From Wenzhouxiangella sp. (lineage in GTDB: Bacteria; Pseudomonadota; Gammaproteobacteria; Xanthomonadales; Wenzhouxiangellaceae): a stretch of DNA of 34,303 nt. Made by a program: the position numbers and the translations under genes. The notes below the pieces were generated by a model. It was given only the letters and a program-made list of their open reading frames with translations, was not told where the DNA came from and ran no database searches. Below are positions 1 to 34,303 of this stretch, in pieces (positions within the stretch are counted from its first letter, which is position 1; each line of letters opens with the position of its first letter). Where the stretch lies: contig RECK01000157.1 in assembly GCA_007694055.1 (NCBI GenBank), forward strand, positions 1 through 34,303, read 5' to 3'.

Positions 1-222
1 CAGGAATTCATCACCCTTGACCACCGGCATCTGCCAGTCGGTAATGATGATCAGCACCGGTAGCTGGTTACATTGATAAGACTCGAGGATCTCCCAGGCG
101 TCGCCCGCGCTCAGCGCCAACTCGACCAGAAAGCGCGCCCCGAACAGCGACTGCAGCTGCATGTCCAGCGAATCGAGGATGGTTTCCTCGTCATCGACGC
201 AGAGAATCACACCCTCAGCCAT
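1..222 (-). CDS. Response regulator receiver domain protein (partial, cut by window edge)
   Basis: The reading frame opens at ATG 222-220 and runs off the left edge after 74 codons. It begins MAEGVILCVDDEET, the first strand and acidic pair of a receiver domain (D10, D11). The probable phospho-acceptor is D62 in IIITDWQMPVVKGDEF. The effector domain, if any, lies outside the window, so output cannot be judged. The start overlaps the stop of the upstream histidine kinase gene by 8 bp, so the two are almost certainly cotranscribed and translationally coupled. The likely role is phosphotransfer partner of that kinase. Receiver identity is secure; the rest of the protein is unknown. Confidence 0.9.
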   Translation of the reverse strand, partial: MAEGVILCVDDEETILDSLDMQLQSLFGARFLVELALSAGDAWEILESYQCNQLPVLIIITDWQMPVVKGDEFL

Positions 223-2446
223 CTTTTTTCCCCTTGATCGGCAAATGGACCCGGAATACAGACCCCGCCCCCGGCACCGATTCCACGCTAATGCGGCCAT
301 TATGCCGCTTGACGATGCGCTGCACAATCTCCAGCCCCAGGCCACTGCCTTCACCTCGCGCCTTGGTGGTGAAGAACGGCTGGTAGATCCGTTCCATGAC
401 CTCCGGCGTCATGCCGCAACCGGTATCGCTGACGGTCACCACCGCCTCGCCATCGTCCTGGCGCAGGGAAATCTCCAGCCGCCCCGAATGATCCATGGCG
501 TGCAGCGCGTTCTGGATCAGGTTGATCCAGACCTGGCCCAGCTCGTCCGGATAAGCATCGATGGGCGGGTACTCGGGCAGGTCGGCGTGGAGCTCGATCG
601 ATTGCTTGATCTGGTTGTGATACAGGGTCAGAACGGTCTCGATACTCTCATCGAGCCGGGTTGGCTCCATTTCACCGCCGGGCTGATCCTGGCGGGCGAA
701 ACTCTTGAGCGCATACACCACCTTGCGCGCTTTCTGCGATGCCACCCGGATGTTGTGCGTGGCCCGGTGTATGTGCAGACCGGCGCGCAGCTGCTCGAGA
801 ATTTCGCCAGCCTTGGGATGCGCCAGCAGGGACTCGAAATCCGCAATGTTCTGCTTGGGCAGCTGCGAGAAAAACTCCGCAGCCTGGCGACTGTCAATGC
901 CGTCGAAGCGTTCAAGCTCGCGCTGGTAGGTCATTTTCAGGGCGCGCTTTTCACGCAGGGACAAGCCGGTGGGTTCTTCGGCCAGGCGCGACAACTCGAT
1001 CATGCTGGCCCGGATCTCCGGTTCCAGGGTGGCCGAGAACTCCAGCCACGCCGGCTGGCGCTGGTAGCTCTCGGCCAGGGTTTCAATGGATGAGGTAATC
1101 GAGCCCAGCGGCGTATTGACCTCGTGCGCCACCCCGGCAACCAGCTGCCCCAGGGCGGCCAGTTTCTCGCTCTGGATCAGCTGGGCCTGGGTGGCCTTGA
1201 GCGCTTCCATCGCCTGTTCCAGCTCGGCATAGCTTTCCTGCAGACGCTGGTTACCGCTCTCCAGGCCCTGGTTGGCCTCGGCCAGTTCCGCGGTGCGTTC
1301 GGCCACGCGCTGCTCCAGCTCCTGCTGGTGGCCGCGCAGGGCCTGGATAAGATGGTTGAAGGCCTCGACCAGCTCGGCAATTTCGTGCCGGGCCGAGACC
1401 TCGATGGCCGCTGGCAGCGCATCCTCCTTGATCGTGCGCACGGTCTGGGACAATTGCCGTACCGGGTACAGCAGAATTCGGTTGGCACCGTAAACACCGG
1501 CCAGGGCCAGCACGATCGAGGCCAGCAGCACGAACAAGGTGATCGCCCGGAAGCGCTCGATGGGCTCATCGAGCTCGGCGTAGTCGATCTTGGCCAGCAG
1601 CCCCCAGTTCAGTGACGGCAGGTAGCGCCAGACGGCCAGCACCGCTTCGCCGCGATGGTCGATGAAGTCGCCGCTGCCCTGGCTGCCCGACAGCGCCGTC
1701 AGCAGCGGTTCGAAGCCGCTGCGATCAACCGTGGTGCCGATCAGTTCGGGCCGATGCCGGGTCGGCGCACTGATCAACAGCTGACCGGCCTCCAGCGTGC
1801 CGGCAACAATCTCGCCGGTGCGACCCAGGCCGGCGAAGCGGTTGACGGTCCGATTCAGCTCGCTGCGGTCGATCTGCAGCACGACATTGCCGATGATTAC
1901 ACCACCATCGAAAATGGGCGCGGCAAGAAACGCGGCGTAGTCCTCGCTGGGCGGGTACCAGGAAAAGTTTGACACCTCGGTCTGCAGCAGCGTGTTGGCC
2001 GCATCGATGGTTCTGGCCAGCTCGGTCTCCGACAGCGGCCACTGAAAGATATTCTGGCCCAGGTCCGAAGAGGCTCTGAGCGAAAAACGCACCGTACCGG
2101 TCTGGTCGAGCAGCAGCAGATCGTAATAACCCTTGTCGAGCAGGTAAGTCGACAGGAAGTCCGCCAGCCCGTCATCGGCATCGACAATGCGATCCGGCTG
2201 CCTGAGCAGATCCGGCCACTGCGGCAGCCGGGCCAGCCCGGCGGTGTCGGCGATCAGGTTGAGCACGTAGGACTCGATGCGGTGATGGGTGGCATCGGTC
2301 ACCGAGACCAGGGCCTGCGACTTCTCGGCGTGAATGGCGCGGCTGAAGATAAGGTTCGCCACCAGGTAGGCGCTCAAGACCAGCAGCAGGGCCATTACCA
2401 GAAAGATGCTCCCCAGTTCGGTAGAAATGGAGCGCAAGCGAATCAA
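215..2446 (-). CDS. Membrane sensor histidine kinase (periplasmic sensor, HAMP, HisKA, HATPase)
   Basis: This is an inner-membrane histidine kinase of about 743 residues. It has an N-terminal membrane helix, a periplasmic region of about 270 residues resembling a double-Cache sensor, a second helix (LFVLLASIVLALAGVYG), HAMP, a coiled coil, and an H-box (GVAHEVNTPLGS) near residue 450. The ATPase domain has an N-box (NLIQNALHAM), DTGCGM and GSGLGLEIV. About 100 residues separate the H-box helix from the second DHp helix (HNIRVASQKARKVV), much longer than usual. I chose the TTG start at 2446. It follows AGAGGAG by 8 nt and overlaps the upstream TGA as TTGA. A GTG at 2479 would add 11 residues but has no such signal. 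It lies between a binding-protein gene and a receiver gene, so it probably senses the ligand of that protein. Confidence 0.9.
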   Translation of the reverse strand: MIRLRSISTELGSIFLVMALLLVLSAYLVANLIFSRAIHAEKSQALVSVTDATHHRIESYVLNLIADTAGLARLPQWPDLLRQPDRIVDADDGLADFLSTYLLDKGYYDLLLLDQTGTVRFSLRASSDLGQNIFQWPLSETELARTIDAANTLLQTEVSNFSWYPPSEDYAAFLAAPIFDGGVIIGNVVLQIDRSELNRTVNRFAGLGRTGEIVAGTLEAGQLLISAPTRHRPELIGTTVDRSGFEPLLTALSGSQGSGDFIDHRGEAVLAVWRYLPSLNWGLLAKIDYAELDEPIERFRAITLFVLLASIVLALAGVYGANRILLYPVRQLSQTVRTIKEDALPAAIEVSARHEIAELVEAFNHLIQALRGHQQELEQRVAERTAELAEANQGLESGNQRLQESYAELEQAMEALKATQAQLIQSEKLAALGQLVAGVAHEVNTPLGSITSSIETLAESYQRQPAWLEFSATLEPEIRASMIELSRLAEEPTGLSLREKRALKMTYQRELERFDGIDSRQAAEFFSQLPKQNIADFESLLAHPKAGEILEQLRAGLHIHRATHNIRVASQKARKVVYALKSFARQDQPGGEMEPTRLDESIETVLTLYHNQIKQSIELHADLPEYPPIDAYPDELGQVWINLIQNALHAMDHSGRLEISLRQDDGEAVVTVSDTGCGMTPEVMERIYQPFFTTKARGEGSGLGLEIVQRIVKRHNGRISVESVPGAGSVFRVHLPIKGKKDG

Positions 2447-3714
2447 GACCCCAACTCCTCTAGACCCGGGTTCGCCCACTGCCCGCCCCAGCCGCGCTGC
2501 ATGTCATCGAGGAACTGCTGCCATTCCTGGATCGAGCGATAGGGCGGGTACGGCAGCGGCCGCACCGGCTTGGGCGTTTCCCAGACGATGTCGAACTGAC
2601 CGTCGGCGCGAATACGACCGATACGAACCGATTTCCACAGGTGCTGGCTGGTCGGCTCCACGCTGATCGGGCCGTGCGGTGCCGCCAGGCTCAGGCTGGC
2701 CAGGCTGTTGCGCACCGCAACGGGTGCGGTGCTGCCAGCCAGCTCGACCGCCGCGGCCCACAGCTTCACGCCGTTGAACGCAGCCTCCATGGGGTCGGTC
2801 AGTACCCGATCGTCCCCGTAGCGGGCCCGGAAGGCGGCGACGAAATCGCGGTTTTCCGGGGTATCGACGCTTTGAAAGTAATTCCAGGCGGCGAAATCGC
2901 CGACAAAGGCCGCGCTGCCCATGGCCTGCAGTTCGACCTCGGCGATGCTGAAGGAGATGGTCGGAATCACATCCGGCGTAATGCCCTCGGCCCGCAGGCG
3001 CTCGAAAAAGGCAACATTGCTGTCGCCGTTCAAGGTATTGAGGATGACATCGGGGCGCGTTTCGACAATCGCGGCCACCGCCGCCTCGACCGCCGTGCTG
3101 CCCATCAGCACGTATTCTTCTCCCAGCACCTGGCCGCGCAGCGACAGGATCTGGTCACTCATGATGCGGTTGGCCGAGCGCGGAAACACATAGTCCGAGC
3201 CGACCAGGAAAAAGCGATCACCGAGGTTGTCCATCGCCCACTTCACCGCCGGAATGATCTGCTGGTTGGGCGCGGCCCCGGTGTAGACGATATTGGGTGA
3301 GGACTCCAGGCCCTCGTACTGGACCGGGTAGAACAGCAGGTGGTCGTGGCGCTCGAACACCGGCAGCACGGTCTTTCGGGATGCCGAAGTCCAGCAGCCG
3401 AAGACCACGTCGACGGCGTCGGTGACAATCAGCTCGTCGGCCAGCCGGGCAAAGCGATCCCAGTCGGAAGCGCCATCGCGAACGATCGGCTCGATACGGC
3501 GACCCAGCACCCCGCCGCGCTCATTGACCTGCTCGATGGCCAGCAAGGTGGCATCGACCACGTCGCGCTCGCTGAATGCCATGGTGCCGGACAGGGAATG
3601 CAGAACGCCGACCCGGATCGCATCCTCGCCTCGCCGATCACTGCACGCGGCCAGCCCCAGCAGGACGCCCAGCAGCAAAACGACCAGCTTGTAGATCCGA
3701 GTCTTGCCATCCAT
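2443..3714 (-). CDS. UrtA-like periplasmic solute-binding lipoprotein (Peripla_BP_5 type)
   Basis: The 423-residue protein starts with a basic stretch, a hydrophobic core and the lipobox LAAC, so it should be a lipoprotein with Cys24 as first mature residue. The fold follows branched-chain amino acid/urea/amide binding proteins: VGVLHSLSGTMAFSE near the N-terminus, then FGCWTSASRK and FYPVQYEGLESSPNIVYTGA, which resemble urea-binding UrtA. Length is normal for the family. No permease or ATPase gene is adjacent. Instead its TGA overlaps the start of a histidine kinase, which is followed by a receiver gene. I infer a sensory role, presenting a small amide, urea or amino-acid-like ligand to the kinase, as AmiC-type proteins do. 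A transport role with components elsewhere cannot be excluded. Confidence 0.85.
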   Translation of the reverse strand: MDGKTRIYKLVVLLLGVLLGLAACSDRRGEDAIRVGVLHSLSGTMAFSERDVVDATLLAIEQVNERGGVLGRRIEPIVRDGASDWDRFARLADELIVTDAVDVVFGCWTSASRKTVLPVFERHDHLLFYPVQYEGLESSPNIVYTGAAPNQQIIPAVKWAMDNLGDRFFLVGSDYVFPRSANRIMSDQILSLRGQVLGEEYVLMGSTAVEAAVAAIVETRPDVILNTLNGDSNVAFFERLRAEGITPDVIPTISFSIAEVELQAMGSAAFVGDFAAWNYFQSVDTPENRDFVAAFRARYGDDRVLTDPMEAAFNGVKLWAAAVELAGSTAPVAVRNSLASLSLAAPHGPISVEPTSQHLWKSVRIGRIRADGQFDIVWETPKPVRPLPYPPYRSIQEWQQFLDDMQRGWGGQWANPGLEELGS

Positions 3715-3781
3715 GGCTGGTGTACCCCTTGATCAAGCCCGGAGTATAGGGCTCGGTCCATGAATCGGCAAACGCCGGGAA

Positions 3782-5191
3782 TCAGGCTGACCCGGAAACT
3801 GCCCGTTCCAGCTCGTCCAGCGCCGCCGGAAAGCGGTCGGCCAGGGCCTGCGGCCGGGGCAGTGCCTTGTGGCAGGAGAGAATGCCGAATTCCAGGCTGC
3901 CGGCATAGCTCTGGACGGTGATATTGAGGGCCAGTCCATGGGTGACGATGGAAATCGGAAAATACTGGCTCACCCGGGCACCGGCAAGATACAGCGGCAC
4001 GGGCGGCCCGGGCACATTGGAGATCACCAGGTTGGCCAGCGGTGGCAGCTTTTCCGACAGTTTCCCGCGCTCCCACAGCCGGCTCAGCCCGGTGGCCCAG
4101 AACGGGGCCGCCAGACCGGGAAAGTCGGTGGGGATCAGCCTGGCAAAGGCCTCGACGCGCGACTTGATCTGGGACGTGGTCGCGTGAATGCGCTCAAGCC
4201 TGCGCGCCGGATCGTCTTCATCGGTGGGCAACTCGCACTGGACCATCGATACCTGGTTGTTGGCCTTGCCATCGCCCCTGGCCCTGAGCGAGACCGGCAT
4301 CCCGGCGATCATGGCCCGGTCAGGCAGCTGGCCGCGCTGCTTGAGGGTCGTGCGCAGGACACTGGTACACAGCGCCATGACAACATCATTCAGACTCAGT
4401 CCGCGCACCTTGCCCGCCGCCTTGCAGCGCTCGAGATCGAGGCTGACCACGCCGAAACCGCGCTTGTCGCCGATCTGGGCATTGAACCGCGTACGCGGCG
4501 CCAGCATCACGCTTTCACGCAGATCGCTCAGGGTCTTGCGCGGCGCGGCAGCGCTGGAAGCGGCCAGCTTGATGGTGTCGGGAATGGAGCGCATCCAGCG
4601 CCCCAGCGTGCCGGCCGTTGCCCCCGCTGCCCGCGTAGCCAGGCGCGCACGCCCGGTCGGCCGGCTGGCTGCGATCGTGTCGGGACCGGATTCGTCGCGC
4701 TTCGGGTTGGGTTCAACATCCAGCAAGGCCCTGGCCAGCGCGATACCACCCTGGCCGTCAAGCAGGGCATGGTGAATCCGGCTGTACAGCGCAATGCGGC
4801 CATCGGCCAGGCCTTCGATCACCACCAGCTGCCAGAGCGGACGGGAGCGATCCATGGTTTCGGCATGCAGGCGGCCGGTCAACGCCATCAAGGCATTGTG
4901 CGAGCCGGGCGCGCGCAGCTTGCGCTTGACGATATGCCAATCCAGATCCAGCGGCGCATGTTCACGCCACAGCGGATGGCTCAGGCCCAGGGGCGCGGAT
5001 TCGAGCACCCGCCGCAGGGGGGCGGCAGCATTGAGGCGGTCGGCCACATGATCCCGCAAGCGCTGGTAAAAATCGCCGCCGCCCCTGGGGGGCTGCAACA
5101 ACATCAGACTGCCCACATGCATGGGCGTACCCAGGCCCTCCAGGTACAGGAAGGCCGCATCCAGACCACTGAGCGGGCTACTTTGGGGCAT
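3782..5191 (-). CDS. Wax ester synthase/diacylglycerol acyltransferase (WS/DGAT family)
   Basis: The protein has 469 residues from ATG 5191; an in-frame TTG at 5197 would add two. The catalytic motif HHxxxDG is present as HHALLDG about 140 residues in. PLWQLVVIEGL lies just before it, and SLNDVVMALC and NVPGPPVPLYLAGA follow in the C-terminal half. The opening LSGLDAAFLYLEGLGTPMHVG is typical of the family. Known members transfer acyl groups from acyl-CoA to fatty alcohols or diacylglycerol, making storage wax esters or triacylglycerol at the membrane. Its stop lies 67 bp before the binding-protein gene on the same strand, so cotranscription is possible but no functional link is obvious. On the minus strand a TATAGT sequence (5220-5225) could be a -10 box, but no good -35 is seen. 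Confidence 0.93.
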   Translation of the reverse strand: MPQSSPLSGLDAAFLYLEGLGTPMHVGSLMLLQPPRGGGDFYQRLRDHVADRLNAAAPLRRVLESAPLGLSHPLWREHAPLDLDWHIVKRKLRAPGSHNALMALTGRLHAETMDRSRPLWQLVVIEGLADGRIALYSRIHHALLDGQGGIALARALLDVEPNPKRDESGPDTIAASRPTGRARLATRAAGATAGTLGRWMRSIPDTIKLAASSAAAPRKTLSDLRESVMLAPRTRFNAQIGDKRGFGVVSLDLERCKAAGKVRGLSLNDVVMALCTSVLRTTLKQRGQLPDRAMIAGMPVSLRARGDGKANNQVSMVQCELPTDEDDPARRLERIHATTSQIKSRVEAFARLIPTDFPGLAAPFWATGLSRLWERGKLSEKLPPLANLVISNVPGPPVPLYLAGARVSQYFPISIVTHGLALNITVQSYAGSLEFGILSCHKALPRPQALADRFPAALDELERAVSGSA

Positions 5192-5339
5192 CGGCAATAG
5201 TTCTGAAGTCGGCTCGCAACTATACCCCAGGCCAGAAAGAGACTAGCCTGCCAATGGCACGCGGCCACCGAAAAGGCAGTCAGGCAATCCAGGGCCTGAG
5301 CAAGGTAGTGAATTTCCTGCGCGAATTGACCCCTGAGGT

Positions 5340-5384
5340 TTTGCACTTCGGTCACAAATCGGGGTGCGTGGACGCTTCTAATGG
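5340..5384 (+). promoter_or_regulatory. Shared exopolysaccharide promoter element, copy A
   Basis: TTTGCACTTCGGTCAC is followed after 21 nt by TCTAATGG. Three other copies in the window have the same two blocks at identical spacing. The end of the element is 25 nt before ATG 5410. The right block looks like a -10 hexamer (TnnAAT), which would put the left block across the -35 region, where an activator could contact polymerase. The element lies in the 218-bp gap between the divergent acyltransferase and glycosyltransferase genes. Confidence 0.75.
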
Positions 5385-5409
5385 CGCTCAGTCAAACGAG
5401 TTTCGGCCC

Positions 5410-6648
5410 ATGAACGCCTTTCATACCATGCCCCGGCTGGCCTACCTGGTCAGCGAGTATCCCGCCACATCGCACACTTTCATACTGCGCGAGGTGGTCG
5501 GACTGAGGACGCGAGGCTTTGATATTGTCACCGCCAGCATCAACGCCGACGCCCGGCCCCTCACCTCGGTTACTGACGAAGAGCGGGCCGAGCGAGAGAC
5601 CACCTACGTCCTCAAACGCCACGGCGTGCGCGGCGCCATCGGCGCACTGGCGTGGACACTGCGGCGCCATCCGCGCGGTTTCGCGCGCGGCCTGAAAGCC
5701 GTGCTGCAACGCAGCGCTTGCAACCCTCGCCTTGCCGGCAAGCACCTGTTTCATTGGCTCGAGGCACTGATGGTGGGACGCTGGATGGACCGCCAGCAAG
5801 CCAGCCATCTGCATGTCCACTTCGCCACCGCCGGTGCTTCGGTGGCCAGCCTGACTCGCCGGATCTTCCCGATCACCCTGTCGATGATGGTGCATGGGCC
5901 CGACGAGTTTGCCCAGGTCGATCGCGAGCACTTCGCCGCCAAGGTCGAAGCAGCCGATTTCGTATTCTGCATTTCTCATTTTGCCCGCAGCCAGACCATG
6001 TATCACAGTGCGCCAAACCATTGGCACAAGCTCGACATCGTCCGGCTGGGAATCGATCCTGAGGTTTTCAAGCCAGCCAGGCGCAAGTCCAGCGCTGACT
6101 TTTCCCTGCTTTGCGTTGGCCGACTGGTCCCGGCCAAGGGCCAGCACCTGCTGCTCGAAGCCCTGCTGCGACTGCGCGCCCAGGGCAAAACCATCAGCCT
6201 GCACCTGGTCGGCGATGGCCCCGACCGCGAGTCGCTGCAGCATTTCTGTCGCCGACAGGGGCTGGACGGCCAGGTCGAATTCCACGGCGCCCTGAACCAT
6301 GATGAAGTCCGGTCGATGTACGCTCGCTGCGATGCCTTTGCCCTGCCCAGCTTCGCCGAAGGCATTCCCGTCGTCCTGATGGAAGCCATGGCCGCCGGCC
6401 TGCCCTGCATCAGCTCCCGCATAACCGGCATCCCCGAGCTGATCAGCGACGGCGAAACCGGCTTTACCGCTGCAGCCTCCGACGTCGATGAACTGGTCAC
6501 GCGACTGGGTCAGCTCGTCGACAACCCCGGGCTTCGTCAACAGCTGGGCGAAGCCGGGCGGCAACGGGTCTGCGATGATTACAACCTGGCGCAGAATGTC
6601 GGCATCCTGGCCGAGCGCTTTCGCAACCGCCTGGCGGCACTGGCATGA
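5410..6648 (+). CDS. GT4-family glycosyltransferase
   Basis: This is a GT-B fold retaining glycosyltransferase of 412 residues. The N-terminal half starts MPRLAYLVSEYPATSHTFILREV, like glycosyltransferases of exopolysaccharide loci. The C-terminal nucleotide-sugar half has LLCVGRLVPAKGQHLLLEAL, LHLVGDGPDRESL and the EX7E region PSFAEGIPVVLMEAMAAG. It should add one sugar to the lipid-linked repeat unit at the cytoplasmic face. The frame is open back to 5254, but ATG 5410 is preferred because family homology begins there and the promoter element lies just upstream; ATG 5428 is a possible alternative. No strong ribosome-binding site is visible. Its stop overlaps the next start as ATGA, making it first gene of a four-gene unit. 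Donor and acceptor sugars cannot be told from sequence. Confidence 0.92.
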   Translation: MNAFHTMPRLAYLVSEYPATSHTFILREVVGLRTRGFDIVTASINADARPLTSVTDEERAERETTYVLKRHGVRGAIGALAWTLRRHPRGFARGLKAVLQRSACNPRLAGKHLFHWLEALMVGRWMDRQQASHLHVHFATAGASVASLTRRIFPITLSMMVHGPDEFAQVDREHFAAKVEAADFVFCISHFARSQTMYHSAPNHWHKLDIVRLGIDPEVFKPARRKSSADFSLLCVGRLVPAKGQHLLLEALLRLRAQGKTISLHLVGDGPDRESLQHFCRRQGLDGQVEFHGALNHDEVRSMYARCDAFALPSFAEGIPVVLMEAMAAGLPCISSRITGIPELISDGETGFTAAASDVDELVTRLGQLVDNPGLRQQLGEAGRQRVCDDYNLAQNVGILAERFRNRLAALA

Positions 6649-7829
6649 GCGCCTGGATCGTGGAGCCGATAACCTGGCTGATTGCCGCGGCAACGCTGCC
6701 CGGCAGCTTGTTGCTGGCATTGCTGTCAGCGGCCGCACTGCGCCCCGGGGCGCGGCGAACGCTGGCCGAACCTGCCCCCTCAAAAAGCAGGCTGGCATTC
6801 GTGGTGCCGGCCCACAATGAAGCGGCTCACATCGAAACCACGGTCAGCTGCCTGGTCTCAGCCTGCACGGCAGACGGCAACGCCGAGGTCTGGGTGATCG
6901 CCGACAACTGCAGCGACGATACCGCCGAGCGCGCCCGGCACGCCGGGGCGAAAGTACTGGAACGCAACAACCCGGACCGGCGCGGCAAGGGCTTTGCCCT
7001 GGAATACGCCTTTACCCGGCTGCCACCCGAGGCCGGCGAATGGTTGATCGTGATCGATGCCGACAGCACCCTGAATCCCGGCTTTCTGCCGGCCATGCGA
7101 ACGGCACTGCAACCCGACCGAAATGCCGTCCAGGCCTGTTACCTGTCGCACGCCGGCAAGCACCTGCGTTCCCGCGTCAGCCGGATTGGCCAATGGGGCT
7201 TCAACCTGGTTCGACCGCTCGGTCGCCAGCGACTGGGCCTGTCCTGCGGCCTGTTTGGCAACGGTTTCGCCCTGCGTCGATCGCTGCTTGACGTGCTTCC
7301 CTATACCGCCCACTCGGTCGTCGAAGACCTCGAATACCACCTGTTGCTGGTCGCGGCTGGCGAGCGGGTCCACTTCGTTGCTGAGGCCGTGGTCATGGGT
7401 GAAATCGCCGATACCGCCGACGGTGCGCGGACCCAGCGCAGTCGTTGGGAGGGCGGTCGCCTGCGCATGCTCAAGGAGCATTGCTTCCCGCTACTGGGGC
7501 GCTGCCTGCGCCTGGAACGCGGCGCCATGGAAGTACTGGCCGATCTGTTGCTGCTGCCGCTGGGCCTGCATGTGCTGCTGCTGATCGTGGCCGCTGCCCT
7601 GGGTGGCGTCGGTCTCTGGGCAGCCGGGTTCGGCACCGTCGCCATCGGCCTCTACCTGGGCGCCATTCTCAGGCTGGGTCCGACCACGCCTCGTGACCTG
7701 GGCGCACTGGCCCTGAGCCCGATCTACCTGGTCTGGAAGCTCAGCCTGCTGCCGGCCACCCTGCTCCATAGCCGGCCCCAGGCCGCCTGGGTACGTTCCC
7801 GACGCAACAACCGAGACAATTCACAATGA
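6645..7829 (+). CDS. Membrane-anchored GT2-family glycosyltransferase
   Basis: The 394-residue protein begins with a membrane helix (roughly residues 7-30), followed by a GT-A catalytic domain. That domain has FVVPAHNEAAHIETTV, the metal-binding IVIDADSTLNPGF, the acid motif HSVVEDLEYHLLL and QRSRWEGGR, matching the D, DxD, ED and Q/RxxRW pattern of processive-type GT2 enzymes. Two or three C-terminal helices follow (VLADLLLLPLGLHVLLLIVAA and after). The full motif set suggests an active enzyme. It may make a polymer directly or act on a lipid-linked acceptor; the presence of wzx/wzy genes favours the latter. It overlaps both neighbours by 4 bp (ATGA). Confidence 0.9.
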   Translation: MSAWIVEPITWLIAAATLPGSLLLALLSAAALRPGARRTLAEPAPSKSRLAFVVPAHNEAAHIETTVSCLVSACTADGNAEVWVIADNCSDDTAERARHAGAKVLERNNPDRRGKGFALEYAFTRLPPEAGEWLIVIDADSTLNPGFLPAMRTALQPDRNAVQACYLSHAGKHLRSRVSRIGQWGFNLVRPLGRQRLGLSCGLFGNGFALRRSLLDVLPYTAHSVVEDLEYHLLLVAAGERVHFVAEAVVMGEIADTADGARTQRSRWEGGRLRMLKEHCFPLLGRCLRLERGAMEVLADLLLLPLGLHVLLLIVAAALGGVGLWAAGFGTVAIGLYLGAILRLGPTTPRDLGALALSPIYLVWKLSLLPATLLHSRPQAAWVRSRRNNRDNSQ

Positions 7830-8815
7830 CGAAAATCCCGAGGTCAACACCACCCCAGGCCAGCCTGATCATGCTGTCGTTCAACACCCGTGAACTGCTG
7901 CGCCGGAGCCTGGCCCAGCTGATTGATGCAGCCAAAGGTATCGACGCCGAGATCATCGTGGTCGACAACGCCTCGCACGATGGGTCCGCAGCCATGATCG
8001 AAACCGAGTTTCCGCAGGTCCGGCTGGTCAAGGCGCCGCAGAATCTGGGCTTTGCAGGCGGCAACAACCTGGGTGCCCGGCATGCGCACGGCGACTACCT
8101 GGTGCTGGTCAACTCCGATGCCTTCGTCGAAGCCGGCACCCTGGCCACTGGCCTGGCGCGCATGCGCCAACAACCGCAGGTGGGCCTGGCCGGTGGTCTA
8201 TTGATCGGCAAGGACGGCCAGCCGGAGCCCTCGGCCCGGCGCTTCCCCTCACCGCTCAACGATCTGCTCAGCATCACCGGACTGGCCGCACGCTTTCCCG
8301 GATCGCGCCTGTTCGGACGCTTCGACCGAACCTGGGCCGATCCGCAACAAGCCGCCGAAGTCGACTGGGTTCCCGGTGCGTTCTGCATCATCCGCCGCGA
8401 GGCCATCAAGGAGAACGGGCTTTTCGACGAACGTTATTTCCTCTACTACGAGGAGGTCGATCTGTGCCGACAGTTGCGCAAGACCGGCTGGACCATTGCC
8501 TACTGGCCGGATCTCAAGGCCGTACACTGGGGCGGGGAATCGTCGAAAACCGTATCCGGCGCGAACGTGTCCAGCCATGGACGCCAGCTCACCCTGTGGC
8601 GCATGCGCAGCGGGCTGCTCTACTATCGCCACCAGCACGGACTGCTCTACGCCTGGCTGGCCCGGACCATCGAAAGAACCTGGCACCGGCTGCGCCAACT
8701 GCGCAATCGCAGGCATGCCGACAAGCGCGCCGAGTCAGCACAGATCATCGCCCTGCTCGACCGCGCCTGGCAGGACACCCGGGCTGGCCGAGTCTCCCCA
8801 CCGAGGCCCTGGTGA
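7826..8815 (+). CDS. GT2-family glycosyltransferase (rhamnosyltransferase-like)
   Basis: The protein is a soluble 329-residue GT-A enzyme. Motifs are IMLSFNTRELL, IIVVDNASHDGS, NLGFAGGNNLGARHA, the DxD-like VLVNSDAFVE, and the acceptor-side WVPGAFCIIRREA and FDERYFLYYEEVDLCRQLRKTGW. This pattern is typical of the WbbL/rhamnosyltransferase branch of GT2, although family membership does not fix the sugar. It starts inside the preceding stop (ATGA), and its TGA shares one base with the next ATG, so the unit is translationally coupled. It likely adds one residue to the repeat unit in the cytoplasm. Confidence 0.92.
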   Translation: MTKIPRSTPPQASLIMLSFNTRELLRRSLAQLIDAAKGIDAEIIVVDNASHDGSAAMIETEFPQVRLVKAPQNLGFAGGNNLGARHAHGDYLVLVNSDAFVEAGTLATGLARMRQQPQVGLAGGLLIGKDGQPEPSARRFPSPLNDLLSITGLAARFPGSRLFGRFDRTWADPQQAAEVDWVPGAFCIIRREAIKENGLFDERYFLYYEEVDLCRQLRKTGWTIAYWPDLKAVHWGGESSKTVSGANVSSHGRQLTLWRMRSGLLYYRHQHGLLYAWLARTIERTWHRLRQLRNRRHADKRAESAQIIALLDRAWQDTRAGRVSPPRPW

Positions 8816-9318
8816 TGTTTGCCAATCTGCGCGAGGACTGGCGCACCCACGAGGGCGATATCTGGCGCCAGGGTCTGTGGACACTGGCAATCTACCGTTT
8901 CGGTCGCTGGCGCTACCGCCTGCCGGGCCTGCTGCGCAAACCCTTTTCACTGGTCTACAAGCTGCTCAAGGTGGTCGGGCAGATCCTTACCGGCATCGAC
9001 CTGCCCTGCGAAACCCGTATCGGGCGCCGCCTGCGGATCGAGCATTTCGGCGGCATCATCATCTCCGGCGACAGCGTGATCGGCGACGATGTCGTCATCC
9101 GCAACGGCGTGACCATCGGCCTGAAACACACCGGTCAGCGCGGCGCACCAATCATCGGGGACCGGGTCGACATCGGTGCCGGCGCCAAGATTCTTGGTGC
9201 TATAAGCATTGGCGATGACGCGGTTATCGGTGCCAATGCGGTGGTTCTGAAAGACGTTCCGAACGGCGCCCTGGCCGTCGGCGTTCCGGCCCGCATCATC
9301 GAGCGCCCGAACCCCTGA
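8815..9318 (+). CDS. Serine acetyltransferase-like hexapeptide O-acetyltransferase
   Basis: The 167-residue protein has a short helical N-terminus (FANLREDWRTHEGDIWRQGL) and a left-handed beta-helix of hexapeptide repeats. Repeats include TRIGRRLRIEHFGGIIISG, SVIGDDVVIRNGVTIG, PIIGDRVDIGAGAKIL and AISIGDDAVIGANAVVL. The His in IEHFGG matches the catalytic histidine of CysE-type enzymes. It lacks most of the long N-terminal domain of housekeeping CysE, and its place after three glycosyltransferases suggests O-acetylation of the polysaccharide or a sugar precursor. Start is ATG 8815, sharing the A of the previous TGA; GTG 8812 is an alternative. It ends 16 bp from the convergent regulator gene, with no clear terminator hairpin between them. 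Confidence 0.88.
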   Translation: MFANLREDWRTHEGDIWRQGLWTLAIYRFGRWRYRLPGLLRKPFSLVYKLLKVVGQILTGIDLPCETRIGRRLRIEHFGGIIISGDSVIGDDVVIRNGVTIGLKHTGQRGAPIIGDRVDIGAGAKILGAISIGDDAVIGANAVVLKDVPNGALAVGVPARIIERPNP

Positions 9319-9334
9319 TCACGACACGGGCCGG

Positions 9335-10015
9335 TCAGTCCAGGCGCTCCATGCGATAGCCGTAACCATAGATCGACTCCAGCTTCCAGCCGTTGGCATC
9401 CCCCAGGCGCAGCTTGCGGCGCAGACGGCTGGCGTGGGTATCGACCGTGCGGGTGTCGATATCGGCATCCACACCCCAGATCTTGTCAAGCAGGTGGTTG
9501 CGAGAAAACAGCTTGCCGGGGTTGGAAAACAGGTACCAGGCCAGGTCCAGCTCCTTCTGGGTCAGGTCCACGCTGGCGCCATTGACCCGCGCCCGCTGCT
9601 GCTCGGCGTCGAGTTCGTAGATGCCTGCCTGCAGTACCGGCTGCTGACGCGGCCGCAGCCGGCGCGCCAGGGCCTCGATGCGGGCAATGAACTCCATCTG
9701 CTTGACCGGTTTGACCAGGTAATCGTCGGCCCCGGCAGTCAGGCCCGCGACGATATCCTCCTCGCGTCCGCGCACCGTGGCCACCAGCACCGGCGTATCC
9801 CAGCCGAGGCGCTCGCGGATTTTCGCAATCAGTGCATCGCCCTGCATGTCGGGCAGCATCCAGTCGACCACGATCAAATCGAAGTGGCGCTGGGCCAGGG
9901 CTGCCAGTGCCGAGTCGCCATCGTCGAAAACTTCACTCTGATGCCCTCCCTGCGCCAGCCAGAAGGCCAGCGCCTCGCCCTGGTCGATATCGTCCTCGAC
10001 GATGGCAATCAGCAT
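9335..10015 (-). CDS. OmpR/PhoB-family response regulator (orphan)
   Basis: The 226-residue protein has a receiver (MLIAIVEDDI, phospho-acceptor D51 in IVVDWMLPDMQG, K102 in DDYLVKP) and a winged-helix DNA-binding domain (VDLTQKELDLAWYLF, VDTHASRLRRKL, SIYGYGYRMERLD). The frame is open upstream to 10144, but homology starts at ATG 10015, which is taken as the start. No histidine kinase is adjacent. It is divergent from the core exopolysaccharide operon and separated from it by 219 bp containing copy B of the promoter element. That makes it a candidate regulator of the operon and possibly of all four copies. This is inferred from position only; motif and DNA-binding domain have not been matched. 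Confidence 0.92.
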   Translation of the reverse strand: MLIAIVEDDIDQGEALAFWLAQGGHQSEVFDDGDSALAALAQRHFDLIVVDWMLPDMQGDALIAKIRERLGWDTPVLVATVRGREEDIVAGLTAGADDYLVKPVKQMEFIARIEALARRLRPRQQPVLQAGIYELDAEQQRARVNGASVDLTQKELDLAWYLFSNPGKLFSRNHLLDKIWGVDADIDTRTVDTHASRLRRKLRLGDANGWKLESIYGYGYRMERLD

Positions 10016-10165
10016 ATCCGGATTGCCTTGTCCATCGTTTGCTTGCCCATGGTCAGCACCTTGTTCACCTGCCGCAGTATCGCCAATCCTCTGCTTGCCT
10101 TCAACCAGTGACTGAACGTCACCGCGTGACTGCTTCAGCGGCAATGCAACGCCGGCCCGGATACT

Positions 10166-10210
10166 TTTGCAATCCGGTCACGATTGGAACTGAGCGGGCA
10201 GGTGTAATGG
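10166..10210 (+). promoter_or_regulatory. Shared exopolysaccharide promoter element, copy B
   Basis: TTTGCAATCCGGTCAC, then 21 nt, then TGTAATGG. Spacing and invariant bases match copies A, C and D. It ends 24 nt before ATG 10235, first gene of the core operon. It sits in the 219-bp intergenic region shared with the divergent OmpR-type regulator; nothing else in that region is recognisable. Confidence 0.75.
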
Positions 10211-10234
10211 GCGCATCAAACAAGGATAGTCCGC

Positions 10235-10942
10235 ATGAACACCCATCTGAATCATCTCAAACGCCTGGAGCGCCGCTTCAGCATGACCAGCCACGATGGC
10301 AACGGCATCAGGCCGCGCCTGTCTGCGCTGCGCGCCCGCATCGGCGAGGTCGGCAAGCGGGCCATGGATGTGGTCGTGGCCGGCGGCGCGCTGCTGGTCT
10401 TTCTGCCTTTCGGCCTGGTCATTGCGCTGCTGATCAAGCGCGATGGCGGGGCCGTTTTCTACTGGCAGGACCGCGTCGGCTACCGCGGCCGGGTCTTTCG
10501 CTTTCCCAAGTTCCGCTCCATGGTCGCCAATGCCGACGAGCTTCGCGCCAGGCTGCTGGAGAACAACGACCACATCGGCTCGGGCATCACCTTCAAGGCC
10601 GAGAACGACCCGCGCATCACGACCATCGGCCGTTTTCTTCGGCGCAGCAGCCTCGACGAGATCCCGCAGCTGTGGTCGATTCTCAAGGGCGACATGGCCC
10701 TGGTCGGGCCGCGACCGGCCCTGCCGGACGAAGTCGCGCGCTACACACCGCGCCAGCGTCGACGCCTGGAAGTCAAGCCGGGCCTGACCTGCATCTGGCA
10801 GGTCAGCGGTCGCTCACAGATCCCCTTCGAGGGCCAGGTCGCACTCGACCTCGAATATATCCGCACGCGCAGCTTTACCGGCGACCTCGTGCTGCTGCTC
10901 AAAACCGTGCCCGCCGTCCTGTTCGGCCGCGGCGCTTCCTGA
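10235..10942 (+). CDS. Initiating sugar-phosphate transferase (phosphoglycosyl transferase, bacterial sugar transferase family)
   Basis: This enzyme should begin repeat-unit synthesis by moving a sugar phosphate from a nucleotide sugar to undecaprenyl phosphate at the inner membrane. It has 235 residues, the short monotopic form without the extra N-terminal helices of WcaJ/GumD. One hydrophobic segment lies at about residues 44-67 (MDVVVAGGALLVFLPFGLVIALLI). Then come VFRFPKFRSM, the catalytic Asp-Glu dyad D141-E142 in SSLDEIPQLWSILKGDMA, LVGPRPALPDE and KPGLTCIWQVSGRS. All key residues are present, unlike in the related domain of the next gene. The start has an AAGGA ribosome-binding site. 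Promoter element copy B lies directly upstream, so this is the first gene of a long operon. Confidence 0.94.
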   Translation: MNTHLNHLKRLERRFSMTSHDGNGIRPRLSALRARIGEVGKRAMDVVVAGGALLVFLPFGLVIALLIKRDGGAVFYWQDRVGYRGRVFRFPKFRSMVANADELRARLLENNDHIGSGITFKAENDPRITTIGRFLRRSSLDEIPQLWSILKGDMALVGPRPALPDEVARYTPRQRRRLEVKPGLTCIWQVSGRSQIPFEGQVALDLEYIRTRSFTGDLVLLLKTVPAVLFGRGAS

Positions 10943-10964
10943 ATCCGACCTGAGGAAAATCGAC

Positions 10965-13643
10965 ATGAACCCAACCGATTCCAGAGCATCGGCGGCAGCG
11001 CCCCGGGCAGGCTGGCAGGACAAGACCATGCGCCTGCTCGATATCGTCCTGGCGCTGGCGGTGCTGCTGCCGGCCCTGCCGTTGCTGGCGCTGGCGCTGC
11101 CGGGTGCGAGCTGGCAGCATGAGACCTGGCGCGGGCGTCACGGCCAGCCCGTTCGACTGGCCAGCCTGAAGCTCACAGCCGGTCTTCGCGGTCGATTGCT
11201 GGGCCGCTTGCACATTGACCGGCTTCCGCTCCTGCTCAGTATTCTCAAGGGCCAACTGGCCTGGGTCGGCCCTCGGGCCGTGGCGCTGGATGAAGCGATT
11301 CCGCGCCGTCTGCGCGCCACGCGGGAGCAGGTTCGGCCGGGCCTGTTCTCGCTCTATACCTTGCGCCAGCGCACCAGCATTGACTATGACAGCGAATGGG
11401 CCTGCGATGCCGAGCAACTGGCCGAGCGCGGGCTGCGCCACGACCTGGGCATCCTTGTGCGCAACCTGCTGGCCGGACTGTATGGTCAGGCGGCAATCAC
11501 CGCCTCTGAACCCGGCCTGGTCGATACCGTTCGCGTCCACCCGCTGACGATGAACGAAACGCTGGACGCCATCGAACGTCACCGCACCACGGCCGGCTTC
11601 CTCCAGCTCGGATTCGCCAACCCCGACTGCATCAACATCGCCCGCCGCAACGCGCGCTACCGCAACGTACTCAACCAGGCCGGACTGGTCGTGCCGGACG
11701 GCATCGGCATGCGCCTGGCCGGTCGCCTGCTCAAGCGCGGTTTTCGCCAGAATGTCAACGGCACCGACCTGTTCCCGCGCCTGTGCCAGCGCCTGGCCGG
11801 CAACGGCGGTCGCCTGTTCCTGCTTGGCGGGCAACCCGGCGTGGCCGAGGCCACCGCGGACTGGGTCCGCCACAACCACCCCGACCTGACCATCGCCGGC
11901 ACCCATCACGGCTACTTCGATGCGGCCGAGGAGAAGCAGGTCATCGAGCAAATTCGCGCCAGTCGCGCCGATGTACTGCTGGTCGCCATGGGCGCCCCGC
12001 GCCAGGAACTGTGGATCCACGAGCACGCCGAAAACAGCGGGGTTCGGGTGGCCATGGGCGTGGGCGGACTTTTCGACTTCTATGCCGGCAGAATCCCGAG
12101 GGCGCCGCAGTGGCTGCGCGAAATCGGCGCCGAATGGTTGTATCGCCTTTACCAGGAACCGGGCCGCATGTGGCGCCGCTACCTGGTCGGCAACATCAGC
12201 TTCATGACCGCGGTGCTGATGCAGCGCTGGCTGGGAAGCGTGGAGCTGGCCCAGCTGGCTGGCGACGAAAGCGTCGTGTCACTGGCACCGCAGGCAAAGC
12301 GGGCCATGCTGCTGATGGACTTCCCGGCAAGCGATGCGTGGATGGCCGGGGAGGAAAGCAACCATGCGCTGCTGCCGCTGGGCGATCGGCCACTGCTCTA
12401 CCGCAGCCTGGAGTCACTGGCTGGCATGGGCTGCCAGGAGGTTCGTATTCTGGCCAGCCACGGACTGGGTCGCATCCGCGAGGAAGTGGGCACCGGGGCG
12501 CGCTGGGGCATGGCCGTCACGGTCGAAGCGGTTCGCGGTTGCGCCGATGCCCGCAAGCGCATCGAGCGCACAAAGCTGGGTGATGATGAATCGATCTGGG
12601 TGGTCCGGGCCGATCACTGGCTACCCGCGCAGGCCATCAGAGGCGGCGACAAGAACGCGGTCTGGGTGTATCTCGACGACACCCACAGCCTGCAGTGGAC
12701 TGGCTGGGCCCTGATCGGCATGTCGGTACGCCGAGAGTTCCTGGCCGCGCTTGACCGCAACAAGCTGACCCTGCATCGCCTGCCCGAGCACCTGGACCGC
12801 ATCGGCGCCCAGGCTCCGCTGCGATTCGACCAGCCCCACTCGGTACTGGAAGGTCAGCGCCAGTGGCTGGGCCGCACAAGCGATGCCTATGACTTGCACA
12901 GGGAGACCGCACCCGGCATCCGGATTGCCGCCACCGCCCGGGTGGCACCGGGGGCACGCCTGATCGCGCCGCTGGAAATCGGCGCGAACAGCATCGTGGG
13001 AAGCGAGGCAAGTCTTGGCCCCAATGTGGTCATCGGCAGCGATTGCCGGATCGAGGGCGACGTCGAAATTCGCGACAGCCTGGTCGCCGACCAGGTCGCG
13101 CTGCGCGGTCCGGCACAGCTGGAGCAGGCCATTGCAACCCGCGCTGGCCTGCTCAACATCGCCCATGCGGTCTGGCTTCCGGCCAGGATCACCGGCGACC
13201 TGTTGCGCTCGACCCGACCCGCGCTGCCCCGCCTGCGAATCGGCATCGGCGAACGTCTGCTTGCCCTGGTGATACTGGTCGTCAGCATCGTTCCCGCCGT
13301 GCTGCTGCGCAGCCTGGGTAAAGGTGGTGATTTCTCGCAGCGTGTCTTGCCCGGATTGTCGACGGTCATTGCCGGCCGCCTGGCGTTGGTCGGGGTTGGC
13401 GAGGACCACGACCTGCCCGATTCCATTACCGGCGCTGGCTGGCGGGAGGCCCTGGCGGAAGCACCCCGGGGCCTGGTTCGCCCCCGTGACGCGCTGGGCC
13501 TTGAGGATCCCGAGTCTGCTGCCTGGGCCGATGTTCACTGGCTGGTCCAGCCGACCTGGCGCGAGCGGCTGCGCCTGCTGCGCGGCTACTTCGTCCCGCC
13601 CGGTAGCCAGCTTGTCACAGTTCGGCCACAGTCCGCGGCCTGA
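10965..13643 (+). CDS. Fusion: degenerate sugar transferase + WecG/TagA/CpsF glycosyltransferase + nucleotidyltransferase-like + beta-helix + second sugar-transferase-like end
   Basis: The 892-residue protein contains several units. Residues about 20-175 resemble the sugar-transferase family (MRLLDIVLALAVLLP, LLLSILKGQLAWVGPRA), but the catalytic Asp-Glu is D85-R86 and much of the loop is missing. Residues about 188-425 are a complete WecG/TagA/CpsF glycosyltransferase (VPDGIGMRLAG, NGTDLF, AMGAPRQELWI, GVGGLFDFYAGRIPRAPQW), probably the one active domain. Residues about 437-600 resemble a sugar nucleotidyltransferase but lack the GxGTRL loop. Residues about 650-740 are hexapeptide repeats (IGANSIVGSEASLGPNVVIG). 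Residues about 758-890 hold a hydrophobic segment and LPGLSTVIAGRLALVGVG, echoing the sugar-transferase core again. GAGGA precedes ATG 10965. A role as the second transferase and as a scaffold for the others is an inference. Confidence 0.88.
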   Translation: MNPTDSRASAAAPRAGWQDKTMRLLDIVLALAVLLPALPLLALALPGASWQHETWRGRHGQPVRLASLKLTAGLRGRLLGRLHIDRLPLLLSILKGQLAWVGPRAVALDEAIPRRLRATREQVRPGLFSLYTLRQRTSIDYDSEWACDAEQLAERGLRHDLGILVRNLLAGLYGQAAITASEPGLVDTVRVHPLTMNETLDAIERHRTTAGFLQLGFANPDCINIARRNARYRNVLNQAGLVVPDGIGMRLAGRLLKRGFRQNVNGTDLFPRLCQRLAGNGGRLFLLGGQPGVAEATADWVRHNHPDLTIAGTHHGYFDAAEEKQVIEQIRASRADVLLVAMGAPRQELWIHEHAENSGVRVAMGVGGLFDFYAGRIPRAPQWLREIGAEWLYRLYQEPGRMWRRYLVGNISFMTAVLMQRWLGSVELAQLAGDESVVSLAPQAKRAMLLMDFPASDAWMAGEESNHALLPLGDRPLLYRSLESLAGMGCQEVRILASHGLGRIREEVGTGARWGMAVTVEAVRGCADARKRIERTKLGDDESIWVVRADHWLPAQAIRGGDKNAVWVYLDDTHSLQWTGWALIGMSVRREFLAALDRNKLTLHRLPEHLDRIGAQAPLRFDQPHSVLEGQRQWLGRTSDAYDLHRETAPGIRIAATARVAPGARLIAPLEIGANSIVGSEASLGPNVVIGSDCRIEGDVEIRDSLVADQVALRGPAQLEQAIATRAGLLNIAHAVWLPARITGDLLRSTRPALPRLRIGIGERLLALVILVVSIVPAVLLRSLGKGGDFSQRVLPGLSTVIAGRLALVGVGEDHDLPDSITGAGWREALAEAPRGLVRPRDALGLEDPESAAWADVHWLVQPTWRERLRLLRGYFVPPGSQLVTVRPQSAA

Positions 13644-13698
13644 TCCGCGATCAAATACAGCCTGACCAGAGCATCTGTCCATTTTCCAGGAGAACATC

Positions 13699-14034
13699 AT
13701 GTCTATCGAAACCCGGGTCGACGAACATTGCATCGTCGCCAAAGCCACTACCAACAGCATCGATGCCAGCAACGCTTCCGCGTTTCGCACCGCAATGCGG
13801 GCTGTGATCGAAAACCACGACCGTATCGTTATCGATCTTGGCGATGTCGAGTTCATCGACAGTGCCGGTATTGGCACCCTGATTGCGTGCCTGCGTGCCA
13901 GCGGCGAGCGCCAGGGTCAACTGCGCCTGTGCAGCCTCAACCGCCCGGTACAGGCCCTGTTCGAACTGATGCGCATGCACCGTATCTTCGAGGTTCACAG
14001 CGACAGCATCTCGGCCAGGGCATCCATGGCATGA
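13699..14034 (+). CDS. STAS-domain protein (anti-sigma factor antagonist-like)
   Basis: The 111-residue single-domain protein has the STAS core IVIDLGDVEFIDSAGIGTLIACLRA. Ser55 in DSAGIG sits where SpoIIAA/RsbV-type proteins are phosphorylated. A strong ribosome-binding site (AGGAG) lies 6 nt before ATG 13699, stronger than for neighbouring genes, suggesting high output. The 55-bp gap before it shows no promoter element of the shared type. Its stop overlaps the next start as ATGA. In known systems such proteins switch between a kinase-bound state and a target-bound state depending on Ser phosphorylation. The PP2C/HATPase protein at 22847 is the obvious partner. The target could be a sigma regulator or a polysaccharide enzyme in this operon; sequence alone does not decide. 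Confidence 0.92.
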   Translation: MSIETRVDEHCIVAKATTNSIDASNASAFRTAMRAVIENHDRIVIDLGDVEFIDSAGIGTLIACLRASGERQGQLRLCSLNRPVQALFELMRMHRIFEVHSDSISARASMA

Positions 14035-15044
14035 AAGCCCTGCTCCTGGCCACGCCGCCGGTCGCTCCACTGGACCGATTCGCCCGCGGCGCAATGCTCC
14101 GCCTCGGTGAGGTACCGATCCTGGAAATCCAGGTCGACCTGCTCCGGCAGCACGGCGTCAGCGACGTGCTCCTTGGCCTGGGCCAGGGCGGCGAGGCAAT
14201 CGCAGACCATTTCGGCGATGGGCGTCGATTCGGCGTGCGCATGGCCAGCCTGTGGAGCCGCCGCGCCGCGTTCACGATCGCCGACCTGCGCACGGCCCGC
14301 AGCTTTCTCGATGACAGCTTCCTGCTGCTGTCGGCCAACGCCCTGGTCGCGACCGATTTTGACAGCCTGCTGGCCGAGCATCATCGCGCCTGCGCCCACG
14401 CCACCATCGTGCGCCCCGGCACGGGTCCAGACCCGGCTGACATCAACCTGATGCTGATCGAGCCGGCAGCCCTGACCCGCTTGCCGGCCGCCACCCCCCT
14501 GGCCGATATCCGGTTCCTGGCAAGCACACTGGGCGATCATGGCGCGATCGTGCATCGGGCCTGCTTGCCGTTGACAGGGCACCCGGTCATGACACCCGCT
14601 CAATACCTGGACATGCACTGGCAATGCCTGGCCCAGGCATGGCCGGGTGGCGCTCCCCACGGCCAGGTTCACCCATCCGGCCTGCGTTGCGGCATCAATG
14701 TCCGAATCGACCCGCGTCGCTGCCGTATCCAGGGCCCGGTGCAGATCGACGGCGGCGCCTGCATTGAAGATGGTGCCAGCCTGCTCGGGCCCTGCCATAT
14801 TGGCGCAGGTGCCGTCATCGAAGCCGGCGCCTGCATCGAGCGCAGCGTCGTACTTGCCCATGCCCGCGTCGGTGGCCACGCCCACCTGCGCAACGCGATC
14901 ACTGACGGCCGCCACTGCCTGCTCGACGACGGCACGCGCATCGAACTCGAACACGCAGACCTCGGCTGGCTGATTGGCCTTGCCCGGCAGTCGGGCACCA
15001 GCCGTGGCGCATCGGAACAACGCTTCCTGGATCGACTGAGCTGA
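14031..15044 (+). CDS. Degenerate sugar nucleotidyltransferase-like protein with hexapeptide beta-helix
   Basis: The protein has 337 residues from ATG 14031, inside the STAS stop codon. The first 230 residues follow a GlmU/ManC-type nucleotidyltransferase fold (MLRLGEVPILEIQVDLLRQHGVSDVLLGLG, DSFLLLSANALVATDF), but the N-terminal GxGTRL nucleotide loop is replaced by LLATPPVAPLDRF. Catalysis in the usual way is therefore unlikely. Residues about 235-320 are hexapeptide repeats (VRIDPRRCRIQGPVQIDGG, CHIGAGAVIEAGACIERSVVLAHARVGG). The layout matches residues 437-740 of the 892-residue fusion upstream, so the two may derive from one duplication. Coupling to the STAS gene suggests it may be the STAS target or a scaffold; that is inference. 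The frame is open further left but overlaps STAS there. Confidence 0.8.
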   Translation: MKALLLATPPVAPLDRFARGAMLRLGEVPILEIQVDLLRQHGVSDVLLGLGQGGEAIADHFGDGRRFGVRMASLWSRRAAFTIADLRTARSFLDDSFLLLSANALVATDFDSLLAEHHRACAHATIVRPGTGPDPADINLMLIEPAALTRLPAATPLADIRFLASTLGDHGAIVHRACLPLTGHPVMTPAQYLDMHWQCLAQAWPGGAPHGQVHPSGLRCGINVRIDPRRCRIQGPVQIDGGACIEDGASLLGPCHIGAGAVIEAGACIERSVVLAHARVGGHAHLRNAITDGRHCLLDDGTRIELEHADLGWLIGLARQSGTSRGASEQRFLDRLS

Positions 15045-15047
15045 TCC

Positions 15048-17240
15048 ATGAGCAGCGCAGGCACCCCGCAAGCACCCGCCGGACGCGGCATCAAGCCGCT
15101 GGACAGCCTGCATCGTCATGCCCGGCTGGTGGTGCTGATCTTCCCCCTGATCGTCATGCTGGGCCTGCCGCTGGTGTTCATCCAGGGGCAGCCGTCCTAC
15201 CAGAGCACGGGCACGATCCAGGTCTCGCCGCGCTACATGAAGACATTGCGCGACGATATCGAACTCGAATTCCAGTCCAATACCCAGTTCCTCCAGTTCA
15301 TCCAGCAGCAGGCCCGCACGGTCAACCGCTATGACGTCCTCGAGTTGGCCCTGCAGCGACTTGACCAGGCCGGCCATGACTACTGGCGTCGCGACGGTGA
15401 AAGCGAGCGCAAGCGCATCGAACGCCTGCAGCAAAGCCTGAGCATCCGCCATGTTCGCGATACCTACCTGGTCCAGGTCACGCTGACCGCGGACCGTCCC
15501 GATGGCCTGGCCGAGCTTGTCAATGCGGTGATCGCAGCCTACCTGGAACGCGCCCGGCAGGAACAGGTTTACGCAGCCGAGGAGCGTGTTGCCAGCCTGC
15601 GCCAGCGCGAATCGGATTTGCTTTCCCAGATCCAAAGCATGACCAGCCAGCGCACCGTGATCGGCCAGACCCTGGGCGTGACCGCGTTCAACCCGGACGA
15701 AGTCAACGCCTTTGACCGCCAGGTGCGCCAACTCAATGAAGACCTGCTCGAAGCCAGACAGGCCAGAATCCGCGCCGAATCACGCCTGAATGCTTTCCTT
15801 GAACAGCGGGAAAGCGATACCGAACTGCGCTCCATCCAGGAAAGCATCCTGACCGACCCCGGTCTCAACAGCCTCAAGGCCAGCCTCAATCAGCGTCGTG
15901 CCGAGCTTCTCAGCAACACCGCCGGCATGGCGCCCAATCACCCGGCCCGCCTGGATGCCGAAGACGAGCTCGCCGCGATCGATGCGGAAATCGAGTCACG
16001 CGAGCAAACCCTGCGCAACCACTTGATCGCCGGCATGGAGCAGCGCCACCGGGCCAGTACCCTGCAAGCCCGCAGCGTCGAACAGCAACTGGCCGAGATG
16101 CTGGCCGAATTCGATACTCGCGCCGCCCGCTATGCAGAACAGTTCAACCAGGCCGTCAGCCTCAATCACCATCTCGGCCTGCTGTGGTCGGAACTGGACC
16201 AGGTCCGCGATCGCCTCAACTTCTTCGCCGCCGAAGAAACCTCGCCCGGGTTTTCCCGCCTGGTCACCACGGCCCTGCCACCGCTGTACCCGACCGGGAC
16301 GGGCAAGAAGCGTCTCCTCGCCCTGCTGCTGATCGCGGCCATGGGCATCAGCCTGGCCCTGCCCATGGCGATTGACTTCCTCAACCCGCGCATTCGCACC
16401 GTGGCCGACGCGCACCGGGCGCTGGGCTTTGCGCCCACGGGCTGGCTGATCGAAGCCGACTCGCCCGCGCACGAGCGCCTGGCCACCGACCAGCTACGCC
16501 GGCTGGCCAGCAGCCTGATTCGCGACCATGAACGCAACGGCACCCGCATCATCGTGCTGAGCTCGGCGCGACCCGGCGGCGGCACCACCTGGCTTGTCCG
16601 GCGCCTGGCAAAGACCCTGCAGGCCCTGGGCTATCCGACCCTGGCCGTCGAGGCCAATGCTTATCGGCCCGATGCCGTCTATGGCCCTGGGCCCGGGCTG
16701 GTCCAATGGCTTGCCGGCGACCTGGAGCAGGCCCCGGTGATCGAGGGCAGCGCGATGTCTACCCTGCCCTCGGGCCTGGAACAGGGCAGCCAGGGGCTAC
16801 CGTTGCTGGAGCGGCTGCCCGGGCTGCTGCGAAGCCTGCCCGAACGGCATCGCTTCATCATTGTCGATGCGCCACCACTGCTCACCCACGCCGATGCCGA
16901 GCTGATTGCCGGCGCCGGTGATGCCGTCCTGCTGGTCGCCGAAGCCGAAGCCGTTCAACGTGGCGAGCTGCAGCGCGCCGGTCGCCTGCTCCAGGCCATC
17001 GATCCGGCGGTGGTCGGCAGCGTAGTCAACCGCATCCGGCCCTTCCTGGGCGGCGGCTATGTCGGCAGCCTGGCCGAGGAGCACCAGCGCGGACACAAGC
17101 TCGACGCCAGCGGAATGGTGCAGGCCCTGCGCATTACCCTGACCGCCCTGTTGCGCGCGCCGCTGGAACTGATGTCCGACCTGACCGGGCTGGTACGTCG
17201 GAACCGGGGCCGTCGCGCCGACCAGTGCGGACCCGCCTGA
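15048..17240 (+). CDS. Wzc-like polysaccharide co-polymerase with BY-kinase-like domain lacking the P-loop lysine
   Basis: The 730-residue protein has Wzz-type topology: TM1 at about residues 26-47, a periplasmic region with long coiled coils (about 165-270 and 330-395), and TM2 at about 422-444. A cytoplasmic ParA/BY-kinase-like domain follows. The Walker A that normally reads PGEGKST is PGGGTTW (509-515), so the catalytic lysine is Thr513. Walker A' is VEANAYRP, with both acidic positions changed. Walker B (FIIVDAPP, D607) is kept. There is no C-terminal tyrosine cluster, and no Wzb-type phosphatase gene is seen in the window. It should control chain length and join the polymerase to the Wza-like export channel, but autophosphorylation is improbable. 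It starts 3 nt after the previous stop. Confidence 0.9.
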   Translation: MSSAGTPQAPAGRGIKPLDSLHRHARLVVLIFPLIVMLGLPLVFIQGQPSYQSTGTIQVSPRYMKTLRDDIELEFQSNTQFLQFIQQQARTVNRYDVLELALQRLDQAGHDYWRRDGESERKRIERLQQSLSIRHVRDTYLVQVTLTADRPDGLAELVNAVIAAYLERARQEQVYAAEERVASLRQRESDLLSQIQSMTSQRTVIGQTLGVTAFNPDEVNAFDRQVRQLNEDLLEARQARIRAESRLNAFLEQRESDTELRSIQESILTDPGLNSLKASLNQRRAELLSNTAGMAPNHPARLDAEDELAAIDAEIESREQTLRNHLIAGMEQRHRASTLQARSVEQQLAEMLAEFDTRAARYAEQFNQAVSLNHHLGLLWSELDQVRDRLNFFAAEETSPGFSRLVTTALPPLYPTGTGKKRLLALLLIAAMGISLALPMAIDFLNPRIRTVADAHRALGFAPTGWLIEADSPAHERLATDQLRRLASSLIRDHERNGTRIIVLSSARPGGGTTWLVRRLAKTLQALGYPTLAVEANAYRPDAVYGPGPGLVQWLAGDLEQAPVIEGSAMSTLPSGLEQGSQGLPLLERLPGLLRSLPERHRFIIVDAPPLLTHADAELIAGAGDAVLLVAEAEAVQRGELQRAGRLLQAIDPAVVGSVVNRIRPFLGGGYVGSLAEEHQRGHKLDASGMVQALRITLTALLRAPLELMSDLTGLVRRNRGRRADQCGPA

Positions 17241-17242
17241 AC

Positions 17243-18619
17243 ATGCTGGCCTTCATCATTCTCATTCCCGGCGCCCTCGCCCTCTGGGTAGGCATGCGCC
17301 GCTCGCCACAGGCGGCTTTCCTGCTGGTTTACCTGCCCACGCTGTTCCTGTTGCCCGAGTATTACCGCCTTGACCTGCCCGGCGTACCCAGCCCAACCTT
17401 CAGCCAGGCCGCGGCGCTGGGCACGGCCGTGGCCTTTTTCTGGAACCGGACACCAGGCTACCGTTTCAGCCCGACAGATCTGCTGGTCGTGGCCTTCGTG
17501 CTGGCCGCATCCCTGTCGGAATACTTCGCCGGCGGCTACAAGGACGGCCAGAACCTGGCCTGGAACATGACCACCTGGGCCCTGCTGCCCTACCTGTTCG
17601 CCAAGTCCATGGTCGAGCCGCTGGACCTGCGCATTCGATTTGCCAAAACAATCGTTGTTCTGCTGGCCGTGGTAGCCGTGATCTCGGTCTACGAGTTTCG
17701 CTTTGGCACCACGCCCTGGCGCATGATCTTCGATCACTTCTTCCCCTGGGGCGGGCGTGGCTGGATCACCACCTTTCGCTGGGGATTTGCCCGCACTGCC
17801 GGCCCCTATGGACATGCCATCCTGGCCGGCATCCTGATGGTGGTTGCCTTTCGCCTGAACCGCTGGCTGCAGTGGAGCCGGGCCTGGGCACCTCGATCCC
17901 GCCTGGCCCCCTGGCTGCCCATTGATCAGGGCACCTTGCTCAGCCTGGTGCTGGCCGCCGGCGTCATCATGACCATGGTTCGCGGCCCCTGGATCGGCGC
18001 CGTTCTGGCCATGCTGGTGGTCATCATCGGACGCTCCTCCTACCGCGGCCTCGCCATCGCCGGCGTAATCGGCGGCGGCCTGCTGATCGGCATCCCGATT
18101 GCGCTATGGTTCCTCGACTACGTGTCGGTGGGCCGGGTCGGCGCCATGACGGTTGCCCAGGAATCGGCGGCTTACCGCTGGGAGCTGCTGAGCGCCTACG
18201 CCGACATTGCCGCCGAGAAACGCTGGTTCGGCTGGGGCCTGACGGCCTGGCCGCAGGTCCCCGGCATGCCGTCCATCGACAATTACTACCTGCTGTTGCT
18301 GCTGATGCACGGCCAGCTCGGCCTGGGCCTTTTCGTGGCCATCATCGGCAGCCTGCTGGTTCGCCTGCTGCGACGCGGCCTGGCCGAACCGATGGCTGAC
18401 CCGGCCGGCAGCTCACTGAGCTTCACCCTCGCCAGCCTGTTCGTGGTCTATATCATCTCGGTGGCCACGGTCTACCTGGGCCTGCAGGCCATTCCGATGC
18501 TGTTCCTGCTGGCCGGCTGGGCCGAAGGTTTTCTGCGTCAACCGGCAACGGTCAGCGCAGCCGCAGCGCAGGCGCACCGGGTGCCGGCCGGCCACGGCTT
18601 TCGCAGGGTCCTGGCATGA
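17243..18619 (+). CDS. Wzy/O-antigen ligase-like polysaccharide polymerase
   Basis: This is a polytopic inner-membrane protein of about 458 residues with ten or more hydrophobic helices. A large loop before the last helices contains SAAYRWELLSAYADIAAEKRWFGWG, followed by IDNYYLLLLLMHGQLGLGLF. The pattern of an Arg-rich loop, a GWG-type motif and an H-G pair fits the O-antigen ligase/polymerase (Wzy_C/O-antigen_lig) superfamily, which joins repeat units in the periplasm. Position beside wzx- and wzc-like genes supports polymerase over ligase. ATG 17243 lies 2 nt after the previous stop; a GTG at 17225 would add six residues and overlap that gene by 16 bp. Neither has a clear ribosome-binding site. 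Confidence 0.85.
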   Translation: MLAFIILIPGALALWVGMRRSPQAAFLLVYLPTLFLLPEYYRLDLPGVPSPTFSQAAALGTAVAFFWNRTPGYRFSPTDLLVVAFVLAASLSEYFAGGYKDGQNLAWNMTTWALLPYLFAKSMVEPLDLRIRFAKTIVVLLAVVAVISVYEFRFGTTPWRMIFDHFFPWGGRGWITTFRWGFARTAGPYGHAILAGILMVVAFRLNRWLQWSRAWAPRSRLAPWLPIDQGTLLSLVLAAGVIMTMVRGPWIGAVLAMLVVIIGRSSYRGLAIAGVIGGGLLIGIPIALWFLDYVSVGRVGAMTVAQESAAYRWELLSAYADIAAEKRWFGWGLTAWPQVPGMPSIDNYYLLLLLMHGQLGLGLFVAIIGSLLVRLLRRGLAEPMADPAGSSLSFTLASLFVVYIISVATVYLGLQAIPMLFLLAGWAEGFLRQPATVSAAAAQAHRVPAGHGFRRVLA

Positions 18620-20232
18620 ACCCGGCCGTACCCGCCCCCGCAGACCAGGCCGAAGTGAGTGCCGGCAACGGCCGCCTTGGCCGCAACGTGATCAGCTCGA
18701 TCGGCGCCAAGGTGCTCTACCTGGCCTCCCGCTTCGCCCTGCCCCCGGTCATCCTGGCCTCGATCAGCCTCGAGGAATACGGCCTGTGGGCCCTGGCCTT
18801 CATCCTGGTGGCCTACCTGGGCATGGGGGCTTTCGGCGTGTCCAACGTCTACGTGCGCTACGTCGCCGAATACCACGCCCAGGGCCGGACCGAGCGCATC
18901 AGTGCGCTGCTCTCCACCGGCCTGGTCCTGGTCAGCCTGTTCGCAAGCCTGGCGCTGGTGGCCCTCTGGTTCCTCCTGCCACTCATGCTGGGGTGGTTCT
19001 CGGTGCCGGCGCATTTGCAGACCACCGCGTTCATCCTGATCTACGGCACGGTGGCGGTGTTCATGCTCGACCTCAGCCTGGGCGCTTTTGTCTACGTGCT
19101 GGCTGGACTGCAGCAAATCGTGCTGCAAAACCGGATCTGGATCGCCGCCTTCCTGCTTGAAACCGTGCTGGTCATTGCCTTCATGCTCGGCGGCATCGGC
19201 GTACTGGGTCTGCTCTACGCGTTCGCGCTGCGCTACGCGCTGTCGATCTCGCTGAGCGTGTGGTTCTGTTTTCGCCAGCTGCCTGGCCTGCGGCTGTCGC
19301 CGGCGCGGTTCAATCGCGACCACCTCGGGCTCTACCTGCGCTTCGGTGGCATCCTGCAGATTTCCGGGCTGCTCGGCATGTTCCTGCGCTCGGTGGAAAA
19401 ACTCATCGCCGGCCTGTTCATCAACGTCCAGGCCGTGGGACTGTTCGACGTGGCCCAGAAGTTTCCGGTCATGGCCACCTCCATTCCCTCTTCAATCAAC
19501 GCCGCCTACCTGCCTGCGGTCACCGAGATGCATGTGCGCGGACAGCACGGAGAATTTGCCCGCCTGTACCTGGCCAGCGCGCGCCAGATCAACCTGCTCA
19601 CCGGCTTCATCATGGGCTTCATGGCAGCCTTTGCCGCGCCCTTGCTGACAGCCTGGCTGGGGCCAGACCCGGCCTTCGCCCTGGCCCCTTTCATCCTCGC
19701 CTGCTTTACCCTGCCATTCCAGCTCAACGTGGTCACCGGCGCTGCCTCGAACGTGTACCGCGGCATGGCCCGACCGGCGCGCGAACTGATCTATCCGATC
19801 ACCCAGTTGATCCTGGTCGCCGTACTGGTGGCAGCCGGTTTCGCCATGCACGGCATCAGTGTGCGGGTCATCACCATCGCCGTGGCCCTGGCCATGGTGC
19901 TGAGCACCCTGGTGTATCTTGCCTGCACCAATCGCTTCCTCGGTCTCGGCCAATGGCATTTCCTGAAGCAGGTGCTGGTGCCCGGCCTGGTTCCCTACCT
20001 GACCGGTTTCGGCCTGGTCCTGGCCATCGGACCCTGGATGGGCGGCGTGGCCGATGACCGCCTGGGCAGCCTGGCCCTTGTTCTGGTCAGCGGCAGCGCC
20101 TACGTCGCCGTGCAAACGACCATCACCTGGATCATTCAGCTCGAGCCCGGCGAGCGTATCTTCATCGCCCAGCGGCTTGCGCCACTGACCCGACACTGGC
20201 CAGGCCGACAACGCCAGGAGCAAACCCAATGA
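18616..20232 (+). CDS. Wzx-like polysaccharide flippase (MOP superfamily)
   Basis: The 538-residue protein has 12 or more membrane helices spread over its length. Its opening, GRNVISSIGAKVLYLASRFALPPVILASISLEEYGLWALAF cut here into its two recognisable parts (a conserved first helix and the EEYGLWAL turn), is typical of polysaccharide flippases. Central TM helices around SGLLGMFLRSVEKLIAGLF and the charged residues within them fit proton- or sodium-linked MOP transporters. It should move undecaprenyl-linked repeat units from the cytoplasmic to the periplasmic leaflet. It overlaps genes on both sides by 4 bp (ATGA). The only doubt is substrate, which sequence does not reveal. Confidence 0.9.
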   Translation: MNPAVPAPADQAEVSAGNGRLGRNVISSIGAKVLYLASRFALPPVILASISLEEYGLWALAFILVAYLGMGAFGVSNVYVRYVAEYHAQGRTERISALLSTGLVLVSLFASLALVALWFLLPLMLGWFSVPAHLQTTAFILIYGTVAVFMLDLSLGAFVYVLAGLQQIVLQNRIWIAAFLLETVLVIAFMLGGIGVLGLLYAFALRYALSISLSVWFCFRQLPGLRLSPARFNRDHLGLYLRFGGILQISGLLGMFLRSVEKLIAGLFINVQAVGLFDVAQKFPVMATSIPSSINAAYLPAVTEMHVRGQHGEFARLYLASARQINLLTGFIMGFMAAFAAPLLTAWLGPDPAFALAPFILACFTLPFQLNVVTGAASNVYRGMARPARELIYPITQLILVAVLVAAGFAMHGISVRVITIAVALAMVLSTLVYLACTNRFLGLGQWHFLKQVLVPGLVPYLTGFGLVLAIGPWMGGVADDRLGSLALVLVSGSAYVAVQTTITWIIQLEPGERIFIAQRLAPLTRHWPGRQRQEQTQ

Positions 20233-21662
20233 GCCTGGAACCACAGGATATCCAAAGCGACTACCGCCTGGCCGACTACAAGCCACTGCTGCCGCTGGGG
20301 CCGGGCGTGCGGGCACTGATCGGCCAGATCGAGGATCATCCCTCGCTGACCCACCTGATCGACGATCTCGGTGAAGCCCACGACCTGCAACAGGCCAACG
20401 GGCAGTACGACCTGGCCATTGGCAGCGATCCAGCACTCGGGAACTGGTTGAAGCCCGGCGGCCTGCTGTGCCTGCTCGGCGATCAGCCCGTGCCGGGCGG
20501 GGAACTGCTGCCGCTGGGACGCTGGCACGCGCTTCCCGGCTGGCCATCCTTCCGCAGCCTGGTCCCCGCGAACCCGGCCGGTCACAAGGCAGCCCTGGGC
20601 GCACTGAGGCTGCTACCACAGCGCACGCCAAGCGCCGCGCTGGGACGAGTAGCACCCGGACTGGCCGCGCTGCTGCTGCCGGCAGCAGGGGTGGCGCTGT
20701 ACACCCGGGGCAAAGCACAAGGCGCCGGAGGCGAGAGCCTGCTGGCACGCGCCGATCGCGCCCTGGGTGGATCACGGCCATTCAGGCCGGACCAATGGCT
20801 GATCGTCTCCGGCCGACTCGGTCCCGGCAACCCGATCCTGGCCTTCCAGTGCAATGGCAAGGGCAAGGGCCAGCCCCGGCAACTGGTCAAGCTGGCTCGC
20901 GACCGCGGCGCTGACCACCTGGCCCACGAAGCCGGGCAGATCGCCGCGATCATCAAGGCGCTGGGCCCGGCCCTGTCCGAGCGGGTCATCGCGCCGATCG
21001 CTTCGGCCACCATCGACGGTCGTCACGCCCTGGCCTATGAGTTCGTGTCCACACAGCCTTTCCGGGGCCTGCGCTGGCGATTCCAGGGCCGCGCCGGTCT
21101 GTGCCATGCACTGACCGACTGGCTGATCCAGGTTGCGACACGAACCCGGCAGGCAGCAGGCCACGAAATCGAAAGCGCCTGCCACCTTCAACCACTGCAA
21201 CAGCTGATCGACCGCAACATCCTCCCCGGCACCTTGCAACAGGAGGCCGGGCAATCGCTGAACTGGCTGCAGCGCCGTTCCACGCTGCCCACCGTTTTCG
21301 AGCACGGCGACCTCGGCATTTACAACCTGCGCCTGCTCACCAGCAACGGCAGGAACTTCAAAGTACTGGACTGGGGCTCATCGACCTTTACCGGCATCGC
21401 CGCCGGCGACCTGCTCTACCTGCTCGGCTCGGCCCGGGCCCCGGCCCGCCTCGCCACCGCCTGCCTGCAACGCTACCTGCATGCCCTGGACCTGCCCGCG
21501 TCGTCAGCCTCGGCCCTGTGGTGGGCGTACCTGGCCCGACGCTGGGCCGAGCTGGATACCATCCGCCCTCCGCATCCCGATCAACCGGAATCCGGCGGCG
21601 GCCTGCTGCTGGCCGTTCACGCCCAGGCCAGGGCCGCGTTGGCCGGCCTGGCCCGTGACTGA
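20229..21662 (+). CDS. Kinase-like phosphotransferase (APH fold) with an N-terminal methyltransferase-like remnant
   Basis: The 477-residue protein has its recognisable part at about residues 200-420, an aminoglycoside/choline-kinase-like fold: K221 in RQLVKLARD, E234 on the next helix, the catalytic loop FEHGDLGIYNL (D361, N366) and metal-binding D381 in KVLDWGSS. All core kinase residues are present, so it may be active. The first 130 residues are unusual; NGQYDLAIGSDPALGNWLKPGG resembles the last strands of a class I methyltransferase without the SAM-binding glycine loop. It is the last gene of the core operon and overlaps the flippase gene by 4 bp. Possible roles are phosphorylating a sugar in the polymer or capping its end, as the methyltransferase-kinase WbdD does; both are inference. 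Confidence 0.72.
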   Translation: MSLEPQDIQSDYRLADYKPLLPLGPGVRALIGQIEDHPSLTHLIDDLGEAHDLQQANGQYDLAIGSDPALGNWLKPGGLLCLLGDQPVPGGELLPLGRWHALPGWPSFRSLVPANPAGHKAALGALRLLPQRTPSAALGRVAPGLAALLLPAAGVALYTRGKAQGAGGESLLARADRALGGSRPFRPDQWLIVSGRLGPGNPILAFQCNGKGKGQPRQLVKLARDRGADHLAHEAGQIAAIIKALGPALSERVIAPIASATIDGRHALAYEFVSTQPFRGLRWRFQGRAGLCHALTDWLIQVATRTRQAAGHEIESACHLQPLQQLIDRNILPGTLQQEAGQSLNWLQRRSTLPTVFEHGDLGIYNLRLLTSNGRNFKVLDWGSSTFTGIAAGDLLYLLGSARAPARLATACLQRYLHALDLPASSASALWWAYLARRWAELDTIRPPHPDQPESGGGLLLAVHAQARAALAGLARD

Positions 21663-21682
21663 TCTACCGGGCCACCAGGGAA

Positions 21683-21727
21683 TTTGCACTTCTGTCACTA
21701 TTGCCGACAGGCATTGCTGTTCAATGG
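21683..21727 (+). promoter_or_regulatory. Shared exopolysaccharide promoter element, copy C
   Basis: TTTGCACTTCTGTCAC, then 21 nt, then TTCAATGG, with the same spacing as copies A, B and D. It ends 28 nt before ATG 21756 of the Wza-like gene. It fills the 93-bp gap after the core operon, so the export and signalling genes can be transcribed independently of that operon. Confidence 0.75.
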
Positions 21728-21755
21728 CGGCTCGTCCCAATGATCGGTTGTCTTC

Positions 21756-22760
21756 ATGCCCGCAAGACTTGTTCTGGCTCTCGGCCTCGGAATCCTGCTC
21801 GCCGGCTGCGCCGCCACGCTGCCTGTCGACACCACGCCCAATGCCGGGGAAATATTCGAGCCGGCCGACAAGAGCGAAAGCATCGACTACCTGGACCCGG
21901 CGGCGCTGGCCCTGTTCGAGGCGCCGGCTGACCCGGTCTACCGGCTCGGTGCCGGCGACCAGCTCACCGTTGAAGTCTGGGGCCGACCCGAGGTCAGCGG
22001 CTCGCACGTGGTGGGCCCGGACGGCCAGATCAGCCTGCCGCTGACCGGTCCCATCCGCATCGCCGAAGTCACCCGCGAGGAAGCCGCCGGACAGATTCAC
22101 CAGGCACTGAGCGACTACTACCTGCGGCCCTCGGTGGTGCTCAGGATCGACCAGTACACCGCCAACCGGGTGACCGTACTGGGCCGGGTTCAGAACCCGG
22201 GCACGATCCAGTTCGATGAGCAGCCAACCCTGCTCGAGGCCCTGGCCAAGGCTGGCTCGCTGCCGGTGATCGACAAGGAAGCCACCCTGACTCGCGCGGC
22301 CATTTTCCGCGGTCGTGAGCAGGTAGCCTGGGTCGATTTGCGCCAGCTGCTCAACCGGGTCAACCCGGCCTACAACATCCGCCTCCAGCCCGGCGACCTG
22401 GTCTACATCCCCGACTCGTCCGACACCATGGTCTACATCATGGGCGCCGTTCATCGCCCGGGCGCTTACCGCCTGACCCCCGACATGGCCCTGCTCGATG
22501 TCCTGGCCCAGGCCGGCGGACCCACCGAAGACGCCAATCCAAACCGCATCATGTTGTATCGTCCTGAACAGCAGGCCCGCAGCGCGACCCCGCTTGAGGG
22601 GTTGGTGCTGGGTCAGCGCCGCCTGAATTTCAGCCTGGAGGAAGGGGATGTGATCTACGTCGAACGCCGCGGTATCGCCCAGGCCGGTTACGTCATGCGT
22701 CAGCTGCTGCCTGGACTGTCGTTCATGGCCTTCGGGCTGGCCGCCAGCGGTGGCAACTGA
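21756..22760 (+). CDS. Wza-like outer-membrane polysaccharide export lipoprotein
   Basis: The 334-residue protein has a lipoprotein signal with lipobox LLAGC (Cys18). A Poly_export domain follows (YRLGAGDQLTVEVWGRPEVSG, VGPDGQISLPLTGPI), then two SLBB-type domains (VTVLGRVQNPGTIQF and VYIMGAVHRPGAYRL, each followed by LLEALAKAG or LLDVLAQAGG). The C-terminal hydrophobic stretch (MRQLLPGLSFMAFGLAASG) may form the outer-membrane helix ring. Members form an octameric channel that carries polymer across the periplasm and outer membrane and contacts the Wzc-like protein. It is slightly shorter than E. coli Wza. Promoter element copy C lies directly upstream; an 86-bp gap without recognisable signals follows before the next gene. 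Confidence 0.93.
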   Translation: MPARLVLALGLGILLAGCAATLPVDTTPNAGEIFEPADKSESIDYLDPAALALFEAPADPVYRLGAGDQLTVEVWGRPEVSGSHVVGPDGQISLPLTGPIRIAEVTREEAAGQIHQALSDYYLRPSVVLRIDQYTANRVTVLGRVQNPGTIQFDEQPTLLEALAKAGSLPVIDKEATLTRAAIFRGREQVAWVDLRQLLNRVNPAYNIRLQPGDLVYIPDSSDTMVYIMGAVHRPGAYRLTPDMALLDVLAQAGGPTEDANPNRIMLYRPEQQARSATPLEGLVLGQRRLNFSLEEGDVIYVERRGIAQAGYVMRQLLPGLSFMAFGLAASGGN

Positions 22761-22846
22761 ATGCGCTCCCGGGGCCAGCCACCGCAAGGCGCGAAACCGG
22801 GCGTGACCCGCGCACCAGGGACCCAGCAATCACGAGACCGATCCGG

Positions 22847-25513
22847 ATGAATCTGCCCACCGCCTTTCTCGCCTTGCGCGAACGTTTCATTGCGCGTCTG
22901 CCCGAACGCCTGGAACAGATGCGCGCGCAGCGTGGCGGCCTGGACGAGACTCGCGAGTCGGCACTGAACGAAATCAAGCGTCTGGCCCACAGCCTGGTTG
23001 GTGCGGCCGGACTGCATGACATGGAACAGCTGGCCCGCGCTGCCGCCGAGCTGGAACGGCTGGCGGCGGCTGAGGCTGCCGACAGCGAACTGGACCGCGC
23101 ACTGGATCACCTGGCCGGGCTGATTACCCACCAGTCGCCACAGCCGGTGCCGCAGTCATCGCTCGGCCTCAAGCCCTGCCGCATTGCCCTGCTGTTCCAG
23201 GACCCTGAGGAAATGGCCGCACAAAGCGCGCTCTTGTCCGATGCCGGCTACCAGGTGGACACTTACACCCGGGCCAGCGCGCTTGAGGCGGCATGCGCCG
23301 CAGGACGTGCACCGGCGCTTGTCTTGATGGGCCTGCAGTTCGACGGCGACGACCAGGCCGGGCTGGACATACTCAAGCAACTGAAGCCGGGCCCGCTCAC
23401 AACCACCCCGATCATCGTGCTGTCGGCCAGTCACTCGGTCGAGCGCGGCCTGTTGGCCTATCACTCAGGGGCAACGCGGGTCCTGACCAAGCCCATTTCT
23501 CCCCAGGCCCTGTCTCGTCATATCGATGCGGCATTGTCGGCCGACGGCGAGGAGGCCCTGAATGTGCTGCTGTTGCAGGCCGGCGACGCGCCCGGGGCGG
23601 ACTGGGTTACCAGGCTCCAGAGTCTGCAAAAGCCGCGCCTGGCCACCAGGCATTGTCAGCAGGCAGGGCAGCTCTTTGACCGCCTGACCGAAGGTCGTCC
23701 GGATGCCATCGTGCTGGATCTCTCCGACCGGGACGAAAGCGAGGCCGGCGCGCTGATCGCACTGGTTCGCGACCACCCCTCGGCCAACCACGTCCCGATC
23801 ATCGGCATCGACACGCCTGCAAGCCAGCGGCGCCGCGCGCTGTGGCAGGCCGGCTGCTCTTCTGTTTTCGATGCCGACGGCTCAGCCGGCGAATTTGGCC
23901 TGATGCTGTCGACCTTGTGCAACAGGGCTCGCAGCGTGCGCCAGACCATTGATGAGGCGGCCCGCTACCGCTATGAGCATAGCCGCCAGTACCAGGCCCT
24001 GGAACACCATGCCATCATCAGCATGGCCGACGCCACGGGCACGGTTTATGAAACCTCGGCACGGTATGCCCACCTGACCGGTTTCGAGCGCACCGAGCTG
24101 ATCGGCGCCCACCTGAGCGAACAGCGCCCCGGCATGGCACCGCCGGAGTTCGACGAACAAATCATGGACCAGCTGCGCCAGGGTCGGGTCTGGCAAGGCG
24201 AATATCGTGCCCCCGGCCGCGGCAAGCAGGCGCGCTGGTTCAATGCCACGCTGGTGCCGTTCCTCGATCGCGCTGGCCAGCCCTACCGCTACATGGTCAT
24301 TCGCAGCGACATCACCGAGCGCAAGCTCGGCGAGCAGGCGCTGGTCAAGGCGCATGACCGCGAAATGCGGCTGGCCGGCCAGATCCAGGACAACCTGCTG
24401 GTACCGCCGATACCCTGGGTCGTGGGCGGCGTGCCACTGGCCTCGCGTTTCCAGGCAGCCGCCGGGGTGGCCGGCGATTTCCATGCCCTGGTCGAACTCC
24501 AGCCGGGCGTGTTCGATGTGCTGATCGGGGATGTCATGGGCAAAGGCGTGTCGGCGGCACTGGTCGGGGCCGCCTGCAAGATGGCCTTGCACCAGTGCCT
24601 GCTCGAACTGCGCGCCCGCGGTCACGGCCAGGCGCCCGGGCCGGCGGACATTGTCGGCGCACTGCACCAACAACTCAGCCAGCGCCTGATCGACCTGGAA
24701 TGCTTCGTTACCCTGGCCTATGCCCGCTTCGACCAGGCAGCCGGGACCATGACCAGCGTGGGCTGCGGTCACCCGGAAATCCTGCTTTGCGACGCAGGCC
24801 GCTCGAGGCTTGCCGGCAACCGGCATCCACCGCTGGGCACCCTGGCCGAAGAATGCTATAGCGAGACCGTCACGAACTGGCCACCGGGCAGCCTGGCCGT
24901 GCTCTACTCAGACGGACTGACCGAAACGCGGGCAGCCGACGGCAGCCTGCTGGGCGAACCCGGCCTGCAGCAGCTACTTGCCCGCCAACAGGCGATCGAC
25001 CCCAATCCCGCCGCGCTCACGGCCGCAGTCATGGCCGCAGTCGAAGCCTTTGCCGAAGGCCAGGCACCGACAGACGATCGCACCCTGATCATCGTGCACA
25101 ACCCGACCGGCGCTGAACGCCATGTCGAACTGCCGGCCGGCCTGGATTCCATTGCCCAACTGCGATCCTTCCTTGCCGAGCAGGCATTGCCCGACCTGAA
25201 AGGCGATCGGCTGGATCGCCTGGTTCTGGCCTGCGTGGAGGCTTTCAGCAATGCGGTTCGGCATGGCGCGCTCACCTCCAGGGTCGTGCAGCTGAGCTGC
25301 CACCATGAGACCGAACGCATCCGCATCGTGCTTTACTATGATGGGCCTGATCGCGCACCGCCAGAAGCCGGAGAACTGCCCGACCCGGCAGGCATGCAGG
25401 AATCCGGCTACGGCCTGGCGCTGATCAAGCAATTGTGCGATGACTGCCAATACCACCATCATGCCGGGCACAACCGGCTAACGCTGATTTTCGAAAAACT
25501 GCAATCAAGTTGA
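22847..25513 (+). CDS. Hpt-REC-REC-PAS-PP2C(SpoIIE)-HATPase partner-switch regulator
   Basis: The 888-residue protein has six modules. The Hpt domain has H48 in RLAHSLVGAAG. A first receiver (about 110-230) has lost its Asp (G162 in LVLMGLQF) but kept the Lys of LTKP. A second receiver (about 237-360) keeps D291 in IVLDLSD. PAS spans about 380-490. The RsbU/SpoIIE-type phosphatase spans about 505-750, with metal-binding motifs AGDFHAL, GDVMGKG, YSDGLTE and DDRTLI. The RsbW-like HATPase spans about 765-885, with N-box EAFSNAVRHG and GYGLALIKQL. The phosphatase and kinase-like ends are the two opposing activities of a partner switch, and the STAS protein at 13699 is the probable substrate. The Hpt and second receiver suggest input from the neighbouring histidine kinases. 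Confidence 0.92.
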   Translation: MNLPTAFLALRERFIARLPERLEQMRAQRGGLDETRESALNEIKRLAHSLVGAAGLHDMEQLARAAAELERLAAAEAADSELDRALDHLAGLITHQSPQPVPQSSLGLKPCRIALLFQDPEEMAAQSALLSDAGYQVDTYTRASALEAACAAGRAPALVLMGLQFDGDDQAGLDILKQLKPGPLTTTPIIVLSASHSVERGLLAYHSGATRVLTKPISPQALSRHIDAALSADGEEALNVLLLQAGDAPGADWVTRLQSLQKPRLATRHCQQAGQLFDRLTEGRPDAIVLDLSDRDESEAGALIALVRDHPSANHVPIIGIDTPASQRRRALWQAGCSSVFDADGSAGEFGLMLSTLCNRARSVRQTIDEAARYRYEHSRQYQALEHHAIISMADATGTVYETSARYAHLTGFERTELIGAHLSEQRPGMAPPEFDEQIMDQLRQGRVWQGEYRAPGRGKQARWFNATLVPFLDRAGQPYRYMVIRSDITERKLGEQALVKAHDREMRLAGQIQDNLLVPPIPWVVGGVPLASRFQAAAGVAGDFHALVELQPGVFDVLIGDVMGKGVSAALVGAACKMALHQCLLELRARGHGQAPGPADIVGALHQQLSQRLIDLECFVTLAYARFDQAAGTMTSVGCGHPEILLCDAGRSRLAGNRHPPLGTLAEECYSETVTNWPPGSLAVLYSDGLTETRAADGSLLGEPGLQQLLARQQAIDPNPAALTAAVMAAVEAFAEGQAPTDDRTLIIVHNPTGAERHVELPAGLDSIAQLRSFLAEQALPDLKGDRLDRLVLACVEAFSNAVRHGALTSRVVQLSCHHETERIRIVLYYDGPDRAPPEAGELPDPAGMQESGYGLALIKQLCDDCQYHHHAGHNRLTLIFEKLQSS

Positions 25514-25522
25514 GGGTCATCC

Positions 25523-27097
25523 ATGCAGCCAGCCCCTGAACCCGCCAACGAAGATGATCGTCTGCGCGCCCTGCAAACCAGCGGGCTGCTTGACAGTCCG
25601 GCAGAGGAACGCTTCGATCGGCTGACCCGGCTGGCACAACGTATCTTCAACGTACCGATCGCGCTGATCTCACTGGTCGACCGCGAACGGCAATGGTTCA
25701 AGTCCAGGCAAGGCCTGGACATCTGCGAAACCTCGCGCTCGGTTTCCTTTTGCGGCCATGCCATTCTTGGACGGGATCTTTTCGAGGTGGCAGATGCCCA
25801 TGCCGATCCGCGCTTTGCCGATAACCCGCTGGTTACCGGTGAACCGGGCATCCGCTTCTACGCCGGGGCCCCCATCCACGACCATGCTGGTCACGCCCTC
25901 GGCACCCTGTGCCTGTTGGACCAGCAGCCACGTCGGCTGACCGAGCGCGAGCGACTGTGCCTGCGCGACCTGGCCGACTGCGTGGCCGATGAATTCTCGA
26001 CCATAGACCGGCACAAGCTGGCCTCGGTGGCCCGGCAAACCACCAACTCGGTCATCATCACCGATCGCAACAGCCGCATCACCTGGGTCAACGAAGGCTT
26101 CACCCGCATGACCGGATTCAGCCTTCATGAGGCACGCGGCCAGTCACCCGGACAACTGCTGCAAGGCCCGAAAACCAGCCTTGCCACCGTCGGCGAAATG
26201 CGCAAGCAGCTGGCCCAGGGCCTGGGTTTCGATGTCGAGGTGCTCAACTATCGCAAGGACGGCCACCCCGTCTGGGTTCACATCACCTGCAACCCGCTGC
26301 TGGACGCGCACGGTGCGCTTGATGGCTACATGGCCATCCAGAGCGATATCGGCAAGATCAAGGCCGTCGAGCAGCTCAAGCGCGAACTGACCGTCACCAT
26401 CAGCCACGAACTGCGCACGCCGCTGACCTCACTGACCGGCGCGCTTGACCTGCTGGATGAAGGCGCGGTCAGCCAATTGAACGACTCGGCCCGGCGCCTG
26501 ATTGGCATTGCCCGCAAGAACAGCCAACGACTGCGGCGGCTGATCGACGATGTGCTGGACATGGAGAAACTGCTGGCCGGCCAGATGAGATTCGAACTTT
26601 CCCCCCAGCCGCTGCTGCCACTGCTTGAACGAGCCATCGAGGCGCACCAGACCTATGCGGTCGATCGCGCCGTGCGCCTGAACCGCGTCGATGATTGCCC
26701 AGACACCGTGATCGTGACCGACCCGAACCGCTTCCAGCAGGTCATGAGCAACCTGCTGTCGAACGCCGTCAAGCACTCGCCCGACCAGGGCCTGGTCACC
26801 ATCCACGCCCGTATCAGCGGCCCCTGCGTACGCATCGAGGTCGTCGATCAGGGACCGGGCGTGGACGAAGCCTTTAGAGAACGATTGTTTCAGCCCTTCG
26901 CCCAGGGCAATTCATCCGACCCGGTCAACAACAACGGCACCGGCCTGGGCCTGGCCATCACGCGTGAGATGCTTGAACAAATGAATGGCCGCATCGGGCT
27001 GGACTGCAGCCCGGATCAAGGCGCCTGTTTCTGGTTCGAGCTACCCCGGGCGGATTCGGCCATGATCCAGCCAGACCGCATGACTGTCGAAAAATGA
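25523..27097 (+). CDS. Soluble GAF-PAS histidine kinase
   Basis: The 524-residue protein has no membrane segment. A GAF domain covers about residues 20-158 (FDRLTRLAQRIFNVPIALISLVD, FYAGAPIHDHAGHALGTLCLLD). PAS follows at about 165-280 (NSVIITDRNSRITWVNEGFTRMTGF). The LOV-like stretch GQSPGQLLQGPKT lacks the flavin-binding Cys, so it is not a typical photoreceptor. HisKA has H295 in TISHELRTPL; the HATPase has NLLSNAVKHS, DQGPGV and GTGLGLAI. No receiver is attached. Its kinase half is closely similar to that of the kinase at 30493. The start lies 9 nt after the previous stop with GAGGG upstream, so it is cotranscribed with the partner-switch gene and may phosphorylate its Hpt or receiver. 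Confidence 0.92.
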   Translation: MQPAPEPANEDDRLRALQTSGLLDSPAEERFDRLTRLAQRIFNVPIALISLVDRERQWFKSRQGLDICETSRSVSFCGHAILGRDLFEVADAHADPRFADNPLVTGEPGIRFYAGAPIHDHAGHALGTLCLLDQQPRRLTERERLCLRDLADCVADEFSTIDRHKLASVARQTTNSVIITDRNSRITWVNEGFTRMTGFSLHEARGQSPGQLLQGPKTSLATVGEMRKQLAQGLGFDVEVLNYRKDGHPVWVHITCNPLLDAHGALDGYMAIQSDIGKIKAVEQLKRELTVTISHELRTPLTSLTGALDLLDEGAVSQLNDSARRLIGIARKNSQRLRRLIDDVLDMEKLLAGQMRFELSPQPLLPLLERAIEAHQTYAVDRAVRLNRVDDCPDTVIVTDPNRFQQVMSNLLSNAVKHSPDQGLVTIHARISGPCVRIEVVDQGPGVDEAFRERLFQPFAQGNSSDPVNNNGTGLGLAITREMLEQMNGRIGLDCSPDQGACFWFELPRADSAMIQPDRMTVEK

Positions 27098-27145
27098 AAA
27101 CCAGAAATGAAAGCCAACAATGAAAGCCAACAATGACAGGCAAGG
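27093..27145 (+). repeat. 13-bp tandem repeat with an ATGA in each unit
   Basis: Four units of about 13 bp follow each other, consensus AATGAAAGCCAAC. The ATGA of each unit begins at 27094, 27107, 27120 and 27133, exactly 13 apart; a fifth ATGA at 27147 is one base out of step. The first ATGA contains the stop codon of the GAF-PAS kinase; the array fills the gap to the FIST start at 27155. Because 13 is not a multiple of 3, each ATG is in a different frame from the last. Confidence 0.85.
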
Positions 27146-27154
27146 GATGAAAGC

Positions 27155-28267
27155 ATGTCCATGACCCGAATTCACTTCACCCAGCAGATCGGGCTGGAGT
27201 CACTCAAGCAGCTCGTCGATCAGGCACTCGCAGAAGATGCCCAGGCGTTGATGCTGTTGGCCTGCGACGCCAACGGCTGCAGTCCGGACAGCTTCGACCC
27301 CTGGCTGCGCTCACTGCCGGTCCCGGTTTTCGGCGGGGTGTTTCCCCAGCTGATCCACGCAGGGCGCAACGTAGAGCGCGGCTACCTTGTCATCGCACTC
27401 AGTGAACCGGTCCGAGCCATCACGATCGCTGGCCTGTCGGACCCGGAAACCGATTTCCATGAGCAGGTTGCCGAGCAGCTCGGCGACGATGAGCCCCCGG
27501 ACAGCGTGCTGTTCCTGCTGGACGGGCTGGCCAGCCGTATCGGCGAGCTGCTTGATGTTGTCTACGACCACCTCGGCAGCGACACGGTCTACTTCGGTGG
27601 CGGGGCCGGCAGCCTCAGCTTCGAGCCGCGCCCATGCCTGTTCTCCAACCAGGGCATGCTGGCCGACCATGCCCAGTTGACCATTCTGCCCGGACACTAC
27701 GAACTGGGCGTGGAACACGGCTGGGAGAAACTGGCCGGCCCCTTTGTCGTCACCGATGCAACGCGCAACGTCATCCATGCGCTCGACTTCAGACCCGCCT
27801 TCGAGGTCTACCGCGAACACGTCGAGCCCAGCAGCGGCCAGCGCTTTGAACAGGACAACTTCTTCGCCATCGCCAAGGCTTATCCCTTTGGCCTGGAAAA
27901 ACCGGATGGCCATATCCTGGTCCGCGACCCGATCAGCCGGACCGGCAACGACCTCAACTGCGTCGGCGAGGTTCCGGCCAACAGCATGGTTTACCTGCTC
28001 AAGGGTGATCCGGAGAAGCTGATTGCCGCGGCCGGCCGCGGCGCCCGGAACATCCCCCCTGGCCAGGCCCCGGCCATCCTGGCCGACTGCATCAGCCGCG
28101 TCCTGTTCCTCGAAGACGACTTCGCCCGCGAACTGGCGGCCATCCAGTCCGGGCTGGGTGACCGTCCCGTGTTCGGCATGCTCACCCTGGGCGAGGTGGC
28201 CAACGGCGGCGGCACCTGCCTGGAGTTCTACAACAAGACCAGCGTGCTTGCGGCCCCGTCGGACTGA
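27155..28267 (+). CDS. FIST-domain sensory protein
   Basis: The 370-residue protein consists of a FIST N-terminal domain (about residues 25-215; LMLLACDANGCSPDSFDPWLR, VFGGVFPQLIHAGRN, DTVYFGGGAGSLSF) and a FIST C-terminal domain (about 220-365; HALDFRPAFEVYREHV, KAYPFGLEKPDGHILVRDP, FGMLTLGEVANGGGTCLEFYNKT). FIST is proposed to bind small ligands, perhaps amino acids, and is often coded next to histidine kinases or cyclic-di-GMP enzymes. There is no signal peptide or membrane helix, so it acts in the cytoplasm. ATG 27155 follows AAGGG at a good distance. The next gene starts 6 nt after its stop, and the two gene products beyond share an N-terminal domain that may be its docking partner. Confidence 0.9.
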   Translation: MSMTRIHFTQQIGLESLKQLVDQALAEDAQALMLLACDANGCSPDSFDPWLRSLPVPVFGGVFPQLIHAGRNVERGYLVIALSEPVRAITIAGLSDPETDFHEQVAEQLGDDEPPDSVLFLLDGLASRIGELLDVVYDHLGSDTVYFGGGAGSLSFEPRPCLFSNQGMLADHAQLTILPGHYELGVEHGWEKLAGPFVVTDATRNVIHALDFRPAFEVYREHVEPSSGQRFEQDNFFAIAKAYPFGLEKPDGHILVRDPISRTGNDLNCVGEVPANSMVYLLKGDPEKLIAAAGRGARNIPPGQAPAILADCISRVLFLEDDFARELAAIQSGLGDRPVFGMLTLGEVANGGGTCLEFYNKTSVLAAPSD

Positions 28268-28273
28268 ATCCGG

Positions 28274-30487
28274 ATGCCAGCGCATAGCGACAAGACCAGC
28301 CAGCTGATCAACCTGCAGTACGAGCTGGCCATGCTGGTCGGCGGGACTTTGCGGCTCAATCCCATGCTGCGTCAGTTCTTTCCACCCGCGCTGAAGGCAT
28401 TGGGTTGCAAGGCAGCCCATCTGTGGCTGAAGGATCAAGCGGATGGCGCAGCACGATTGCGATTCAGCTATCCGTCCCGGGACAAGTCAGTCTGGCAGCA
28501 GGATCCCGCCTATGCCCGGATCGCGAGTCGTCTGGCCGAAGACACGGGCCAAACCGCCATCCTGCAACTGGGACCGGATCACCACGCTCTCAGGCTGCCA
28601 CTTGGGGACATCGGTTTTTGCGTCTTGATTGGCAAGGGCAAGGGCATAGAGCCCAACACCATCGCCGCACTTGCTCCGATCTTCAGGCGCCTGGGCAATG
28701 CAGTCCGCGCTTCTCTGCAACATGAAAAGACCGAGAACCTTCAGTATCGGGCCGAAACCAGCGAGCGTCGCCTGCAGTACCTGCTTGACGAACTACCGAC
28801 CGTGGCCGTCAAGGGTTACTTGCTCGACGGGACCTTGAACTACTGGAACCAGGCATCCGAGAACTTGTACGGATACAAACGCGAGGAAGCGATTGGCGCA
28901 AACTTGCTGGATCTGATCATCCCTCCGGAACTGCGACAACGCGTCCACAGCGCCCTGGAGGCGGTCGCCCGGGGCGGCGACGTCAAGGGCGGCGAAACCA
29001 TGATGATGGGGAAGGATGGACGCCACATCCCGGTCCACTCCAGCCACCTGGTCATGCACCGCCCCGGCCTTCCAACCGAACTGTTCAGCGTTGACATCGA
29101 CCTGACCGAACGCAAGCGTCACGAAACGGCTCTGGCTCACGCTGCCAATCACGACATGCTGACCGGGCTACCCAACAGACACCTTTTGCATTCACACCTG
29201 CGCCAGGCTAGCGGGCGGGCGCGACGGTCCGGTCAGACATTCGCCATTTGCTACATCGACCTGGATCGATTCAAGCCCATCAACGATCACTTTGGCCACC
29301 ATGTTGGCGATCAGGTACTGATTGCAGCAGGAAACTGCCTGAGCGAAATGGTCCGGGAAGGTGACGTCGTCGCCCGCCTTGGCGGTGACGAGTTCGTACT
29401 GTTGCTTGAGAGTGTCGACCAGACCGAAGCACTGATGGACCGCCTCAGCTCCATCCTGGCGGGATTAACTCGCGCGATGCCGCTGAAGGGCAAGGAACAT
29501 GCCATTTCGGCCAGTATGGGCGTAGCCTTCTATCCGCGCGACGGTGACGACCCCGATACGCTGCTTCGCCATGCCGACCTGGCGATGTACCAGGCCAAAA
29601 GCGAAGGACGCAATTGCTTTCGCCTGTTCGACGCCCGCATGCAACAGGAAGCAGAGGAAAGCGGCAAGCGCCGCCGAGCGCTGGATTCCGGCCTTGCCAA
29701 CAACGAATTCAGGCTGGTCTATCAACCCATAGTTCGCCTTCGAGACAGTCAACTGATCGGCCTGGAAGCACTGGTTCGCTGGCAACATCCCGAACGCGGG
29801 CTGCTCACGCCGGTTGCTTTCCTGGAAAGCCTGGAAGGCGAACAACTGGAACGCCGCTTCGGCGAGAAAGTTTTCGAATTGGCCGTGGCCCAAATTCAGC
29901 GCTGGAACGAAACATGGCGCCGCTGCCGGGTCAGCGTCAACCTGACCGGGCACCATTTGCTCCAGCAGGACTTCATCGATCGGGTTTCCGAACTGCTCGA
30001 TCGGCACCCCGGCGTTGAGCCATCCCAACTGGTCTTCGAGATCCTCGAAAGCATCGCCATGCGCGACCTGGGACAGGTCGCCGCTGCCCTTAACCGCTGT
30101 CGCGAAAGACACTTCCGTATCGCACTGGACGACTTCGGCACCGGCTACTCCTCCCTGTCACGCCTGCGCCAGCTGCCAGTCGATATTCTGAAGATCGACC
30201 GCAGCTTTGTCGCCAACATGCTCGATGATCGGGGCGATCGCAGCATCGTGCAGAGTGCGATCGAGCTGGCCCGGGTGTTTGAACTGGAAGTGATCGCGGA
30301 AGGCCCGGAGACGGCTGAGCATCTATGCTTGCTCGAAACGATGGGCTGCGACCTGGCCCAGGGCTACGCAATAGCCGCTGCCATGCCGGCCGAAGCCATA
30401 CCGGAATGGTTCGATCGCTGGGAAAGCGACCAAATCCAGGCGCCACTGTGGTCCGGCTCGACGCCTCGCGATGACATGTCAGCCTGA
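28274..30487 (+). CDS. GGDEF-EAL cyclic-di-GMP enzyme with PAS and a shared N-terminal domain
   Basis: The 737-residue protein has an N-terminal domain (about 1-155) also found in the histidine kinase that follows. PAS spans about 165-280 and GGDEF about 285-455, with GGDEF intact at 370-374 and the inhibitory RxxD site at 361-364. EAL spans about 465-715, with E498 in GLEALVRW, DDFGTGYSSL at 619-628 and KIDRSF at 640-645. AEGPET replaces the usual AEGVET. Both catalytic domains look complete, so it could make and break cyclic-di-GMP, with the balance set by the N-terminal or PAS input. Exopolysaccharide output is a common target of cyclic-di-GMP, which fits the location. It starts 6 nt after the FIST gene. 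Confidence 0.93.
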   Translation: MPAHSDKTSQLINLQYELAMLVGGTLRLNPMLRQFFPPALKALGCKAAHLWLKDQADGAARLRFSYPSRDKSVWQQDPAYARIASRLAEDTGQTAILQLGPDHHALRLPLGDIGFCVLIGKGKGIEPNTIAALAPIFRRLGNAVRASLQHEKTENLQYRAETSERRLQYLLDELPTVAVKGYLLDGTLNYWNQASENLYGYKREEAIGANLLDLIIPPELRQRVHSALEAVARGGDVKGGETMMMGKDGRHIPVHSSHLVMHRPGLPTELFSVDIDLTERKRHETALAHAANHDMLTGLPNRHLLHSHLRQASGRARRSGQTFAICYIDLDRFKPINDHFGHHVGDQVLIAAGNCLSEMVREGDVVARLGGDEFVLLLESVDQTEALMDRLSSILAGLTRAMPLKGKEHAISASMGVAFYPRDGDDPDTLLRHADLAMYQAKSEGRNCFRLFDARMQQEAEESGKRRRALDSGLANNEFRLVYQPIVRLRDSQLIGLEALVRWQHPERGLLTPVAFLESLEGEQLERRFGEKVFELAVAQIQRWNETWRRCRVSVNLTGHHLLQQDFIDRVSELLDRHPGVEPSQLVFEILESIAMRDLGQVAAALNRCRERHFRIALDDFGTGYSSLSRLRQLPVDILKIDRSFVANMLDDRGDRSIVQSAIELARVFELEVIAEGPETAEHLCLLETMGCDLAQGYAIAAAMPAEAIPEWFDRWESDQIQAPLWSGSTPRDDMSA
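28288..28342 (+). repeat. 55-bp perfect direct repeat, copy 1
   Basis: These 55 bases are identical to 30507-30561. They encode the DKTSQLINLQYELAMLVG segment of the shared N-terminal domain, in the same frame in both genes. Beyond this run the two genes remain alignable for about 150 codons but drift apart, including at silent positions. Confidence 0.95.
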
Positions 30488-30492
30488 CTGCA

Positions 30493-32106
30493 ATGAGCCT
30501 GACCAACGACAAGACCAGCCAGCTGATCAACCTGCAGTACGAGCTGGCCATGCTGGTCGGCAAGGAATTGCAGCTGGTGCCCATGCTGCGCAGCTTTTTT
30601 CCACCGGCGCTGAAAGCACTGGGTTGTCGCGCGGCCCATGTCTGGCTGCGCGGAGATCCCGATCAACCGCCTGCGCATTGTTTCAGCTACCCGGCCAGGG
30701 AAACATCGGTATGGCGGGAAGATGCCCGCTTCGTCGAGGTGGCCAATCAGTTTGCCGTTGCCGCCGACCAGCCTCGCTCGCTGGCCATCGGCGAAGACCG
30801 GCAACTGCTGTTGATGCCCTTGGATTCGGTCGGATTCTGCGCCCTGATTCGACAAGGTGACCCGATAGACCCGATTGTCGTCGCCGCGATCCGGCCGATT
30901 TTCAAGCGCCTGGCCAACGCCTGCAGCGCGTCGCTGCGGCACGAGAAAGTCGAACAGCTCAAGGCCCTGGCCGCGGAGCGGGAGCTGCGGCTTCGAACGG
31001 TACTGGAAACCATCGGCGAAGTCATTTTCCAGGCAGATGGCGAAGGCCGCCTTACCTTTCTCAACCCGGCCTGGCAGACACTCACCGGCATGACCATTAC
31101 CCAGGCGCTGGGTCACCCGCTGAGCGAATTCATGGCCCTTTCTGACCGGCCCCGGCTCGAGCGCGGACTGGCCGAGGCCCGGGATGGCGAGTCAAACGAG
31201 CGCCTGGAGCTGCGTTTGCAAACCGCACACGGGCACTGGAAGGATGTCGTTGTACGACTACAAAGCGCCCGCGCAACGACACCGCCGGCCTCGTCCGCCG
31301 TGCCGCCGGGCCACCCGGGAAAACGCTGGTATGACAACGCGGCCAATCACACTTACCAACTGACCGGGACCATCATCGATGTCACCAAGCTGCGCCAGGC
31401 CGAGCGGCTCAAACGCGAATTCACCGCCACCGTCAGCCATGAGCTGCGCACGCCGCTGACATCCATTGTCGGTGCGATCGGCCTGCTCGACGGCGGTGCA
31501 GCCGGCGACCTGCCGCCCAGGGCGCGCGAGCTGGTCGCCGTGGCCGGAAAGAACAGCCAGCGTCTGCGCCAGCTGATCGACGATTTGCTCGACATGGAAA
31601 AACTGCTTGCCGGCAAGATGGTGTTCGCCGCCGAGACGATCGATGTCGTCGAACTGATCACCCAGTCGGCCCGCGAACATGCCCCGCTGGCCGACCAGCG
31701 CGAGGTTCGGCTGCTTGTCGACAGCGACCCGGAAGGCGGGCAGGTTTGCGCCGACCGGCACCGCCTTGAACAGGTGCTGAGCAACCTGCTGTCCAACGCC
31801 ATCAAGTTTTCACCACCGGGCGGCGCGGTAAAAATCGGCTGTCGGCAGTCCGCAGCGAAGGTCCGGATCGAAGTCATCGACCACGGACCGGGCATTGACC
31901 CGACCCTGCAGGCCGGCCTGTTCGAGCCGTTCACCCAGGCCGATGCCAGCGACACGCGCAGCCAGGGTGGAACCGGGCTGGGCCTGGCCATCTCGCGCGC
32001 GCTGATCGACCAGATGGACGGACGCATTGGTATCGAGTCACGTCCCGGCCAGGGCGCGACATTCTGGTTTGAACTGCCCGCCGCCAACACGCCCGCACCG
32101 GACTGA
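30493..32106 (+). CDS. Histidine kinase with the shared N-terminal domain, PAS, HisKA and HATPase
   Basis: The 537-residue soluble protein has residues 1-155 paralogous to the start of the GGDEF-EAL protein (QLINLQYELAMLVG, MLRSFFPPALKALGC, AAHVWL). PAS spans about 165-297 (TIGEVIFQADGEGRLTFLNPAW). Part of the PAS (about 260-285) is a proline-, alanine- and asparagine-rich insertion, SARATTPPASSAVPPG onward. HisKA has H316 in TVSHELRTPLTS; the HATPase has NLLSNAIKFS, DHGPGI and GTGLGLAIS. The kinase half is closely similar to that of the GAF-PAS kinase at 25523, including NSQRLRQLIDDLLDMEKLLAG. So this protein looks like a recombinant of two neighbours: N-terminus of one, C-terminus of the other. 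It starts 5 nt after the previous stop. Confidence 0.93.
   Translation: MSLTNDKTSQLINLQYELAMLVGKELQLVPMLRSFFPPALKALGCRAAHVWLRGDPDQPPAHCFSYPARETSVWREDARFVEVANQFAVAADQPRSLAIGEDRQLLLMPLDSVGFCALIRQGDPIDPIVVAAIRPIFKRLANACSASLRHEKVEQLKALAAERELRLRTVLETIGEVIFQADGEGRLTFLNPAWQTLTGMTITQALGHPLSEFMALSDRPRLERGLAEARDGESNERLELRLQTAHGHWKDVVVRLQSARATTPPASSAVPPGHPGKRWYDNAANHTYQLTGTIIDVTKLRQAERLKREFTATVSHELRTPLTSIVGAIGLLDGGAAGDLPPRARELVAVAGKNSQRLRQLIDDLLDMEKLLAGKMVFAAETIDVVELITQSAREHAPLADQREVRLLVDSDPEGGQVCADRHRLEQVLSNLLSNAIKFSPPGGAVKIGCRQSAAKVRIEVIDHGPGIDPTLQAGLFEPFTQADASDTRSQGGTGLGLAISRALIDQMDGRIGIESRPGQGATFWFELPAANTPAPD
30507..30561 (+). repeat. 55-bp perfect direct repeat, copy 2
   Basis: Identical to 28288-28342. 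It lies in the first codons of the histidine kinase gene at 30493 and encodes the same residues as copy 1. Recombination between the copies would delete 2219 bp and fuse the two genes in frame. Confidence 0.95.
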
Positions 32107-32122
32107 GCCATCCCGGCAGAAG

Positions 32123-32167
32123 TTTGCATTCCGATCACAGTCGCGGCCACCCGCGCTGGTCAAATGG
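32123..32167 (+). promoter_or_regulatory. Shared exopolysaccharide promoter element, copy D
   Basis: TTTGCATTCCGATCAC, then 21 nt, then TCAAATGG, with the same spacing as copies A to C. It ends 23 nt before ATG 32191. The ATG inside its right block (32164) happens to be in frame with the glycosyltransferase gene, which explains why a longer reading frame exists there. Confidence 0.72.
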
Positions 32168-32190
32168 TCAAAACCATTCGACCAACGGCT

Positions 32191-33222
32191 ATGCAAGCGA
32201 TCATCTACATTCTCCACAGCGGCAACCTCTACGGCACCGAGCGTATGGCCCTGGCCACCATGACCGGCCTCAAGCAGCAAGGCCGCGGCATGCTGCTGGC
32301 GCCACCCGGGCCCGTGCACGCCGAAGCCGCGCGCCTGGGCCTGGCCAGCCGCCCGTTCAGCTCACCGGCCCGGCTGTCCCGCTGCCTGCTCCACGAGCTC
32401 AAGGCTCATCGCCAACTGAACCTGGTTGCGACCGGTGTCAGCCATTCCCTGATCGCCCAGGCCCTGGCCTGGACGCGGCGCTGCCGGATACGCCACGTGC
32501 ACGTGGTTCACGGCGGCACCGACGAGCGCCTGTCCTACGGCCGCAAGGCGCTCCTGGATCGATTGCCGATCACCCTGGTCGCCGTGTCCGGTTTCGTCCG
32601 CGAACGGCTGCTGGCCCACGGCTGTCGCGACCAGCGCATCACGGTCGTCGAAAACTTTCTGCCCAACCCGCCAGACCGCCGCCGCGATCCGGCAAGCATC
32701 ACCCCGATCCGGCGCGTCGCCATGATCTCGCGCCTCGATCCAATCAAGCGCGTCCACCTGCTGATCGAGGCCATCGAACGCGAGCCCGAGCTGCGTGGCA
32801 TCCAGTTCGAGATCTTCGGCCAGGGCAGTGAATACGAATCCCTGCGGGCCCGCAGCCAGGCCATGCCCAACCTGGTACTGCACGGGTTTCAGCCAGATGC
32901 TGCCGACCGCCTGGCGGACTTCGACCTGCTCCTGCACACCTGCGCCGAGGAGCCGTTTGGCCTGGCCATACTCGAGGCCATGACCAGTGGCATCCCGGTA
33001 CTGGTCCCGAATGCCGGCGGCGCCGGCTCCCTGGTGACCGACGGTCACACCGGATTCCACTTCCCGGCCAACTGCAGCGGTGGACTGGCCAACCGCCTGG
33101 TCGAATTGAAAGCCATGGCACCAGCCCGACTGCACGAGGTGATCGAATCGGCCAGGCACGCCATGAAAACCCGCTTCGCGCCCGCCCGCGGTCTGGCCCA
33201 ATACGCCAGCCTGCTGGCCTGA
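32191..33222 (+). CDS. GT4-family glycosyltransferase
   Basis: This is a GT-B glycosyltransferase of 343 residues. The N-terminal domain opens IIYILHSGNLYGTERMALATMTGL, the usual substrate-loop region of GT4 enzymes. The C-terminal half has RVAMISRLDPIKRVHLLIEAI, EIFGQGSEYESLR and the EX7E region CAEEPFGLAILEAMTSGIPVLVPNAGG. I chose ATG 32191, where homology starts and which lies at the standard distance from promoter element D. The in-frame ATG 32164 would add nine residues and lies inside that element. It should add one sugar to the repeat unit. It is followed after 15 bp by another glycosyltransferase gene, and both form a separate transcription unit after the signalling genes. Confidence 0.92.
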   Translation: MQAIIYILHSGNLYGTERMALATMTGLKQQGRGMLLAPPGPVHAEAARLGLASRPFSSPARLSRCLLHELKAHRQLNLVATGVSHSLIAQALAWTRRCRIRHVHVVHGGTDERLSYGRKALLDRLPITLVAVSGFVRERLLAHGCRDQRITVVENFLPNPPDRRRDPASITPIRRVAMISRLDPIKRVHLLIEAIEREPELRGIQFEIFGQGSEYESLRARSQAMPNLVLHGFQPDAADRLADFDLLLHTCAEEPFGLAILEAMTSGIPVLVPNAGGAGSLVTDGHTGFHFPANCSGGLANRLVELKAMAPARLHEVIESARHAMKTRFAPARGLAQYASLLA

Positions 33223-33237
33223 CAGGAGACGCTGACC

Positions 33238-34303
33238 ATGTCCCACCAACCCGACCTGTCGGTCGTCGTTATCGGCCGCAACGAAGGCCGGCGCCTGGAA
33301 AACTGCCTGCGCTCGGTGCAGGCTGCCGATACCGGCGGCCTGAGCATGGAACTGATCTACGTCGACTCGGCATCCAGCGACGGCAGCCCGGAGCGGGCCG
33401 CCTCGCTGGGTGCCCGGGTCTTGCACGTCGATCCGCCGCGTCCGGCGGCCGCCATTGGCCGCAACGCCGGCTGGCGCGCCGCCCGCGGCCAGTACGTGCT
33501 GTTCCTCGACGGCGACACCCTGCTTGAACGCAACTTTCTGCCGCAAGCCTGCCAGGAGATGGCCACCGACCCGACCATTGCCGCGGTCTGGGGCCATCGG
33601 CGCGAGATCGCCACTAGCGCATCGATCTACAACCGCACGCTGGACCTGGACTGGATCTACCCGCCGGGTGACAGCGAGTTCTGCGGCGGCGATGCACTGT
33701 TTCGGCGCCAGGCCCTGGAAACGGAACATGGCTATGACGATGCCCTGATTGCCGGCGAAGAGCCCGAACTGTGTGCCCGCCTGCGCGCCCGCGGCTGGCG
33801 TATTCGCCACATCGATTGCGCGATGACCGGGCATGACCTGGCCATGACCCGTTTCGGCCAGTACTGGCGCCGGGCCGAGCGCGCCGGCCATGCCTACGCC
33901 GATGTTGCCCATCGCCTCGCTGACAGCCCGGTCGGCCTGTGGCAGGACGAATGCCGGCGCAATGCGCGCCGCATGGCAATCTTCGCCGCCGGCGGGGTGG
34001 TCCTGCTGGCTGCGCTATTGAGCGCGACCTGGTGGCTGATGCTCGCCCTGGCAGGCCTGGCCCTGATCCTGGTTCTGCGCAGTGCCTGGCGGGCGCGCTG
34101 GAAAAAAGCGTCCCCGGGCACCTTGCTGGCCTATGCCCTGCATTCCCATCTCCAGCAAGTCCCGATCTTCTGGGGGCAGATGCGCTGGCGCCTGGATCGC
34201 TACCGCGGTCGCCAGCGGCAACTGATCGAATACAAGGGACCTGGGGAGCCTCTGAATAACTCTGCGCGGAGCGCGTTTTGGTCGGAGAGGCCGCAGATCG
34301 GTC
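33238..34303 (+). CDS. GT2-family glycosyltransferase (3' end outside window, possibly disrupted)
   Basis: The frame opens at ATG 33238 (AGGAG upstream) and is still open at the right edge, 355 codons. The GT-A domain has LSVVVIGRNEGRRLENCL, LIYVDSASSDGSPERA, AAIGRNAGWRAARGQYVLFLDGDT (DxD-type) and LIAGEEPELCARLRARGW. Two hydrophobic segments follow (IFAAGGVVLLAALLSATWWLML and LAGLALILVLRSA). Residues up to QRQLIEYKG (about 34236) look like a natural family C-terminus. What follows, beginning GPGEPLNNSARSAF, has no family character and coincides with a change in the DNA. Either the stop lies beyond the window or the end has been replaced by inserted sequence. Confidence 0.85.
   Translation, partial: MSHQPDLSVVVIGRNEGRRLENCLRSVQAADTGGLSMELIYVDSASSDGSPERAASLGARVLHVDPPRPAAAIGRNAGWRAARGQYVLFLDGDTLLERNFLPQACQEMATDPTIAAVWGHRREIATSASIYNRTLDLDWIYPPGDSEFCGGDALFRRQALETEHGYDDALIAGEEPELCARLRARGWRIRHIDCAMTGHDLAMTRFGQYWRRAERAGHAYADVAHRLADSPVGLWQDECRRNARRMAIFAAGGVVLLAALLSATWWLMLALAGLALILVLRSAWRARWKKASPGTLLAYALHSHLQQVPIFWGQMRWRLDRYRGRQRQLIEYKGPGEPLNNSARSAFWSERPQIG
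34244..34303. mobile_element. Possible end of an insertion sequence (uncertain)
   Basis: The last 60 bases start GGGAGCCTCTGAATAAC and contain short mirrored GC-rich and T-rich blocks unlike the coding DNA before them. The start resembles, from memory only, the terminal repeats of some transposable elements. No transposase, second end or target duplication can be seen because the window stops. Confidence 0.3.

Follow-up and report, generated by a model that had tools for sequence, protein, structure and literature searches.

The window analysed here is a 34,303-nucleotide stretch of DNA from Wenzhouxiangella sp. (contig RECK01000157.1), whose gene cluster encodes Wzx, Wzy, Wza and a Wzc-like protein together with the genes in Table 1. 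The central gene is a single open reading frame (ORF), verified in location and length, in which a phosphoglycosyl transferase (PGT)-like domain, a WecG/TagA/CpsF (GT26) domain, a nucleotidyltransferase (NTase)-like domain, a left-handed beta-helix (LbH) and a second PGT-like domain follow one another. The initial annotation had proposed this five-part layout, with both sugar-transferase-like ends inactive, the NTase-like domain lacking its nucleotide loop and an intact sugar transferase encoded just upstream. Pfam, family profiles, structure alignments and 18 further loci agree with the layout, and the residue counts given below bear out the other points.

Table 1. Features of the fusion gene and its neighbours in the window.
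Feature	Position	Strand	Basis
Intact monotopic PGT, dyad D141-E142	10235..10942	+	Pfam Bac_transf, TIGR03025, DEIPQ motif
Five-part fusion, 892 aa	10965..13643	+	Single ORF; same domain order at 18 further loci
N-terminal pseudo-PGT, residues ~15-178	11007..11498	+	Pfam Bac_transf, family profile, predicted model
WecG/TagA/CpsF (GT26) domain, residues ~184-423	11514..12233	+	Pfam, PDB sequence match, structure alignment
Pseudo-NTase, residues ~444-640	12294..12884	+	Family profile, motif counts, structure alignment
LbH, residues ~646-741	12900..13187	+	Hexapep and LbH_EIF2B matches; short-strand pattern in model
C-terminal pseudo-PGT tail, residues ~760-880	13242..13604	+	Match to split-gene relatives; profile comparison
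STAS-domain protein	13699..14034	+	Pfam STAS (E 1.1e-16); recurrent neighbour
Second, separate NTase-like and LbH protein without GxGTR	14031..15044	+	TIGR03992, NF052502, sequence reading

The upstream PGT gene stops 22 nt before the ATG of the fusion. Its product matches Pfam Bac_transf (E 1.7e-62, model positions 1-178 of 179) and TIGR03025 (E 4.8e-78, under that model's cut-off), and carries the Asp-Glu dyad of active PGTs (D141-E142) in a DEIPQ motif. On the other side of the fusion lies the gene for the STAS-domain protein; such a protein is encoded near the family locus at 42 of the 92 loci compared, a raw neighbourhood count with no background rate. SpoIIE also occurs among the neighbours of family loci, likewise a raw observation with no background rate. 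The second NTase-like and LbH protein matches TIGR03992 (E 1.9e-13) and NF052502 (E 1e-15), both under cut-off, and has BLAST relatives at four of the 92 loci, L103 among them.

The N-terminal domain is recognised as a PGT fold by Pfam Bac_transf (residues 76-169, E 1e-12, 48.4 bits against a cut-off of 27), by a PDB sequence search with residues 73-168 (PGT matches 8e37, 8g1n and WbaP entries) and by the profile of its family, which matches the PGT profile at 99.9% in a profile-profile comparison. Where active PGTs have Asp-Glu, the window has D85-R86 (11217-11222). The dyad is kept at none of the 85 loci with a PGT-like domain before WecG (window included), the set taken here as the family, and in 79 of 79 of the remaining scored PGT domains. 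Asp occupies the first dyad position in 6/85 members and Glu the second in 2/85, and the residues standing in for them differ widely. Judged by these residues, the N-terminal domain is non-catalytic. It could be argued that catalysis persists in one of the altered domains through other residues, making the protein a true multi-enzyme, given the Asp retained in the window (D85) and the Asp that the NTase family retains within its HADRLP consensus. The rarity of Asp and Glu at the dyad positions and the wide variation of their replacements, a variation that speaks against any new catalytic pair, make this very improbable. Other parts of the fold are kept: alignment columns G147 and P172-G173 are conserved in 85/85 each, and a hydrophobic helix with an embedded Pro is present in 81/85 (in the window, the most hydrophobic 19-mer starts at residue 27).

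The WecG domain appears intact by sequence. It matches Pfam WecG (residues 239-406, E 1e-66), TIGR00696 (161.3 bits, cut-off 69) and, by sequence, PDB entry 7mpk (E 8e-44). In the predicted model it aligns with 7mpk_B at Z 28.9 and an rmsd of 1.1 over 198 aa, and TagA/TarA structures align to residues 182-379 at Z 28.3-29.2. D245 and R401 fall at the positions of TagA D65 and R221; the Asp is present in 85/85 family members and the C-terminal Arg in 83/85. Scores stay below the equivalog cut-offs for EpsA (141.6 against 500), TarA (139.1 against 350) and the WecG of ECA (120.8 against 323). Phe replaces TagA T37 in 83/85 members. The Arg that TagA has at chain position 83 (numbered by the PDB sequence alignment rather than by a publication) gives way to Asn in 85/85, a count biased by the use of NVNGTD as search pattern. 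The activity of this domain, like that of the upstream PGT, is presumed from such residues.

The NTase-like domain of the window has neither the GxG[T/S]R loop nor PKP, and carries WTGWA at 578-582. A weak match to NTP_transf_3 covers residues 466-502 (E 0.0035), and the family profile matches the UTP-glucose-1-phosphate uridylyltransferase 8x7s at E 8.4e-34. Both the loop and the PKP lysine are found in 0/69 NTase-like family domains, and a W-x-G-W-A-like motif in 52/70. By its missing motifs, this domain too is non-catalytic. The beta-helix following it is matched by Hexapep (residues 671-703, E 6.9e-6, 26.0 bits, slightly below the cut-off of 27) and by LbH_EIF2B under the Pfam cut-off. Nucleotidyltransferase/LbH structures align to about residues 443-750 of the model, with Z 18.7-23.8 among the matches listed and Z 20-23.5 for eIF2B and GMPPA/GMPPB chains.

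The C-terminal tail of the window lacks both dyad residues, and its most hydrophobic 19-mer starts at residue 766. A Pfam scan of residues 740-892 returned no family, and Bac_transf gave no match in the tails of the window, L103 and L102 or in the C-terminal half of L161. The tail does match the split-gene protein L133 (phmmer 2.8e-6). Among six split-gene tails scanned, five (L107, L110, L118, L151 and L165) exceed the Pfam Bac_transf cut-off and L133 is below it. The split-tail profile matches the PGT profile at 98.2%; the fused-tail profile matches that of the N-terminal pseudo-PGT at 95.6% and that of PGTs at 1.2%. Because the split-gene relatives match PGTs, the window tail is assigned to the PGT fold, an assignment made through these relatives, as the window sequence alone has no Pfam match. 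The dyad is kept in 0/53 tails, and a hydrophobic helix with an embedded Pro is present in 49/53. The tail is shorter than 110 aa or absent in 17/70 NTase-LbH halves, four of which (L115, L142, L152 and L163) are cut by a contig end; with these set aside, the putative second anchor is absent from 13. A composite active site built from the two PGT-like ends was also considered and rejected, as the Glu is missing from both ends of the window protein and the dyad residues vary across the family.

AlphaFold2, run on a 67-row family alignment, gave a mean pLDDT of 87.4 over the five parts, mostly above 85 across the N-terminal pseudo-PGT. The single-chain model has a pTM of 0.56, so that confidence holds within the domains and not for their arrangement. 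In a structure search with the whole model, no PGT structure was among the best 50 rows of either program; since the two large domains fill the list, this is no argument against the PGT fold.

Beyond the initial annotation, the fusion proves to belong to a cross-phylum family in which, as a rule, each of its two halves has a gene of its own and the two genes are neighbours. The pseudoPGT-WecG protein is present in eight named phyla, and the usual gene order is PGT, pseudoPGT-WecG, pseudoNTase-LbH(-pseudoPGT). Both halves form one gene in 19 Beta- and Gammaproteobacterial loci (window included); at the other 66 loci the NTase-LbH half lies downstream within 1400 nt in 55 and is absent in 11. 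Of the 80 loci without a PGT fusion, 67 have a PGT gene on the same strand no more than 1300 nt away. Three of the 13 loci without a separate PGT by this distance rule are at a contig end, and in two of the 13, L123 and L142, a PGT does exist, overlapping an over-long ORF start. At four further loci (L091, L156, L172 and L179) an active PGT is fused to pseudoPGT-WecG in one chain. No second five-part fusion was seen in 43 genomes of the taxonomic family besides the window's own, and in genomes of the order (299) and class (369, the lists overlapping) no other match extended beyond about residues 86-435 at an E cut-off of 1e-20; the further five-part fusions came only from a wider scan of genome contigs.

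In 11 close pairs, the N-terminal pseudo-PGT has a Ka/Ks of 0.08-0.30; for the NTase, LbH and tail, compared in the four fused pairs, the range is 0.09-0.34. By this measure, purifying selection acts on the segments in these pairs. The missing catalytic residues could also imply that this genome carries the ends as decaying pseudogene remnants; given these ratios well below 1, the same fusion at 18 further loci and the spread of pseudoPGT-WecG over eight named phyla, that has a negligible probability. The recurrence of the dead parts in several phyla, fused or as neighbour genes and usually beside a live PGT, suggests a conserved polysaccharide-initiation scaffold.

The sequences establish which domains are present, that their catalytic residues are lost, and that the parts are conserved, under selection and linked as genes; anchoring, docking, hand-over and sensing are inferred. 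On a reading we hold to be reasonably probable, a dedicated complex starts exopolysaccharide synthesis and the fusion is its non-initiating half. The upstream PGT would load the first sugar-1-phosphate onto undecaprenyl phosphate and the central WecG domain would attach the second sugar. The flanking dead PGT folds, with their membrane-inserting helix kept, may anchor the protein monotopically in the membrane and serve as docking modules, keeping the active site of WecG near the PGT and its lipid product. Between these anchors, the pseudo-NTase and beta-helix would form a non-catalytic hub, most likely for assembly and perhaps also for detecting nucleotide sugars or sugar phosphates. In the accessible text of the sources, TagA is activated by the membrane (PMC6493773), activation of a PGT by a non-catalytic partner has precedent (PMC12802240), and GMPPA is a non-catalytic NTase paralogue regulating GMPPB (PMC11228364). 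The initial annotation had suggested that the inactive ends could dock to the intact PGT or to the membrane and pass the lipid-linked first sugar to the WecG domain; the linkage at 67/80 loci, the fusion at four loci and the hydrophobic Pro helix lend indirect support to the putative docking.

Alternatively, the dead PGT domains may be membrane anchors only, never contacting the active PGT, with adjacency reflecting a shared pathway. The helix kept in most of them would suit this, as would the membrane contact that TagA activity requires according to the accessible text of PMC6493773. We nevertheless consider it unlikely, as the rest of the N-terminal core (G147, P172-G173) is conserved and Ka/Ks is low across the domain, which a plain anchor would not need, and as an active PGT is naturally fused at four loci. 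By analogy with GMPPA, which binds GDP-mannose, the whole fusion might instead be a feedback sensor, its pseudo-NTase binding a pathway nucleotide sugar and switching the PGT or WecG on or off. The structural similarity to eIF2B and the GMPPA/GMPPB complex, the W-x-G-W-A-like motif and the partner regulation of a PGT described in the accessible text of PMC12802240 point that way; with the nucleotide loop and PKP lysine missing in 69/69, it seems quite improbable. An extension of the dedicated initiation complex is a cross-phylum heteromeric membrane metabolon that assembles a GT26 enzyme and a pseudo-NTase with one live PGT and two pseudo-PGTs, and that might channel Und-PP-sugar to the second step and gate undecaprenyl phosphate use through nucleotide-sugar sensing, with a STAS/SpoIIE partner switch nearby in many loci. 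This extension is tentative and rather doubtful.

Several known systems share parts of this arrangement. O'Toole et al. 2021 is reportedly the source cited for the definition of bifunctional monoPGTs (Bi-PGTs). In the accessible text of PMC10942596, these join a PGT-fold domain to another functional domain, as is the case here. The active PGT core of a Bi-PGT is found in L091, L156, L172 and L179 (pseudoPGT-WecG-PGT, dyad intact), whereas neither PGT fold of the window fusion has an intact dyad and the intact PGT is a separate gene. The fold, catalytic Asp and C-terminal Arg of the WecG domain are those of GT26 enzymes (TagA/TarA, E. coli WecG, HfsJ, PrmH and M. xanthus EpsA); unlike them, it is flanked by dead domains, has Phe for TagA T37 and falls short of the equivalog cut-offs for EpsA, TarA and WecG. 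M. xanthus EpsZ-EpsA is reportedly a pair of PGT and WecG-family enzyme acting in the first two steps; to our knowledge, each is a protein of its own, and neither a pseudo-PGT nor a pseudo-NTase accompanies them. Caulobacter HfsE-HfsJ likewise combines a PGT and a WecG-family enzyme for the first two polysaccharide steps, but as separate proteins, apparently without such partners in the accessible text of PMC11340318. The NTase-LbH architecture minus its catalytic motifs, found in the window domain, is that of GMPPA and eIF2B gamma/epsilon. GlgD is another non-catalytic nucleotidyltransferase-LbH protein. The likeness to these proteins lies in fold and motif loss; in contrast to them, PGT and GT26 folds accompany the NTase-LbH unit here, in one chain or through gene linkage. 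No description of the architecture was found in the literature searched (titles, beginnings of abstracts and some passages, mostly outside subscription journals).

The family bears on two questions that, in our reading, the field has yet to settle: whether the first two enzymes of Wzx/Wzy polysaccharide pathways act as a physical unit, and how cells curb the undecaprenyl phosphate drain. For annotation, the family is a warning that Bac_transf matches here, and NTP_transferase matches in the next gene, are no proof of activity. As a natural family of conserved dead PGT folds tied to a second-step enzyme, and in places to a live PGT, it offers ready-made test constructs.

The initial annotation had described an 892-residue open reading frame, preceded by an intact sugar transferase, in which degenerate sugar-transferase-like ends enclose a WecG domain, a nucleotidyltransferase-like (NTase) domain and a beta-helix, here identified as left-handed (LbH). 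The reading frame is real, being confirmed by position and length, and its upstream neighbour is a near full-length monotopic phosphoglycosyl transferase (PGT) that keeps the Asp-Glu (DE) dyad of active members. Pfam assigns fusion residues 76-169 to Bac_transf (E 1e-12), with D85-R86 at the dyad position, which bears out an N-terminal PGT-like domain whose Glu is replaced (pseudo-PGT). Residues 239-406 match WecG (E 1e-66), residues 466-502 weakly match NTP_transf_3 (E 0.0035), and hexapeptide repeats at 671-703 lie marginally below the cut-off. An AlphaFold2 model from 67 family rows (mean pLDDT 87.4, pTM 0.56), which bears on domain folds and not on packing, matches TagA, of the WecG/TagA/CpsF (GT26) family, over residues 182-379 (7mpk_B; Z 28.9, rmsd 1.1, 198 aligned); its middle matches 8x7s (Z 23.8) and eIF2B and the GMPPA/GMPPB complex (Z 20-23.5).

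Features of the window, with one locus from another contig of the same genome
Feature	Position	Strand	Remarks
dCache/HAMP histidine kinase	215-3714	-	adjoins a periplasmic substrate-binding protein (Peripla_BP_5)
Wax ester synthase/diacylglycerol acyltransferase	3782-5197	-	WS_DGAT_cat, E 1.3e-62; adjoins the exopolysaccharide cluster
Intact PGT	10235-10942	+	positions 1-178 of the 179-position Pfam model; DE present
892-aa fusion	10965-13643	+	starts 22 nt past the PGT stop
STAS protein	13699-14034	+	directly downstream of the fusion
Second NTase-like + LbH protein	14031-15044	+	no GxGTR; 4-nt overlap with the STAS gene end
Kinase-fold (APH) protein	20229-21662	+	flanked by Wzx and Wza
Large Hpt-receiver-PAS-SpoIIE-HATPase protein	22847-25513	+	
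Further polysaccharide locus (L099, contig C447)	3450-6512		462-aa PGT-like protein; free-standing 257-aa WecG

A first pass over relatives yielded no second five-part fusion, only shorter proteins with a PGT-like domain before WecG; among its 59 WecG-bearing ORFs, eight had an N-terminal PGT-like domain and five a C-terminal active-type PGT. The main scan ran a nine-sequence profile (window included), together with two patterns, NVNGTD[LM]F and GVGGLFDF, against genome contigs, one genome per species, from 84,980 species. It found at least 502 relatives, and the 80 best were kept; with 14 larger stretches added and two shared contigs removed (L089=L156, L092=L165), they gave 92 loci, which were searched with profiles built for this analysis. 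Because sampling was biased towards the window's sequence, the counts describe the family and not WecG enzymes at large. Metagenome bins make up most of the records, and L141, L150, L177 and L178 are among those from strains or isolates.

By our own architecture rule, 84 of these loci besides the window have WecG preceded by a PGT-like domain. The full five-part order occupies a single gene in 18 besides the window, in Azonexus, Pseudohongiella, Rubrivivax, Roseateles/Paucibacter and Rhodoferax, as well as in betaproteobacteria without a genus name. On the best tree of 93 WecG domains the 19 five-part genes need one change; of 200 bootstrap trees, 78% have a branch that separates them from all other rows, and the 5-95% range is 1-2 changes. 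This is compatible with a single origin, on a tree whose bootstrap is still unsettled and which has three long-branch rows and several open deep forks. In 55 of the 66 non-five-part loci the NTase-LbH half is a same-strand gene within 1400 nt downstream; the same rule finds none in 11 (L091, L111, L112, L120, L134, L137, L154, L156, L170, L175, L178), and in L112 the sequence stops 209 nt downstream. PGT is joined to the C-terminus of pseudoPGT-WecG in four loci; a model of one natural chain of this kind, from L172 (pLDDT 90.6, pTM 0.68), is likewise silent on domain packing. A separate same-strand PGT gene lies within 1300 nt in 67 of the other 80 (59 upstream, 8 downstream). The distance rule finds none in 13, among which L118, L125 and L142 are at a contig end; L123 and L142 do possess a PGT ORF, missed because it overlaps the start of an over-long WecG ORF. 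The 85 loci span Pseudomonadota, Acidobacteriota, Myxococcota, Planctomycetota, Armatimonadota, Thermodesulfobacteriota, Gemmatimonadota and Actinomycetota, the last with one member (L178) that has neither neighbour, and record titles add Hydrogenedentes and Riflebacteria. A more distant version (L094, L095, L096) runs degenerate PGT-WecG, PGT, then an NTase-like protein of 289-299 aa.

Loss of catalytic residues is uniform. In the HMM alignment DE occurs in 0/56 N-terminal domains covering the dyad, against 79/83 other domains, the remaining four being tails of NTase-LbH genes. When all 85 N-terminal domains are aligned, the window's among them, DE is again absent, the first residue being Asp in six and the second Glu in two. 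Tails of at least 110 aa lack DE throughout (0/53); the tail is shorter or missing in 17 of 70 C-terminal halves, four of which are cut by a contig end (L115, L142, L152, L163). As annotated, the NTase-like domain has lost its nucleotide loop: neither GxG[T/S]R nor an early PK[P/A] occurs in 69 domains of sufficient length, and a W-x-G-W-A-like motif is found in 52/70. The 21-sequence NTase-LbH profile still matches, over almost its whole length, the UTP-glucose-1-phosphate uridylyltransferase 8x7s (E 8.4e-34). The WecG domain is complete, with the TagA catalytic Asp in 85/85 and the C-terminal Arg in 83/85. The T37 position holds Phe in 83/85; D65, T37 and R221 are the TagA residues considered in PMC6493773.

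The proposed sugar-transferase-like tail is upheld through relatives: Pfam assigns no family to the window's tail, which is read as PGT-like because theirs match. Among six split C-terminal halves, Bac_transf exceeds the Pfam cut-off in L107, L110, L118, L151 and L165 and falls below it in L133; no hit to it arises in the four scanned sequences of fused type (window, L103, L102, L161). In alignment A2 the N-terminal half is present in just 40 of 67 rows, yet 63 rows match Bac_transf at E 0.001; a minimum of 23 of the 27 split C-terminal halves must therefore match. In profile comparison split tails score 98.2% against PGTs (WecG and NTase controls, 0.1-0.2%), and fused tails 95.6% against the N-terminal pseudo-PGT versus 1.2% against active PGTs. 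In our reading of the AlphaFold2 model, the tail's predicted helix/strand order is that of the N-terminal domain minus its beta-hairpin. By a permissive rule, a hydrophobic 19-mer occurs in 82/85 N-terminal domains and 50/53 tails, with an internal proline in 81 and 49, as in 77/80 PGT rows (duplicates included).

Ka/Ks was computed with our own Nei-Gojobori script for 11 close pairs, four of them fused. Values were 0.08-0.30 for the N-terminal pseudo-PGT and 0.03-0.13 for WecG; the four fused pairs gave 0.09-0.20 (NTase), 0.13-0.34 (LbH) and 0.11-0.24 (tail). The dead N-terminal domain evolves faster than WecG in 10/11 pairs, yet is plainly under constraint.

The surrounding cluster includes Wza, Wzc-like, Wzy and Wzx genes and several glycosyltransferases. 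The STAS protein (BLAST, E 1e-8) and the SpoIIE-type protein, which probably form a partner switch, have relatives in 42/92 and 32/92 loci respectively, as raw counts. BLAST relatives of the second NTase-like protein occur in only 4/92 loci (L103 and L119 among them), and of the APH protein in Pseudohongiella L103 only. The L099 locus has a free-standing WecG; the genome therefore has both a plain and a scaffolded pair.

Judged from sequence, the identity of the parts, the uniform catalytic loss, the constraint and the tight linkage to an intact PGT are established. What the initial annotation noticed is borne out, and its interpretation holds in part, for the anatomy and the dead ends; docking and hand-over we infer. 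The literature offers precedents: membrane contact activates TagA (PMC6493773), WbaP dimerises and bifunctional PGTs (Bi-PGTs) form an accepted class (PMC10942596), and in Myxococcus a non-catalytic response regulator activates EpsZ (PMC12802240). GMPPA, itself non-catalytic, regulates its paralogue GMPPB and can bind GDP-mannose (PMC11228364), and in the holdfast and promonan pathways addition of the second sugar is attributed to WecG-family enzymes (PMC11340318). The individual components are known, whereas in the literature searched their arrangement and its conservation appear not to have been described. The two dead PGT folds may be seated monotopically in the inner membrane leaflet and associate with the PGT, and such pairing would let WecG encounter the undecaprenyl diphosphate (Und-PP)-sugar at its site of synthesis.
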